From Zoogloea ramigera (GTDB lineage Bacteria; Pseudomonadota; Gammaproteobacteria; Burkholderiales; Rhodocyclaceae): a stretch of 58,222 nucleotides of DNA. The stretch covers positions 1-58,222 of the forward strand of contig NZ_BJNV01000024.1 of assembly GCF_006539865.1 (NCBI RefSeq), written 5' to 3'. Every line of letters starts with the position of its first letter. Position 1 is the stretch's first letter. The position numbers and the translations under genes were made by a program. Below are positions 1 through 58,222 of the stretch, in pieces. Below the pieces are notes generated by a model that saw only the letters and a list, made by a program, of their open reading frames with translations, did no database searches and was not told where the DNA came from.

Positions 1-54
1 GCTAGACGTTCGCATTAAAGTGGCTGAGGCTGATGGCGATGAACCTTGGTCGGC

Positions 55-1218
55 TTAGTCGCCACGGGACAGCGCGGGGCGACGAGCGATCTCTACTTTT
101 AGCCCCATCATGTCCTTTCCTCTGCGTAGCTCGAAATCCGCCTTGCGGCCTGGTTGCAGCGCGGCGATCGCCTCCAGCATCGACTGCGGATCAGTAACCT
201 TGCGCCCATCCACTGCGAGGAGAATGTCTCCAGGCTGGATCCCAGCCCGATCTGCCGGGCTGCCGCGCATGACGCCCGAAATGAGGGTGCCATCGCTGGA
301 GGGTAGCCCAAACGATTCGGCGAGCTCGCCTGTAATAGCCTGAACCTCAACCCCGATCCAGCCGCGGGTTACCGATCCGTTCTGGATTATTTGCTCCATC
401 ACGTTGCGAGCCAGGGAGACGGGAATGGCGAAGCCGATTCCCAGCGACCCGCCCGTCCGGGAGTAAATGGCGGAGTTGACGCCGATCAGGTGCCCGCCGG
501 CGTCAATCAGCGCGCCACCGGAGTTGCCCGGGTTGATCGCCGCATCGGTCTGGATGAAGTCTTCGAAAGTATTGATGCCCAGATGGGTGCGCCCGAGGGC
601 AGATACGATCCCCATGGTGACCGTCTGCCCGACGCCGAAGGGATTGCCGATGGCGAGCACGACATCTCCGACGCGCAGCTGTTCGGGATGGCCAAAGGTG
701 ATGGCTGGAAGCTTGCCGTCTGACTTGATCTGAAGCACCGCCAGGTCTGATTCGGGGTCGCGCCCGACGATGCGGGCCGACAGTTTGCGGCCGTCGTTGA
801 GGGCGACCTCGATGTCGTCCGCACCTTCGATCACGTGATTGTTGGTAAGGACGTAGCCTGCCGATGAAACGATGACTCCCGACCCCAGGCCGGAAGCGCG
901 TTGCTGTGGTCTGTTATCGAGACGGTCCCCGAAGAAGTGGCGAAACAGCGGATCGTCGGCAAACGGGTGCCGCTGGGTTTTGACTTCCTTGCTCGTGAAG
1001 ATATGCACGACTGCAGGCAAGGCGGCCTGGGCGGCATCGGCGTAGGAACTGGGCGCATTCGTGGCCGGGACGCTGCCAGGTGCGACCGCCTCTTGAATCG
1101 TGACAGCGGGTGGAGTCTTGCGCTCCCCGATCCAGTCGGGGCGGAGCGTGCTGACGACGAACAGGATCGCCACCGACACCGTGACAGTTTGAGCAAAGAT
1201 CATCCACAGGCGATGCAT
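55..1218 (-). CDS. DegS/AlgW-type periplasmic serine protease (S1C, one PDZ domain)
   Basis: Membrane-anchored HtrA-family protease, which in this family acts in envelope stress sensing or periplasmic quality control. From the chosen start (387 aa) the protein has an N-terminal hydrophobic anchor at about 5-25, a trypsin-like domain with the full triad His128 (TNNHVI), Asp158 (SDLAVL) and Ser233 (GNSGG), and a single C-terminal PDZ domain at about 290-375. One PDZ domain plus an anchor fits DegS/AlgW better than DegP/DegQ, which have two. An in-frame ATG lies 30 bases upstream (1248), but it has no ribosome site and overlaps the divergent nif3-like reading frame, so 1218 is preferred. Divergent from nif3. 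The subfamily call (AlgW, DegS or MucD-like) is less certain than the family. Confidence 0.88.
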
Positions 1219-1285
1219 CGTAAAATCTGCCACCGAGAGCGCGCACATGCGCGTTGAATTAATGCAAGTTTACGGGAAAACGGTC

Positions 1286-2032
1286 ATGGAACGAGTCGAA
1301 TTGCAGCGCTATCTCGACACTCTGCTCGAGGTGGCACGCTTCAAGGATTATTGCCCAAACGGCCTGCAGGTGGAAGGACGGGCGCAGGTGAGGCGCATTG
1401 TGTGTGGCGTGACGGCGAGCCAGGCGCTTCTGGATGCAGCGGTGGCGCGCGGGGCGGATGCGGTGCTGGTCCATCATGGTTACTTCTGGCGTGGGGAGGA
1501 CGGTCGTGTCACCGGAATGCGTCGGAAGCGTCTGGCGACACTTCTTGGTAACGACATCAATCTGTTCGCCTACCATCTGCCCCTCGATGCCCACCCCGAG
1601 CTCGGAAACAACGCACAGCTTGGCCGGCTGATGGGCTGGGAGCCCGACGGGCGATTCGGCGAGCAGGATCTGGGCTGGACGGGCGTGCTCGCCCACCCCT
1701 CGACGCTGGATGTACTGGTTCGGGCGGCCGCGGCGCGGCTGGGGCGGGAGCCTCTGATGCTGGGGGAGGGGAGGCGGAGTGTCCGGCGCGTGGCGTGGTG
1801 CACCGGTGGCGCTCAGTCCTACTTCGAGCAGGCCATCGCGGCCGGCGTGGATTGCTTCATATCGGGGGAGGTCTCCGAGCAGACGACCCACCTGGCCCGG
1901 GAGTCGGGGGTGGCTTACCTGGCGATCGGCCACCACGCCAGCGAGCGGTATGGGGTGCAGGCGCTAGGCGCTCATCTGGCCCAGGCTTTTGGTGTCGAGG
2001 CTGAGTTTGTCGAGGTGGAAAACCCGGTTTGA
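1286..2032 (+). CDS. Nif3-like dinuclear metal centre hexameric protein (YbgI/DUF34 family)
   Basis: Member of the widespread Nif3/YbgI family, whose proteins form rings with a dinuclear metal centre. The biochemical role is still debated (GTP cyclohydrolase I type 2 is often used as a name). The 248 aa length is typical. Candidate metal ligands are visible: His63-His64 (LVHHGYFW), Asp101 (LPLDAHPEL) and a C-terminal GHHASE motif around 216-220 with Glu220. The start at 1286 (MERVEL) fits the family N-terminus; a longer frame from 1247 adds 13 residues with no support and overlaps the divergent protease. No role in nitrogen fixation should be read from the name. Confidence 0.9.
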
Positions 2033-2063
2033 CGCGCCCGCCCGTCTGCTGCGGCTTGCCGGA

Positions 2064-3791
2064 CTAAAAGTCGAGGGGGGCCTCGGTTGGAGGTGCCGCT
2101 TGCGCCATGGGCTCCAGGGTCGGTTCGGTTGATGGTTTGTAGGGGCCGAACTCGCTGTCCAGGATGGCGAGCAGCAGCAGCAGCTCCTCGACCACGCTGA
2201 GGGGGAAGCCCTCCCGCGTACCGTTGCGGTTGTCTCGCAGAATCTGGTGAATGTAGGCCTGCGCCTCCTGGGTCCCCCAGAGGTCCTGAAGGCGCTGGGT
2301 GATGTGAGGCATCTTCTCGACGGTGTCCGCGGGCGCGGAGCGAACTGCCTTGAAGTCGTTCCAGCTCACCATCTTGACGTTGAAGGTCTTGTTGAGCTGA
2401 CGGGTCAGTGCCTCGAACTCGCTGCGCATTCCCGCCACGTGATAGACATCGAGCAGCTTGAGCCAGGGCTTGACGGCCTGGCGTGGGTTGTTGCGGATGT
2501 AATCTGCCAGGGTTTCGGCAGCACCCTGGGTCCGGCCGAAGGACATCATGATTTCGGCCAGTTCCAGCGCGGAGTCCTGTTCGTCCACCGTCTCGTCGAA
2601 GGGAATCGGGTGGGCTGGGGCGAAGGTCGGGTCCGCCCATTCGGCCGACGTGTCTGCCGGAGGCAGCGGGGCGATGGAGTGCTGGACTGGCGGCATCGCC
2701 CGCATCTCCGCCGGCTCTTCGCGCTTCGATCTGCCGATGGTCTGCGGTGGGGCGCTGATCCGCATGTCGGTTTCGAAGGCCGGCTCAGTCGTCATTTCGG
2801 CCTCTTCGGCGTGCCGCCGCCGACGCATCCAGATCAGTGCGCCCAGGCCTGCCAGTACTGCCGCCAGCCCGGCCAGAGTCGGTGCCCAGGTTTTGAGGGT
2901 TTCGAGCAGCTTGTCCGTGCCGCTGAGCGTCTGTGCGGCGGCCTCGCTCTGCTTGGCCGCGGCCGATGCGGGCGCCGGCTTGCGCTGATCGAGCTGGACG
3001 ATCCGCTCCTTGAGCATCAGCTGGTATTCTTCGAGGCGCCGGATTTTCTCGTTGACCTCGAGTTGGGAGGCGATCCGGTCGTCGATCTCTGCGAGGGTCC
3101 GTTGCTCCTGGCGCAGTTGCTGGCGTGTGCCGTCCGGTTCGTCGCCCTGCGGCGGGCTGGACAGCAGCAGGCTCATGCGCAGAGGTGCGAGCCCGTCGGC
3201 GCCGCTGCCGATCAGAAGCCGGTCGGAGCTCGAGGGCACGGGATGCAGGTTGCGCGCTGCAGGCCTGTCCTGACGGCGCTCCTGGGGCTGCTTCGGGCGA
3301 GACGTCGGCTGTACGCTCCGCTCTGCGGTGGGCACGCTGACGGCAGAGAGCCGGCTCGTCGCGGGCCTTGGCGCGGGCTCTGCCGTGATTTCAGCCGGCG
3401 ACACTGCGGTGCTGAGCCCGACCGGTGGCTGAAGCAGAACAGGGTAGTCGCGGCGCAGCGGGCTGTCGCAGCCCAACTGGATGCCGAGCATCGCAATAGG
3501 GTGGTTCACCGGTTCGCGGGTGGTGACAATCAGCCTGTCGCCAGCAACCCGAATGCGGGCTGAACGGATCCAGGGCATGTCGTCTACGTCTGCGGGGCTG
3601 ACGCGACGCACGCAATTCTGGTCGAGCTCCACGCCGTTCAGGCTGAGTAGCCGGATTTCAGCCCGAAGGGGCTCGCCCAGGTGCGATTTTGCTGTCAAGT
3701 CGCCCAGCCCGACGGCCCCGGCGGAGAGGCTCCACAGGGGCAGCAGCAGTGCAATGAGCAGGGAAAGCGGCTTTCGCGAGCTGTTCATCAA
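2064..3791 (-). CDS. fimV: FimV-like pilus/polarity scaffold protein
   Basis: Large inner-membrane protein related to FimV, a scaffold for type IV pilus assembly and cell-pole organisation in pseudomonads. The 575 aa protein shows a signal peptide (1-26, cut near SAGA/VGLG), the FimV N-terminal domain (about 27-123, GLGDLTAKSHLGEPLRAEI), a proline-rich linker, a coiled coil (about 222-270), one membrane helix (303-322, followed by RRRR) and a cytoplasmic C-terminal part resembling the FimV C-terminal region. It is shorter than Pseudomonas FimV and I see no LysM peptidoglycan-binding motif. Convergent with the nif3-like gene. The two start Met codons (3791, 3788) cannot be separated. Confidence 0.8.
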   Translation of the reverse strand: MMNSSRKPLSLLIALLLPLWSLSAGAVGLGDLTAKSHLGEPLRAEIRLLSLNGVELDQNCVRRVSPADVDDMPWIRSARIRVAGDRLIVTTREPVNHPIAMLGIQLGCDSPLRRDYPVLLQPPVGLSTAVSPAEITAEPAPRPATSRLSAVSVPTAERSVQPTSRPKQPQERRQDRPAARNLHPVPSSSDRLLIGSGADGLAPLRMSLLLSSPPQGDEPDGTRQQLRQEQRTLAEIDDRIASQLEVNEKIRRLEEYQLMLKERIVQLDQRKPAPASAAAKQSEAAAQTLSGTDKLLETLKTWAPTLAGLAAVLAGLGALIWMRRRRHAEEAEMTTEPAFETDMRISAPPQTIGRSKREEPAEMRAMPPVQHSIAPLPPADTSAEWADPTFAPAHPIPFDETVDEQDSALELAEIMMSFGRTQGAAETLADYIRNNPRQAVKPWLKLLDVYHVAGMRSEFEALTRQLNKTFNVKMVSWNDFKAVRSAPADTVEKMPHITQRLQDLWGTQEAQAYIHQILRDNRNGTREGFPLSVVEELLLLLAILDSEFGPYKPSTEPTLEPMAQAAPPTEAPLDF

Positions 3792-4001
3792 GAAATGGTG
3801 GTCGATCCGGCGGACAGAAGCCGATGTTGCCTACGTTGGCCGGAACGTGGTGAGTCAAGCGTACGTCCACGGCAAAGCTACAGTATTCTAAAGAAGTTTG
3901 GGCTTCGCCGCGGGCTCTTGTCGGCTGTGAATTGCGCCCTTGTGTGGCGAGCTCTGTTTTGGCGGCTTTTTTTACGATATTTGTTTTCTTTCAGATCTGC
4001 G

Positions 4002-4553
4002 ATGCCACTCCCCATGCCAAAAGTCGCCCGTTCGCGGGCCCATCTCCGCCGGATCGAGGTGGAGGGTTTTCTTCGCGAAGATGGTCTTCTCGAACTAGAC
4101 GCCCGTCTGACCGACCTGAAGGATCGGGATCAGCCTCTGGCTTCAGGTGTCCGCAAGGTCGGCGATCCGATACACGACTTGCTTGTTCGTGTGACGATCG
4201 ACAAGTCATTCTCGATCATTGCCGTGGAGGCCTGCTCCGACTGGGTGCCATATCCCGGCGCCTGTGACACGATCGGGCCGGCCTATCGAAGCCTGGTCGG
4301 GCTCAATCTGCTGCGCGGCTTCCGGCGCACCGTCAGCGAGATGTTTGCCGACGTGCGCGGATGTTCCCATCTCACCGAGCTGCTGTTTTCGTTGCCGACC
4401 GCGGCGATCCAGACCTTCGCGACCTTCCGTCGTGAGAACGAGGACACCGATGAGAAGCCTTTTCAGCTCGATCGCTGCCATGCGCTGGAAACGAGCGCAC
4501 CCACCGTGCGGCAGTATTACCCCCGCTGGTACCGCCGGCCGGCGGGCGAGTGA
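4002..4553 (+). CDS. DUF2889 domain protein
   Basis: 183-residue protein of the DUF2889 family, function unknown. It carries the family-like core around VRKVGDPIHDLLVRVTID and the stretch CDTIGPAYRSLVGLNL. No signal peptide or membrane helix is visible, so it is probably cytosolic. DUF2889 genes are often found beside recX or sucC in betaproteobacteria, and here sucC follows, so the neighbourhood supports the call. I chose the ATG at 4002 (MPLPMPK); the internal ATG at 4014 is equally possible. A reading frame continues upstream to 3681 but that part lacks family similarity and lies opposite the fimV 5' end. Confidence 0.75.
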   Translation: MPLPMPKVARSRAHLRRIEVEGFLREDGLLELDARLTDLKDRDQPLASGVRKVGDPIHDLLVRVTIDKSFSIIAVEACSDWVPYPGACDTIGPAYRSLVGLNLLRGFRRTVSEMFADVRGCSHLTELLFSLPTAAIQTFATFRRENEDTDEKPFQLDRCHALETSAPTVRQYYPRWYRRPAGE

Positions 4554-4610
4554 GCAGCCCGCCCTCTGGTTGCACTGCAGCGTGAAAGCGGATACGCCCG
4601 ATGTTTCGTA

Positions 4611-4843
4611 TATAATCAATGGATTCCAAAGCTCCGCCAAACCCGGGTTTTTCGGGTCAAGAGGTGCGGAATAGCCCCTCGGGCGGTCGTGCCGGTGTCG
4701 GCAGGCAACTCGGGGAGCAAAGCGGTATCTGCGTTGGACGAGGGAGAACGGCGCGGGTGTCGCGGGGCCTTGACGGCTCCGAAGAGTCCCATCAACCAAG
4801 CGTAAGCGGCCTTACGGGCTAAGACTTCGATCGAAGGGCAACC
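4611..4843 (+). promoter_or_regulatory. sucC 5' leader with -10 box and SD-overlapping hairpins
   Basis: A good -10 box TATAAT lies at 4611-4616; the -35 region (about 4588-4593, GCGGAT) is weak. About 220 bases of G-rich, hairpin-prone sequence follow. Just before the start codon are a perfect 6-bp stem with a 4-base loop (CGTAAG/CTTACG, 4801-4816) and the palindrome CTTCGATCGAAG (4825-4836), whose 3' arm runs into the ribosome binding site GAAGGG (4833-4838). Pairing there would reduce access to the SD. A conserved 'sucC RNA' motif has been described upstream of sucC in some proteobacteria; I cannot confirm this is a member. Confidence 0.45.
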
Positions 4844-6004
4844 ATGAAAATTCATGAGTATCAGGCAAAAGAACTACTGAGGAAGTATGGCGTCGTCACG
4901 CCGCGGGGCTTCCACTGCATTTCCGTCGACGCGGCGGTCAAGGCGGCTGAAGATCTCGGCGGCAAGGTATGGGTCGTCAAGGCCCAGATCCACGCCGGCG
5001 GTCGCGGCAAGGGCGGCGGTGTCAAGCTGGCCCGTTCGCTCGACGAAGTGCGGACCAACGCCGAAGCCATCCTCGGTATGCAGCTGGTGACCCACCAGAC
5101 CGGCCCGGAAGGCCAGAAGGTGCGTAACCTCCTGATCGAGGAAGGCGCCGACATCAAAAAAGAATATTACGTCGCCGTCCTGACCGATCGCGCCACCCAG
5201 AAGGTTGCCGTGATGGCCTCCTCCGAAGGCGGCATGGACATCGAAGAAGTCGCTCACAGCACGCCCGAGAAGATCCTGAAGGAATTCGTGGATCCGCTGG
5301 TCGGCCTGACCGACGCCCAGGCTGAAACCCTGGCGCGCGGCATTGGCGTTCCGGAGGCCTCCGTCGCCTTCGCCGTCGATGCCCTGAAGAAGCTCTACAC
5401 CTGCTACATGGAGACCGATGCTTCCCTGGCGGAGATCAACCCGCTGATCCTGGAAGGCAGCGGCACCATCAAGGCTCTGGACGCCAAGTTCAACTTCGAC
5501 TCCAACGCCCTGTACCGTCACCCCGAGATCGTCGACATGCGCGACCTCGACGAAGAAGATGCTGACGAGATCGAAGCTTCCAAGTTCGATCTGGCCTACA
5601 TCTCCCTCGACGGCAACATCGGCTGCCTCGTGAACGGTGCCGGTCTGGCCATGGCCACCATGGACACCATCAAGCTGTTCGGTGCCGAGCCGGCCAACTT
5701 CCTCGACGTGGGCGGCGGTGCCACCACCGAGAAGGTGACCGAAGCCTTCAAGATCATGCTCAAGAACCCCAAGGTCAAGGGCATTCTCGTCAACATCTTC
5801 GGCGGCATCATGCGCTGCGACACCATCGCCACCGGCGTGGTCACCGCTGCCCGTGAAGTCCATCTGTCGGTTCCGCTGGTCGTCCGCATGAAGGGCACCA
5901 ACGAAGACATCGGCAAACAGATCCTGCGTGATTCGGGCCTCCCGATCATTGCTGCCGACACCATGGCCGAAGCGGCCCAGAAGATCGTCGACGCGGTCAA
6001 GTAA
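4844..6004 (+). CDS. sucC: Succinyl-CoA ligase (ADP-forming) subunit beta
   Basis: Beta subunit of the TCA-cycle enzyme succinyl-CoA + ADP + Pi = succinate + ATP + CoA. Length 386 aa is typical. An ATP-grasp fold is recognisable from the N-terminal [17 protein letters not shown], the glycine-rich [19 protein letters not shown] near 46-66 and the acid pair EINPL near 196. The C-terminal CoA-ligase domain has [18 protein letters not shown] lies five bases before the ATG and overlaps a hairpin in the leader. Followed by sucD after 11 bases, so the two are co-transcribed. Not linked to sucAB in this window. Confidence 0.97.
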
Positions 6005-6015
6005 GGAGTTACCGA

Positions 6016-6909
6016 ATGTCCATTCTGATCAACAAAGACACCAAGGTCATCACCCAGGGCATCACCGGCAAGACCGGTCAGTTCCACACCGAAAAGTGTA
6101 TCGAATACGCAAACGGCAAGAACTGCTTCGTGGCTGGTGTGAACCCCAAGAAGGCCGGCGAGAAGATCCTCGACGTGCCCATCTTCGGTACCGTCAAGGA
6201 AGCCGCTGCTGAAACCGGCGCCACCGTCTCCGTGATCTACGTGCCACCCGCTGGCGCGGCTGCTGCGATCTGGGAAGCCGTCGAGGCCGACCTGGATCTG
6301 GCGATCTGCATCACCGAAGGCATTCCGGTCCGTGACATGCTGGAAGTGCGCAACAAGATGAAGGCCAAGGAAGCTGCTGGCGGCAAGAAGACCCTGCTGC
6401 TCGGCCCGAACTGCCCCGGCCTCATCACCCCCGATGAAATCAAGATCGGCATCATGCCGGGTCACATCCACCGCAAGGGTCGCATCGGCGTGGTTTCCCG
6501 CTCCGGCACCCTGACCTACGAAGCCGTTGCCCAGCTGACCGAAATCGGTCTGGGCCAGTCTTCCGCGGTTGGTATCGGTGGCGACCCGATCAACGGTCTG
6601 AAGCACATCGACGTGATGCGCATGTTCAACGACGATCCGGATACCGACGCGGTCATCATGATCGGCGAAATCGGCGGCCCGGACGAAGCTGAAGCCGCCA
6701 TGTGGTGCAAGGCCAACATGAAGAAGCCGATCGTTGGCTTCATCGCTGGCGTCACCGCTCCGGCCGGCAAGCGCATGGGCCACGCCGGCGCGCTGATCTC
6801 TGGCGGTGCCGACACCGCTGACGCCAAGCTCGCCGTCATGGAAGAGTGTGGCTTCACGGTCACCCGCAACCCGTCCGAAATGGCCAAGCTGCTGAAGGCC
6901 ATGCTGTAA
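6016..6909 (+). CDS. sucD: Succinyl-CoA ligase (ADP-forming) subunit alpha
   Basis: Alpha subunit that binds CoA and carries the phosphohistidine intermediate. 297 aa, full length. It shows the Rossmann CoA-binding start (TQGITGKTGQFHTEKC), GPNCPGLI near 130-137, GRIGVVSRSGTLTYE near 155-169 and the active-site His256 in KRMGHAGALISG. SD AAGGAG lies a few bases upstream of the ATG. It ends 24 bases before a strong terminator, closing the sucCD operon. Confidence 0.97.
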   Translation: MSILINKDTKVITQGITGKTGQFHTEKCIEYANGKNCFVAGVNPKKAGEKILDVPIFGTVKEAAAETGATVSVIYVPPAGAAAAIWEAVEADLDLAICITEGIPVRDMLEVRNKMKAKEAAGGKKTLLLGPNCPGLITPDEIKIGIMPGHIHRKGRIGVVSRSGTLTYEAVAQLTEIGLGQSSAVGIGGDPINGLKHIDVMRMFNDDPDTDAVIMIGEIGGPDEAEAAMWCKANMKKPIVGFIAGVTAPAGKRMGHAGALISGGADTADAKLAVMEECGFTVTRNPSEMAKLLKAML

Positions 6910-6933
6910 CCCGGGCTTCCTGCCTGTTCTGAA

Positions 6934-6973
6934 CCGCGCCTGAGGCGACAGCCTCCGGCGCGGTTTTTATTTT
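6934..6973 (+). terminator. Intrinsic terminator of sucCD
   Basis: Seven-base GC stem CCGCGCC/GGCGCGG (6934-6940 with 6957-6963) with an inner GAGGC/GCCTC pairing, followed by TTTTTATTTT. It sits directly after sucD. Confidence 0.9.
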
Positions 6974-7033
6974 GGGCTTGGCTGGCGCGCTTTGTGCTAC
7001 AGGTTGGGGGTGTCTCTATGAATATTCCCTCCC

Positions 7034-7609
7034 ATGCTCCGAGTGCTGGTTGTCGATTCTTCCCGCGAGCGTGCTGCAGATGTCTGTGCAGCGCTCGCCC
7101 TTGCCGGTCATCAGGTGGCGGCGGTGCTGCCTTCCGCCTTCGAGCTCCCCGCTCAGGTGCTGGCGACCCGGCCGGATGTGATCTTCATCCAGGCCGACTC
7201 CCCCAGCCGCGACACCCTGGAGCACCTGGCCATCATGAACCGCGATTGCCCGCGGCCGGTACTGATGTGCTCGCCCGATTCCGACTCGGGAATGATCCGC
7301 CGTGCGGTAAAGGCTGGCGTGTCGTCGTATGTGATTGATTCAGTGTCGCCGGAGCGTCTCGATGCGCTGGTGGAGGTGGCTGTCGCCCAGTTCGAGGCGT
7401 TTCAAAACTTGCGTGCCGAGCGGGACGACGCAACCCGCAAGCTGTCCGAACGCATCACCATCGACCGTGCCAAGGGCGTGCTGATGAGGGCGCGCGGGCT
7501 CGACGAGGATGGGGCCTACCACGCGCTGCGCAAGTTGGCGATGGAGCGCGGGCGCAAGCTGGCCGACGTGGCGCAGGACGTCATCGAGATGGCCAAGCTG
7601 TTGCTGTGA
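7034..7609 (+). CDS. nasT: ANTAR-domain response regulator, NasT-type antiterminator
   Basis: 191 aa protein with an N-terminal receiver-like domain (1-120; acidic residue Asp8, candidate acceptor Asp48 or Asp55 in PDVIFIQADSPSRD) and a C-terminal ANTAR RNA-binding domain (about 130-188, ERITIDRAKGVLMRARGLDEDGAYH and a C-terminal helix). ANTAR proteins bind paired hexaloop hairpins in nascent mRNA and prevent termination; NasT acts on nitrate-assimilation genes, normally held back by the sensor NasS. The neighbouring leader at 7883-7991 has just such a structure, in front of nrtABC, which supports the call. No NasS-like unexported sensor gene is in the window. Its own transcript should end at the terminator at 7663-7702. 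Confidence 0.88.
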   Translation: MLRVLVVDSSRERAADVCAALALAGHQVAAVLPSAFELPAQVLATRPDVIFIQADSPSRDTLEHLAIMNRDCPRPVLMCSPDSDSGMIRRAVKAGVSSYVIDSVSPERLDALVEVAVAQFEAFQNLRAERDDATRKLSERITIDRAKGVLMRARGLDEDGAYHALRKLAMERGRKLADVAQDVIEMAKLLL

Positions 7610-7662
7610 ATCTGCTTGCTTAGTCCTAAAGGGATAGGGTTTTGCCCGGAGGGCTTCATGTC

Positions 7663-7702
7663 GGGGCGTCGATGCTTGCGTGTCGGCGCCCCGTTTTCCT
7701 TT
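7663..7702 (+). terminator. Intrinsic terminator after nasT
   Basis: A 13-bp stem (7663-7675 with 7680-7692, a few G-T pairs) with loop TTGC, outer sequence GGGGCG/CGCCCC, followed by GTTTTCCTTT. It isolates nasT from the nitrate transporter promoter. Confidence 0.85.
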
Positions 7703-7757
7703 GTATAAGCGGATCTTCGGTGGCCAGGTGCGGGCCTCGCGCCAATCCGGTGCGTGC

Positions 7758-7774
7758 TGCACCGCAGCAGTGCG
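7758..7774. promoter_or_regulatory. Candidate NtrC binding site
   Basis: TGCAC-N7-GTGCG, which differs from the NtrC dyad TGCAC-N7-GTGCA at one base. It lies about 90-100 bp upstream of the sigma-54 promoter at 7861, a usual enhancer distance. An overlapping dyad GGTGC-N5-GCACC (7749-7763) may be part of the same site. Confidence 0.6.
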
Positions 7775-7794
7775 CCATTTGAGGGGGTTTTGCC

Positions 7795-7817
7795 TACCTC
7801 TTTTGAGGTAATTTTTT
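7795..7817 (+). terminator. Small hairpin with T-run upstream of the nrt promoter
   Basis: Perfect TACCTC/GAGGTA stem (7795-7800 with 7805-7810) with loop TTTT, then ATTTTTT. It has the form of a weak intrinsic terminator, between the NtrC-like site and the sigma-54 promoter, and could stop read-through from nasT. Confidence 0.5.
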
Positions 7818-7860
7818 AAGATGAGAAAAATATTCAATTAAATCATGTGCTTGTTGTGCC

Positions 7861-7876
7861 TGGCACACTCCTCGCT
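7861..7876 (+). promoter_or_regulatory. Sigma-54 promoter of nrtABC
   Basis: TGGCACACTCCTCGCT: a full TGGCAC -24 element and a TCGCT -12 element with the required GG-N10-GC spacing. Predicted transcription start near 7887. Together with the NtrC-like dyad upstream it predicts nitrogen-limitation control. Confidence 0.72.
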
Positions 7877-7882
7877 CAAGCT

Positions 7883-7991
7883 TGATCGAGTCGGTCCAAC
7901 GGCGGGCCGGCTTGATCAGGCGATCTCACTTGGACAAGGGCGTCCATCCCCCGCAGGTTTCCTGGCGGGTGATGTGACGCCCGCTTTTTTT
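7883..7991 (+). promoter_or_regulatory. ANTAR-target leader: two hexaloop hairpins plus terminator
   Basis: Hairpin P1: up to 15 paired bases (7883-7897 with 7904-7918) with hexaloop AACGGC at 7898-7903. Hairpin P2: TGGAC/GTCCA (7931-7935 with 7942-7946) with hexaloop AAGGGC at 7936-7941. Both loops have A at position 1 and G at position 4, the hallmark of ANTAR target RNAs. P2 overlaps the 5' arm of a strong terminator: GGGCGTC (7938-7944) pairs with GACGCCC (7976-7982), with inner CCCGC/GCGGG pairing, followed by seven T (7985-7991). P2 and the terminator cannot form together, as in NasT/NasR control. It lies directly before nrtA. If transcription starts near 7887, the lowest four pairs of P1 are not in the RNA. 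Confidence 0.85.
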
Positions 7992-8007
7992 GGATCAGGG
8001 GCAGGCG

Positions 8008-9264
8008 ATGAGCGAGCAATTTGATGACAAGGTTCTTTCCCGCCGCGGCTTTCTGAAAGCCGGGGCGGGCCTGGGAGGGTTGGCTGCGATGAGTACGATG
8101 CTTCCGAGCGGCGGTGCATGGGCGGCCGGTTCCGATAAGCCGGAAATCGAGGAGGTGAAGATCGGCTTCATTCCGCTGACCGATTGCTCGTCCGTGGTGA
8201 TGGCCTCCGTGATGGGCTTCGACAAGAAGTACGGCATCAAGATCACCCCCAGCAAGGAAGCCTCCTGGGCCGGCGTGCGCGACAAGCTGGCCAACGGTGA
8301 GCTCCACGCGGCCCACGTGCTGTATGGCCTCGTCTATGGCCTGCACCTCGGCGTCGGCGGTCCCAAGAAGGACATGGCCGTGCTGATGACCCTCAACAAC
8401 AACGGCCAGGCGATCACCCTGTCGAACGCCCTCAAGGACAAGGGCGCGGTGGATGGCGTCTCGCTGGCCAAGGTTATTGCGAAGAAGGACAAGGAATACA
8501 CCTTCGCCCAGACCTTCCCCACCGGCACCCACGCCATGTGGCTGTATTACTGGCTGGCGGCCCACGGCATCGACCCCTTCCGCGACGTGAAGAACATCGT
8601 GGTGCCGCCCCCGCAGATGGCGGCCAACATGCGTGTCGGCAACATGGACGGCTACTGCGTCGGCGAGCCGTGGAATCAGCGGGCGATCGTCGACAAGATC
8701 GGTTTCACCGCGGTGACCACCCAGGACATCTGGACCGACCATCCGGAAAAGGTGCTCGGCGCCACCGCCGAGTTTGCCGCCAAGTACCCCAACACCGCCC
8801 GGGCGATGATCTGCGCGATTCTCGAGGCTTCCCGCTGGATCGACGCCAGCGCCGCCAATCGCAGCAAGACGGCCGAGACGGTGGCCGCTAAGAGCTTCGT
8901 CAACACCGATGTGGACGTGATCCGCAGCCGCATGATCGGCCAGTACGAAAACGGCCTCGGCAAGAGCTGGTCCGACAAGAACCTGATGAAGTTCTACAAC
9001 GACGGCCAGGTGAACTACCCCTACCTCTCTGACGGCATGTGGTTCCTCACCCAGCACCGCCGCTGGGGCCTGCTCAAGCAGGACGTGGATTACCTGGCGG
9101 TGGCCAAGGCCATCAACCAGACCGAGCTCTACAAGCAGGCCGCCGCGCAGGTGGGCGTGCCGGTGCCGAAGTCCGACTTCCGCACCTCCAGGCTCATCGA
9201 CGGTGTCGTCTGGGACGGCAAGGACCCGAAGAAATACGCCGCCAGCTTCAAGGTTCGCGCCTGA
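8008..9264 (+). CDS. nrtA: Nitrate ABC transporter substrate-binding protein (NrtA family)
   Basis: 418 aa periplasmic binding protein of the NrtA/CmpA/NasS family for nitrate (possibly also nitrite or cyanate) uptake. A Tat-type signal with twin Arg12-Arg13 (SRRGFLKAG) shows export, so this is the transporter protein rather than the cytosolic sensor NasS. Family features: KIGFIPLTDCSSVVMA, FPTGTHAMWLYYWLAAHGIDP, DGYCVGEPWN. The frame is open from a TTG at 7990 inside the terminator T-run; I take the ATG at 8008 preceded by CAGGGGCAGG. First gene of nrtABC, behind a sigma-54/NtrC promoter and a NasT-type leader. Confidence 0.9.
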   Translation: MSEQFDDKVLSRRGFLKAGAGLGGLAAMSTMLPSGGAWAAGSDKPEIEEVKIGFIPLTDCSSVVMASVMGFDKKYGIKITPSKEASWAGVRDKLANGELHAAHVLYGLVYGLHLGVGGPKKDMAVLMTLNNNGQAITLSNALKDKGAVDGVSLAKVIAKKDKEYTFAQTFPTGTHAMWLYYWLAAHGIDPFRDVKNIVVPPPQMAANMRVGNMDGYCVGEPWNQRAIVDKIGFTAVTTQDIWTDHPEKVLGATAEFAAKYPNTARAMICAILEASRWIDASAANRSKTAETVAAKSFVNTDVDVIRSRMIGQYENGLGKSWSDKNLMKFYNDGQVNYPYLSDGMWFLTQHRRWGLLKQDVDYLAVAKAINQTELYKQAAAQVGVPVPKSDFRTSRLIDGVVWDGKDPKKYAASFKVRA

Positions 9265-9354
9265 CCGGTTGCGGGCGACCCGGTCGCCCGCGCCGTCGGT
9301 GCCCACGGTTTGCAGGCGAACGCCACCGCCGCCACTGAATATATGGAGATCAAG

Positions 9355-10296
9355 ATGACTACTGCCACGCTTGCTCGGGGCCTCGAAGGGCCCTCCGCCG
9401 CGGAGATGGACTGCGGCTCCCGGAACGTCACCCCTGCTGCCAGGGACGGTGCCGCCACCGAAGCGCCTGTTGCCGCCTCGCCGGCGCCGGGCCCCGTTGT
9501 CAATCGCCCGTCCGTCGGCGAATATTTTGGCAACTTCATGCGGGCGGTGCTGCCGCCGCTGATCGGCCTGGCCCTGGTGGTTGGCCTGTGGGCACTGGTG
9601 GCGATGAAGTCGTCGGACTTTCCCGGGCCGTCCAAGACCCTCGACGCCGCCGTCGTGCTGTTTTCCGACCCCTTCTACAGCAACGGCCCCAACGACCAGG
9701 GGATAGGCTGGAACATCCTGTCGTCCCTCAAGCGGGTTGCCGTGGGTTTTGGCGTGGCTGCGCTGGTCGGCATTCCGTTGGGTTTCATCATCGGCCGCTT
9801 CGCCTTCATGAACAGCATGCTGGCGCCGATCATCAGCCTGCTGCGCCCAGTCTCGCCGCTGGCCTGGCTGCCCATCGGGCTGATGGTCTTCAAGGCCGCC
9901 GACCCGGCTTCCACCTGGACGATCTTCATCTGTTCGATCTGGCCGATGATCCTCAACACCGCCCAGGGCGTGCAGCGCGTGCCGCAGGATTACCTCAATG
10001 TGGCGCGGGTGCTCAACCTGTCCGAGTTCCGGATCATCACCAAGATCCTCTTCCCCTCGGTGCTGCCCTACATGCTCACCGGCATCCGTCTCTCCATCGG
10101 CACGGCCTGGCTGGTGATCGTCGCCGCCGAGATGCTGACCGGCGGTGTGGGCATCGGCTTCTGGGTGTGGGACGAGTGGAACAACCTCAAAGTGGAGCAC
10201 ATCCTGATCGCCATCTTCGTGATCGGCATCGTCGGCCTGCTGCTCGAATACCTGCTGTTGCTGATCGCCCGCCGCTTCAGCTACGGCGTCAATTGA
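9355..10296 (+). CDS. nrtB: Nitrate ABC transporter permease (NrtB family)
   Basis: 313 aa inner-membrane permease of the NrtB/SsuC/TauC type. After a cytoplasmic N-terminal tail of about 55 residues there are about six membrane helices and the permease EAA-type loop near LNLSEFRIITKILFPSVL, which contacts the ATPase. The C-terminal part GGVGIGFWVWDEWNNL is characteristic of nitrate permeases. The ATG at 9355 has GGAG at 9345-9348; an upstream TTG at 9310 would add 15 unsupported residues. It lies 90 bases after nrtA and 22 before the ATPase. Confidence 0.9.
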   Translation: MTTATLARGLEGPSAAEMDCGSRNVTPAARDGAATEAPVAASPAPGPVVNRPSVGEYFGNFMRAVLPPLIGLALVVGLWALVAMKSSDFPGPSKTLDAAVVLFSDPFYSNGPNDQGIGWNILSSLKRVAVGFGVAALVGIPLGFIIGRFAFMNSMLAPIISLLRPVSPLAWLPIGLMVFKAADPASTWTIFICSIWPMILNTAQGVQRVPQDYLNVARVLNLSEFRIITKILFPSVLPYMLTGIRLSIGTAWLVIVAAEMLTGGVGIGFWVWDEWNNLKVEHILIAIFVIGIVGLLLEYLLLLIARRFSYGVN

Positions 10297-10318
10297 TTTT
10301 CTGTCCAGGGAGGTTCAA

Positions 10319-11110
10319 ATGAACGCAATCGTCAAGGTCGAAAACGTCGGCATGAGCTTCGACACGAAGAAAGGCCGTTTCGTCGCCCTGCAGGACGTCA
10401 ATCTCCAGATCCACAGTGGAGAGGTCGTGTCGCTGATCGGGCACTCGGGCTGTGGCAAATCCACGTTGCTCAACCTCATCGCCGGCCTCACGCTGCCCAC
10501 GTCGGGGGTGATGCTGTGCAACGGGCGGGAGATCGCCGGGCCAGGCCCGGAGCGGGCGGTGGTGTTCCAGAACCACTCGCTGCTGCCCTGGCTGACCTGC
10601 TTCGAGAACGTTCACCTCGCCGTCGAGCGCGTCTTCGGCGCCAGGGAAGGCCGTGAGGCCCTCAAGGCCCGCACCGCCAGGGCGCTGGACATGGTGCACA
10701 TGGCACACGCCGCCCACAAGCTGCCCCAGGAGATCTCGGGTGGCATGAAACAGCGGATCGGCATCGCCCGCGCCTTTGCGATGGAGCCGAAGATCCTGCT
10801 GATGGACGAGCCCTTCGGCGCCCTCGACGCGCTCACCCGCGCCGCGCTGCAGGACGAGCTGATCGGTGTGATGGAAAAGACCGGCGCCACCGTGGTGATG
10901 GTGACCCACGACGTCGATGAGGCGGTGCTGCTGTCCGACCGGGTGGTGATGATGACCAACGGCCCGGCGGCGACCATCGGCGAGATCCTCGCGGTGGATC
11001 TCCCCAAGCCGCGGGACCGCCTGCAATTGGCCCACGATGCCCGCTTTGCCGAGCACCGGGCGGCGATCCTGGAGTTCTTGTACCAGAAGCAGATGAAGAG
11101 GGCCGCCTGA
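10319..11110 (+). CDS. nrtC: Nitrate ABC transporter ATP-binding protein (NrtC/NrtD family)
   Basis: 263 aa ATPase that powers the NrtAB transporter. Walker A GHSGCGKST near 41-49, ABC signature ISGGMKQR, Walker B ILLMDEPFGALD and H-loop VTHDVDEAV are all present. It lacks the extra C-terminal solute-binding domain of cyanobacterial NrtC, so it resembles NrtD or the single-ATPase proteobacterial systems. Ribosome site GGGAGG is a few bases upstream. Last gene of the operon; no assimilatory nitrate reductase follows here. Confidence 0.9.
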   Translation: MNAIVKVENVGMSFDTKKGRFVALQDVNLQIHSGEVVSLIGHSGCGKSTLLNLIAGLTLPTSGVMLCNGREIAGPGPERAVVFQNHSLLPWLTCFENVHLAVERVFGAREGREALKARTARALDMVHMAHAAHKLPQEISGGMKQRIGIARAFAMEPKILLMDEPFGALDALTRAALQDELIGVMEKTGATVVMVTHDVDEAVLLSDRVVMMTNGPAATIGEILAVDLPKPRDRLQLAHDARFAEHRAAILEFLYQKQMKRAA

Positions 11111-11146
11111 CGCGTCGGCCCGCGGCGCGCAGGGCAGGTGCGTGCC

Positions 11147-11968
11147 TTACTTCAGCGGAAAGCCGAGGGCCTGGAGGGCCTCCACAAGCCGGTCACGGCC
11201 GGTGAGGGCGGCGGCGTCGCGGATGCGCTTGGCCGAGTGGTTCGACCAGGTGCCGCGCACCTTCATCCCCTGGCTGGCGTAGAAGGCGCGCATGGCCTCG
11301 TCGTAGGCGGCGAGGCCGCCGTCCTGCGCGGGCAGCGAATAGGTCTCGTGGTGCAGCACCACCGACTGGGGCGGGCGTGGCTTGACGCTGGCCGGGGCCT
11401 CGGGGTCGGGCGTGCCGATGCACAGCCCGAACACGGCGGTTACCCGCGGTGGCAGGGCCAGTTCGGCGGCGACGGCCTCGGGGTGATTGCGCATCGCGCC
11501 GATATACACGGCGCCCAGGCCGAGGGATTCGGCGGCGGCAACGGCGTTCTGGGCGGCGAGGGTGGCGTCGATCACGCCGACTTCGAACATCTCGAGGTAA
11601 TCGAGCGCCGCGCAGGCTTCGTCGACCTGCCCGGCAACGCGCTCGAGGCGGGCCAGATCGGCCAGCCATACGAGAAGCAGAGGCGCCTGGCGGATGTGTT
11701 CCTGATCGCCCGCCAGCGCGGCGAGCCGGGCCTTGCGCTCCGGGTCGCGCACCGCGACGACGCTCCAGGCCTGCAGGTTGGACGAACTGGAGGCCGACTG
11801 GGCGGCTGCGATGATCGCGGTGAGGGTGTCGTCGCTGACCGGATCGGGCAAATAAGCCCGCACCGAACGGTGGGCGAGAAGCTGGTCGATGAGGTGCGAG
11901 CCGGTGCTCGGCACCGGGACCTCGGCAGACCCGTAACGAGCCTGATAGAGGGAAGCGCGGGTATTCAT
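11147..11968 (-). CDS. FMN-dependent nitroreductase family protein (NfsA-like)
   Basis: 273 aa oxidoreductase with the nitroreductase fold, expected to bind FMN and use NAD(P)H. Family hallmarks are HRSVRAYLPDPVSDDTL near 33-49, the serine-rich AAQSASSSSNLQAWSV (FMN contact) and LAAQNAVAAAESLGLGAVYIG in the middle. The length and the C-terminal extension resemble NfsA/FRP-type oxygen-insensitive nitroreductases. The physiological substrate cannot be told from sequence. It is convergent with nrtC and upstream of nothing on its strand, so it looks monocistronic. Confidence 0.82.
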   Translation of the reverse strand: MNTRASLYQARYGSAEVPVPSTGSHLIDQLLAHRSVRAYLPDPVSDDTLTAIIAAAQSASSSSNLQAWSVVAVRDPERKARLAALAGDQEHIRQAPLLLVWLADLARLERVAGQVDEACAALDYLEMFEVGVIDATLAAQNAVAAAESLGLGAVYIGAMRNHPEAVAAELALPPRVTAVFGLCIGTPDPEAPASVKPRPPQSVVLHHETYSLPAQDGGLAAYDEAMRAFYASQGMKVRGTWSNHSAKRIRDAAALTGRDRLVEALQALGFPLK

Positions 11969-12049
11969 TGAGACTCCTGGCGGTGGTGTCCAGGGGCCGA
12001 ACGAGCCGGCGCCCCCGGAAAACCCGCAATTCTACGCCCGGCGTCGCCC

Positions 12050-12820
12050 TCAGCGTGGAGGCAGAAAAGCCGGCCGGCCCATTGTGTAGCCGGCGTCGAT
12101 CTCTGCCACGACGACCCGCCAGATGGGTTTGACGAAGAAGCGCAGCCTGGCGATGACCTCGCTCACGCTCATCATCGAAGGCACGCGGATGCCGCGATGC
12201 TCCACCGGGCCGCCGATCTGGATGATCCGGACGCCGAGCTTGGAGAAGTGGTCGGCCAGCCGGGGTTCGGTCAGCATGAACAGGGTCTCTATCCCTTCGC
12301 GTTTGGCCATGGCGACCACCGCCAGGTAGAGACCGATCGGGATGTACGGGAAGCGCGGCTGATCCTTGGTGCCGAAGTCGTCGTCGCTGAGGGCGAGGGC
12401 GGTTTTGGTTTCGCCCTTGCGTCGGCGGTACTGGGCGCGTACCGCCAGGCGGGACACTTCGGCGATCGTGTGGCGCGGCAGCCTGGCCGGGTCGATGATC
12501 GAGCGGTCGAGGGTGTCACGGCAGGTGTGCTCGAAGGGCAGCGGAAAATCGGGCTCCCCCGGGCGGGCCAGCACGAGGCGGTTGCAGCCGACCAGGGTGG
12601 CCGGGTCGGTCGAACTGCGCAGCAGGCAATGCATGCTGTGGCGGTCGTAGTCGTCGGTTTCACGACGGTCGGGGCGCACCGGCTCGAAGCCGAGTTCTTC
12701 GCAATACACTTCGTGGCGGATGCCGTACACGGCATTACGCAGTTCGTCGGTGAACGCGGGCTCAACTTGAAAGTATTTTCGGAAGCCTTCGCCCAGGCTG
12801 AACCTATCGAGTAAGGACAT
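12050..12820 (-). CDS. PEP-CTERM/exosortase system-associated acyltransferase
   Basis: 256 aa protein resembling the GNAT-fold, autoinducer-synthase-like acyltransferases annotated as associated with exosortase/PEP-CTERM systems. Features: YGIRHEVYCEELGFE near 32-46 (as in LuxI-type and related N-acyltransferases), TIAEVSRLAVR and FPYIPIGLYLAVVAMAKREGI near the predicted acyl-CoA binding part. Substrate unknown; long-chain N-acyl amino acid formation is one possibility by analogy. No exosortase or PEP-CTERM gene is in the window. It starts 25 bases after the FtsX-like permease stop, so the two probably form one operon. Confidence 0.78.
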   Translation of the reverse strand: MSLLDRFSLGEGFRKYFQVEPAFTDELRNAVYGIRHEVYCEELGFEPVRPDRRETDDYDRHSMHCLLRSSTDPATLVGCNRLVLARPGEPDFPLPFEHTCRDTLDRSIIDPARLPRHTIAEVSRLAVRAQYRRRKGETKTALALSDDDFGTKDQPRFPYIPIGLYLAVVAMAKREGIETLFMLTEPRLADHFSKLGVRIIQIGGPVEHRGIRVPSMMSVSEVIARLRFFVKPIWRVVVAEIDAGYTMGRPAFLPPR

Positions 12821-12845
12821 GGCTGGAAGGCCCTTTATGGTCAGT

Positions 12846-14129
12846 TCAAACGTTCTGTCTCAAGGCATCTACGACCGGGATGCGTGACACCTTGAATGCG
12901 GGGTAGACAGAAGCCAGCACGGTGGCGATGAATCCGACGAAAAACGCGCCGATCACCGTGGCGGGGACGATCCGGATGAAAGCGGTGTAGCCGATGTTCG
13001 CATTGGGCGGCGGCGGCATCGAAATGCCGATGGTCGAGATGACGAGCGCCAGCAGCATCCCGAGCAGGGCCCCAAGCAGAGCGCCCACCAGGCCCAGGAT
13101 CGTGCATTCGACGATGATCAGCCGGACGATGTCGCGGTGACGGTTGCCCAGCGCCTGCATGGTGCCGAACTCGCCCTGGCGCTCAAAGACACTCATGTTG
13201 ACGCTGTTGGTCACCGACAGCAGCACCATCACCAGGATGATCAGGCGCAGCACGCCGAACTGGGCGTCGTAGAGTTGCACCGATTTGTCGTAGAAGTCCG
13301 ACAGGGTGCGCCAGCTGCGCAGGTCGAAGCTTGTGCCGCTGAATTCGGCCCCCAGCCTGGCGAGCATCTTGTCGGTGTCTTCGGTGCGATGCAGGGCCAC
13401 CACGAGCTGGTTGGCGCCCTTGGTCTGCATGAGTTCCTGGGTGGCCGCCAGCGGAATGCGCACCGCGCGGGCGTCGAACTCCTTGGAGAAGCTCTGGAAG
13501 ATGCCCACGACGCGGAAGTCGAGGGTGTTCATCGCACCCTCGGCGGCGTTCATCACGAGGGTCACCGAATCGCCCGGCTTGAGGCCCAGCGAATGCGCCA
13601 CGCCCTGGCCCACGAGCACGCCGTCGGTGTCCTGGTCGCGCAGCTGCTGGCCTTCGACGATCTTGAGCAGGCTGCCCAGCCTGGCCTCCTTGTTGGGCTC
13701 CACGCCCTCGCCGATGATGGGAAGATCGCGCCGGCCGTTGTTGAGCAGGCCTGCGAAATACATGCGCCCCATCACCGCATCGACCTCGGGGTGGGCGGCG
13801 ATTTTGCTTGCGATCTCTTCGGGCTTTTCGATCAGGAAGCGCTCGGGGTAGCGGCTGCCCTTCTCGAGGAAGTCCTGCTTGAAAAGCTGCAGGTGGCCGG
13901 TCTGGGAGTGGATGATGGTTTCGCCGAGCTGGATGAAGATGTCGGCCACGAAGCCGCCCGCCAGCACCAGGCTCACCACCCCGAACATGATCGCGGCGAG
14001 GGTCATGCCGGTGCGAAACTTCTGGCGCAGGATGTTGCGCACCGCGAGCTTCGCCGTGGCGGCATACACCTGTTTTGCGGAGTGGAGCCTCTGGCGCAAT
14101 CGGTTGCTCTGGGCGTTTTCGACGTGCAT
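12846..14129 (-). CDS. FtsX/MacB-type ABC transporter permease
   Basis: 427 aa inner-membrane permease of the LolC/LolE/MacB type, which moves lipids, lipoproteins or small molecules out of the membrane or across the envelope. One N-terminal membrane helix (about 34-60), a large periplasmic MacB-like domain (about 60-290) and three C-terminal helices with the FtsX core (LRLIILVMVLLSVTNSVNMSVFER, LALVISTIGIS, ATVIGAFFVGFIATVLASVYPA). These transporters need an ATPase partner; none is adjacent. Start chosen at 14129 (MHVENAQ), because upstream extension of the frame runs antisense to the ThiF-like gene. Divergent from thiF, followed by the acyltransferase. Confidence 0.85.
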   Translation of the reverse strand: MHVENAQSNRLRQRLHSAKQVYAATAKLAVRNILRQKFRTGMTLAAIMFGVVSLVLAGGFVADIFIQLGETIIHSQTGHLQLFKQDFLEKGSRYPERFLIEKPEEIASKIAAHPEVDAVMGRMYFAGLLNNGRRDLPIIGEGVEPNKEARLGSLLKIVEGQQLRDQDTDGVLVGQGVAHSLGLKPGDSVTLVMNAAEGAMNTLDFRVVGIFQSFSKEFDARAVRIPLAATQELMQTKGANQLVVALHRTEDTDKMLARLGAEFSGTSFDLRSWRTLSDFYDKSVQLYDAQFGVLRLIILVMVLLSVTNSVNMSVFERQGEFGTMQALGNRHRDIVRLIIVECTILGLVGALLGALLGMLLALVISTIGISMPPPPNANIGYTAFIRIVPATVIGAFFVGFIATVLASVYPAFKVSRIPVVDALRQNV

Positions 14130-14273
14130 GGCGATCGACGGGCTGCGTGGATGGGTTTGCCGCCCCGTGCCGGGGCGTGGCTGCCCGGGCTGGGCATGGC
14201 CGACACGGGCGATGCGGCCGGCTGGCCGAACTATCGTATGATACTGCTTCCTCGCGTGACGGATACAGATCGC

Positions 14274-15152
14274 ATGTCGCCAACAAAGAAAGCCTTTCGC
14301 TACGAAGAAGCCTTTGCCCGCAATCTCGGGTGGGTGACCGAAGCCGAGCAGGCCGCCCTGCGCGGTAAGCGGATCGCCATTGCCGGTGCCGGCGGTGTCG
14401 GCGGCGTGCATCTGCTCACGCTCGCCCGGCTGGGCGTCGGTGCCTTCACCATCGCCGACATGGACCGCTTCGACCTGGTCAATTTCAACCGCCAGGCCGG
14501 CGCGATGATGTCCACCCTCGACCGCCCGAAGGTCGAGGTGATGGCCGAGATGGCCCGTGACATCAATCCCGAGCTCGACATCCGCATCTTCCCGGACGGC
14601 GTAAATGCGGCCAACCTTGGCGACTTCCTCGATGGTGTCGATATCTACGTCGACGGTCTCGATTTCTTCGCCTTCAAGGCCCGCCGCGACACCTTCAAGG
14701 CCTGCCATGAGCGCGGCATCCCGGCCGTCACCGCGGCCCCGTTGGGGATGGGCACGGCGGTGCTGTCCTTCCTGCCCGGCCACATGAGCTTCGAAGAGTA
14801 TTTTCGCTTCGAGGGCTGCGACGAGGACGAAATGGCGGTCCGCTTCGTGCTTGGCCTGTCGCCGGCGATGCTCAACCGGGGTTACCTGGTCGACCCGTCG
14901 CGGGTCAATTTCTCGGAGCGTCGCGGGCCCAGCACCGGCGCCGCCTGCCAGCTGTGCGCCGGGGTCACCGCCGTCGAGGTGCTCAAGATCCTCCTCGGGC
15001 GTGGCAAGGTGCTATGCGCGCCGTGGGGCTTCCAGTTCGACGCCTACCGCAACCGCTATGTAAAAACCTGGCGGCCGGGCGGCAACCGCAACCCGCTTCA
15101 GCAGATCGGCCTGTTCATCGCGCGCCGCCAGTTGCGCGCGATGCGCCGCTGA
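14274..15152 (+). CDS. ThiF/MoeB-like E1 adenylyltransferase
   Basis: 292 aa E1-like enzyme that adenylates a C-terminal carboxylate or related acid. It shows the nucleotide-binding loop GAGGVGG near 36-42, the DRFDLVNFNRQAGA motif containing the conserved Arg, and TGAACQLCAGVTAVEV near the C-terminal half. Only one CxxC pair is visible rather than the two that bind zinc in MoeB. No ThiS, MoaD or ubiquitin-like partner is encoded nearby, so ordinary thiamine or molybdopterin work is doubtful. Followed after 20 bases by a nitroreductase and then an efflux gene: a probable three-gene operon. Function unknown. Confidence 0.78.
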   Translation: MSPTKKAFRYEEAFARNLGWVTEAEQAALRGKRIAIAGAGGVGGVHLLTLARLGVGAFTIADMDRFDLVNFNRQAGAMMSTLDRPKVEVMAEMARDINPELDIRIFPDGVNAANLGDFLDGVDIYVDGLDFFAFKARRDTFKACHERGIPAVTAAPLGMGTAVLSFLPGHMSFEEYFRFEGCDEDEMAVRFVLGLSPAMLNRGYLVDPSRVNFSERRGPSTGAACQLCAGVTAVEVLKILLGRGKVLCAPWGFQFDAYRNRYVKTWRPGGNRNPLQQIGLFIARRQLRAMRR

Positions 15153-15172
15153 AACCTTCCGGAGACGCCACC

Positions 15173-16252
15173 ATGGCCAGTCGCGAAACCCTGCTCAAGA
15201 TCCTCGACCTGGCCCGCTGGGCTCCCAGTGGCGACAACACTCAGCCCTGGCGCTTCGAGATTGCGGGCGACGACCACCTGGTCGTGCACGGCAACGATAC
15301 CCGTGACTGGTGTCTCTACGATTTCAACGGCCACGCCAGCCACATGGCCCACGGCGCGCTGCTCGAGACCCTGCGCATCGCCGCCACCGGCGAGGGCCTC
15401 GTTGCCACCTGGGCCCTGCGGCCGGGTTCGCCCGAAACGGCACCGGTGTTCGATGTGCGCCTCGCGGCCCAGCCCGGCCTCACCCCCGACCCGCTGCTGC
15501 CCTTCATCGAGTCTCGCGTCGTGCAGCGCCGCGCCATGCGCACCACGCCGCTCACGCCGGCCCAGCGGGCGGCCCTGGCGGCGGCGCCCGGGCCGGGCTA
15601 CACGGCCCAGTTCTTCGAATCCTCCGCCGAACGCAAGGCGGTGACGGGCTTCCTGTGGCGCAGCGCCTACCTGCGCCTGATCTGCCCCGAAGCCTATCCG
15701 GTGCACAAAGAAATCATCGAGTGGCGCACCCGCTTCAGCAAGGACCGCATCCCCGAGGAGGCGGTCGGCGTCGACGCCGGCACCGCGCGGCTGATGGAGT
15801 GGGTGATGGCCAGCTGGGGGCGGGTCAAGTTCTTCAACACCTACCTGTTCGGCACCATCGCCCCGCGCATCCAGCTCGACTACATCCCGGCGCGGGCCTG
15901 CGCCGCCCATGTGCTGATCCGCGCCGACGTGCCCGCCGAGGGCATCGAGGCCCATGTGCGCGGGGGCGTCGCGCTGCAGCGGGTGTGGCTGACGGCCGCC
16001 GCGGTCGGCCTGCATCTGCAGCCCCAGATGACGCCGCTGATCTTTCGCTGGTATGCGCGCAAGGGCAAGTCGTTCTCGGCGCTGCCCGAGATCGCGCAGG
16101 GGTGTCTCGCGCTGGCCGAGGAGTTCGAGCGCCTGGGCGGCTTCGGGCCCGGGCAGGGGCTCACCTTCTTCTGCCGCGTCGGAGTGTCGGACACGCCCCG
16201 TTCCCGCTCCCTGCGCAAGGGGCTCGACGAGCTGATGCTCCCCGGCCGATGA
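15173..16252 (+). CDS. Long nitroreductase-family protein
   Basis: 359 aa protein with a nitroreductase-like start (LLKILDLARWAPSGDNTQPWRFEI, typical of the FMN-binding N-terminus) but much longer than usual members (about 180-250 aa). The middle (residues about 100-260) is unlike the classical family; the end again looks like the fold, AAVGLHLQPQMTP near 285. Probably a flavin enzyme acting with the upstream ThiF-like protein, since E1-like and nitroreductase-like domains are known to pair in several biosynthetic systems. ATG at 15173 with GGAG eight bases upstream. Its stop overlaps the start of the next gene (ATGA). Confidence 0.72.
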   Translation: MASRETLLKILDLARWAPSGDNTQPWRFEIAGDDHLVVHGNDTRDWCLYDFNGHASHMAHGALLETLRIAATGEGLVATWALRPGSPETAPVFDVRLAAQPGLTPDPLLPFIESRVVQRRAMRTTPLTPAQRAALAAAPGPGYTAQFFESSAERKAVTGFLWRSAYLRLICPEAYPVHKEIIEWRTRFSKDRIPEEAVGVDAGTARLMEWVMASWGRVKFFNTYLFGTIAPRIQLDYIPARACAAHVLIRADVPAEGIEAHVRGGVALQRVWLTAAAVGLHLQPQMTPLIFRWYARKGKSFSALPEIAQGCLALAEEFERLGGFGPGQGLTFFCRVGVSDTPRSRSLRKGLDELMLPGR

Positions 16253-17214
16253 GCCACGTCCATTGCGACGATCACGCCCACGGCCATAGCCATAGCCATA
16301 GCCATCACCACCCGGCGCCGGGGGCCTCGAACCGGGCCTTCGCACTGGGGATCGCCCTCAACGTGGGCTTCGTCGTCATCGAGCTCGTCTATGGCTGGCT
16401 GTCCGGCTCGCTGGCGCTGCTGGCCGATGCCGGGCATAACCTCTCCGACGTGGCCGGGCTGGTGCTCGCGTGGGGCGCCGCCCTCGCCGGCGGTCTGCGC
16501 CCGACCCACCGGCGCACCTATGGCTGGATGCGTGCCTCCATCCTTGCCGCCCTCGCCAATGCGCTGCTGCTGATCTTCGCGATGGGGGTGCTGGCGGTCG
16601 AGGCCGTGCAGCGCCTGCAGGCGCCCGAGCCGGTGGCCGGCTGGACGGTGATCGTCGTCGCGGCCGTCGGCGTGCTCGTCAATGGGCTCACCGCCATGCT
16701 GTTCATGGCTGGTCGCAAGTCCGACCTCAATGTACGCGGCGCCTTCCTGCACATGGCGGGCGACGCGCTGGTGTCGCTGGGGGTGGTCGTCGCGGGCCTG
16801 CTTTACCTGCAGTTCGGCTGGGGCTGGCTCGACCCGCTGGTGAGCCTGGCGATCGCGGTGGTGATCGTGCTTGGCACCTGGGGCCTGTTTCGGCAGTCCT
16901 TGCACCTGGCCTTCGATGGCGTCCCGGAAGGCATCGACCTCGTCGAGGTGCACGCTTGGCTGAGTGCCCAGCCGGGCGTCGTCGATGTGCATGATCTCCA
17001 CGTCTGGGCGCTGGGAACGTCGGACGTGGCCCTCACCGCGCACCTGGTGATGCCGGCCGGCCACCCGGGCGATGCCTTCGTCGTCGCGCTGGCCGACGGC
17101 CTCGCGCAGCGCTTCCACATCCAGCACCCGACCATCCAGATCGAGCTGGATGGCATCGACGACGGCTGTGCCCGGCCGGCTCGGCTCACCCCGTCGGGTG
17201 GCTCGTCAGCCTGA
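16249..17214 (+). CDS. Cation diffusion facilitator (CzcD/ZitB-like metal efflux)
   Basis: 321 aa CDF-family exporter, a proton antiporter for Zn(II), Co(II) or Cd(II). The N-terminal tail is His-rich ([18 protein letters not shown], 5-22), a metal-sensing or binding region. Six membrane helices follow, with the two transport-site motifs ADAGHNLSD (helix II) and HMAGDALVS (helix V), then a short cytoplasmic domain with HDLHVWALG. The metal cannot be fixed from sequence; HxxxD motifs suit zinc. The start codon overlaps the stop of the nitroreductase gene (ATGA), so translation is probably coupled. Confidence 0.9.
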
Positions 17215-17655
17215 GCGACGGGCCAGAAAGCGGTCGAGGGCGGCGCCGAAGGCCTGCCGGTCGCCCGCGCTGAAGGCGGCCGGGCCGCCGGTCTGCACGC
17301 CGCTCCCCCGCAGCTCCTCCAGAAAATTGCGCATCGACAGGCGCTCGGCGATGTTGGCGGCCGAATACATCTCGCCGCGCGGGTTGAGGGCGTGGGCGTC
17401 GCGTTCCAGTACCGCGGCGGCCAGCGGAATGTCGGCGGTGATCACCAGATCGCCGGGCTCGACCTGATCGACGATGTGCCGGTCGGCCACGTCGAAGCCC
17501 GCCGGCACCTGGACAGCCCGGATGAAGCGCGACGGCGGCGTGCGCAACATGCGGTTGGCGACCAGGGTGGTGCTGATTTCAAGGCGTTCGGCGGCACGAA
17601 AGACGATGTCCTTGATGACCGCCGGACAGGCGTCGGCGTCGATCCAGATCTGCAT
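17206..17655 (-). CDS. YaiI/YqxD family (DUF188) protein
   Basis: 149 aa protein of the UPF0178/DUF188 family with a PIN-like nuclease-related fold; cellular role unknown. Typical motifs: [22 protein letters not shown] at the N-terminus, [28 protein letters not shown] in the middle and [22 protein letters not shown]. Conserved acidic residues Asp6 and Asp8 and the DLVITAD stretch could bind a metal. It ends inside the convergent efflux gene (9-base overlap). Start at 17655; the open frame continues upstream but has no family similarity. Confidence 0.88.
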
Positions 17656-17915
17656 GAGGAGGGGGCTCGGGGGCGGGGGCTGCAGTGTAACCCGGGCGGT
17701 GGGCGCCTGCTGCGATGCGCGGGGCCGCGGGGTTTTTGTCATGCTGCGGTGCAATAATTTTGTGCTACATTGCTTGAAAGAGAAGCTGGTCCAAACCAGC
17801 GGCGAGGAGACAAGGCGTATCGGCGGAGGGCTGTAAGGGCGGGTTTCTCCGCCAGGCAGCCAAAATTCGGCCGGTTTGCGCCCCAAGCCGGGGCGACTAC
17901 TGCGGTCTTCTCATC

Positions 17916-18794
17916 ATGAATCGTTCTCTCGAACATCAGGCGCTGGCCGATCCGGCGGCGCTGGCGCCCGTCGAGGCGTCCACTCGCGGCCTGCCCGCCG
18001 CTGCAGCGCACGCGGCGCGCGTATGCCCGGCCCGGGCCCGCAAGAGCCGCTGGCCGGCGCGGCTCGACCTGCTGCAAAGCGCCTCGGGCCTGTTTCTGGC
18101 GCTGTTTCTCGTCGCGCACATGTTCTTCGTGTCGTCGATCCTGATCAGCCACGACACCTTCTACACCGTCGCCCGCTTCTTCGAGGCCGGCTGGCTGTTC
18201 GGCACGCCGCAGCCGTGGGTCGTGTCGTGTGTGGTGGGTGGTGTGCTGGTGGTCTTCGTGCTCCACGCCTGGCTGGCGATGCGCAAGTTCCCCACCAACT
18301 TCCGCCAGTACAAGGTTTTCGCCGCCCACAAGGCCCAGCTGCGCCATGGCGACACCGGCCTGTGGTGGATCCAGCTGTGGACGGGCTTTGCGCTGTTCTT
18401 CCTCGGTACCGTGCATCTCTACGGCATGCTCACCCAGCCGGCGGCGATCGGCCCCTATGAATCCGCTGACCGCATCTGGACCGGGACCCTGTGGCCGTTG
18501 TATCTGGTCTTGCTGTTCATGGTCGAGGTGCATGGCAGCATCGGCCTCTACCGCCTGGCCCTCAAGTGGGGCTGGCTGGAGGGGCGCGACCCGGCCGCCG
18601 GGCGGCGGCGCCTGCGCATCGTGAAGACCGGCTTCAGCCTGTTCTTCCTGGGGCTCGGCCTGGTGACCCTGCTGGCCTACGTGCAGCTGGGCATCGCCCA
18701 TGCCGACCGGGCTGGCGAGCCGTATGTCCCGGGCGCTGCGCCGGGCGAGGCGGCATCCGGCGTGCAGGCGGCGGTCAGCCTGGGGGGGCGCTGA
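17916..18794 (+). CDS. frdC: Dihaem cytochrome b subunit of quinol:fumarate reductase (FrdC)
   Basis: 292 aa membrane anchor with about five transmembrane helices. It is of the Wolinella succinogenes type: histidines 68, 117, 167 and 206 keep exactly the spacing of the four haem ligands of that protein (44, 93, 143, 182, offset 24). With the same offset Glu90 and Glu204 match the Wolinella glutamates for quinol oxidation (66) and the E-pathway (180). This supports a two-haem enzyme that moves electrons between a quinol and fumarate, or in reverse. The first 45 residues are an extra, proline/alanine-rich cytoplasmic tail. First gene of frdCA-x-B; a clear promoter was not identified in the 260 bases before it. 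Confidence 0.88.
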
Positions 18795-18796
18795 GC

Positions 18797-20776
18797 ATGC
18801 GCATCATCTACACCGATGTCCTGGTGGTCGGCGGCGGGCTGGCGGGTTTGCGGGCGGCGGTGGGCGCCCGGCGCCGCGGCCACGAGGTGATCATCCTCAG
18901 CCTGGTGCCGCCCAAGCGCTCCCACTCGGCGGCGGCCCAGGGCGGCATGCAGGCCAGCCTCGGCAACACCACCAAGGGCGCTGGCGACAACGAGGACGTG
19001 CACTTTGAAGACACCGTGCGCGGCTCCGACTGGGGATGCGATCAGGAGGTGGCGCGGCTTTTCGTCCATGCCGCACCCCAGGCCGTGCGCGAGCTGGCCG
19101 CCTGGGGCGTGCCCTGGAACCGGGTCAAGGCCGGCGAGCATGAGGTGGTCATGGACGGCCAGCGGGTCACCCTCTGCGAGCGGCCCGAGGCCCACGGCCT
19201 GATCGCCGCCCGCGACTTCGGCGGCACCAAGAAGTGGCGCACCTGCTTTGTCTCCGACGGCACCGGCCACGCCATGCTCTACGCGGTGAGCGACCAGGCG
19301 GTGGCCGAATCCATCCCCGTCCATGAGCGTTGCGAGGCCATCGCGCTGATCCACGACGCGGGCCGCTGCCACGGCGCCATCGTGCGCAACCTGGTCACCG
19401 GTGAGCTGTCGGCCTACATCGCCCGCGCCACCTGCATCGCCACCGGCGGCTTCGGGCGGATCTACCGGGTCACGTCGAACGCCGTCATCAACGAGGGCAT
19501 CGGCGCGGCGATTGTCCTCGAGAGCGGTGTGGCCGAACTGGGCAACATGGAGGCGGTGCAGTTTCACCCGACCACCATCGTGCCGGCCGGCATCCTCGTC
19601 ACCGAGGGCTGCCGGGGCGACGGCGGCCTGCTGCGCGACGCCGCCGGCCACCGCTTCATGCCCGACTACGAGCCCGAAAAAAAGGAGCTCGCCTCCCGCG
19701 ATGTGGTGTCGCGCCGCATGGAGGAGCACATCCGCGCCGGCCATGGCGTCAAGGGCCGATTTGGCGAGCACCTGTGGCTGGATATCACCCTGCTCGGCAA
19801 GGCCCACATCGACGGCCGCCTGCGCGAGGTGAAGGAGATCTGCCAGCACTTCCTGGGCATCGACCCCGCGCGTGACCTGATCCCGGTGCGCCCGGCTCAG
19901 CATTATTCGATGGGCGGCATCCGCACCGACGCCGGCGGCCAGTCCACCCGGCTCGCCGGGCTGTTCGCCTGTGGCGAGGCGGCCTGCTGGGATCTCCATG
20001 GTTTCAACCGGCTGGGGGGCAATTCGGTGGCGGAAACCGTGGTGGCGGGCATGATCGTCGGCGAGACGATGGCCGACTTCGTGGAATCCTCCGCGGGTGA
20101 CCTGCAGGTTTCCACCGCCCTCGTGCGGGAGTTCCTCGAACGCGAGCAGGCCCGGATCGACACTCTCCTCCACGGCGACGGCAGCGAGAACGCCGCGGCG
20201 CTGATGGCCCGCATGCAGGAGATCATGACCGACAAGGTGGGCATCTTCCGCCAGGGCGACCTGCTCGAATCCGCCGTCGAGGAGCTGCAGCAACTGCTCG
20301 TCAGGAGCCGCAGTATCGGTATCGCAACCCGACGGCCCGGCGCCAACCCGGAGCTGGTCACCGCCTACCGGGTGCAGAAGATGTTGAAACTCGCCCTCTG
20401 TGTGGCCCATGGCGCGCTCCAGCGCACCGAGAGCCGCGGCGCCCACTACCGCGAAGACCACCCCCGGCGCAACGACGCCGACTGGCTCAAGCGCACCCTG
20501 GCCAGCTGGCCCGACGCTGGCCAGACCCTGCCGACCCTGGCCTACGAGCCCCTCGACGTCACGCGCATGGAGCTGCCCCCCGGCTGGCGCGGCTACGGCG
20601 CGAAGGACGCCATCGCGCACCCGGCCACCGAGGCCCGCGCCGCCGAGATCGCCGCCATCCGGTCAGCCTTCGGCCACGCCGACCGTTATACCTTGCAACA
20701 GGCACTGATGCCCTTCGAGCACCTGGTCCCGGAACCCTTCCGGGGCCGCAACGAAAGGCTGGGAGACACACCGTGA
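18797..20776 (+). CDS. frdA: Fumarate reductase flavoprotein subunit (FrdA)
   Basis: 659 aa catalytic subunit, almost the length of Wolinella FrdA. Dinucleotide loop [12 protein letters not shown] near 9-20, covalent FAD histidine in [12 protein letters not shown], active-site region [23 protein letters not shown], and [14 protein letters not shown] with [20 protein letters not shown] for flavin and substrate binding. Interconverts fumarate and succinate on the cytoplasmic face. It starts 2 bases after the frdC stop, and its stop overlaps the start of the next gene (GTGA). The gene order C-A-B is that of Wolinella; direction in vivo (fumarate respiration or succinate oxidation) is not decided by sequence. 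Confidence 0.92.
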
Positions 20777-21102
20777 ACGCCCCGCTGTCCCACGTCCGCA
20801 CCCTCACCCTGGCGATCGCCGATGAAGGCGGAGCCCAACACGAATTTGAACTCCTCGAGACCGAGGGCATGAGCCTGCTGTGCGCCCTGAAGCAGGTGGG
20901 TGAGGCGCTCCCGCCCCACCTCGGCGAGGCCTTTGTGTGCCACGCGGGCGCCTGCAACACCTGCAGCGTGCTGATCAATGGCCAGCCCGGCGTGCCGTGC
21001 ACCATGTTCGTCCGCGAGCTGGGCAAGCGCATCAGCATCGCCCCTGGCCACCACGCCCAGGGTTGGGATGGCCTGCGCAACGTCGTGCGGGGAGGGCATT
21101 GA
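20773..21102 (+). CDS. Stand-alone [2Fe-2S] FrdB-N-like protein
   Basis: 109 aa protein that resembles only the N-terminal ferredoxin domain of FrdB. Cys56, Cys61, Cys64 and Cys76 form C-x4-C-x2-C-x11-C, the same spacing as in the following FrdB (CRAGICGSCGMLIDGRPGLAC), so it probably binds one [2Fe-2S] cluster. It lacks the second domain with the [4Fe-4S] and [3Fe-4S] clusters. Start is the GTG at 20773 overlapping the frdA stop; it ends at the A of the frdB start. The tight overlaps on both sides mean it is translated with the complex. It could be an extra electron-transfer subunit or an assembly or donor protein; the role is unknown. Confidence 0.85.
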
Positions 21103-21836
21103 TGAGCGCCCCCGGCAAGCCCCGCAGCCTCACGCTGCGCATCCTGCGCAGCGCTCCCGGCGCCCATGTCGAGCCCCAGTGGCAGGATTTCGCCGTCGAG
21201 GAGGCTGAAGGCATGACCCTCTTCATCGCCCTCAACGAGATCCGCCAGAACCTCGACCCCTCGCTGCAGTTCGACTTCGTCTGCCGCGCCGGCATCTGCG
21301 GCAGCTGCGGGATGCTCATCGACGGCCGCCCGGGGCTGGCCTGCCGCACCCTCACCAAAGACCACGGCGCCACCATCACGCTGGCGCCGCTGCCGGTCTT
21401 CGAGCTGATCGGCGACCTCTCGGTGAACACCGGCAAGTGGATGCGCGGCACCGCCGAGCGCCTCGAGACCTGGATCCACCGCCAGCAGGCGCCGGCCCTC
21501 ACGGCCGTAGAGGCGCCGATGGAGCCCGAGCTCGCCGAGGCCATCTACGAACTCGACCGCTGCATCGAGTGCGGCTGCTGCGTGGCCGGCTGCGGCACCC
21601 TGCGGATGCGCGAGGATTTCGTCGGCGCGGTCGGCCTCAACAAGATCGCCCGCTTCCGGCTCGACCCCCGAGACGAACGCAGCGACGAGGATTTCTACAA
21701 CCTGATCGGCGACGACACCGGTGTGTTCGGCTGCATGAGCCTGCTCGGCTGCCACGACGTCTGCCCCAAGGGCCTGCCGCTGCAGACCCAGATCGCCTTT
21801 TTGCGGCGCAAGATGGCGGTGGTCGGCTTCAAATAG
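21102..21836 (+). CDS. frdB: Fumarate reductase iron-sulfur subunit (FrdB)
   Basis: 244 aa three-cluster subunit linking FrdA to the haems of FrdC. N-terminal [2Fe-2S] ligands in CRAGICGSCGML...C; C-terminal domain with CIECGCCVAGC for [4Fe-4S] and CMSLLGCHDVCP for the second cubane-type site, consistent with [3Fe-4S]. Length and motif order are normal. ATG at 21102 is the natural start after the upstream stop (TGATG). A bidirectional terminator follows at 21860. Confidence 0.93.
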   Translation: MSAPGKPRSLTLRILRSAPGAHVEPQWQDFAVEEAEGMTLFIALNEIRQNLDPSLQFDFVCRAGICGSCGMLIDGRPGLACRTLTKDHGATITLAPLPVFELIGDLSVNTGKWMRGTAERLETWIHRQQAPALTAVEAPMEPELAEAIYELDRCIECGCCVAGCGTLRMREDFVGAVGLNKIARFRLDPRDERSDEDFYNLIGDDTGVFGCMSLLGCHDVCPKGLPLQTQIAFLRRKMAVVGFK

Positions 21837-21859
21837 CCCGTCCCGCCGGCTCCGCCCAT

Positions 21860-21900
21860 AAAAAAGGCCCGGCCCCGCAATGCGGGGTCGGGCCTTTTTA
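21860..21900. terminator. Bidirectional terminator between frdB and the Ack-PduL fusion gene
   Basis: AAAAAAGGCCCGGCCCCGCA on the left pairs with TGCGGGGTCGGGCCTTTTT on the right (one G-T type mismatch), with A- and T-runs on both sides. Serves both convergent operons. Confidence 0.92.
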
Positions 21901-21918
21901 CAGGTTTATGCGCGCCTT

Positions 21919-24243
21919 TCAGTGGCGCGACTGGATCTCTTCGATGTAACCCAGCATGCCGGTGCGGATGTTGGCGGCGTTGCCCTCGTCGGTGTCGATG
22001 TGCATGGCCAGCCGGTAGGCCGGGTTCACGCGCACCACCACGTCGCCGAAGATCAGCTCGCGCTCGCCCTCGACGCGCACGCGCACGATGTACTTGTCGC
22101 GCACATGGAAGCGCATCGCGTCTTCGGGCGTCATGTGGATGTGACGCTGGGCGCAGATCACGCCGCGCTCGATGGTGGTGCTGCCGAAGGGCCCTTCGAG
22201 GGTGATCCCCGGGGTGTTGGCCAGGTCGCCGGATTCGCGGATCGGCGGCTGGATGCCGACCTTGAACTGCTCGGTCATGGCGATCTCGACCTGGGTTTCC
22301 TTGCGGGTCGGGCCGAGCACGCGGACGTTGGCGATTCGCCCCTTGGGGCCGACCAGGTGCACCTTCTCGGCGCAGGCGAACTGGCCGGGCTGCGACAGCT
22401 CGTGCTCGGGGGTGAGCTGGTGGCCGGGGCCGAAGAGCTTCTCCACGTCGGCCTGGGACAGGTGCACGTGGTGGGCCGAGATCTCGATGGGGATCGAGGC
22501 CTCGGCCGGGTCTTCGCGCACGGCCATGATGAGGGCGTTGCGCTCGATGGCGCGCAGGGCCTCCCACGCCACCAGACGCTCGTCGTCGTTGGCGATGACG
22601 AGGATGGTCACCGGCGAGTCGTCGGCCGAGATGATCGCCCAGTCGCCCATCTTGCCGAGGTTGCGGTTCTTCTCTTCGTCGAGCTTGATGCCCATGTAGC
22701 CGAGGCCCTGGCAGGCCAGGCTGCGCACGGTGGCGCTGGTCTCGCCGATGTCGCCGGTGAAGGCCAGCACGTCGATGCCGCCCATCGCCGCCACGTAGGC
22801 GCCGATGTTCTTGCGCACCTGGTAGCAGAAGGCCTTGTGGGCGAGCAGGGCGCGGTGGTGGCCCTCGTTGGCGGCGGTCTCGATGTCGTGGATGTCGCTG
22901 GAGATCCCGGAGATGCCCTTCAGGCCGCTCTCGCTGTTGATCAGCCGGGAGAGCTCCTCGGTGCTCATGCCGTGGTGTTCCATCAGGTGGATCATCACCG
23001 CCGGGTCGATGCTGCCGGAGCGGCTGGGCATGATCAGGCCGTCGGTGGGCGTCATGCCCATGGTGGTGTCGACCGAGCGGCCGTGGTCGATGGCGCACAG
23101 GGAGGCGCCGATGCCCAGGTGGCAGGAGACGATCTCGAGCTCGCCCAGCGGCCGCTTGAGCACCTCGGCGGCCTTCAGCGACACGTAGCGGTGCGAGCTG
23201 CCGTGGAAGCCGTAGCGGCGGATGCCTTCGTTCTTGTAGAGCTCGTAGGGCAGGCCGTAGAGGTAGGCGTAGGGCGGCAGGGTCTGGTGGAAGGCGGTGT
23301 CGAAGACGGCCACGTGGGGCACGCTCGGCAGGCGCTGCATGGCGATCCGGATGCCTTCGAGGTTCACCGGGTTATGCAGCGGGGCGAACACCGACAGGGC
23401 TTCGATCTCGCCGATCACCTGCGGGGTGATCACCACCGAGCTGGTGAACTTGCTGCCGCCATGCACGACCCGGTGGCCGACCGCGGTGACTTCTTCGGGG
23501 TGGAAGGCGAAGGCGTCGCCCAGCAGACGGGTGGATTCCTGCATCACCTGGAACAGCTCGGTGAGCGGGAAGGCATCGCGCACCAGCGTGCGGCTCTGGG
23601 TGCCCACCATCACCTTGATGTGGGCCGAGGCGGCATCGGAGGTGTCGATGATGCCGTGCACGTCGGAGCCCAGGTCGCGGGTGTCGTAGATGCCGAAGTG
23701 GATCTGGCTGACGCCCACGTTGAGGGCCAGCACCTTGCCCGGGGTGTCGCTGTGCAGCGACAGGGCGTAGGGGTCATCGGCCTTGGCCGGGCCGCCGGTC
23801 TGGGCGTTGAGGATGTCGGTGGCGAGGTGGCGCATGCGGTCGAGCAGCAGCCGCGACAGGTAGGTGACCGCCTTCGGGTTGGTCAGCACATGGGCGCTGA
23901 AGACCTCGTAGGGCATCAGCAGCACGAGGCAGCGGGTGCCGGCGATCACGTCGGCGGACATGCGCTCGCCGGTGAGGGTGGACATCACGCCGAACACGTC
24001 GCCGGTGGCGAGCTGGCTGATCACGGTGCGGGTGCCGGTCTTGTCGGTCACCGAGATTTCTGCGTGGCCGCTGACCAGGACGCCCATGTACTTGCTCTCG
24101 TCGCCGGTCTCGAGGATCGCCTCGTTGCCTTCGAACGTCGTCAGGTGCGACTGGGCGACGATCAGGTCGACCTTGTCGGCGGAGAAGTTTTCGAAGAGGC
24201 GGACTTCTTCGAGGAAGAATTTTTTCAGGTCAACTTCACTCAT
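21919..24243 (-). CDS. cNMP-binding domain - acetate kinase - PduL phosphotransacetylase fusion
   Basis: 774 aa three-part protein. Residues 10-140: Crp-type cyclic-nucleotide-binding fold (VLVSGHAEIS, LATGDVFGVMSTLTGERMSADVIA) without a helix-turn-helix. Residues 170-570: acetate kinase with expected active-site residues Arg258 (GHRVVHGG), Asp315 (DTAFHQTLP), His347 (YGFHGSSH), Arg408 (SRSGSIDP) and Glu501 (TGDIGETS; the usual GIGEN is altered). Residues 583-766: PduL-type phosphate acyltransferase with metal-binding His motifs HHVH (591-594) and RHIH (700-703). One chain could carry acetyl-CoA to acetate with ATP gain, gated by a nucleotide ligand. Start at 24243 (MSEVDLKK); 31 upstream in-frame codons are unsupported. 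Convergent with frdB. Confidence 0.88.
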   Translation of the reverse strand: MSEVDLKKFFLEEVRLFENFSADKVDLIVAQSHLTTFEGNEAILETGDESKYMGVLVSGHAEISVTDKTGTRTVISQLATGDVFGVMSTLTGERMSADVIAGTRCLVLLMPYEVFSAHVLTNPKAVTYLSRLLLDRMRHLATDILNAQTGGPAKADDPYALSLHSDTPGKVLALNVGVSQIHFGIYDTRDLGSDVHGIIDTSDAASAHIKVMVGTQSRTLVRDAFPLTELFQVMQESTRLLGDAFAFHPEEVTAVGHRVVHGGSKFTSSVVITPQVIGEIEALSVFAPLHNPVNLEGIRIAMQRLPSVPHVAVFDTAFHQTLPPYAYLYGLPYELYKNEGIRRYGFHGSSHRYVSLKAAEVLKRPLGELEIVSCHLGIGASLCAIDHGRSVDTTMGMTPTDGLIMPSRSGSIDPAVMIHLMEHHGMSTEELSRLINSESGLKGISGISSDIHDIETAANEGHHRALLAHKAFCYQVRKNIGAYVAAMGGIDVLAFTGDIGETSATVRSLACQGLGYMGIKLDEEKNRNLGKMGDWAIISADDSPVTILVIANDDERLVAWEALRAIERNALIMAVREDPAEASIPIEISAHHVHLSQADVEKLFGPGHQLTPEHELSQPGQFACAEKVHLVGPKGRIANVRVLGPTRKETQVEIAMTEQFKVGIQPPIRESGDLANTPGITLEGPFGSTTIERGVICAQRHIHMTPEDAMRFHVRDKYIVRVRVEGERELIFGDVVVRVNPAYRLAMHIDTDEGNAANIRTGMLGYIEEIQSRH

Positions 24244-24623
24244 GGTCTGACTCGTGTGATGACGGGGTAGCCCGTATTGAAAGCCTATCACTTTGCTGCA
24301 ACGCATCAAAGTGTGGATTGCCCTTAACAACGGCAACTTTCGGTGTGACTGGAGGCCGGCGTTTGTGCGCTGCGTTGGCGGGCGCGGCAGGCATCTGTCG
24401 GGGCCCGGTGGGGGCAGGAGGCGGGCGGCTGACGTGGTCTTGGTGGCCGGTGAAGATATCGGATATTTTTTGCGTTCCGATGGATATCAAAAAAGATCTT
24501 CATTAACAAAAAGATATCGTATAAAATACTTTTCATGGGAGGAGGGTGCCCGAAAGAGAGCAACGCATAGATCGCGATGCCGGCGGCGCCTCATCTGGAT
24601 GGTCACAAAAAAAGGGGGCGGCT
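24244..24623. promoter_or_regulatory. Divergent control region between the Ack-PduL fusion and livH
   Basis: The half next to livH is AT-rich and holds the palindrome TATCGGATA (24457-24465) and a variant TATCGTATA (24515-24523), the latter overlapping a -10-like TATAAA. TATCNGATA recurs twice in the other control region of this cluster (31397 and 31465). A clean -35 box is not seen. No gene is visible in this stretch. Confidence 0.45.
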
Positions 24624-25661
24624 TTGGACGCAGGAATCGTTTTGATACTCGGTCAGGACGGGGTGAGCAGCGGGGCGATCTACGCCCTGCTTGCGCTGGC
24701 CCTGGTGCTGATCTTCTCGGTCACGCGGGTGATCTTCATCCCCCAGGGCGAGTTCGTCGCCTTCGGGGCGCTCACGCTGGCGATGCTGCAGGCGGGCAAG
24801 GTGCCGGCGACGGTGTGGCTGCTGGTGGCGATGGGCGCCGTCGTGGCCGTCGTCGATGGCCTGGCCCGGCTGCGTGACCGGGACACCGAAGGCCTCGGCA
24901 GCCTGCTCGGCTGGAACCTGGCCTACCCGCTGGCGCTGGCGGCGCTGCTCCATGCGGTGGAGTCGGGCGGCCTGCCGATGGCGCTGCAGATTTTGCTGAC
25001 GCTGGCGATCCTGGTGCCGCTCGGGCCGATGATCTACCGCATCGCCTACCAGCCGATCGCCGAGACCAGCGTGCTGGTGCTGCTGATCGCCTCGGTGGCG
25101 GTGCATCTGATCCTCACCGGGCTGGGGCTGGTGTTCTTTGGTGCCGAGGGCGTGCGCACCGCGCCGTTCTCGGAGGGCAGCCTCACTTTCGGCGAGGTGT
25201 CGATCAACCTCCAGACGCTGTGGGTGGTGGGCTGCTCGCTGGCCTTCATCGTCGGGCTGGCGGCCTTCTTCACGCGCAGCCTGTACGGCAAGGCGCTGCG
25301 GGCCACCTCGGTGAACCCCTCTGGCGCCAAGCTGATGGGGATCTCGCCGGTGGTCGCCGGCAAGCTCACCTTTCTGCTGGCGGCGTTGCTGGGGGTGTTC
25401 TCCGGGGTGCTGATCGGGCCGATCACCACCATCTACTACGACACGGGTTTCCTGATCGGGCTGAAGGGCTTCGTCGCGGCGATCATCGGCGGGCTGGCGA
25501 GCTACCCGCTGGCGGCGGCCGGGGCGGTGCTGGTGGGGCTGCTGGAATCGTTCTCGTCGTTCTGGGCCAGCGCCTTTAAAGAGGTGCTGGTGTTCACGCT
25601 GATCATCCCGGTGCTCCTGTGGCGCTCCTTCAACAGTCATCACGTGGAGGATGAAGAATGA
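24624..25661 (+). CDS. livH: Branched-chain-type (aromatic acid) ABC transporter permease, LivH family
   Basis: About 345 aa membrane permease of the LivH family, with about eight hydrophobic segments and the typical opening GQDGVSSGAIYALLALALVLIF and the ARAT-like loop RATSVNPSGAKLMGISP. A non-standard insert of about 40 residues (ARLRDRDTEGLGSLLGW) lies after the second segment. I place the start at TTG 24624, with AAAGGGGG about seven bases before it; a GTG at 24546 would add 26 residues with no similarity. Its stop overlaps the livMG start (ATGA). With the CoA ligase and beta-oxidation genes nearby, aromatic acids are a likelier cargo than leucine. Confidence 0.82.
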   Translation: MDAGIVLILGQDGVSSGAIYALLALALVLIFSVTRVIFIPQGEFVAFGALTLAMLQAGKVPATVWLLVAMGAVVAVVDGLARLRDRDTEGLGSLLGWNLAYPLALAALLHAVESGGLPMALQILLTLAILVPLGPMIYRIAYQPIAETSVLVLLIASVAVHLILTGLGLVFFGAEGVRTAPFSEGSLTFGEVSINLQTLWVVGCSLAFIVGLAAFFTRSLYGKALRATSVNPSGAKLMGISPVVAGKLTFLLAALLGVFSGVLIGPITTIYYDTGFLIGLKGFVAAIIGGLASYPLAAAGAVLVGLLESFSSFWASAFKEVLVFTLIIPVLLWRSFNSHHVEDEE

Positions 25662-27448
25662 AACGCATCGTCCAGTTGTTCGTGCTGGTGCTTGTGCTGG
25701 CCGCCGTGCCGGCGCTGCTGCCGCCGTATTACGTCACCCTGCTCAACTATATCGGGATCTCGGCGCTGGTGGCCGTGGGCCTGGTGCTGCTCACCGGCGT
25801 CGGCGGGCTCACTTCCTTCGGCCAGGCTGCCTTCGTCGGCGTCGGGGCCTACACCACCGCGGTGCTCACCACCTCGACGAGCTTGCCGGGCTGGATCGCC
25901 TGGGCCGGCGCGTCGCCGTGGCTGGCGCTGGTGGCGGGGCTGGTGATCACCGGCCTGATCGCGCTGTTGCTCGGCTCGCTGACGCTCAAGCTGTCAGGCC
26001 ATTACCTGCCGCTGGGCACCATCGCCTGGGGCATCAGCCTGTATTTCCTGTTCGGCACGCTGGACTTCCTGGGCGCCCAGAGCGGCATCTCGGGCCTGCC
26101 GCCGATCACCATCGGCAGCTTCAGCTTCGACGAAGGCGGCGAGATTTATTACCTGATCTGGGCCTTCGTGCTGGCGGCGGTGGTCACCACCCACAACCTG
26201 CTCGATTCCCGCGAGGGGCGGGCGATCCGCGCGCTGAAGGGCGGCGTGGTGATGGCCGAGGCGATGGGCGTGGATACGTCCCGCTCGCGCATCGTGATCT
26301 TCGTGATCGCCGCGTTGCACGCCTGCGCCGCCGGCTGGCTGTATGCCCACATGCAGCGGCTGGTTAACCCGTCGCCCTTCGGGCTGCACCACGGCATCGA
26401 GTATCTGTTCATGGCGGTGGTCGGCGGCGCCGGCTACGTGTGGGGCGCGGTGATCGGCGCGGGCCTGGTGACGCTGCTCAACCAGTGGCTGCAGGATTGG
26501 CTGCCGCGGCTGTTTGGCCACGCCGGCAACTTCGAAATCATCGTGTTCGGGCTGCTCCTGCTGCTCATCCTGCACCGTGCCCGCGAAGGCATGTGGCCGG
26601 CGCTGCTGCGCCTGTTCCGGGTGAAGGCCGAGCCCAAGGTGGTTGTCGAGGGCGCCGCGGCGCTGCCCCGGCGTACGCTGCCGGCGCGGGGCGAGGTGAT
26701 CCTCGAGGTGAAGGACGTGACCCGGCGCTTTGGCGGTCTGGTGGCCAACAAGGACATGAACTTCAGCATGAAGGCCGGCGAGATCCTGGCCCTGATCGGC
26801 CCCAACGGCGCCGGCAAGAGCACCATGTTCAACCAGATCTCCGGCGTCGATACGCCCACCTCCGGCGAGATCGTGTTTGCCGGCCAGGTGGTGACCGGCC
26901 GCGACTCCCGCGAGATCGCCCGCCTCGGCATGAGCCGCAGCTTCCAGCATGTGCGCCTGTTGCCGAAGATGAGCGTGCTCGAGAACGTGGCCATCGGCAC
27001 CCACCTGCGCGGCAGCGGCGGGGTGTTTCCGTCGGCCTGGCGGATGGAGCGCCCGGAGGAAGAGCGCCTGCTCGCCGAAGCCGCGCGGCAGATCCGCCGG
27101 GTCGGGCTGGAGGCCCATATGCACGACGAGGCCGGCTCGCTGGCCCTCGGGCAGCAGCGCATCATCGAGATCGCCCGCGCCCTGGCCGCCGACCCGTCGC
27201 TGCTGCTCCTCGACGAGCCGGCCGCCGGCCTGCGCTTCAAAGAAAAGGAAGCCCTCGCCGAGCTGCTGAAAAAGCTCAAGGCCGAAGGCGTGGCGATCCT
27301 GCTGGTCGAGCACGACATGGACTTCGTGATGGGGCTGGTGGATCGCATCGTGGTGATGGAGTTCGGCCAGAAGATCGCCGAAGGGCTGCCGGAGGAGATC
27401 CAGCAGGACGAGCGGGTGCTGGCGGCTTACCTGGGAGGTGTGGAATGA
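25658..27448 (+). CDS. Fused ABC permease/ATPase (LivM-LivG)
   Basis: 596 aa fusion. Residues 1-320: LivM-type permease with about eight membrane segments and the GLTSFGQAAFVGVGAYTTA motif. Residues 345-595: LivG-type ATPase with Walker A GPNGAGKST (381-389), signature LALGQQR, Walker B LLLLDEPAAGL and H-loop LVEHDMDFVMG. The linker at 320-345 is short. Fusion of LivM and LivG is known in some aromatic-acid transport systems. It overlaps livH at the start and livF at the end by four bases each, so the three genes form one translation unit. Confidence 0.9.
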   Translation: MKRIVQLFVLVLVLAAVPALLPPYYVTLLNYIGISALVAVGLVLLTGVGGLTSFGQAAFVGVGAYTTAVLTTSTSLPGWIAWAGASPWLALVAGLVITGLIALLLGSLTLKLSGHYLPLGTIAWGISLYFLFGTLDFLGAQSGISGLPPITIGSFSFDEGGEIYYLIWAFVLAAVVTTHNLLDSREGRAIRALKGGVVMAEAMGVDTSRSRIVIFVIAALHACAAGWLYAHMQRLVNPSPFGLHHGIEYLFMAVVGGAGYVWGAVIGAGLVTLLNQWLQDWLPRLFGHAGNFEIIVFGLLLLLILHRAREGMWPALLRLFRVKAEPKVVVEGAAALPRRTLPARGEVILEVKDVTRRFGGLVANKDMNFSMKAGEILALIGPNGAGKSTMFNQISGVDTPTSGEIVFAGQVVTGRDSREIARLGMSRSFQHVRLLPKMSVLENVAIGTHLRGSGGVFPSAWRMERPEEERLLAEAARQIRRVGLEAHMHDEAGSLALGQQRIIEIARALAADPSLLLLDEPAAGLRFKEKEALAELLKKLKAEGVAILLVEHDMDFVMGLVDRIVVMEFGQKIAEGLPEEIQQDERVLAAYLGGVE

Positions 27449-28191
27449 GCGCGTTGCTGAAGGTGCAGGACTTGCGGGTGAACTACGGCAAGGTCGAGGC
27501 GATCCACAACATCAGCCTTGAGGTGGGCGCCGGGCAGATCGTCACGGTGATCGGCCCCAACGGCGCCGGCAAGACGACCAGCCTGGCGGCGATCATGGGG
27601 CTGCTGCCGTCCAGCGGGCACATCGACTTCGACGGCCACGTGCAGCGCGCGGCCAACGTGGAGAAGCGGGTCATCCAGGGCCTCGCGCTGGTGCCCGAGA
27701 AGCGCGACCTGTTCGGCGAGATGAGCGTCGAGGACAACCTGCTGCTGGGCGCCTTCCAGCGCTTCCGCAAGGGCCACCGCGACCAGGCGCAGACGATGGA
27801 GGAGGTCTTCGCGCTGTTCCCGCGGCTCGCCGAGCGGCGCAGCCAGGCGGCGGCCACCATGTCGGGCGGCGAGCGCCAGATGCTCGCCATCGGCCGTGCG
27901 CTGATGGGCAAGCCCAAGCTGCTGATGCTCGACGAGCCGAGCCTCGGCCTCGCGCCGCTGATCGTGCGCGAGATCTTCCGCATCATCAGCGGGCTGCGCG
28001 ACCGCGGTGTTTCGATCCTGCTGGTCGAGCAGAACGCCCGCGCCGCGCTGCAGGTGGCCGATTACGCCTACGTGCTCGAGATGGGCGCGGTGGCCATGCA
28101 AGGCCCGGCGCGCGAGCTCGCCGACGACCCGCGGGTGGTCGAAGCCTACCTGGGCCTCGGCAGCAAGCACCAGGCCATGCTGTCCACCTGA
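27445..28191 (+). CDS. livF: ABC transporter ATP-binding protein, LivF family
   Basis: 248 aa second ATPase of the Liv-type importer. Walker A GPNGAGKTT near 35-43, signature TMSGGERQML, Walker B LLMLDEPSLGLAP (the extended LivF form) and H-loop LVEQNARAAL. The start ATG overlaps the livMG stop. The solute-binding protein that would complete the importer is encoded at 31535, after the BoxR-like and acyl-CoA dehydrogenase genes. Confidence 0.92.
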   Translation: MSALLKVQDLRVNYGKVEAIHNISLEVGAGQIVTVIGPNGAGKTTSLAAIMGLLPSSGHIDFDGHVQRAANVEKRVIQGLALVPEKRDLFGEMSVEDNLLLGAFQRFRKGHRDQAQTMEEVFALFPRLAERRSQAAATMSGGERQMLAIGRALMGKPKLLMLDEPSLGLAPLIVREIFRIISGLRDRGVSILLVEQNARAALQVADYAYVLEMGAVAMQGPARELADDPRVVEAYLGLGSKHQAMLST

Positions 28192-28265
28192 AATGCCGGC
28201 CCGGCTTGCCCGCGATCAAGCCGGGCCGCTGCCCCGCATTGGGATATGGCGCGCGGGGCGCTAAA

Positions 28266-29213
28266 ATGCCGCACTTTTCAGACACGACAGGCCACAGCGT
28301 GACAGCGGCGCAGGACGAGCAACAAAACTTAGCGGCGGCGGGCCTCGACGAAGAGTCGGCCCGCCTGCTCGCCACCCTGGCGCGCAACATCCGCCTCTTC
28401 CGCAGCCAGCGCGGCATGACGCGCAAGAACCTGGCCGAGCAGTCGGGCGTCTCGCTGCCGCACCTGGCGCGCCTCGAGAGCTCCCAGGGCAATGTCTCGG
28501 TGGTGGTGCTCGGCAAGGTGGCGCGGGCCCTCAATCAGCCCCTCGCCAACCTGTTCTCCGAAAACGAGCTGCTGTCGGGCGATTTGGCCCTGATCGTCGA
28601 GTTCCTGCGCCAGCAGCCGGCGGCCCGGCTCACCGACATCCGCGAGACGCTGTTCTCCGAGTTTCAGTCGGCGGCCTCGGCCCGCAGCCAGCGCATCGCC
28701 CTCATCGGCCTGCGCGGCGCCGGCAAGAGCACCGTGGGCAAGGCGCTGGCGGTCCGCCTCGGGCGGCCCTTCGTCGAGCTCAACGAGCAGATCGAGCGCG
28801 AGGCCGGCCTCAGCGTGCAGGAGATCATCACCCTCTACGGCCAGGCCGGCTACCGCAAGCTCGAGAAGCGCTGCCTCGAAGAGCTGGCCGTCTCGCAGCC
28901 CGAGGTGGTGCTCGCCACCGGCGGCGGCATCGTCGTCGAGCCGCAAACCTATCAGCTGCTCCTCGGCGCCTTCTACACCGTGTGGCTGCGCGCCGACCCG
29001 GAGGTGCATTTCCGCCGGGTGATGGAGCAGCACGACGCCCGCATCGCCACCCCCAGCCATTACCGCGAGGCGATGGAGAACATCCGCAACACCCTGGCCG
29101 CCCGCGAACACCTCGGCCACATGGCACCGCTGGCCATCGACACCACGCCGCTGACGGTGGACGAGGTGGTGGACAAGATCGTCGAGGGGAGCGGGGCGGC
29201 TGGTCGGGGGTGA
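28266..29213 (+). CDS. boxR: BoxR/BzdR-type regulator (HTH plus shikimate-kinase-like domain)
   Basis: 315 aa regulator. Residues about 48-105: XRE-type helix-turn-helix (RNIRLFRSQRGMTRKNLAEQ, SLPHLARLESSQGNVSV). Residues about 155-300: shikimate-kinase-like domain with P-loop GLRGAGKST. This architecture belongs to BoxR and BzdR, which repress benzoate genes and respond to benzoyl-CoA. Here it sits 75 bases after livF and may be co-transcribed. No box or bzd catabolic gene is in the window. BoxR and BzdR themselves cannot be told apart by eye. The chosen start (28266, MPHFSDTT) follows a long frame extension without similarity. Confidence 0.85.
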   Translation: MPHFSDTTGHSVTAAQDEQQNLAAAGLDEESARLLATLARNIRLFRSQRGMTRKNLAEQSGVSLPHLARLESSQGNVSVVVLGKVARALNQPLANLFSENELLSGDLALIVEFLRQQPAARLTDIRETLFSEFQSAASARSQRIALIGLRGAGKSTVGKALAVRLGRPFVELNEQIEREAGLSVQEIITLYGQAGYRKLEKRCLEELAVSQPEVVLATGGGIVVEPQTYQLLLGAFYTVWLRADPEVHFRRVMEQHDARIATPSHYREAMENIRNTLAAREHLGHMAPLAIDTTPLTVDEVVDKIVEGSGAAGRG

Positions 29214-29572
29214 GGGCTGGGCGTGGAGCTTGGGGCCTCGGCTACCGGAAGCCGGCAATCCGATTGATGGGATTGGGTGGCCGCTTGTCGGCCTGATGTG
29301 GCGCTCTCAATGATGCCGATCTGCCACCCTTGCCTTGACCCTCCTCGTTCGCTGCCGAGGGCTGGCCAGGCGAGGGCGCTTGTCAGCTGTCCGCCCGCTC
29401 GCAAATAGCCTCTTGTCTCACGCCACGCGTTCTGTCTTCGACAGCGTTTCGAGCATTGTGCCGCCGTGGTTCTGCGAAGCGTGGATGAGCGCACCTGGGC
29501 GTGTCGGACTGCTCCCGCGCCTGCCACACCGCCCGGGCCAGCATTTGGGCGGTGTGTGCGAGCTGGCAGAGC
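29214..29572. other. Convergent intergenic stretch, nothing recognised
   Basis: 359 bases between the convergent boxR-like gene and the acyl-CoA dehydrogenase. Short open frames on both strands show no recognisable product, and no clear terminator hairpin with a T-run was seen. Confidence 0.5.
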
Positions 29573-31381
29573 TCAGAACGCCTCGTCCTCCAACCCCAGC
29601 AGCGTGCTGTTGTCGGCCTGCACCGTCACCACCAGCCCGGCGCTCCTGGGCAGGAGGTGGTCGGCGTAAAAGCGGGCCGAGGCGAGCTTGTGGCGGTAGA
29701 AGGGGTCGCTGCTGCCGCCTTCGATGGCCTGGCTGGCGAGGCGGGCGGCCTTGCCCATCAGCCAGCCGCCGACCACGGTGGCCAGCAGCTTGAGGTAGGG
29801 CTCGGCCACCAGCAGGCCGGCGGCGGGTTGCCGGTTCATCTTCTCCAGCAGCGCGCCGGTGGCGGTCTCCAGGTGGTCGAGGCTCTCGCCCAGGTGGGCG
29901 GCGATGGCTTGCAGCTGCGGGTTGTTGGGCCCGGCCAGGCGGTTGCGGTCCGCCCGCATCTCCTGGATCAGGCCGACGAGCACCTGGCCGCCGTCGCGGG
30001 CGATCTTGCGGCCGGCGAGGTCGGCGGCCTGGATGGCGGTGGTGCCTTCGTAGATCGGCGTGATGCGGGCGTCGCGCATGTATTGCGAGATGCCGGTCTC
30101 CTCGACGAAGCCCATGCCGCCAAAGATCTGGATCGCCATCGAGGTGAGCTCGACCGCGCTTTCGGTGCTCCAGCCCTTCAGCACCGGGGTCAGCAGCTCG
30201 ACGCGGCGGTGGGCGGCATCGCGGGCGGCGGCGTCGGGCGACTGGTGGGCGATGTCCTGCAGCGCGGCGATGGTGTAGGCGAGGGCGCGGATCGCCTCGG
30301 TGTGGCTGCGCTGGGTCATCAGCAGGCGGCGCACGTCCGGGTGGCGCACGATGGCGACGCGCTCGCCGCTCTTCTGGCTCACGTCGGTGCCCTGGACGCG
30401 GTCCTTCGCGTATTCCGAGGCGAGCTGCCAGGCCCGCTGGGCGACGCCGAGGCCCTCGGTGCCCACCGACAGGCGCGCCGAGTTCATCATCACGAACATG
30501 ATCTCCAGCCCGCGGCCGAGCTGCCCGATGAGGTAGCCGGTGGAGCCGCCGTGGTCGCCGTGCACCAGGGTGGTAGTGGGGCTGCCATGCACGCCGAGCT
30601 TGTGCTCGATGGAGGTGCAATACACGTCGTTGTGCGCGCCCGGGTTGCCGTTTTCGTCGAGGATGAACTTGGGCACCAGGAACAGCGACAGGCCCTTGAC
30701 CCCGGCCGGCGCGTCCGGCGTGCGGGCCAGCACCAGGTGGGCGATGTTGGCGGCCATGTCGTGGTCGCCGTAGGTGATGAAGATCTTCTGGCCGCTGATG
30801 CGGTAGCTGCCGTCGGCCTGGGGCACGGCGCGGCAGGCGATGGCGGCCAGGTCGGAGCCGGCCTGGGGCTCGGTGATGTTCATCGTGCCGGTCCATTCGC
30901 CCGACACCAGCCGGGGCAGCCAGGTGGCCCTGAGCGCGTCGGAGCCGGCGATCAGCAGCGCCTCGATGGCGCCGTGGGTGAGGGTGATGACGTGGGAGAA
31001 GGACAGGTTGGCGGATTTCCACATCTCGCTCACCGCCACCGCCAGCAGGCGCGGCAGGCCCTGGCCGCCGTAGTCGGGCGGGCAGGGCAGGGCCATCCAG
31101 CCGCCCTCGGCAAATTGTGTATAGGCGTCGGCGAAGCCGGCGGCGGTGCGCACTTCGCCCTTTCCGTCGGTGCCGGCCAGCCAGCGCGCACCGTCCCGGT
31201 CGCCCACCGGGTTGAGGGGCGACAGCACGTCGCCGGCGAAGCGCGCGGCTTCTTCGAGCACCGCGTCGATCAGCCCGGCGTCGCAGTCGGCGTAGCCGGG
31301 CAGGGCGCAGATCGGGCCGCTCTCGACCAGCTCATGAATGACGAAGCGCATGTCGCGCAGGGGGGCTTGGTAGTTGGACAT
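29573..31381 (-). CDS. Acyl-CoA dehydrogenase (long, about 600 aa type)
   Basis: 602 aa flavoprotein introducing the alpha,beta double bond into an acyl-CoA. Central FAD/substrate motif [15 protein letters not shown] near 167-181, FITYGDHD, and the C-terminal [24 protein letters not shown] followed by [15 protein letters not shown] with the expected catalytic Glu445. The extra C-terminal domain (about 460-602) is as in DmdC-like and fatty-acyl enzymes of 590-600 aa rather than the 380-aa short type. In this cluster an aryl-propanoyl-CoA is the inferred substrate. Divergent from the solute-binding protein gene with a shared control region carrying two TATCNGATA palindromes. Confidence 0.9.
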
Positions 31382-31534
31382 CGTCTCCTCCGTGAGTATC
31401 AGATAAGATCTCTTGCGTTGTGTGATTATTATAAAGTATATTTTGTTCGCGGTTAGAAATCTCATATCTGATACCGAACCCGGGCCAACAAACCGGGACC
31501 CAACCGGGACGACGTCCCACCGGAGGAGACAAAA
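31382..31534. promoter_or_regulatory. Divergent promoter region with two TATCNGATA palindromes
   Basis: AT-rich 150-base region. Palindromes TATCAGATA (about 31397-31405) and TATCTGATA (about 31465-31473) flank a possible rightward promoter, TTGCGT and TATATT about 18 bases apart, in front of the solute-binding protein gene. The paired sites, embedded in longer inverted similarity (AGATAAGATCTC against GAAATCTCATATCT), look like an operator for a dimeric regulator controlling both directions. The regulator is not known. Confidence 0.5.
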
Positions 31535-32674
31535 ATGAACAAGCAACGCGTGCTTTCCACCCTGGTTCTGCTGGCCGCCACGGGCGCCGCCCAGGCCGAC
31601 ATCAACATCGGCGTGTCCGTCTCGGCCACCGGCCCGGCGGCATCCCTCGGCATCCCCGAAAAGAACACCTTCGCGATCCTGCCCACCAGCATCGGCGGCG
31701 AGAAGATCAACTACATCGTGCTCGACGACGCCACCGACCCCGGCCAGGCCACCAAGAACGCCCGCAAGCTGATCACCGAAGACAAGGTGGATGTGCTGGT
31801 CGGCTCGTCGAGCACCCCGGCCTGCGCGGCGATCGCCGAAGTGGCCAACGAGACCCAGACGCCCCAGGTGGCGATGTGCCCTGTCGACCTGCCGGCCGCC
31901 AAGAACACCTGGGTTTTCCGCGCGCCCCAGCACAACTCGCTGATGGCCAAGGCGCTGGTCGGCCACATGAAGGAAACCGGCGTGAAGACCCTCGGCTTCA
32001 TCGGCTTCTCCGACCCCTACGGCGAAGACTGGCTCAAGCAGATCACCGCCGCCACCGAAGCCGCCGGCATCAAGCTGATCGCCGTCGAGCGCTACAACCG
32101 CACCGACACCTCGGTGAGCGGCCAGGTGCTCAAGCTGGTGGCGGCCAAGCCCGACGCGGTGATGGTCGCCGGCTCCGGCACTCCGGCGGCGCTGCCCCAC
32201 TCGACGCTCTTCGAGCGCGGCTTCAAGGGCCAGATCTACCAGACCCACGCGGCGGCCAACAAAGAGTTCCTGAAGGTCGGCGGCAAGGCCGTCGAGGGCG
32301 GCATCCTGCCGATCGGCCCGGTGGCCGTGGCGGCCCAGCTGCCCGATTCGCACCCCTCCAAGAAGCCGGCGCTGGAATACATCAAGCTCTACGAAGCCAA
32401 GTACGGCCCGGGCAGCGTGTCGTCCTTCGGCGCCTATGCCTTCGATGCCTACAAGCTGATCGAAAAAGCCGTGCCCACCGCCCTCAAGGCCGGCAAGCCG
32501 GGCACCCCGGCCTTCCGCAAGGGCCTGCGCGACGCCCTCGAGGCCGAGCGCGAGGTGGCTGGCGCCCACGGCGTCTTCAACATGAGCGCCAACGACCACT
32601 TCGGCCTCGACGAGCGCGCCCGCGTGCTGGTGCGGGTGCAGGGCGGCGAGTGGAAAGTGCTGTCCGGCAAGTGA
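31535..32674 (+). CDS. Branched-chain-type ABC transporter substrate-binding protein
   Basis: 379 aa periplasmic binding protein of the LivK family. Signal peptide 1-21 (cleaved near AAQA/DINIG). Family core: INIGVSVSATGPAASLGIPEKNT, SSSTPACAAIAEVANETQTPQVAM, FIGFSDPYGEDWLKQ and FGAYAFDAYKLIEKA. The only binding protein near livH-livMG-livF, so the likely partner. Genes downstream encode CoA activation and beta-oxidation, which suggests an aryl-carboxylate ligand. Strong ribosome site CGGAGGAGA before the ATG. First gene of a plus-strand operon reaching to the CoA-transferase. Confidence 0.9.
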   Translation: MNKQRVLSTLVLLAATGAAQADINIGVSVSATGPAASLGIPEKNTFAILPTSIGGEKINYIVLDDATDPGQATKNARKLITEDKVDVLVGSSSTPACAAIAEVANETQTPQVAMCPVDLPAAKNTWVFRAPQHNSLMAKALVGHMKETGVKTLGFIGFSDPYGEDWLKQITAATEAAGIKLIAVERYNRTDTSVSGQVLKLVAAKPDAVMVAGSGTPAALPHSTLFERGFKGQIYQTHAAANKEFLKVGGKAVEGGILPIGPVAVAAQLPDSHPSKKPALEYIKLYEAKYGPGSVSSFGAYAFDAYKLIEKAVPTALKAGKPGTPAFRKGLRDALEAEREVAGAHGVFNMSANDHFGLDERARVLVRVQGGEWKVLSGK

Positions 32675-32685
32675 GGGAGGCCGCC

Positions 32686-34548
32686 ATGACTGCGATCATT
32701 CGCGACCCCCTGCAGCTCTTCGCGCCGGCCACCGTGCAGGTGGACCATCGGCCCGACGGCAGCCGCGTGCTGCGCTCGCCGATGGCCCTGGGCGCGGTGC
32801 CCAAAAAGCTCGGCCAGCACCTCGAGCGCTGGGCCACCGCGGCGCCGGAGCGCACCTTCCTGGCCGAGCGCGGCGCTGGCGGCGAGTGGGTGAAGCTCAG
32901 CTACGCCGAAGCCCTGGCCCGCGTCCGCGCGGTGGGCTCCTGGCTGCTCGGCCAGCGCCTGTCGGCCGAGCGGCCGGTGGTGGTGCTGTCCGACAACAGC
33001 ATCGAGCACGCCATCCTGATGCTGGCGGCGATGCATGTGGGCGTGCCGGTGTCGGCGATCTCCCAGGCCTATTCGCTGGTCTCCAAGGATTTCGCCAAGC
33101 TGAAGAGCAACATCAGCCACATCACGCCGGGCGTGATCTTCGTCGAGCACCACGCCCGCTTCGCGCCGGCGCTGGCGGCCATCGCGCCGCTGCATGACGG
33201 GGTGGTGGTCACCGGCACGGCGGGCGGCCCGGGCGAGGGCTGCGTGCCCTTTTCCGAGCTGCTCGCCCGCACCGACGCCGCAGCAGTCGATGCGGCCTAC
33301 GCCCGGGTGGATGGCAACACCATCGCCAAGTTCTTGTTCACGTCCGGTTCGGTGGGCGCGCCGAAGGCGGTCATCAACACCCAGCACATGATCTGCTCCA
33401 ACCAGCAGGCCAAGGCGCAGATCTGGCCCTTCCTCGAACGCACCCCGCCGGTGATCGTGGACTGGCTGCCGTGGAGCCACACCTTCGGCAGCAACCACAA
33501 CTTCAACATGGTGCTGCGCAACGGCGGCACGATGTACCTCGATGCCGGCAAGCCGGCCCCCGGCGCCTTCGAGACCAGCCTGAAGAACATCAAGGAGGTC
33601 TCGCCCACGGTGTACCTCAACGTGCCGCGGGGCTTCGACATGCTGGTCTCGGCGCTGCACGAGGACGAAGCGCTGCGCCAGGCCTTCTTCAAGAACCTGC
33701 AGGTGATCTTCTACGCCGCCGCCGCGCTGCCCCAGCACTTGTACGAAGAGCTGGGCCGCCTGTCGGTCGAGACCATCGGCGTGCGGGTGCCGCTGGTGTC
33801 CGGCTGGGGTTCCACCGAGACGGCGCCGCTGTGCACCGACAGCCACTTTGCGCCCGACCGCTCCGGCGTGATCGGCATCCCGATCCCCGGCACCGAGCTC
33901 AAGCTGGTGCCGTCGGCCGACAAGCTCGAGGTGCGCGTGCGCGGCCCCAACGTGATGCCCGGCTACTGGAAGCTGCCCGAGCTCTCCGAGGCGGCTTTCG
34001 ACGAGGAGGGCTTCTACCAGATCGGCGACGCGGTCGAGTTCCTCGACCGGCAGCACCCCCAGAAGGGCCTGCTCTTCGACGGCCGGGTGGGCGAGGACTT
34101 CAAGCTCGTCACCGGCACCTGGGTGCACGTGGGCAGCCTGCGCATGAAGGCCCTCGACGCGCTGGTGCCGGTGGCCCAGGACATCGTCGTCACCGGCCAC
34201 GACCGCGACGAGATCGGCTTTTTGATCTTCCCCAATATCCCGGAGCTGCGAAAGCTGTCGTCCAACCTGCCGGCGGAGGCCTCGGTCGAGGAGCTCCTCC
34301 ACCAGCCCTCGGTGCGCGCGATGGTGGCGCGTGGCCTGGCCCGGCTCAAGAAGGAAGGTGGCGGCTCGTCCGGCTACGCGGCGCGGGCGATGCTGCTGGT
34401 CGAACCGCCGTCCATCGACGCCGGCGAGATCACCGACAAGGGCTACATCAACCAGCGCCTGGTGCTCACCCGCCGTGCCGATCTGGTGATGCGCCTGCAC
34501 GCCGACCAGCCGGAACACGACGTGATCGTCCCGGCCGGCGCAGCCTGA
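32686..34548 (+). CDS. Feruloyl-CoA synthetase-like acyl-CoA ligase
   Basis: 620 aa ATP-dependent CoA ligase of the ANL superfamily, similar to feruloyl-CoA synthases. P-loop TSGSVGAPK (219-227; the usual T of TSGSTG is V), GWGSTETAP near 380, the hinge region around FDGRVGEDFKLVTGTW, and the C-terminal catalytic lysine Lys585 (GEITDKGYINQR). It should activate an aryl-propenoate or aryl-propanoate to its CoA ester. ATG at 32686 with GGGAGG upstream, 11 bases after the binding protein gene. Exact substrate cannot be read from sequence. Confidence 0.87.
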   Translation: MTAIIRDPLQLFAPATVQVDHRPDGSRVLRSPMALGAVPKKLGQHLERWATAAPERTFLAERGAGGEWVKLSYAEALARVRAVGSWLLGQRLSAERPVVVLSDNSIEHAILMLAAMHVGVPVSAISQAYSLVSKDFAKLKSNISHITPGVIFVEHHARFAPALAAIAPLHDGVVVTGTAGGPGEGCVPFSELLARTDAAAVDAAYARVDGNTIAKFLFTSGSVGAPKAVINTQHMICSNQQAKAQIWPFLERTPPVIVDWLPWSHTFGSNHNFNMVLRNGGTMYLDAGKPAPGAFETSLKNIKEVSPTVYLNVPRGFDMLVSALHEDEALRQAFFKNLQVIFYAAAALPQHLYEELGRLSVETIGVRVPLVSGWGSTETAPLCTDSHFAPDRSGVIGIPIPGTELKLVPSADKLEVRVRGPNVMPGYWKLPELSEAAFDEEGFYQIGDAVEFLDRQHPQKGLLFDGRVGEDFKLVTGTWVHVGSLRMKALDALVPVAQDIVVTGHDRDEIGFLIFPNIPELRKLSSNLPAEASVEELLHQPSVRAMVARGLARLKKEGGGSSGYAARAMLLVEPPSIDAGEITDKGYINQRLVLTRRADLVMRLHADQPEHDVIVPAGAA

Positions 34549-34603
34549 GAAAAATGCGGGGCCAGGAGAACAGCAACTCTGCCCCGCCAACCCAGAGGAA
34601 AAA

Positions 34604-35362
34604 ATGAACTACGAGAACATCCTGCTCAGCATCGAAGACGGCATCGCCCACCTTCGGCTCAACCGCCCGGCCAAGCGCAACGCGGTGAACAACGGCCTCC
34701 TGCAGGACATCGAGGCGGCCCTCGACGGCATGGGCGCCGACGCCACGGTGGTGGTGATCTCGGGCGAGGGCGCCCACTTTTCGGCGGGGCTCGACCTCTC
34801 CGAGCACCAGGTCCGCACCCCCTTCGAGGTGCTCCAGCATTCCCAGTGGTGGCACCGGGTGTTCCACAAGGTGCAGTTCGGCGGCCGGCCGGTGGTCGCG
34901 GCGCTGCATGGCGCGGTGGTCGGCGGCGGGCTCGAGCTCGCCACCAGCACCCACGTGCGGGTGGCCGGGCGCAGCACCTTCTACCAGCTGCCCGAGGGCC
35001 AGCGCGGCATCTTCGTGGGCGGCGGTGCCTCGGTGCGCGTCTCCAAGATCATCGGCCCCGACCGCATGACCGAGATGATGCTCACCGGCCGCCGCTACGA
35101 CGCCGAGGACGGCTACCGCCTGGGCCTCTCCCACTACCTGGTGGACGACGCCGAGGTGCTGCCCGAGGCCTTCCGCCTCGCCCGCCAGATCGCCACCAAC
35201 GCGCCGCTCTCCAACTGGGCGTCGATCAACGCCGTGGCCAACATCGGCGACATGTCGATGGCCAACGGCCTCTACACCGAGTCCATGGCAGCCGCCCTCG
35301 CCCAGAGCAGTGACGAGGCGAACAAGCGCATGCAGGACTTCCTCAACCGCAAGAAAGGCTGA
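34604..35362 (+). CDS. Enoyl-CoA hydratase/isomerase family protein
   Basis: 252 aa crotonase-fold enzyme. Oxyanion-hole stretches GEGAHFSAGLDL near 54-65 and AALHGAVVGGGLELA near 99-113. In place of the usual catalytic glutamate pair I see Glu113 region (GGGLELA) and Glu132 in LPEGQRGIF. It would hydrate the cinnamoyl-CoA-type enoyl ester in this cluster, although crotonases also include lyases and isomerases. Strong ribosome site GAGGAAAAA before the ATG. Next gene starts 3 bases after its stop. Confidence 0.88.
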   Translation: MNYENILLSIEDGIAHLRLNRPAKRNAVNNGLLQDIEAALDGMGADATVVVISGEGAHFSAGLDLSEHQVRTPFEVLQHSQWWHRVFHKVQFGGRPVVAALHGAVVGGGLELATSTHVRVAGRSTFYQLPEGQRGIFVGGGASVRVSKIIGPDRMTEMMLTGRRYDAEDGYRLGLSHYLVDDAEVLPEAFRLARQIATNAPLSNWASINAVANIGDMSMANGLYTESMAAALAQSSDEANKRMQDFLNRKKG

Positions 35363-35365
35363 GCC

Positions 35366-36616
35366 ATGGCTTACGAAGATTTCCAACAGAACGCCCTCGT
35401 CACCCGCTACGACGACATCTACCTGGTGGCCGGCGCCCGCACCCCGTTTGCCGACTACAACGGCGTGCTGCGCGATGTTAACCCCATCGACCTGGGCATC
35501 TTCGCCGCCCGCGCGCTGTTCGAGCGCTCCGGCATCCCGGCCGCGCAGGTGCAGTCGGTGGTGGCCGGCAACATGGCCCAGGCCGGCTTCGACGCCTACT
35601 ACCTGCCACGCCACATCGGCCTCTACGCCGGCGTGCCGGCCACCGCGCCGGCGATGCTGGCCACCCGCATCTGCGGCACCGGCTTCGAGACCATCCTGCA
35701 GGCGGCCAACCAGATCGCCCTGGGCAGCGCCCAGGTGGTGCTGGCGGTGGGCACCGAATCGATGTCGCGCAACCCGGTGGCGGCCTACACCCACCGGGCC
35801 GGCTTCCGGATGGGGCAGATCGAGTTCAAGGATTTCCTGTGGGAAGCCTTCACCGACCCGGCCACCCGCCAGGGCATGGGCAACACCGCCGAGAACGTGG
35901 CCGTGCGCTACGGCCTGACCCGCGAGGAGGTCGACGCCTACGCCGCCCAGACCTTCGCCCGCGCCAACGCGGCGTGGGATTCCGGCTACTTCGACGACGA
36001 GGTGGCCCCGGTGAGCAACGCCGAGTTTGCGCTGGAGGGCTACCAGAGCCGCTTCCTCAAGCTGGCCGACCGGCAGACTCTGTTTGCCCGCGACGAGCAC
36101 GTCAAGCCGACCCCCCTCGAGACCCTGCAGAAGCTCAAGCCCGCCTTCAAGGGCGTGCAGACCGGCGGCAACAGCTCGGCCATCGTCGATGGCGCCGCCG
36201 CGGTGCTGGTGGCCTCGGGCGATTTCGTGCGTGCCAACGGCCTCAAGCCCCTGGCCCGCATCGTGGCCGGGGCTTCGGCCGGCGTGCCGCCGGAGATCAT
36301 GGGCATGGGCCCGGCGCCGGCGATCCGCGCGGTGCTGGCCAAGGCCGGCCTCACGCTGGCGGATGTGGGCCGGGTGGAGATCAACGAGGCCTTCAGCGCC
36401 CAGTACCTGGGCTGCGAGCGGGAGCTCGGCCTCGACCGCGAGCGTGCCAACACCCGCGGCGGCGCGGTGGCCATCGGCCACCCGCTGGGCGCCTCGGGCA
36501 TGCGCCTGACCCACACGGTGTCGCGCCAGCTGCACCTCGACGATCAGCAGTTCGGCATCGCCTCGGCCTGTGTTGGTGGCGGTCAGGGCATGGCGATCCT
36601 GGTGGAGCGCGCCTGA
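35366..36616 (+). CDS. Acetyl-CoA acyltransferase (thiolase)
   Basis: 416 aa thiolase. Nucleophile Cys103 (TRICGTGFET), His372 (AIGHPLGASG) and second Cys402 (ASACVGGGQG) are all present, so it is predicted active. In this pathway it would split a 3-oxo-aryl-propanoyl-CoA into aroyl-CoA and acetyl-CoA. The N-terminal extension of about 15 residues before the usual start is short and harmless. Co-transcribed with the hydratase; a REP-like inverted repeat follows it. Confidence 0.92.
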   Translation: MAYEDFQQNALVTRYDDIYLVAGARTPFADYNGVLRDVNPIDLGIFAARALFERSGIPAAQVQSVVAGNMAQAGFDAYYLPRHIGLYAGVPATAPAMLATRICGTGFETILQAANQIALGSAQVVLAVGTESMSRNPVAAYTHRAGFRMGQIEFKDFLWEAFTDPATRQGMGNTAENVAVRYGLTREEVDAYAAQTFARANAAWDSGYFDDEVAPVSNAEFALEGYQSRFLKLADRQTLFARDEHVKPTPLETLQKLKPAFKGVQTGGNSSAIVDGAAAVLVASGDFVRANGLKPLARIVAGASAGVPPEIMGMGPAPAIRAVLAKAGLTLADVGRVEINEAFSAQYLGCERELGLDRERANTRGGAVAIGHPLGASGMRLTHTVSRQLHLDDQQFGIASACVGGGQGMAILVERA

Positions 36617-36621
36617 GGCCA

Positions 36622-36688
36622 TGTAGGTCGGGCTTCAGCCCGACACGATCGACGCACCACGCGGAGTCGGGCTGAAGCCCGACCTACA
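36622..36688. repeat. REP/BIME-like inverted repeat pair
   Basis: Two exact 22-base inverted copies (36623-36644 and 36666-36687), each beginning or ending in GTAGGTCGGG and each itself a palindrome (GTCGGGCT TC AGCCCGAC), separated by 21 bases; T36622 and A36688 extend the pairing. It forms a long hairpin between the thiolase and SDR genes of the operon. This is typical of REP/BIME elements mobilised by RAYT transposases; none is in the window. Confidence 0.85.
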
Positions 36689-36707
36689 GACTTCGAAGGA
36701 ACAACTC

Positions 36708-37475
36708 ATGCAACTGCAAGACTCCATCTTCATCGTCACCGGCGGCGCTTCGGGCCTCGGTGAGGCCACCGTGCGGGCCTTCCACGGCGCCGGCGCCAAG
36801 GTCGTGATCGCCGACGTGGGCGTCGCCAAGGGCGAGGCGCTGGCCGCCGAGCTGGGCGAGGGCGTGGCCTTCTGCAAGACCGACATCACCAGCGAGGCCG
36901 AGGCCCAGGCCGCGGTCGACCTGGCGGTGAGCCGCTTCGGCGGCCTGCACGGGCTCATCAACTGCGCCGGCGTCGGCCCGGCCTGGAAGATGATCGGCAA
37001 GGACGGCCCGCACCCGCTCGATGCCTTCGCGCGCACCGTCAATATCAACCTGGTGGGCGCCTTCAACATGATCCGCCTCGCTGCCGTGGCGATGGCCAGG
37101 GGTGAGCCAAACGCCGAGGGCGAGCGCGGGGTGATCATCAACACCGCCTCGATCGCCGCCTTCGAGGGCCAGATCGGCCAGGCCGCCTACGCCGCGTCGA
37201 AGGCCGGCGTGGCTGCCATGGCGCTGCCGATGGCCCGCGAGCTGGCCCGCTACGGCATCCGCGTGAACACCATCGCGCCGGGGCTGTTTCTGACGCCGAT
37301 GATGGAGGCGCTGCCCCAGGACGTGCAGGACGCCCTCGGCAAGGCCACGCCTTTCCCGCCGCGGCTGGGGCGGCCGGCGGAGTTTGCCGCGATGGCGCGC
37401 TCCATCGTCGAGAACGTGATGGTGAACGCCGAACTCATCCGCCTCGACGGCGCCGTCCGGCTGGCCGGCAAGTAA
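36708..37475 (+). CDS. Short-chain dehydrogenase, 3-hydroxyacyl-CoA dehydrogenase type
   Basis: 255 aa SDR with NAD-binding [10 protein letters not shown] (11-20), NCAGVG (85-90) and catalytic Ser148, Tyr161, Lys165 (YAASK). The overall sequence, including DVNP-free start [13 protein letters not shown] and the [18 protein letters not shown] segment, resembles type II 3-hydroxyacyl-CoA dehydrogenases (HSD10-like). It would oxidise the 3-hydroxy-aryl-propanoyl-CoA between hydratase and thiolase. Lies after the REP element, so expression may be reduced relative to upstream genes. Confidence 0.9.
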
Positions 37476-37493
37476 GGGCGAGGGGAGACAGAC

Positions 37494-39056
37494 ATGGCGA
37501 GAATCATCGAAGCCGGCGACGTCGGCCACCTGGTCAAGAACGGCGCCACCGTGTACTGCACCGGCATGGGCCTGGCGGGCTTTGCCGAAGAGGCGGTCAA
37601 GGCGATCCGCGAATCCTTCAATGCCACCGGCCACCCGCGCGACCTCACGCTCTACCACGCCACCGGCGTGGGCAACGGCAAGGACCGGGGCGTGCACCAC
37701 TTTGCCGCCGAGGGCCTGCTGAAGCGCATCGTCGGCGGGCACTTCGGCGTCGGCGGCCCGGAGCTGATGCGCCTCATCATGGACAACAAGGTCGAGGCCT
37801 ACAACCTGCCCCAGGGCGTGCTGGTGCAGATTCCCAAGCAGGTGGCCGGGCGGCGGCCGGGCTTTCTGACCAAGGTGGGGCTGGAGACCTTCGTCGACCC
37901 GCGCATCGAGGGCGCCAAGGTGAATGCGGCCGCCACCGAAGACCTGGTCGAGGTGGTGCACCTGGATGGCGAGGAGTGGCTGTACTTCCGCAACCCCAAG
38001 GTGGATGTGGCGCTGCTGCGCGGCTCGTATGCCGACGAGAACGGCAACGTGTCGATGGCCCGCGAGGGCGTGCTGCTGGAGTCGCTGTCGATCGCCCAGG
38101 CGGCGCGGGCCAGCGGCGGCATCGTGATCGTGCAGGTGGAGCACATCGTCAAGAACGGCACCCTGCACCCGAAGGACGTCAAGATCCCCGGCATCCTGGT
38201 GGACTACATCGTGATCGGCAGGCCCGAGAACCACCTGCAGACGATGAACACCTATTTCAACCCGGTGTACGCCGGTGACATCAAGGTGCCGACCCGGGCG
38301 ATGGCGCCGCTGCCCCTCGACGAGCGCAAGATCATCGCCCGCCGGGCGGCGATGGAGCTGAAGTCGGGCGCGGTGGTGAACCTCGGCATCGGCATGCCGG
38401 AGGGCGTCGCCTCGGTGGCCGCCGAGGAGAAGATCGAGCACATGATGGCGCTCACCCTCGAGACCGGCCCCATCGGCGGCGTGCCGGCGGCGGGTTTCGA
38501 CTTCGGGCACGCTTCCAACGCCGAGGCGGTGGTGGAGCAGCCGGCGCAGTTCGATTTCTACGACGGCGGCGGCATCGACGTGGCCTTCCTGGGCCTCGCC
38601 CAGACCGACCAGCACGGCAACGTGAACGTCAGCAAGTTCAGCGGCCGGCCGGTGGGTTGCGGCGGCTTCATCAACATCACCCAGAACGCCAAGAAGGTGG
38701 TCTTTTGCGGCACCTTCACCGCCGGCGGGCTGCAGGTGGCCGTCGAGGACGGGCGCCTGAAGATCGTCAGCGAGGGCAAGAGCCGCAAGTTCCTCGACCA
38801 CGTCGAGCAGATCACCTTCAGCGGCCACTATGCCGCCGGCACCGGGCAGGTGGTGTTGTATGTCACCGAGCGGGCGGTGTTCCGGCTCAGCCCCGAGGGC
38901 GTCGAGTTGCTGGAGGTGGCGCCGGGCATCGACATCGAGCGTGACGTGGTGGCCCACATGGCCTTCCCGCCGATCATGCGCGACGTGCAGCTGATGGACG
39001 CCGGGGTCTTCCAGGCCGAATGGGGGCGCCTCGCCGAGCGGGTGGGCGGCCGCTGA
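37494..39056 (+). CDS. Family I acyl-CoA transferase, fused alpha/beta subunits
   Basis: 520 aa CoA-transferase with both half-subunits in one chain, like acetate CoA-transferase YdiF. N-terminal half: VGHLVKNGATVYCTGMG and GGHFGVGGPELMRLI. C-terminal half: ELKSGAVVNLGIGMPEGV and the catalytic glutamate motif LETGPIGGVP near 319-328. It transfers CoA between an acyl-CoA and a free acid, so it could activate the aromatic acid at the expense of acetyl- or succinyl-CoA, besides the ATP-dependent ligase. Last gene before a strong terminator. Confidence 0.88.
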   Translation: MARIIEAGDVGHLVKNGATVYCTGMGLAGFAEEAVKAIRESFNATGHPRDLTLYHATGVGNGKDRGVHHFAAEGLLKRIVGGHFGVGGPELMRLIMDNKVEAYNLPQGVLVQIPKQVAGRRPGFLTKVGLETFVDPRIEGAKVNAAATEDLVEVVHLDGEEWLYFRNPKVDVALLRGSYADENGNVSMAREGVLLESLSIAQAARASGGIVIVQVEHIVKNGTLHPKDVKIPGILVDYIVIGRPENHLQTMNTYFNPVYAGDIKVPTRAMAPLPLDERKIIARRAAMELKSGAVVNLGIGMPEGVASVAAEEKIEHMMALTLETGPIGGVPAAGFDFGHASNAEAVVEQPAQFDFYDGGGIDVAFLGLAQTDQHGNVNVSKFSGRPVGCGGFINITQNAKKVVFCGTFTAGGLQVAVEDGRLKIVSEGKSRKFLDHVEQITFSGHYAAGTGQVVLYVTERAVFRLSPEGVELLEVAPGIDIERDVVAHMAFPPIMRDVQLMDAGVFQAEWGRLAERVGGR

Positions 39057-39061
39057 AGCCT

Positions 39062-39090
39062 GGGCCCGCGGTGCGCCGCGGGCCTTTTTT
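39062..39090 (+). terminator. Terminator of the beta-oxidation operon
   Basis: GGCCCGCGG (39063-39071) pairs perfectly with CCGCGGGCC (39076-39084) over a 4-base loop TGCG, then TTTTTT. Closes the operon that begins with the solute-binding protein. Confidence 0.93.
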
Positions 39091-39251
39091 CATTCCGGCG
39101 CCGCTCCGGAGCGCTCCCTGGGCCGGCCTCCGCCCAAGCCCGCCCCCCGTGGGCGTCAAGGAAACTCGGGGCGGCCCTGCGCTTCCTTGAGAGCCCCAAC
39201 AAGCGTGATGGCGCGCTGGGGCTGCGCCTTCATTTACCCGGGAGAGCCAAC

Positions 39252-39671
39252 GTGCCCCGCAGCCATATCCACCGTTATCGGGTCGCCTTCGTCGATTGTG
39301 ACCCGGCCCAGATCGTGCATTTCTCCAACTACTTCCGCTGGTTCGACACCGCCAGCCGGGAATTCTTCACCGCCTGCGGCGTGCCGAGCTGGCGCGACAC
39401 CGAGCGCGACAGCGGCATCATCGGCACACCCCTGGTGGACGCCCAGGCCAGCTTCCGCAACCCCGCCACCTACGGCGAAGACCTGGACATCGAGAGCTGG
39501 GTCGAAGCCTGGAACACCAAAAGCTTCGTGATGCGCCACGTTGCCCGCCGCGGCGACACCGTGATCGCCGAAGGGCGCGAGGTGCGCGTGTTCGCGGTGC
39601 GCGAGGCGGGCGACCCGACGCGCATCCGCGCGGTGCCGATCCCGGCGGCCTGGCGAGCCTTGTGCGAGTAG
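39252..39671 (+). CDS. 4-hydroxybenzoyl-CoA thioesterase-like hot-dog protein
   Basis: 139 aa single hot-dog domain thioesterase. It closely resembles the Pseudomonas CBS3 4-hydroxybenzoyl-CoA thioesterase: DCDPAQIVHFSNYF holds the catalytic Asp17 at the same position, and WRDTERDSGIIGTPLVDA matches the substrate loop. Predicted to hydrolyse (hydroxy)benzoyl-CoA to the free acid. GTG start at 39252 with GGAGAG upstream. It follows the terminator of the beta-oxidation operon, so it has its own promoter or low read-through. Could link side-chain oxidation to the benzoate dioxygenase encoded downstream. Confidence 0.85.
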   Translation: MPRSHIHRYRVAFVDCDPAQIVHFSNYFRWFDTASREFFTACGVPSWRDTERDSGIIGTPLVDAQASFRNPATYGEDLDIESWVEAWNTKSFVMRHVARRGDTVIAEGREVRVFAVREAGDPTRIRAVPIPAAWRALCE

Positions 39672-39822
39672 CGGGCGGGCCGCTGAAGGCCTCGGTGCTT
39701 TCCTGCCGCCCAACTGCGCCAACGCGGGCTTTGCGGGGGCGCGTTGATAAAATGATGGCCTGCGCAACGCCCGTCGTCGGGGGGCCCCCCGGCTCGTGCG
39801 TATGCCCCTTGCCGGCCCCCGC

Positions 39823-39853
39823 GTAGGTCGCGGTTAGCGCAGCGTAACCCGAC
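39823..39853. repeat. REP-like hairpin element, second type
   Basis: GTAGGTCG start, then GTCG-C-GGTTA and TAACC-CGAC arms around a GCGCAGCG centre. It resembles widespread proteobacterial REP-type hairpins and shares GTAGGTCG and a trailing CACCACGC with the element at 36622. A single copy in this window. Confidence 0.6.
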
Positions 39854-39907
39854 ACCACGCAGCGCTCAGCCGTCGACGATAGTTTTTTTCTTGCCTGCAA
39901 GCGTGCA

Positions 39908-40222
39908 CATTCGAATGGCAACTATAATAATCGTGTTGTGATGCGTGACAACTCGATTGCGATAGCTTTTTCCCTCAATTGCATGCCTGCACATTCGAAT
40001 GGCAACTATCGCAATCGTGTTGTCGGGCGTGCACTTCATGTTGTGCGCCGTCACAACTCAATGTGCACGCGTGCACTTCGAGTTGTGACGGCGCACAACA
40101 GCTTTGTGATGCGTGCATGAAGGAAGTGCACGTCTCACAACAGCATCGGCACCCATCACGGAAGGAAGTGCACCCGTCACCGAAGGATGTGCATGCATCA
40201 CAGAGAGGCTCATACCGCCGCT
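39908..40222. repeat. Phase-perfect 21-bp degenerate tandem array (15 units)
   Basis: Fifteen consecutive 21-base units without a single insertion or deletion. Units 1 and 5 are nearly identical (CATTCGAATGGCAACTAT), as are units 2 and 6 (AATCGTGTTGT). Units 7+8 and 9+10 form 42-base super-units (CTTC..GTTGTG..). Units 11, 13 and 14 share GAAGGAAGTGCAC or GAAGGATGTGCAT. Inverted GTTGTG/CACAAC and palindromic GTGCAC recur. Each unit equals seven codons, so any open frame gives heptapeptides, for example plus-strand TEGSAPV and minus-strand DGCTSFR. The array ends just before the DUF3079 gene. Confidence 0.85.
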
Positions 40223-40232
40223 TGATGGCCAT
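39975..40232 (-). CDS. Possible Cys-rich heptad-repeat peptide (85 aa)
   Basis: Minus-strand frame over units 15 to 4 of the 21-bp array. After MAIKRRYEPLC it reads in heptads close to D-G-C-T-S-F-x (DACTSFG, DGCTSFR, DGCRCCC, ETCTSFM, HASQSCC...). It has 16 or so cysteines. No ribosome binding site is visible before the ATG at 40232, and a stop in unit 4 ends it while the repeats go on. Competing heptad frames exist on the plus strand (for example 40113 in frame with DUF3079, and 39938-40120). It may be a real repeat peptide or a by-product of the array. Confidence 0.25.
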   Translation of the reverse strand: MAIKRRYEPLCDACTSFGDGCTSFRDGCRCCCETCTSFMHASQSCCAPSQLEVHACTLSCDGAQHEVHARQHDCDSCHSNVQACN

Positions 40233-40298
40233 CAAAGCGCGGCGGCCGGGGCGGCGTATGCTGCGGCGGGTCTCACGACCTGCTGCTGTCACGCCGCC

Positions 40299-40502
40299 AT
40301 GGCCAAGAAGTTTCCCCTTCATCCCGCCCACCCCGAGCGCATCTGCTGGGGTTGCGACAAATATTGCCCGACCGACTCCCTCGCCTGCGGCAACGGCTCA
40401 GGCCGCACCCTGCACCCGGCCGAGATGCTCGGCGACGACTGGTACACCTACGGTGACTGGGGGCTGGATGTGGACACCCCACCGGTGCCGCCCAAGCCCT
40501 GA
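40299..40502 (+). CDS. DUF3079 small Cys-rich protein
   Basis: 67 aa protein of the DUF3079 family, function unknown. It starts MAKKFPLHPAHPERICWGCD and has Cys residues in CWGCDKYC and LACG, which could bind a metal, and a conserved GDDWYTYGDW stretch. The ATG at 40299 fits the family start. The same frame is open upstream as far as 40113 and there reads through the 21-bp array as heptads; an N-terminally extended form is possible but less likely. No strong ribosome site. Confidence 0.75.
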   Translation: MAKKFPLHPAHPERICWGCDKYCPTDSLACGNGSGRTLHPAEMLGDDWYTYGDWGLDVDTPPVPPKP

Positions 40503-40935
40503 TCGTCGCCCGGCGCGGCGCCGTCTCGATCGCGTGCGGTGAGCGTTGAAGCAGGCAGCGCAGCCAGCGCTCCCCCGGCTCTTGAGCGCGCCGGAGAGCG
40601 GTCAGCTGGCTCGGCGACGGTTTTCAGCCTGAATGTTGATGCTCTATCCCGCGCGGGAGCCCGTCGCTGCACTCCCCGCTGGTGCCAAGATAGCCAAAGA
40701 AAAACCCGAGGGGCACGGGGGGCGCCGCTCGGGTTAAATCCACACCAGAGGAGGAGGGTGGAGGAGACAGGTGAAAGCATATCGTCATGAGTGGTGCGGC
40801 GCAATATGGTGATGCGCTAAAACGTAAAGAATTTCACGGGTGCTGCGGATGTCATGCTGCGCGCGGCCCGGAAACCCGGTTCGAGTAGCGCGTCCGGGTG
40901 GTCGATGCGCCGGTGGCTGGCGGCTGGCCGGCAAT
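40503..40935. other. Intergenic stretch with one hairpin
   Basis: About 430 bases without a convincing gene. It holds a hairpin AACCCGAG/CTCGGGTT (40703-40710 with 40728-40735) that on the minus strand is followed by TTTTTCTTT, so it could be a back-up terminator for leftward transcription from the ior gene. A ribosome-site-like GGAGGAGGGTGGAGGAGA near 40752-40770 has no good reading frame after it. Confidence 0.5.
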
Positions 40936-40970
40936 GAAAAACCCCCGCCGTGTTTCCACGGCGGGGGTTT
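40936..40970 (-). terminator. Terminator of the indolepyruvate oxidoreductase gene
   Basis: CCCCCGCCGTG/CACGGCGGGGG stem with a 4-base loop, flanked by AAAAA on the left and TTT on the right; on the minus strand it ends in TTTTTCATT. It lies 24 bases after the ior stop codon. Confidence 0.92.
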
Positions 40971-40993
40971 GCGGGGCTAGGCGGGTGTGCCGG

Positions 40994-43900
40994 TCAGACC
41001 GTGGCGGTCTGGCGCACCTGTTCCGGATTACGGAAAGCCTTGAGGCGCTCCTCGTACAGCTTCTTGGCGGTAGCCAGGTTCTTCTCCTTCACGTGGCCGA
41101 AGCCGCGGATCTCGTCGGGAACGCTGGCCAGGGCCACGGCAGCGGTGTGGTTGCTGGCGCTGAGGCGGGAGATGATCTCGTCCAGAACCTTGATGTAGTC
41201 CTCGATGGACTGGCGTTCCTGACGACGCTCTTCGGTCTTGCTGAAGATGTCGAGGGCGCCGCCACGCCAGGACTTGCGCTTGGCGAGGAACTGGAAGGCC
41301 TTGAACACCCAGTCACCGAACTGCTTCTTCTGGAGGTGGCCGGTTTCCGGGTCACGCTCGGAGAGCAGCGGGGGCGCCAGGTTGTACTTGACCGTGTAGC
41401 CGTGCTTGAACTGCGCGTCGAGCTGGGCCAGGAAGGCCGGGTCGGTGTGCAGGCGGGCCACTTCGAACTCGTCCTTGAAGGCCATCAGCTTGTAGAGGTA
41501 GCGGGCGGCGGCCTCGGACAGCTGGCTGCCCGGCAGGGCACGCTGTTCGGCGGCGACGACGCGCTTGATCACCTCGGCGTAGCGCTTGGCGTAGGCTTCG
41601 TCCTGGTAGTCGATCAGGTCGGGCACGCGGATCTCCAGCAGGCGCTTGACCTCGCCCTGGGCGCCGACGCTGTCGACGATCGCGCGGGCAGCGGGGCTGA
41701 GCTGGGGGGCGGCCTTGAGCTGGATGACACCGGCGCCGGCCTGCTTGGCGATCTCGGCTTCGACGAAGGCGCGATCGACCACGGCCATGCGGCCCCAGCG
41801 GAAGGCGGCGAGGCTCTGCTCGACACCGACGCCGGAGTTCTTGATGGCCTGCTCGATGGACTCGGCCTTCAGCGGGATGGTGCCGGCCTGGTAGGCCACA
41901 CCAACCATGAAGTTGTTGGTCGCCATCGCGTCGCCGAAGAGGCCCTCGGCCATCGCCTGGCCATCCAGGAAGACGTTGTCTTCCTTGCGGGTGACGCGGT
42001 CGATGCCGGCGGTCAGGCTCTTGGTGTTCGGGAAGAAGTTGTGGCGGTTGGAGACCATCTGGCCGGTCGGGGTCTGCGTGGTCGAGACCACCGCGATGGT
42101 GCGGTTGGGGCCGCACTTGTCCAGGTTCTTCGGATCGGTCGCGTTGAGGATGTCGAAGCCCAGGTACAGGTCGGCACGGCCGTCGGAGATCTTGTTGGAA
42201 CCCTGGAACGGGACGTGGGTGATCTTGATGTCGGAGATCACCGCGCCGCCCTTCTGGGCCAGGCCGGTCTGGTCGAGGCCGATGACGTGCTTGCCTTCGA
42301 GGCGAGCGGCGTTGGCCAGGGTGGCCACCACGGTCACCGAGCCGGTGCCGCCGATACCCATCACGTGGATGCCGACGCCGATGGTGTCGTCGATCTTGTT
42401 GACGGGCTGGGGCAGCTCGCGGTCGAGGACCGGGATGCGGCCCTTTTTCTTCTTCTTGGGCGCGCCGTCACCGGCAGGCTCAGGGTTCGGCGTGATGGTG
42501 AGGAAGGACGGGCAGAAGCCCTTCACGCACGAGAAGTCCTTGTTGCACGACGACTGGTGGATGCGGGTCTTGCGGCCGAATTCGGTCTGGACCGGCTCCA
42601 CGCTCATGCAGTTGGACTTCTCGCCACAGTCGCCGCAGCCTTCGCAGACGCGCTCGTTGATGACGGTGACCTCGGCCGGCTCTTCGGCCTTGCCACGGCT
42701 GCGGGCGCGGCGCAGCTCTGCGGCGCACTCCTGGTCGTGGATCAGCACGGTGGTGCCGGGGGTGCCGGCGAGTTCCTTCTGGGCTTCGTCGAGGCGGTCG
42801 CGGTGCATGACCTCGGTGTGGCCGGCCAGCTGGACGCCGGAGTACAGCGACAGGTCGTCGGTGGTGACGATGATCTTGCGCACGCCGTTGGCGAGCAGGT
42901 CGGCGACCATGTTGGGCACCGGGTTGGCGCCCTGGATGGCCTGGCCGCCGGTCATCGAGGTGTGCGAGTTGACCAGCAGCTTGAAGGTGATGTTGACGTC
43001 GGTGGACGCGCAGTAGCGGATCGCCAGGCTGCCGGAGTGGGCGTAGGTGCCGTCGCCCATGTTCTGGAAGATGTGGTTGGTGTTGGTGAACGGCGCCATG
43101 CCGATCCACTGTGCACCTTCGGCGCCCATGTGGGTGCCCATCACGACGTTGCGGTTCATCCACATGGCCATGGTGTGGCAGCCGATGCCGGCCGACACGA
43201 CGCTGCCGTCCGGCGCCACGGTGGAGCTGTTGTGCGGGCAGCCGGAGCAGAACCAGGCGGTGCGGGCCGCGGTGGGCAGCTTGGTGCGGGCGTGGATCTC
43301 GTCGAGGCGCTTGAGCCAGTTTTCGGCGGACTCGATGCGGGTCTTGCGGCCCAGGCGCTTGAGCAGCGCGCGGACGATGATGTCGGATTCGAACTCGCCG
43401 TAGTGGGGCAGGAGCTCTTTTTCTTCCTCGTCGAACTTGCCGACGATGCGCGGCGCGTTGGCGCGGCCGTAGAGCACCTGCTTGGCGAACATCTCGAGGA
43501 AGGGGCGCTTTTCTTCGATCACGAAGATCTCTTCGAGGCCTTCGGCGAACTCGCGCACGATGGTCGGTTCCATCGGGAACAGCATGCCCATCTTGAGCAC
43601 GCGGATGCCATAGCGGCGCAGCGCGTCGGCGTCGAGGCCCATCTCGAGGAAGGCCTGCATGAGGTCGTTGTAGGTCTTGCCCGCCGTCATGATGCCGAGC
43701 CAGGCATCCGGGTTCTTGAAGACGACGTTGTTGAGATTGTTCTCGCGGGCGTAGCGCTTGGCGACTTCGAGGCGACGGGTGTAGAGCGATTGCTCCATCT
43801 CGAGGGCCTCGACGCGCACATTCATGCCGAGGTTCATGTTCGGCGTGAACTTCTGGCCGTCGAACATGAGGTCGGGGGTGACGAAGTTGAGGCGCGCGGG

Positions 43901-44542
43901 GTCGACGCTGGCGGTGCCGGTGCCGTCGGCCACGTTGGTGACGATCTTCATGCCGACCCACAGGCCGGCCAGGCGCGACATGTTGTAGCCGTGCAGGCCC
44001 AGGTCGAGGATTTCCTGGACGTTGGCCGGGTAGAGCGAGGGCATGCCGACGTGGAACAGCATGGGCTCGGACTGGCTGGCGAGGGAGGAGCTCTTGCAGC
44101 TCGGGTCGTCGCCGACGATGGCGAGCACGCCGCCGTTCTTGCCGATGCCGGTGTAGTTGGCGTGCTTGAGGGCGTCGCCGGAGCGGTCGACGCCCGGGGC
44201 CTTGCCGTACCACATGCCAGTGACGCCGTCGAACTTCTGCTTGCCGACGGTGTGCATCATCTGGGTGCCCCACACGGCGGTGGCGGCGAGGTCTTCGTTG
44301 AGGCCGTCAACGAACTTGATGTTGTGTTCGACGAGCAGCTTTTGTTGCTTGATCAGCGCGGCGTCGAGCATGCCCACCGGGGAGCCACGGTAGCCGGAGA
44401 CGAACATGCCGGTCTTGAGGCCGCGGCGCGCGTCGGTGCGCACCTGGTCGAGGGTCAGCCGAACCAGCGCGTCGATGCCGCCGAGGTGGATTTCTCCAGA
44501 CTCTTTGTTGAACACGGTGGTGAGGTTTTGCTTTGATGACAT
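40994..44542 (-). CDS. Indolepyruvate ferredoxin oxidoreductase, fused alpha/beta type
   Basis: 1182 aa thiamine-diphosphate/iron-sulfur enzyme that oxidatively decarboxylates aryl-pyruvates (indole-, phenyl-pyruvate) to aryl-acetyl-CoA. N-terminal pyrimidine-binding part GGIDALVRLTLDQVRTD and FVSGYRGSPVGMLD; TPP region GIGCHTMAMWMNRNVVMGTHMG with FTNTNHIFQNMGDGTY; cysteine motifs CEGCGDCGEKSNC and CNKDFSCVKGFC for iron-sulfur; gamma-like domain GIGGTGSVTVVATLANAARLEG. Start chosen at 44542 (MSSKQNL). It follows xylI by 249 bases on the same strand. Possible link to phenylalanine degradation; not needed for the meta pathway. Confidence 0.88.
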   Translation of the reverse strand: MSSKQNLTTVFNKESGEIHLGGIDALVRLTLDQVRTDARRGLKTGMFVSGYRGSPVGMLDAALIKQQKLLVEHNIKFVDGLNEDLAATAVWGTQMMHTVGKQKFDGVTGMWYGKAPGVDRSGDALKHANYTGIGKNGGVLAIVGDDPSCKSSSLASQSEPMLFHVGMPSLYPANVQEILDLGLHGYNMSRLAGLWVGMKIVTNVADGTGTASVDPARLNFVTPDLMFDGQKFTPNMNLGMNVRVEALEMEQSLYTRRLEVAKRYARENNLNNVVFKNPDAWLGIMTAGKTYNDLMQAFLEMGLDADALRRYGIRVLKMGMLFPMEPTIVREFAEGLEEIFVIEEKRPFLEMFAKQVLYGRANAPRIVGKFDEEEKELLPHYGEFESDIIVRALLKRLGRKTRIESAENWLKRLDEIHARTKLPTAARTAWFCSGCPHNSSTVAPDGSVVSAGIGCHTMAMWMNRNVVMGTHMGAEGAQWIGMAPFTNTNHIFQNMGDGTYAHSGSLAIRYCASTDVNITFKLLVNSHTSMTGGQAIQGANPVPNMVADLLANGVRKIIVTTDDLSLYSGVQLAGHTEVMHRDRLDEAQKELAGTPGTTVLIHDQECAAELRRARSRGKAEEPAEVTVINERVCEGCGDCGEKSNCMSVEPVQTEFGRKTRIHQSSCNKDFSCVKGFCPSFLTITPNPEPAGDGAPKKKKKGRIPVLDRELPQPVNKIDDTIGVGIHVMGIGGTGSVTVVATLANAARLEGKHVIGLDQTGLAQKGGAVISDIKITHVPFQGSNKISDGRADLYLGFDILNATDPKNLDKCGPNRTIAVVSTTQTPTGQMVSNRHNFFPNTKSLTAGIDRVTRKEDNVFLDGQAMAEGLFGDAMATNNFMVGVAYQAGTIPLKAESIEQAIKNSGVGVEQSLAAFRWGRMAVVDRAFVEAEIAKQAGAGVIQLKAAPQLSPAARAIVDSVGAQGEVKRLLEIRVPDLIDYQDEAYAKRYAEVIKRVVAAEQRALPGSQLSEAAARYLYKLMAFKDEFEVARLHTDPAFLAQLDAQFKHGYTVKYNLAPPLLSERDPETGHLQKKQFGDWVFKAFQFLAKRKSWRGGALDIFSKTEERRQERQSIEDYIKVLDEIISRLSASNHTAAVALASVPDEIRGFGHVKEKNLATAKKLYEERLKAFRNPEQVRQTATV

Positions 44543-44791
44543 GAAATTGTCCTCTTGTTGTCTCCGCCCCCAGTCCCTGGTTTTTTGGGGCAGCACTAGG
44601 CTTGCTGAGCTGTTGCCACGATAAAACCGACTGGATTCAGGATCGGGTTACTGCAGCCAGGCGCGGCCGGAGCCGGCTGCGCCTGGCGCCCGAGCAGCAC
44701 TTTCCCCGCTCCGGCGCGGCCCCGGCCCTGCCTCGTCGAGACAGGGCCGGGCAAGCGGCTGGCCGGCGTCGGGTCGGTGGCGCTTCTGGCT

Positions 44792-45580
44792 TTAGACGAA
44801 ACGCATCGAGACGGAGCCGAGGTCCTGGAAGCGGACATTGACGTTGTCGCCCGGATTGACGGTGATGGCTTCGGTCACGCCGCCGGTCATGATGAAGGTG
44901 CCGGCCGGGATCTCCTGGCCGCGGGCGCCCAGGTGGTTGGCCAGCATGGCGACGGCGGCCAGCGGGTTGCCCAGCACGGCAGCGCCGGCAGCCATCGAGC
45001 GGATTTCGCCGTTGATCTCGAGCACCACACCCAGCGTGCGCAGGTCGAGTTCGTCGAGCTTGCGCATGTTGCCGCCGATCACGAAGCGGGAGGAGGAGGT
45101 GTTGTCGGCGATCACGCTCTTCAGGTCGAACTTGAAGTCGCGGTAGCGGGAGTCGATCACTTCAACGGCCGGAACCACGAAGTCGGTGGCAGCCATGACC
45201 GCGGCGACGTGGCAGCCCGGGCCCTTCAGGGGGGCCTTGGTGACGATGCAGATTTCTGCTTCGACCTTCGGGTGGATCATCTCGGCGTGCTTGATGTCAC
45301 CACCGTCCGGACGGGCCATGTAGTCGGCGACGAAGCCGAACACGGGCACTTCGACGCCCATCTGCTTCATCTTGGCGAAGGAGGTGAGGCCACACTTGAG
45401 GCCGGCGATCTTGTTGCCGCGGGCTTCCTTGCGACGACGGATCTCGTCCTGGATGGCGTAGGCGTCGTCCCAGTCCATGTCCGGGTAGTCGTTGGTGATC
45501 TTGGTGACGTCGTGGGCCTGGAGTTCGGCGTTTTCGAGGTGCTCCGCGAGCTTCAGGATGGTGGCGTTATCGAGGTTCAT
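44792..45580 (-). CDS. xylI: 4-Oxalocrotonate decarboxylase
   Basis: 262 aa enzyme of the hydratase/decarboxylase family. The C-terminal motif FIMTGGVTEAITVNPGD is the decarboxylase form, while the neighbouring paralogue has SGSQSPLVPV of the hydratase. Predicted reaction: 4-oxalocrotonate (keto form) to 2-oxopent-4-enoate + CO2, in complex with XylJ. Metal-binding EAEICIV near 108-114 is present. Last of the ben-xyl genes; 20 bases after xylJ. A GC-rich hairpin (44721-44751) follows without a T-run. Confidence 0.9.
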   Translation of the reverse strand: MNLDNATILKLAEHLENAELQAHDVTKITNDYPDMDWDDAYAIQDEIRRRKEARGNKIAGLKCGLTSFAKMKQMGVEVPVFGFVADYMARPDGGDIKHAEMIHPKVEAEICIVTKAPLKGPGCHVAAVMAATDFVVPAVEVIDSRYRDFKFDLKSVIADNTSSSRFVIGGNMRKLDELDLRTLGVVLEINGEIRSMAAGAAVLGNPLAAVAMLANHLGARGQEIPAGTFIMTGGVTEAITVNPGDNVNVRFQDLGSVSMRFV

Positions 45581-45599
45581 GAGTTATCTCTTTCTACAA

Positions 45600-46385
45600 T
45601 CAGATGAAGCGGACGGAGGTGCCACCCAGGCCACCAACGGTGCAAACGAGGCTGTCGCCGGCCTTGACCGGAACCAGCGGGGATTGCGAACCGGACAGGA
45701 TCACTTCGCCGGCCTTGAGGCCGATGCCCAGGTTGCCTAGCGTGTTGGCAAGCCAGGCCACTGCGTTCACCGGGGAGCCCTGGACTGCGGCGCCGGTGGA
45801 GGTGCTGATGATTTCGCCGTTCTTTTCGAGAACCATGCCGGCCAGCGCCAGGTCGATGTCGGCCGGGCTCTTGCGACGGCCGCCAAGCACCAGCACGCCG
45901 CAGGAGGCGTTGTCGGCGACGGTGTCCTGGATCTTGATCTTCCAGTCCTGGATGCGGGAGTCGACGATCTCGAAGCAGGGCACCACGAAATCGGTGGCGC
46001 GCAGCACGTCGGCCGCGGTAACGCCCGGGCCCATCAGGTCGCTCTTGAGCACGAAGGCCACTTCGGCTTCGGCGCGCGGGGCGATCATGGTGCTGGTGTC
46101 GATGGATTCGCCTTCGTTGAAGACCATGCCGGAGGTCATCATGCCGAAGTCGGGCTGGCTGACCTTGAGCATGTCCATGACAACCTTGCTGGTCACGCCG
46201 ATCTTCTTGCCGATGATGGTCTCGCCGGCGTCGAGGCGGCGCTGGATCATGCGCTGCTGGATCTGGTAGGCGTCCTCGATGGTGATGTCGGCTTCGCGGT
46301 CGGTCAGCGGAGCGACGGCCTTGCGGTTGATGAGAGCGTCGTAGAGCTCGTCACCGTACTTTTCGATCTTGGATTTATCCATCAT
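45600..46385 (-). CDS. xylJ: 2-Oxopent-4-enoate hydratase
   Basis: 261 aa paralogue of xylI, hydrating 2-hydroxypenta-2,4-dienoate (2-oxopent-4-enoate) to 4-hydroxy-2-oxovalerate. It shows GKKIGVTSKVVMDML near 60-74, metal-binding EAEVAFVLK near 107-115, and VILSGSQSPLVPVKAGD. ATG ATG at 46385/46382; the first has GAGG nine bases upstream. Between xylF (17-base gap) and xylI. The aldolase for its product is not in the window. Confidence 0.92.
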   Translation of the reverse strand: MMDKSKIEKYGDELYDALINRKAVAPLTDREADITIEDAYQIQQRMIQRRLDAGETIIGKKIGVTSKVVMDMLKVSQPDFGMMTSGMVFNEGESIDTSTMIAPRAEAEVAFVLKSDLMGPGVTAADVLRATDFVVPCFEIVDSRIQDWKIKIQDTVADNASCGVLVLGGRRKSPADIDLALAGMVLEKNGEIISTSTGAAVQGSPVNAVAWLANTLGNLGIGLKAGEVILSGSQSPLVPVKAGDSLVCTVGGLGGTSVRFI

Positions 46386-46402
46386 GGGGAAAACCTCGGG
46401 TG

Positions 46403-47245
46403 TCAGGATTGCTGGTCGGCCTCGGCGAGGAAGTCGCCGACGAGCCGGTTGAAGCGGGCGCTGTGTTCGATCTGCGTCCAGTGGCCGCAGTGGCCGAACA
46501 CATGGAGCTGCGCGTTGGGGATCCAGTCGGCCAGGGTCAGCGAGTTGGACAGGGGAATGACCTTGTCTTCGCGACCATGGATGATCAGGGTTTCGTGGGG
46601 CAGGGCGCGGATGTCGGCCTCGGCGCTGGTCATTGCATCCACCCAGCGCTGGCGCGGTGCCGGGAACATCGCCGAGAAGGACTCCTGGAAGCCGGGGCGG
46701 ATGCTGGCTTCGTAGCGGAGCTTGGCGAGCTCGTCGGTGACGAGTTCGCGGCTCCAGGCGAAGTAGTCCATGATGCTGCGCATGTTCTCGAACGAGGCTT
46801 GGTAGCCCCACACGGCGTCGAGCCCTTCGGTGATCGGGAAGGGGACGCCGACCGAGCCCATCAGCACCAGGCGCTGCACCCGCTCGGGGGCACGGATTGC
46901 GAGGGCCATGGCCAGGGCACCGCCGAAGGAGTTGCCGACGAGGTGCACCCGCTCGAGCCCGAGGGCGTCGAGGAGATCAAGCCCCTGCCGGACCCAGGTG
47001 TCCATGCTGTACTCGATGCCGGCCGGACGGTCGGTGTAGCCGAAGCCCACCATGTCCGGCGCGATCACCCGGCGGCTCCCGGCGAGGGCCGGGATCGCCT
47101 GGCGCCAGTTGGCCCAGGCGCTGACGCCGGGGCCGGAGCCGTGGATCATCAGCACCGGCGTGCCGCTGCCGGTGCCGACATCATGGACGTTGCTGTTGAA
47201 GCCGCCGGTGCGGATGCTGCTGGCGATTTCGGGGTTCTGGCTCAT
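46403..47245 (-). CDS. xylF: 2-Hydroxymuconic semialdehyde hydrolase
   Basis: 280 aa alpha/beta hydrolase splitting C-C bonds of ring-fission products (2-hydroxymuconic semialdehyde to 2-oxopentenoate + formate, or ketone ring products to a carboxylate). Nucleophile Ser106 (VGNSFGGA), Asp227 (GREDKVIP) and His255 (GHCGHW) make the triad, and HGSGPG near 35-40 the oxyanion hole. With XylG also present, both the hydrolytic and the oxidative branches of meta cleavage exist. 11 bases from xylG. Confidence 0.93.
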   Translation of the reverse strand: MSQNPEIASSIRTGGFNSNVHDVGTGSGTPVLMIHGSGPGVSAWANWRQAIPALAGSRRVIAPDMVGFGYTDRPAGIEYSMDTWVRQGLDLLDALGLERVHLVGNSFGGALAMALAIRAPERVQRLVLMGSVGVPFPITEGLDAVWGYQASFENMRSIMDYFAWSRELVTDELAKLRYEASIRPGFQESFSAMFPAPRQRWVDAMTSAEADIRALPHETLIIHGREDKVIPLSNSLTLADWIPNAQLHVFGHCGHWTQIEHSARFNRLVGDFLAEADQQS

Positions 47246-47256
47246 GGCGCCGGCTC

Positions 47257-48717
47257 TTAGTACTTGACCATCACGTTGCGCAGCTCGGTGTAGAACTCGA
47301 GCGAGTGCACACCGCCTTCACGGCCGATGCCAGACTGCTTGGAGCCGCCGAACGGGGTGCGCAGGTCACGCAGGAACCAGCTGTTGATCCAGCACAGGCC
47401 GACTTCGATCTCGCTGGCCAGACGCATGGCGCGGCTGATGTCCTGGGTGTGGATCGAGGTGGCGAGACCGTAGCGGTTGTTGTTGGCCATCGCCACGACT
47501 TCTTCTTCGGTGTCGAAGGGCTGGATGTGGCAGCACGGCCCGAAGATTTCCTCGGTGACCACGGTGGCGGTCTCGGGCAGGCCAGTCCAGATGGTGGGTT
47601 GAACCCAGCAGCCGTCCTTCAGTTCTTCGGGCATGTCGGGGATGCCGCCGCCGAAGACGATGTTGGCGCCTTCTTCCTTGGCCTTGGCGTACATGCCGAG
47701 GACTTTCTTCTGGTGGATCTTGCTGACCAGGGGGCCGATCTTGGTGTCGGCGTCGAAGGGGCGGCCCGGCTTCATCTGCTCGGCCTTTTCCTTGAGGGCG
47801 GCGACGAACTTGTCGAAGATCGGGCGCTCGACGTAGACGCGCTCGGTGCCCAGGCAGACCTGGCCGGCGTTCTCGAAGCAGGAGCGGGTGACGGTGGCGA
47901 CGGCGTTGTCGAAGTCGCAGTCGGCGAACACCAGCGCGGCGTTCTTGCCGCCGAGCTCGAGGGACACCGGGCGGATGCCGTCGGCCCCGGCCTTCATGAT
48001 GGCGGTGCCGGTCTTGGTCTCGCCGGTGAAGGTGATGCCGTTGACGTCCGGGTGGGAGGTCAGGAAGGAGCCGGCGGAGTCGACACCAAAGCCGTTGACC
48101 ACGTTATAGACGCCGGGCGGGACGCCGACCTTGTTCATCACCTCGCCCAGCAGGGTGGCGGTGCTCGGGGTGGCTTCGGAGGGCTTGACGACCACGGTGT
48201 TGCCGCAGGCCAGGGCCGGGCCGCACTTCCAGGTCATCAGCAGCAGCGGGAGGTTCCACGGGCAGATGATCGCGATCACGCCGCGCGGGGTGCGCACGCC
48301 GTAGCTGCGGGCGGTCTTGCCGTCGGGGGTGCGCATCTCGAAGGATTCGGTCGACACGTTCTTGATGGTGTCGGTGAAGATCTTGAAGTTGGCAGCGCCG
48401 CGGGGGATGTCGATGTGCGAGGCGAGGGTGGCGGGCTTGCCGGTGTCGGCGATCTCGGCCTGCAGGAAGTCGTCGAAGCGGTTGTTGATCTCGGCGACGA
48501 TGGCGTCGAGCATGTTGCAGCGCTCGACCACCGATAGCTTGCCCCAGGGGCCCTTGAGGGCAGCCTTGGCGGCGGCGACGGCGGCGTCGACTTCCGGCTT
48601 GCCGGCTTCATGCACCATGCCGATCAGGGAATTGTCGACGGGGTTGCGCTTTTCGTACGTCTTGCCGCTGACGTTGGATACGTACTCGCCGTTGATGAAA
48701 TTCAGGATGTCTTTCAT
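47257..48717 (-). CDS. xylG: 2-Hydroxymuconic semialdehyde dehydrogenase
   Basis: 486 aa NAD-dependent aldehyde dehydrogenase oxidising 2-hydroxymuconic semialdehyde to 4-oxalocrotonate (enol). Catalytic Glu in LELGGKNAAL and Cys in ENAGQVCLGTERV; NAD site FTGETKTGTAIM; proline-kink PWNLPLLLM. The start MKDILNFINGEYVS fits the DmpC/XylG N-terminus. It is separated from xylE by 241 bases holding a terminator-like hairpin and an AT-rich segment, so it may have a second promoter. Confidence 0.93.
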   Translation of the reverse strand: MKDILNFINGEYVSNVSGKTYEKRNPVDNSLIGMVHEAGKPEVDAAVAAAKAALKGPWGKLSVVERCNMLDAIVAEINNRFDDFLQAEIADTGKPATLASHIDIPRGAANFKIFTDTIKNVSTESFEMRTPDGKTARSYGVRTPRGVIAIICPWNLPLLLMTWKCGPALACGNTVVVKPSEATPSTATLLGEVMNKVGVPPGVYNVVNGFGVDSAGSFLTSHPDVNGITFTGETKTGTAIMKAGADGIRPVSLELGGKNAALVFADCDFDNAVATVTRSCFENAGQVCLGTERVYVERPIFDKFVAALKEKAEQMKPGRPFDADTKIGPLVSKIHQKKVLGMYAKAKEEGANIVFGGGIPDMPEELKDGCWVQPTIWTGLPETATVVTEEIFGPCCHIQPFDTEEEVVAMANNNRYGLATSIHTQDISRAMRLASEIEVGLCWINSWFLRDLRTPFGGSKQSGIGREGGVHSLEFYTELRNVMVKY

Positions 48718-48920
48718 GTCGTACTCTCTCCTTATGGTGTCGCGGCCCCTGCCGTGCACCGATGGTCTGTGCCTGGTGTCTTGAACAGACAAGCTGCGTC
48801 TGGATGGCGTTTTACTCACCGCTGGACGTGATTGAAGTCACGTCATGCGGTTGATGCGTAATATACCGATATTTGAAAAAAATCTCGATATTTTTTTGCT
48901 GCAAATCGTCTGTGCAAAAC

Positions 48921-48949
48921 CCCTCGCACCGCAAGCTGCGGTGCGAGGG
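48921..48949 (-). terminator. Strong hairpin between xylE and xylG (partial terminator?)
   Basis: Perfect 13-bp inverted repeat CCCTCGCACCGCA/TGCGGTGCGAGGG with a 3-base loop, 10 bases after the xylE stop. On the minus strand GTTTTGC follows, a short T-run. It could attenuate transcription into xylG or protect the upstream RNA's 3' end. An AT-rich stretch downstream (48855-48900) may hold a promoter for xylG. Confidence 0.6.
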
Positions 48950-48958
48950 AGCGGCATG

Positions 48959-49906
48959 TCAGGTGAACACGCTCAGGAAGGCTTCGTTGAGCTTGCGATC
49001 ATGGTAGAAGATCGCCGGGCCGAGGCTTTCGTCGTACCAGGTGATGACCGGCTTGTCCGGGTAGTAGATGTAGCCGCCGGAGAAGACTTCGTTACGGTTG
49101 CCCGAGGGATCAAAGAAGTAGATCGTCTCGCCGCGGGTGATGCCGTGACGGGTCGGGCCGATGTCGATGGAGGTCTTGGTGCGGGACAGGATGTCGCCGG
49201 CACGCAGGACCTGCTCCCAGCTGCGCAGTTCGAAGGAGGCGTGGTGGAACTTGCCCTTCACCGGCTGGCGGATGAAGGCCACGTCGTGGGCCTTGTTCGA
49301 GCACGACAGGAAGGCGCCGATCATGAACTTCTTGTCGCCGGCGAGCATGACCTGCTCGGCGATGCCGAAGCCCAGCACTTCGGTGAACAGCTTGACGCTG
49401 CCGTCGAGGTCGTCGCCGTAGAGCAGGCAGTGGTCGAAGCGGGTCGCCGCGATGCCCTTCAGGCCGTCCGGCCACGGGTCGGGGTTGATGTCCTGGCCGT
49501 CGGTGCCGCAGTTGTTGCCAACGATGGCCTTCTCGGCGAAGAGCTCCATCACGTGCCCGGTGGGGATCGTGAAGCGGAAACGTTCGCCGGTGGCGGGGTG
49601 CTCGCCGGCCGGAATCCAGGACATCTCGGTGGCGAGACCGGACTGCTCAACGTCGGCGGCGAGCTTCTTCAGGGTGGCGGGGGAGTCCACCTTCCAGCCC
49701 ATGTAGTCCATGCCAGCTTCGTCGGCCTCACGCAGCACCACGCTGTGGTGATCATGCTCGTCCCAAGCCTTCAGAAAGACCCGGTTCTTGTCGTCGCGGG
49801 CGACTTCGATCAGCCCAAGCACGTCCCTGTAGTGCTTCAGGGCCGGCTCCATCTCGAGCACGCGCAGTGCGACGTGCCCGGGGCGCAAAACGCCAGTCAG
49901 TGCCAT
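48959..49906 (-). CDS. xylE: Catechol 2,3-dioxygenase
   Basis: 315 aa extradiol dioxygenase opening catechol to 2-hydroxymuconic semialdehyde. Two vicinal-oxygen-chelate modules; Fe(II) ligands His159 ([11 protein letters not shown]), His221 or His222 (KFHHASFEL) and Glu273 ([10 protein letters not shown]). The length is slightly above XylE of pWW0 (307 aa). It begins one base after the xylT stop, with AGGAGAA of the xylT end as ribosome site. XylT, the reactivating ferredoxin, is directly upstream as usual. Confidence 0.96.
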
Positions 49907-50278
49907 TCACTTCTCCTCGACGGGTTTATTGGTTTTCATCGTCGTCGTGAACCCGAAATCGGACGACGCGCTCTGTTGGGCAACAATGGCGCGAGCCATC
50001 TTGCCGACCACCTCGACCTCCAGATCGCTCTGGGGGAAGATCTTGCAGGCCAGCACGCAGCCGGAGGCTTCTTCCTCGGCGCTCACCACGCCGCGGCTCA
50101 TTTTCCGCTTGGCGTATTGACCTTTCTTGACTTGAACCTTGCACACGCCACAGCCGCCATTCCGGCAGCCGACCGGGATCCCCTTGCGGCACAGTTGCTC
50201 CATGCCGAGGAGGACGTTGGTTTCCTCGTCGCAGCGGAAGGTTTCGCCGGTGTTTTCGATTGTGACGGTGTGCTTCAT
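49907..50278 (-). CDS. xylT: Plant-type [2Fe-2S] ferredoxin (XylT/DmpQ)
   Basis: 123 aa ferredoxin with C-x4-C-x2-C (CRNGGCGVC, about 38-46) and a fourth Cys in GCVLACKIFPQ. In the meta pathway this ferredoxin re-reduces the iron of catechol 2,3-dioxygenase after inactivation by substituted catechols. The C-terminal tail (about 100-123, TTTMKTNKPVEEK) is longer than usual. Adjacent to xylE without a gap. 246 bases without visible features separate it from the transporter upstream. Confidence 0.93.
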   Translation of the reverse strand: MKHTVTIENTGETFRCDEETNVLLGMEQLCRKGIPVGCRNGGCGVCKVQVKKGQYAKRKMSRGVVSAEEEASGCVLACKIFPQSDLEVEVVGKMARAIVAQQSASSDFGFTTTMKTNKPVEEK

Positions 50279-50524
50279 GCCTGGATAGCCTTTGCTGACG
50301 CGATCATCCTGGGGGAGGCAGGCAAAAATACGTTTCCGGGGCGGGCGGAGGGCCGTGTATCCGGAGCTGCGGGTGTGGCCTGCCGGCGATGCCGTGGAGC
50401 TTCCGGGCAGGCGTGTCGCTGACCCGGCAGGGCAGGCAAACGAACTCGCTCCAGGGCCATTGCAAGGCAGGCCGACTGGCTGCGCCGCATGGACCTGGAG
50501 CGAGGATTCACAGCTGACTCCGTA

Positions 50525-51838
50525 TTACAGGGCCGAGGCCGAACGGCTCTGGTTGACCAGGCCGACAGCGATCAGGGCGATCACGGCCGGGATGGCGATG
50601 GCGATGAAGTTCTGCTCGAGCGGCAGGGCCATGCCCACCAGGGTGCCGATCACGATCGGCGCCAGGATCGCGCCGCTGCGGCCGACGCCGGAGGCGAAGC
50701 CGATGCCGGTGGAGCGGATCGCCATCGGGTAGTACTGGCCGACGTAGGCGTAGATCAGGATCTGCGTGCCGATCGTCGAGGCGCCGGCCAGGCCGACAAC
50801 GAAGAAGAGTGCGTCGGTGGGCATCTTGACGCCGAGCAAGGTGATCGACACTGCTGCCAGCGCAAAGAAGCACATCACGACCTTCTTGATGCTGAAGCGG
50901 TCGGCCAGCCAGCCACCACCGATTGCACCGATCATCGCGCCGAAGTTGAGCACCAGCACGAAGGTCAGGGCGGAGCCGAGGCTGTAGCCGGCCTGGGCCA
51001 TCAGCTTGGTCAGCCAGGAGCTGAGCGCATACACCATGAACAGGCACATGAAGAAGGCGATCCAGAACATGGCGGTGCTGAAACCGCGGCCGTCCTGGAA
51101 CAGCTTGCCGATCGGGGCGCCTTCGACCTTCTGGGTGCTGGGCAGCTCGAAGCTGTCGCCGGCGGAGGGGGTGTAGCTGGGCTCGAGGCGCTGGACGATC
51201 TTCTTGAGCTCGTCGATGCGGCCCTTCTTGAGCAGGAAGGCCATGGATTCGGGCAGGGACATCAGCACGAAGGGGATGATCAGCACCGGGACGGCCGCCG
51301 CGTAGAACACGTAGGACCAGCCGTAGGTTTCGATCAGACCCTTGCCGAGCACCGCCGCCAGCATGCCGCCCACCGAGTAGCCGCTGAACATCAGCGTCAC
51401 CAGCGTGCTACGCATCTTGCGCGGGGAGTACTCGGTCATCTGGGCGACCACGTTGGGCATCACGCCACCAATGCCGAGGCCGGCGAGGAAGCGGGTGATG
51501 CTGAAGGTGACCGGGTCGTGGGTCATGCCTGCCGCAGCAGTGAAGACGCTGAACAGGATGATGCAGATCACGATGGCCCAGCGGCGGCCGATCTTGTCGG
51601 CGATGGTGCCCAGGAACATGGCACCGAACATCATGCCGAACAGGGCCGAACTGACCATGTAGCCGGCGGTGGCGGGGGTGACGCCCATCTCCTTCATGAT
51701 GGACGGCAGGGCGATGCCGGCAACTGCCAGGTCGTAGCCGTCAAAAATGATGATGATGGCGCACCAGAACAGAACCATGCCGTGGAAGCCGTTGAACTTG
51801 GCGTGGTCGGCAATTTCGTGAACATCTATTTTGGCCAT
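50525..51838 (-). CDS. benK: Aromatic acid:H+ symporter (MFS, BenK/PcaK type)
   Basis: 437 aa transporter with 12 predicted membrane helices. AAHS-family marks: FDGYDLAVAGIALPSIMKEMGV in helix 1 with the aspartate pair needed for benzoate/4-hydroxybenzoate transport, GTIADKIGRRWAIV (loop 2-3) and the GFASGVGRSGAILAP segment in helix 11. Between benD and xylT, so benzoate is the likely substrate. The name benK is by context. Confidence 0.87.
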   Translation of the reverse strand: MAKIDVHEIADHAKFNGFHGMVLFWCAIIIIFDGYDLAVAGIALPSIMKEMGVTPATAGYMVSSALFGMMFGAMFLGTIADKIGRRWAIVICIILFSVFTAAAGMTHDPVTFSITRFLAGLGIGGVMPNVVAQMTEYSPRKMRSTLVTLMFSGYSVGGMLAAVLGKGLIETYGWSYVFYAAAVPVLIIPFVLMSLPESMAFLLKKGRIDELKKIVQRLEPSYTPSAGDSFELPSTQKVEGAPIGKLFQDGRGFSTAMFWIAFFMCLFMVYALSSWLTKLMAQAGYSLGSALTFVLVLNFGAMIGAIGGGWLADRFSIKKVVMCFFALAAVSITLLGVKMPTDALFFVVGLAGASTIGTQILIYAYVGQYYPMAIRSTGIGFASGVGRSGAILAPIVIGTLVGMALPLEQNFIAIAIPAVIALIAVGLVNQSRSASAL

Positions 51839-51915
51839 GTTGTCTCGCTTGATCTAGTTATTGGTATGAATGATTTTTAGGTGACGGGGAGGGAGGTCTT
51901 GGGAGTTTCTTATTA

Positions 51916-52707
51916 TTAGCCGAGGTCGCCGCCACCCACGGGCAGTACCGACCCGGTGATGTAGGAAGACTCATCGGAGGCGAAGAACAGGATCGGAGCG
52001 ACCTGCTCTTCGATGGTGCCGTAGCGGTGCATCAGGCTGGAGTCGATCGTCTGGTCGATTACGCCCTGGTACCATTCTTTTTCTTGTGCAGTCTGTTCGA
52101 CGGCGTTCTGGTTGCGCGGCACGCGGCGCGGCGGTGCATCGGTGCCGCCGGGAGCGGTGGCGTTGATGCGGATGCCGTGCTGGGTGTTTTCCATGGCCAG
52201 GGATGCTGTCAGTGCATTCACGCCGCCCTTGGCTGCCGAGTACGGCACGCGGTGCACGCCGCGGGTGGCGACCGAGGAGACGTTCACGATGACGCCGCTC
52301 TTCTGCTCGATCATCGTCGGCAGCACGGCGCGGCAGCACCACAGGGTGGGGAACAGCGAACGGCGCACTTCGGCCTCGATCTGGGCTTCTTCGTAGCACT
52401 CGAAGGGCTTGGCCCAGATGGTGCCGCCGACGTTGTTGATGAGGATGTCGACCCGCTTGAACTGCTTGAGCGCCTCCGCTACGACGGCCTGTGCGCCGGC
52501 GTAGGTTTCGAGGTCGGCCTGGAAGGCGACTGCCTTGCCCTTGGCGGCCTTGATCTCTTCGACGACTTCATTGACCAGGTCGGAGCGGTCGACGGCCAGC
52601 ACCTTGCCGCCCTCGGCGGCAACCTGCAGCGCGACGCCGCGGCCGATACCCTGAGCGGCACCGGTGACGATGACAACCTTCTTCTTGAAGCGGTCGGCCT
52701 TGCTCAT
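51916..52707 (-). CDS. benD: Benzoate cis-diol dehydrogenase (1,6-dihydroxycyclohexa-2,4-diene-1-carboxylate dehydrogenase)
   Basis: 263 aa SDR converting the benzoate cis-diol to catechol + CO2 with NAD. VTGAAQGIGRG (14-24), NNVGG (91-95), Ser144, Tyr156 and Lys160 (YSAAK). The sequence matches BenD/XylL in GGTIWAKPFECYEE. Start at 52707 overlaps the benC stop by four bases (ATGA). 77 bases separate it from the transporter gene. Confidence 0.93.
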   Translation of the reverse strand: MSKADRFKKKVVIVTGAAQGIGRGVALQVAAEGGKVLAVDRSDLVNEVVEEIKAAKGKAVAFQADLETYAGAQAVVAEALKQFKRVDILINNVGGTIWAKPFECYEEAQIEAEVRRSLFPTLWCCRAVLPTMIEQKSGVIVNVSSVATRGVHRVPYSAAKGGVNALTASLAMENTQHGIRINATAPGGTDAPPRRVPRNQNAVEQTAQEKEWYQGVIDQTIDSSLMHRYGTIEEQVAPILFFASDESSYITGSVLPVGGGDLG

Positions 52708-53720
52708 TCGTGAGCTCCCGCGGTGGAGGACGAGAACTTCTCGAAATGGAAGCTGTTCGGGGTGACGCCGACGCCGGACATCCACTTGCGGACACCTTCG
52801 ACCATCGGCGGGGGGCCGCAGACGTAGACGTCGACGTTGCCGTCGTGCAGATCCTTGGCGCTCAGGTGGTCGGTGACGTAGCCGCACTTCGGGTGGCCGC
52901 TGGCGGGATCGACGATGACCGTGAAGAACTCGAGGTTCGGCATGGCGGCCTTGAGCGCGTTCAGGGCGTCGAGTTCGACCAGGTCGTCATTGGTGTTGAC
53001 GCCGTAGGCCAGCATGATCGGGTGGGTCGTCGGGTTGGACTTGAGCCACAGCAGCATCGACAGGAAGGGGGCCAGACCGGTACCGCCTGCCAGCATCAGC
53101 ACGGGGCGCTCGACGGGGCGCAGATAGAAGCTGCCGTAGGGGCCGGTGAAGCTCATGGTGTCACCGACGTTGGCCTGGCTGCGCATGTAGGTGCTCATCA
53201 GGCCGTTGGGGACGTCACGGATCAGGAAGCCCAGCTCGGTGCTGTTCGGTGCCGAGCTGAAGGAGTAGGCGCGGGTCTCCTGGGTGCCGGGGACGCCGAG
53301 GTTGACGTACTGGCCGGGCAGGAAGGAGACCGGACGGTCGGCTTCGATGGTGAAGGAGACGGTCGTCTTGGAGTCGCGGTTGATCTTGGAGACCTTGGTG
53401 GCGTAGGACGCGACTTCGGTCTTGCAGGCGGCCGAGGAGGCCGGGATCTTGATGACGCAGTCGGAGGTCGGCTTCATCTGACAGGTCAGGACGTAACCCC
53501 GGTCAGCTTCCTCGTCGGTCAGTGCGTCTTCGATGTAAACACCTTGAGTATACGTGCCGCTTTCACAGTGGCACTTGCAAGTGCCGCAGGCGCCGTCGCG
53601 ACAGTCGAGGGGAATGTTGATCTTGGCGCGGTACGCGGCCTCGGATACAAGCTCGTTGGCGTCGCAGGGGATGACGCGGGTGACCCCGTCTTCGAACTGC
53701 AGGGCAATGTTGAACGGCAT
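52704..53720 (-). CDS. benC: Benzoate 1,2-dioxygenase reductase
   Basis: 338 aa one-component reductase: N-terminal plant-type [2Fe-2S] domain (CRDGACGTCKC near 40-50, fourth Cys in YVLTCQM), FAD domain with RAYSFSSAP, and NAD domain with GGTGLAPFLSML and C-terminal VYVCGPPPMVEGV. Passes electrons from NADH to BenAB. Start at 53720 (MPFNIALQF) matches the family. 74 bases after benB. Confidence 0.95.
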   Translation of the reverse strand: MPFNIALQFEDGVTRVIPCDANELVSEAAYRAKINIPLDCRDGACGTCKCHCESGTYTQGVYIEDALTDEEADRGYVLTCQMKPTSDCVIKIPASSAACKTEVASYATKVSKINRDSKTTVSFTIEADRPVSFLPGQYVNLGVPGTQETRAYSFSSAPNSTELGFLIRDVPNGLMSTYMRSQANVGDTMSFTGPYGSFYLRPVERPVLMLAGGTGLAPFLSMLLWLKSNPTTHPIMLAYGVNTNDDLVELDALNALKAAMPNLEFFTVIVDPASGHPKCGYVTDHLSAKDLHDGNVDVYVCGPPPMVEGVRKWMSGVGVTPNSFHFEKFSSSTAGAHE

Positions 53721-53794
53721 GGAATTGTCCTTATCGGCGATTGAAAGCTGCAACCCGTCCGTGCGCGGGCACGGACGGGTCATTTCACGTCGGC

Positions 53795-54280
53795 TTAGAT
53801 GTGGTAGATGTCGAGAACGTGATGGATGTAGTCGTTCTTCAGCACCACGTACTTCTTCTTGATCACGGGCTTCGGACCAGACGTGTCCAGGGTGTACTCG
53901 GAGTAACCGAAGTAGGTGTCCAGGATGTCGTAGCGGAAGCTGTTGGTGATCCAGTTGAAGCGCAGCTTGACGCTGTTTTCGTCCTGGGAGAGCACCTCGA
54001 GGTTCGAGATCGACTTGCCGTGGCGGGTATCCGGGATCGTCGCGCTGGAGCGCTCGGTCTCGATGCGGAAGATGCGGTCTTCCAGGCCCGAACGGCTGGC
54101 GTAGTAGATCAGCGAGACTTCGTTCTGCGGATTGTTGGTCAGCGTGTCGTCTTCATCCCAGGCCGGCATCCAGAATTCGACGTCTTCGGCATAGAACTCA
54201 AGCCAGTCGGCCCAGCGGCGTTCGTCAAGGGCACGTGCTTCTTGGAAAACAAAAGATTGAATGGCTTCGTAGGACAGCAT
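53795..54280 (-). CDS. benB: Benzoate 1,2-dioxygenase small (beta) subunit
   Basis: 161 aa, exactly the size of BenB/XylY. Cystatin-like ring-hydroxylating beta subunit with LDERRWADWLEFYAEDVEFWMPAW and the C-terminal KKKYVVLKNDYIHHVLDIYHI. It is structural. Its start codon shares one base with the benA stop (TGATG), so translation is coupled. Confidence 0.96.
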   Translation of the reverse strand: MLSYEAIQSFVFQEARALDERRWADWLEFYAEDVEFWMPAWDEDDTLTNNPQNEVSLIYYASRSGLEDRIFRIETERSSATIPDTRHGKSISNLEVLSQDENSVKLRFNWITNSFRYDILDTYFGYSEYTLDTSGPKPVIKKKYVVLKNDYIHHVLDIYHI

Positions 54281-55659
54281 CACTTGGCTCCGTCTTGTTC
54301 GGCTTGTTCGGCGATATAGGCTTTTTTCATGGTCTCGAGCCAGTACACGTGCTGCATGACGTACAGGCCTTCGTCCTCGGTCTTGATGCCAGAGAGCTCG
54401 GGCTTGAGGCCGATGAGGTCGGCGTTGGCGTCCGGGCCCTTGACCCAGTGGGTCGCGCCACGGGTCATGTCGTTCCACTTGACGGCGCGGGCGTTGAAGC
54501 CGTGCTGGCAGGAGCGGAACTCTTCGAGGTCGTCAGGGGTGGCCATGCCGGTGGCGTTGAAGAAGTCTTCGTACTGGCGCAGGCGGCGGGCGCGGGCGGC
54601 AGGCTCTTCACCCTTCGGCGCGATGCAGTAGATCGTGGCTTCGGTCTTGTCCACCGAGATCGGGCGCAGCACGCGGATCTGGGAGCTGAACTGGTCCATC
54701 AGATAGACGTTCGGGTAGATGCACAGGTTGCGGGACTTCTTGAGCATCCAGTCGGCCTTGGCTTCACCGAACTTGGCGATCCACTCGTCACGCTTGTGCC
54801 ACAGGGGACGGTCTTCCGGGTTGGCCCAGTTGGTCCACAGCAGCATGTGGCCGTTCTTGAAGGAGTAGGAGCCACCGCCCTGACGCGCCCAACCGCCGGC
54901 GCTCATGGCCTTGATGGTGTCTTCCTTGCCGTCGGCGGTGCGACGGCCCTGGGTGGCGGCGTAGTTCCAGTGAACCGCGGTGACGTGGTAGCCGTCGGCG
55001 CCGTTCTCGGCCTGCAGCTTCCAGTTGGCGTCGAAGGTGTAGGCGCCGATGCCGCGCAGGACTTCAATGCCGTCCGGCGCCTGGTCGACGATCATGTCGA
55101 TGATCTTGGCCGCTTCGCCCAAGTAGTCGGCGAGGGGAACGACGTCCGGGTTGATGCTGCCGAACAGGAAGCCGCGGTAGTTTTCGAAGGCGCCGAGCTT
55201 GACGAGGTCGTGGCTGCCGTTCTTGTTGAAGCACTCGGGGTAGCCGGCGTCCGGGGACTGGTCCTTGACCTTCAGCAGCTTGCCGCTGTTGTTGAAGGTC
55301 CAGCCGTGGAACGGGCAGGTGAAGCTGGACTTGTTGCCCTTCTTGTGACGGGCAAGCGTCGCACCGCGGTGGGTACAGGTGTTCGCCATCGCGTGCAGCT
55401 GACCGGTCTTGTCGCGGGTGATCAGCACCGGCTGGCGGCCGACGTAGATGTTGAGGTAGTCGTTGACGTTCGGGATCTGGCTTTCGTGGGCCAGGAAGAT
55501 CCAGTTGCCTTCGAAGATGTGCTTCATCTCGAGTTCGAACAGCTCTTCATCGGTGAAGGCTGCGCGATCGATGCGGTACATGTTCTTGGCGGTGTCTTCT
55601 TCAAGCATCGCTTCGAGCTTGGCAATTTTTGCTTGGGTGTCTTGATTGACTTGGGTCAC
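54280..55659 (-). CDS. benA: Benzoate 1,2-dioxygenase large (alpha) subunit
   Basis: 459 aa catalytic subunit (BenA/XylX). Rieske motif C-x-H-x17-C-x2-H (CTHRGA...CPFHGW, about 94-117), mononuclear iron His pair in [12 protein letters not shown], and C-terminal Asp in the family-typical region. Turns benzoate into the 1,2-cis-diol. First gene of the minus-strand ben-xyl cluster; a sigma-54 promoter lies about 300 bases upstream. The same cluster order as the TOL meta operon (xylXYZLTEGFJ). Confidence 0.96.
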
Positions 55660-55975
55660 GCTCGTCTCCTATTCGTGGTCACAATCGAGAACTACTTCAG
55701 GACTTGGTGTCAGATGTCGCCGGATTCACAAGCCACCAGTCGCGCCCCCGCCCTGCGGTTGCGCTGCCTGGGGACTGCTTCAGGAAGAGAAAAATGCGGT
55801 GCTCACATGCTTTGGCGGCCGCCGGGGCAGGCCGTGTGGAGCTTGTGCCGATTGGTTGATCCTCTTCCTTCTCACGCCTCTCTGCCGGGCATTCTTGGGC
55901 TTTATCTAGGCTTCGCAGACACCCTCGGGTGCCGTCGAGCATTTGGTTACACTTGCAGCCTCAGCAACCTTACTT

Positions 55976-55991
55976 AGCAGGGGGCGTGCCA
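55976..55991 (-). promoter_or_regulatory. Sigma-54 promoter for benABCD-xyl
   Basis: On the minus strand: TGGCACGCCCCCTGCT, a full TGGCACG -24 element and CTGCT -12 element with GG-N10-GC. Predicted start near 55966, which leaves an untranslated leader of about 305 bases before benA. The rest of 55660-55975 shows no gene I can support. Confidence 0.7.
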
Positions 55992-56101
55992 GCTTCGTGA
56001 CAGATGTCGCAGAAAAGCAGGGAAGTCCTTGTGCCGCAAGGTGAATCCGGTTGGCGAGCGGTGGGGTGGTCCGGGGTGGTACGGTGGTGCCTTTTCGGGG
56101 G

Positions 56102-56163
56102 ATTGAATCAAATGATTTAATGTGCGGATAAATATTGCAGTGCAGCATGTATCAATGGATGCA
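56102..56163. promoter_or_regulatory. Two XylR/DmpR-like upstream activator sites
   Basis: Site 1, 56102-56121: ATTGAATCAAATGATTTAAT, a near-perfect palindrome similar to the TTGATCAATTGATCAA-type sites of XylR/DmpR. Site 2, 56148-56163: TGTATCAATGGATGCA, weaker. Centres are 44 bases apart and lie 110-170 bases upstream of the minus-strand sigma-54 promoter, the usual enhancer distance. They also lie just upstream of the regulator gene. Confidence 0.55.
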
Positions 56164-56350
56164 TGTGCGTTGCAGCAAAGGTGGCAAAAGCTTTTCCTGT
56201 GCTGCCGGGCAGCGTATCTTTGCTACGTCGTCGGATCGGTGTTGAGGAAATTATGGCGTCTGTTCGATGCGAGGAGACTACAAGAACTATGAATGCGATT
56301 CGTTGTTGCGGTGCTGGTGTCGGTCAGGATGTGAGCTGCGGGGGTGTCCG

Positions 56351-58174
56351 ATGAAGAGTGGTGCCCGCGTCCGGGCGACGACCTCACGTGATCGCCTGGC
56401 GGTCGTTGATCCGGCTCAGGTTGAGCACGACAAGGTGCGTTTCCCTGATCTGGCTGATCTGCTCGCGCGGCTTCGCTTCTCGACCAGCGATGGGCGCATC
56501 TGGCTCGATGATCAGCGGATGCTGCTGGTGCACGCCAAGTCGTTGGGAGCGCTGCGAAGGGAGATGATCGAAGTCCTGGGGCTTGATGTCGCGCGGGGTT
56601 TTCTGACGCGCATGGGCTACCGTGCGGGCGTGCACGACGCCCAGATGGCCCGGAAAGTGCGCTCAAAGACGACCCTCAAGGACATCTTCGTCGTCGGGCC
56701 GCAGATGCACTGCCTTGAAGGTATTGGTGTCTCCGAGGCTGTCCGGCTCGAGTTCGATCTCGAGCGTGGCAGGCACTATGGCGAGTTCCTGTGGACCAGC
56801 CCCGTCGAGGACGAAGAGCACATCCGTTATTTTTCGATCGGCGATGAGCCGGCCTGCTGGATGCAGATCGGCTACGCCTCGGGGTTTTCAACGGAGTTCA
56901 TGGGGCGGCAGGTTCTTTACCGGGAGGTGGAGTGCCAGTCGATGGGGCATGCCGCCTGCCGGATCGTGGGCAAGCTCGTCGAGGAGTGGGGAGACGAAGC
57001 GGCCCAGGATCTGCGCTACATGATGCCCGACTTTTTTGCCGAGCTCGGGGCGAGCACCGGCAAGCGTTCGGTCAGCCCTTTCGGTTTGCCCAAGACGCAA
57101 AGCGAGGTGGCGGATGGTCCGGTGGGGATTTCCTCCGGCTTCAGTGCCGTGATGCACATGGTCCGGAAGGTGGCGCCAACCCAGGCGACGGTCCTGTTTC
57201 TGGGTGAGAGCGGTGTGGGCAAGGAGGTCTTTGCACGAACGCTGCATCGGATGAGCGCCCGAAGTAGCAAGAGCTTCGTTGCTGTTAACTGCGCTGCGAT
57301 TCCTGAGCAGTTGATCGAGTCCGAGTTGTTCGGTGTCGAGCGCGGGGCTTTTACCGGGGCGATGCAGAGCCGGCCCGGTCGTTTTGAGCGCGCCGACGGC
57401 GGAACCCTGTTTCTGGACGAGATCGGGACGCTCAGTTCAAGCGCGCAAGGCAAGCTGCTGCGCGTTTTGCAGGAGGGCGAAGTCGAGCGCCTGGGGGGCT
57501 CCCATACAACCAAGGTGGATGTGCGCGTGATTGCGGCGACCAACGCCGACCTGCGTGAGGAGGTCAAGGCTGGTCGTTTTCGCGAGGACCTCTTCTTCCG
57601 CCTGAATGTCTTTCCTGTCTGTATCGCTCCTCTACGGGAGCGTCGGGAAGACATCCCCTTGCTCATGTCGCATTTCCTTACCAAGTACAACCAGCTTCAC
57701 GGGCGCTCGCTGACCGGTTTCACGCAGCGTGCGGTCGATGCCATGCTCTCCTACGAATGGCCCGGCAACGTCCGGGAGATGGAGAACGTGATCGAGCGTG
57801 GGGTGATTCTCGGTAGTGACAATGGCCCGGTCGATAGCTCGCATCTCTTCACGAGCGGAGAGCGCTTCGACGAGAAGCGGTTTGAAGTCGGTCGTGAGGG
57901 GCGTCTGATTGTCAGTGACCCGGCGGCACTGGTGTCCGATCCTGAGCCTGATCGCGAACTGGATCGCGTCAGTCGGGGGGTTAGCAATCTGCTTCTTGGT
58001 GAGGGCGATGATTGTGGCAACGTCTCCCTGGACGAAGTTGAAACCTTATTACTGAAGCGTGCGCTTGCGCGTGCCAACGGCAATGTGGCCGCTGCCGCCC
58101 GCCTGCTTGGCATCACTAGGCCGCAAATGGTCTATCGCTTGAAGAGCCGGGGGATTGTCGATGAGGGTGACTGA
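56351..58174 (+). CDS. DmpR/MopR/XylR-type sigma-54-dependent activator
   Basis: 607 aa. Residues about 25-205: XylR-N/V4R aromatic-sensing domain. Its zinc site Cys169-Glu192-Cys195-Cys203 has the spacing of MopR (155-178-181-189), and with the same offset of 14 the phenol-binding His106, Trp134 and Tyr176 of MopR match His120, Trp148 and Tyr190. Residues about 258-495: AAA+ domain with [14 protein letters not shown] (the sigma-54 contact) and FLDEIG. Residues about 565-605: Fis-type HTH ([21 protein letters not shown]). Divergent from benA. Start at 56351 (MKSGARV); the frame extends upstream with no similarity. Effector is inferred to be a phenol-like compound. Confidence 0.88.
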
Positions 58175-58222
58175 CCCGGTTGCGGGCGCCCGGAAAATAT
58201 AATCCATCAATCCTCTTGACGC

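Follow-up and report, generated by a model that had tools for sequence, protein, structure and literature searches.

Acetate kinase (Ack) is a textbook ATP-forming enzyme. The sole established non-ATP exception to its phosphoryl acceptor that is named in the available portions of PMC4390882 and PMC5517563 is the Entamoeba enzyme. Residue roles are best described for the Methanosarcina thermophila enzyme (MtACK; PMC4390882, in excerpt). Ser10, Ser12 and Lys14 are its hallmark PHOSPHATE1 residues and make no direct contact with ATP in crystal structures, Asn211 touches the β-phosphate, Gly331 touches the α- and β-phosphates, and Arg285 is planar to the adenine. MtACK altered at Asn211, Gly239 or Gly331 is 6- to 200-fold less active yet still uses ATP, and changes at the two glycines shift nucleotide preference. 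The Entamoeba pyrophosphate (PPi)-type enzyme has Gln at Gly331, and an extended PHOSPHATE2 loop and a preceding Asp mark PPi-type Acks; Asp at Gly331 is also seen in some Anaerolineaceae Acks, whose acceptor is not known (PMC5517563, in excerpt). The phosphotransacylase PduL (PF06130) has an N-terminal helix when encapsulated (PMC4784909). A fusion of these two enzymes with a Crp-type domain was not found described in the open-licence PMC literature, and the available portion of PMC4207490 contains nothing on one.

The window, a 58,222-nucleotide stretch of Zoogloea ramigera DNA, encodes such a fusion on its reverse strand (21919–24243, stop codon included). The ORF begins with ATG and is 774 amino acids long. 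Pfam identifies a Crp-type cNMP_binding domain (residues 36–117; 23893–24138, reverse strand; E 5.9e-16), an Acetate_kinase domain (residues 170–559; 22567–23736, reverse strand; E 2.8e-130) and a PduL (PTAC) domain (residues 585–759; 21967–22491, reverse strand; E 2.3e-78). The PF00871 profile is matched over positions 1–391 of 392 with 434.9 bits against a cut-off of 22. ORF and domain search thus agree with the preliminary description that one polypeptide carries all three parts; its Crp-like domain was said to lack a DNA-binding part, and Pfam indeed finds no helix-turn-helix in the protein up to E 1. A 19-nt inverted repeat with A/T runs (21861–21899) between the fusion gene and a convergent SdhB-like gene is likely a bidirectional terminator.

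The same head-to-tail fusion, in the same domain order, occurs in 26 of 150 Rhodocyclaceae genomes, Z. ramigera included. Its 27 copies there contain no internal stop within the matches. The three-domain form is also present in 29 of 80 named loci, a set that partly overlaps the first; ten loci with it belong to other phyla. Separate genes joined by a sequencing or assembly error would be a trivial explanation of the ORF; nothing was found in its favour, and because the fusion recurs across independent genomes and phyla this explanation is ruled out for practical purposes. The proteins from other phyla (Planctomycetota, Verrucomicrobiota, Myxococcota, Nitrospirota and Aminicenantes) share the architecture and the SAHH signature and are the nearest lineages to the Rhodocyclales fusion in the tree. 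A further 18 of the 80 named loci, Polaromonas and Paracoccus plasmids among them, encode two-domain fusions with the same Ack-PduL order; these differ in that no Crp-type domain was found and in that the ATP site is mostly canonical in those tabulated. As further evidence against chance or a false join, dN/dS stays under 1 in all eight pairs tested, whichever domain is taken; for the Ack domain it is 0.11 to 0.21 in seven pairs and 0.44 between the window and L004. Beyond the fusion and its overlapping frames, no gene cluster is conserved in more than five of 19 loci (18 named loci and the window). Sulfite-reductase-type, DUF934 and PAPS-reductase neighbours are common to five loci and are Pfam-named in L041 only.

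Residues of the kinase domain were counted in 36 distinct Rhodocyclales sequences, or 46 with the ten three-domain relatives from other phyla. The 1tuu alignment, which begins at residue 62, served to check the MtACK numbering; PHOSPHATE1 positions were assigned by motif. In fold family and length the domain is like the ATP-dependent AckA; it resembles solved acetate and propionate kinases (E down to 4.5e-102) and keeps 84 of 108 columns conserved among acetate kinases. The catalytic and acetate-site set Arg91, His123, Asp148, His180 and Arg241 is unchanged in all 36 sequences, as are Val93, Phe179, His208 and Pro232, while Asn7 is retained in 33 and Leu122 in 34. Unlike AckA, the fusion has replaced residues in PHOSPHATE1, PHOSPHATE2, LOOP3, LOOP4 and ADENOSINE, besides its two extra domains. 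Clade-wide replacement affects 16 of the 108 columns, including most ATP-site positions examined. Ser10, Ser12, Lys14, Asn211, Gly239, Gly331, Asn335 and Glu384 are replaced in 36/36 sequences, Thr240 in 35 and Arg285 in 34, and when the sequences are tested as ATP-dependent acetate kinases none retains any of the first five residues in this list, Gly331 or Glu384 (0/36). Ser12 has become Gln, Asn211 Ile, Val or Ala, and Gly239 Pro, Ala or Ser in every sequence; Gly331 has become Asp in 35 and Arg in one, and Glu384 Asp in 35. At Ser10, Ser12, Lys14, Asn211, Gly239, Gly331 and Glu384, P0001 carries Val, Gln, His, Ile, Pro, Asp and Asp, respectively. The change maps to one long, well supported stem of the tree, consistent with a single origin. 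The three-domain proteins from other phyla differ here, keeping Gly239, Gly331 and Glu384 in 10/10. Ser10 is present in 7/9 of them, Asn211 in 6/10 and Asn335 in 3/10, so that neither Asn211 nor Asn335 can serve as a dependable marker.

These replacements bear first on the view of the preliminary description, in which an ordinary ATP-forming acetate kinase and PduL work under a cyclic-nucleotide switch. The similarity to solved kinases and the 84 retained columns argue for it, and single-position loop variants of MtACK retain some ATP activity (PMC4390882, in excerpt); however, the joint change at ten ATP-site positions, each altered in 34 to 36 of the 36 sequences, speaks against it. With the ATP-site residues rewritten, ATP formation is not supported, and we consider that view, switch included, quite unlikely. 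A kinase that uses another nucleotide, or an acetyl phosphatase with water as acceptor, would fit the altered nucleotide preference of MtACK changed at Gly239 and Gly331 (PMC4390882, in excerpt), but the joint loss of Asn211, Ser10, Ser12, Lys14 and Arg285 (34/36) exceeds a shift in base preference; this explanation we regard as improbable.

The Ack domain could instead be a pseudokinase that binds acetyl phosphate non-catalytically and serves as a sensor or lid for PduL. The protein would then be a regulated phosphotransacetylase, with ATP made by a separate canonical AckA, and such an enzyme is indeed encoded elsewhere in the Z. ramigera genome. The retention of acetate and catalytic residues beside replaced ATP-site loops fits this explanation, as does the finding that PduL is the domain most identical to P0001 in 24 of 25 comparisons; only L058, a truncated row, departs from this. 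Two Nitrospirota three-domain proteins, L062 and L064, show independent changes at Ser10 and Asn211, which would suggest that this architecture depends less on kinase activity. Against it, the five catalytic and acetate-site residues invariant in 36/36 may be more than a mere binding site needs, Glu384 is replaced by a not unlike residue, Asp, in 35/36, and the replacement residues Gln12, His14 and Asp331 are themselves nearly invariant across the Rhodocyclales fusions. We judge a pseudokinase somewhat unlikely.

Our own reading, held tentatively and with a little less than even confidence, is of a real, conserved three-domain Rhodocyclales protein of the polyhydroxybutyrate (PHB) regulon, in which PduL is active and the kinase site is used catalytically with a phosphoryl acceptor other than ATP. 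The acetate-kinase fold would still bind acetyl phosphate or acetate; its ATP site appears rebuilt, and phosphate would therefore not pass to ADP in the ordinary way. Phosphate is the first candidate acceptor and would yield PPi. Like the fusion, the Entamoeba histolytica PPi-Ack and the Anaerolineaceae candidates depart from ATP-dependent Acks at Asn211, Gly239, Gly331 and Asn335, and Asp at Gly331 is common to the fusion and the Anaerolineaceae candidates (PMC5517563, in excerpt). Unlike the Entamoeba type as described in the same excerpt, the fusion kinase lacks the PPi-type marks, namely the extended PHOSPHATE2 loop with its extra Gly and the preceding Asp; its loop, HLGIGAS, is of canonical length. 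The fusion is also replaced at Ser10, Ser12, Lys14 and Glu384; the residue comparison with the Entamoeba enzyme covered the other four positions named above. Also counting against our reading, MtACK variants at single loop positions still use ATP, the PHOSPHATE1 residues do not contact ATP directly in MtACK crystals, Asp at Gly331 is not obviously favourable to an anionic acceptor such as phosphate, and the kept acyl-site residues could as well belong to a protein that only senses acetyl phosphate.

The PduL domain appears competent. Its zinc ligands His48, His50, Glu109, His157, His159 and His204 correspond to His592, His594, Glu653, His701, His703 and His748 of the fusion, and the phosphate-contacting Arg103 to Arg647. 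These residues, matched by motif, are invariant in an alignment of 20 of the 27 family copies. The preliminary description had called the active-site residues of both enzymes intact, which is borne out for the PduL metal ligands and contradicted for the kinase. With metal and phosphate ligands in place, PduL would interconvert acetyl-CoA plus phosphate and CoA plus acetyl phosphate. The fusion differs from the PduL of PMC4784909 in that its PduL is C-terminal, carries SAHH for SARH and follows the Ack domain, which stands at the place of the N-terminal helix in the encapsulated protein. For this genome an origin in microcompartments finds no support: BMC shell proteins (PF00936) have no match in it, whereas two of 14 control genomes give one.

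A Glu and an Arg are the defining residues of the phosphate-binding cassette of cyclic-nucleotide domains. At these positions, taken from the 7pza alignment, the Crp-type domain of the fusion has Val86 and Met95, respectively. The Arg is present in none of the 46 distinct sequences; the Glu is missing in 28 of the 36 Rhodocyclales sequences (present in 8) and kept in 10/10 from other phyla. Control by cAMP or another cyclic nucleotide is therefore not supported. The domain may instead regulate through a non-cyclic-nucleotide ligand or a protein contact.

The promoter suggests when the gene is expressed. A palindrome, CACTTTGCTGC-N3-GCATCAAAGTG (24289–24313), lies 46–70 nt 5′ of the start codon and resembles the operator of the PHB regulators PhbF/PhaR; it reads TGATGCGTTGCAG and departs from the TG[N]TGC[N]3GCAA-type motif at its final base. 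In left-out matrix scoring, 17 of 21 Rhodocyclales fusion promoters score at least 16.9 and 14 of these at least 20; of the remaining four, L047 and the second L052 copy have no site, and L049 and L051 have a weak one (14.8). None of ten promoters of fusion genes in other phyla reaches 16.9. The Z. ramigera genome encodes a PhaR-type gene (PF05233), and a like operator precedes three of its six phasin genes; the other three lack a site (best score 7.9), and the PhaR locus scores at best 10.2, ∼1.1 kb before the matched domain. These gaps, like the four weak or missing sites among the fusion promoters, tell against the operator reading. Genome-wide, allowing up to two mismatches, ten sites are found against one in a reversed control, and a stricter half-site pattern gives eight against none, two of them directly upstream of phasin genes. 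Two of the nine non-fusion sites, with neighbours named by eye, lie at a PrkA-like gene and between lpxC-like and ftsZ-like genes. In a Bradyrhizobium phaR mutant, pta and two ackA paralogues are strongly induced (PMC10888616, in excerpt). We infer that accumulating PHB would draw the PhbF/PhaR-type repressor off the operator and so permit expression. Because a PHB-type operator precedes the gene, the link to acetyl-CoA overflow proposed earlier becomes likelier.

The preliminary description gave replacement of Pta as one usual role of PduL. A PTA_PTB-type gene adjoins the canonical AckA gene in this genome, separate from the fusion, so PduL is no stand-in for a missing pathway and the fusion would be free to differ; compensation for a lost Pta is accordingly rejected here. 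Of the 26 fusion genomes, 2 have a Pta above the NCBIfam cut-off, as do 6 of the 29 other genomes. We also considered a PPi economy as support: H+-PPase is encoded in 17/26 fusion genomes and 21/29 others, which shows no association, and in none of four genomes of the genus. We consider it unlikely that the fusion is a bacterial acetate kinase that forms PPi, comes on when PHB is stored and is adjusted by its Crp-type domain in response to a ligand other than a cyclic nucleotide; together with PduL, such an enzyme would turn acetyl-CoA plus two molecules of phosphate into acetate, CoA and PPi.

Residue patterns and promoter together describe the fusion as likely a phosphotransacetylase of the PHB regulon whose acetyl-phosphate site has been rebuilt and is no longer canonical. 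Since its kinase lacks the usual ATP-site residues and its switch is of a carbon-storage type, its role is probably other than ordinary ATP-forming acetate production. In this clade the ATP site has been rebuilt coherently and maintained ever since, and it is coupled to a phosphotransacetylase and a carbon-storage operator. Such a system offers a clean way to ask which features determine the phosphoryl acceptor of an acetate kinase. If our reading is true, metabolic models of Zoogloea, Dechloromonas and related bacteria should not treat the fusion genes as acetate kinases that yield ATP.

The three-domain fusion is a single 774-residue open frame on the minus strand (window 21919–24243, ATG start). 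Pfam places cNMP_binding at residues 36–117, Acetate_kinase (Ack) at 170–559 and PTAC (PduL) at 585–759, all above cut-off, and NCBIfam concurs with ackA at 170–565 and phosphate propanoyltransferase at 584–764, both above cut-off. The preliminary description of cNMP-type, Ack and PduL parts in one chain is thereby borne out, as is that of a Crp-like domain without a DNA-binding part; the Pfam search gives no DNA-binding domain in the fusion protein. Convergent with the fusion, plus-strand genes encode an Sdh-type cytochrome b, a fumarate reductase/succinate dehydrogenase flavoprotein, a separate small 2Fe-2S protein and an SdhB-like protein (17916–21836), and a 19-nt inverted repeat with A/T runs lies between the fusion and the SdhB-like gene. 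Also on the plus strand, 24546–29213 holds branched-chain-type ABC transporter genes (one examined by Pfam), then a helix-turn-helix plus shikimate-kinase protein that presumably resembles the benzoate regulator BoxR.

The same domain order recurs in 26 of 150 family genomes among the matches listed and in 29 of 80 named loci. The family set, which includes the Zoogloea ramigera genome, spans 68 genus groups; the matches listed contain at least 27 full-length copies (own included) with at least 67% identity, and the genomes that carry them fall in at least 15 groups. Among the 12 matches with E up to 1e-95 examined in the class set (369 genomes, own included), no full-length fusion occurs beyond the own genome; these matches are either Ack-PduL proteins that lack the first domain or lone Ack proteins, and a contig end cuts one of them (L030) ahead of the first domain. 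The named loci, the best 80 of 570 relatives in a scan with the PduL part, comprise the 29 three-domain loci, 18 Ack-PduL loci (L055 is partial, L072 is split and L082 runs off a contig end) and 33 loci where PduL is the only domain called; the profiles behind these calls derive from the fusions and could overlook a divergent first domain. Nineteen three-domain loci are of Rhodocyclales type (Zoogloea, Azonexus, Dechloromonas, Rhodocyclus, Sulfurisoma and loosely named MAGs) and 10 come from other phyla (Planctomycetota, Verrucomicrobiota, Myxococcota (‘Deltaproteobacteria’), Nitrospirota and Aminicenantes). The open frame of the deltaproteobacterial L055 (7353–8573) has just the end of the Ack domain and PduL, possibly through a frameshift.

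The kinase active site, earlier read as intact, retains its acetate and catalytic positions and has lost ATP-site positions. Arg91, Val93, His123, Asp148, Phe179, His180, His208, Pro232 and Arg241 are kept in all 36 distinct Rhodocyclales sequences (40 rows, four identical ones merged), Leu122 in 34 and Asn7 in 33. Ser10, Ser12, Lys14, Asn211, Gly239, Gly331, Asn335 and Glu384 are kept in none, Thr240 in one and Arg285 in two; we take Glu384 and Thr240 to be ATP- or metal-site residues. The substitutes are uniform: Gln12 (36 sequences), His14, Asp331 and Asp384 (35 each) and His285 (33). The deep-branching Rhodocyclaceae fusion of MAG SKW65 (L050, 6195–8573) has Arg, not Asp, at Gly331. A comparison set of 30 two-domain or single sequences, with gaps excluded per position, keeps Ser12, Lys14 and Gly239 in 30/30, Ser10, Thr240 and Arg285 in 29/30, Gly331 and Glu384 in 29/29, Asn211 in 26/30 and Asn335 in 25/29. 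Of the three-domain proteins from other phyla, all 10 have Gly239, Gly331 and Glu384; Ser12 and Lys14 are present in 9/9, Arg285 in 8/10 and Ser10 in 7/9. Loss of Asn211 and Asn335 is not clade-specific, because these proteins keep them in only 6/10 and 3/10. Over the whole Ack domain, the Rhodocyclales keep 84 (at ≥90%) of 108 columns conserved in a 40-row comparison set and have replaced 16.

Residues were mapped on the Methanosarcina thermophila enzyme (MtACK) through a 1tuu alignment that begins at residue 62, with numbering consistent with PMC4390882; those of the ATP-site loop PHOSPHATE1 were assigned by motif match. According to that paper, Asn211 contacts the beta-phosphate, Gly331 contacts both this and the alpha-phosphate, and Arg285 lies planar to adenine; PHOSPHATE1 residues are important for activity, yet make no direct ATP contact in crystals, and single changes at Asn211, Gly239 or Gly331 lower activity 6- to 200-fold without abolishing it. 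The PPi-using Entamoeba acetate kinase is altered in the same loops as the fusion, and some Anaerolineaceae acetate kinases carry Asp at Gly331, their acceptor not being known (PMC5517563). Two further features of the PPi-type group described there are missing from the fusion: a lengthened PHOSPHATE2 loop and the preceding Asp.

Phylogenetic analysis places the altered kinases together. A quick tree built from 65 Ack domains joins the 25 Rhodocyclales rows in a single clade (SH-aLRT 100), with a stem of 1.07 changes per column; in it, locus L035 of a Zoogloea MAG is near-identical to L004, from a genome of the window's genus. A careful tree, built from 55 rows after masking of the trait columns, retains the clade (15 rows) at 100/100 with a stem of 0.86 and unites it with four Planctomycetota/Verrucomicrobiota three-domain proteins at 100/96. 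All three-domain proteins together receive moderate support only (SH-aLRT 86 in the quick tree, 80/81 in the careful one), in trees without an inferred root. On the simplest reading, the architecture would have arisen first, with an ordinary ATP site that would then have been rewritten once on the path to the Rhodocyclales. Two Nitrospirota three-domain proteins, those of the Magnetobacterium and Magnetominusculus loci L062 (6231–8579) and L064 (6234–8582), have Ser10 and Asn211 altered on their own; they carry Arg at PHOSPHATE1 Gly9 and His at Asn211, apparently an independent alteration of the ATP site. Within the Rhodocyclales clade, Ack-domain dN/dS is 0.11 to 0.21 in seven of eight pairs and 0.44 for the window against L004.

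The pocket of the Crp-type domain was judged by a Glu and an Arg that we take to be key residues of the cNMP-binding cassette. With the PRSA segment of 7pza (a putative cAMP-binding protein) aligned on RMSA of the fusion, the Arg position holds Arg in none of 46 distinct three-domain sequences, and the Glu position holds Glu in only 8 of 36 Rhodocyclales and in all 10 others. This makes a cyclic nucleotide improbable as the ligand and speaks against the cyclic-nucleotide control first proposed. The PduL active site does look intact, as first described: counterparts of the zinc ligands (His48, His50, Glu109, His157, His159, His204) and of the phosphate-contacting Arg103, as named in PMC4784909, are present and invariant over a 20-sequence alignment. 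All tabulated three-domain proteins have SAHH; others have SARH, SNRH or SVRH, except the partial frames L055 and L020 first copy, also SAHH.

Elsewhere in the genome, a PTA_PTB-type protein (PF01515, 145 bits; by eye probably MaoC-PTA) adjoins a canonical AckA, the second beside the one fusion and its one PduL domain. There are two PTA frames of malic-enzyme size, and no Pta scores above the NCBIfam cut-off in this genome. No BMC shell protein was found there either, which gives a microcompartment origin of PduL no support in this genome. H+-PPase is absent from all four genomes of the window's genus, and its occurrence is unrelated to that of the fusion. Two fusion genomes of one genus encode a Pta above cut-off ∼11 kb from the fusion (G067:C1:719168–720094 and G115:C1:1048113–1049039). 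An ordinary acetate route seems already to be in place in this cell, so the fusion would be an additional system that does something else.

A candidate operator, the palindrome CACTTTGCTGC-AAC-GCATCAAAGTG (24289–24313), lies 46 to 70 nt ahead of the start codon and is similar to the motifs given for the carbon-storage polymer (PHB) regulators PhbF (TG[N]TGC[N]3GCAA; PMC3206438) and R. sphaeroides PhaR (CTGC[N]3GCAG; PMC12542648). A weight matrix trained on 15 fusion promoters taken from other genomes, with sites chosen by eye, scores it at 29.1; the runner-up among 58,204 window positions scores 16.1. In leave-one-out scoring of the training promoters, a site of at least 16.9 occurs in 17 of the 21 Rhodocyclales promoters, the window's among them, and begins ∼60 to 75 nt ahead of the start; 14 of these promoters reach 20 or more, and L058, never in training, scores 31.8. 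Among the 21, the site is weak (14.8) in L049 and L051 and absent from L047 (start uncertain) and from the second copy at Rhodocyclus purpureus L052, where two tandem three-domain fusions (3600–6098 and 6102–8573), both with Asp at Asn7, have an operator-like site before the first only. The matrix finds it in none of 10 fusion promoters of other phyla. The element is shared with some phasin promoters: in the own genome, sites of 20.0 to 27.6 lie upstream of the domain match in three of six phasin loci, two of which carry two sites each, and the maximum at the other three is 7.9. An exact genome search for TGNTGCNNNGCAACAA gives eight places against none with a reversed control, two of them a short way upstream of phasin genes. 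The genome also has a PhaR-type gene, whose product may bind at the fusion promoter. PHB control of an acetate pathway has precedent, because pta and two ackA paralogues go up in a Bradyrhizobium phaR mutant (PMC10888616).

The ATP-site replacements in the Rhodocyclales clade suggest that ordinary ATP use has been lost, against the ATP-forming kinase proposed at first. The PduL domain would be active as a phosphotransacetylase, and the rebuilt site would pass phosphate from acetyl phosphate to another acceptor, Pi being the first candidate. Alternatively, the Ack site may only sense acetyl phosphate; we tentatively favor transfer to another acceptor, Pi first. The best-supported reading is that the fusion would be a phosphotransacetylase of the PHB regulon whose acetyl-phosphate site has ceased to use ADP/ATP in the ordinary manner.
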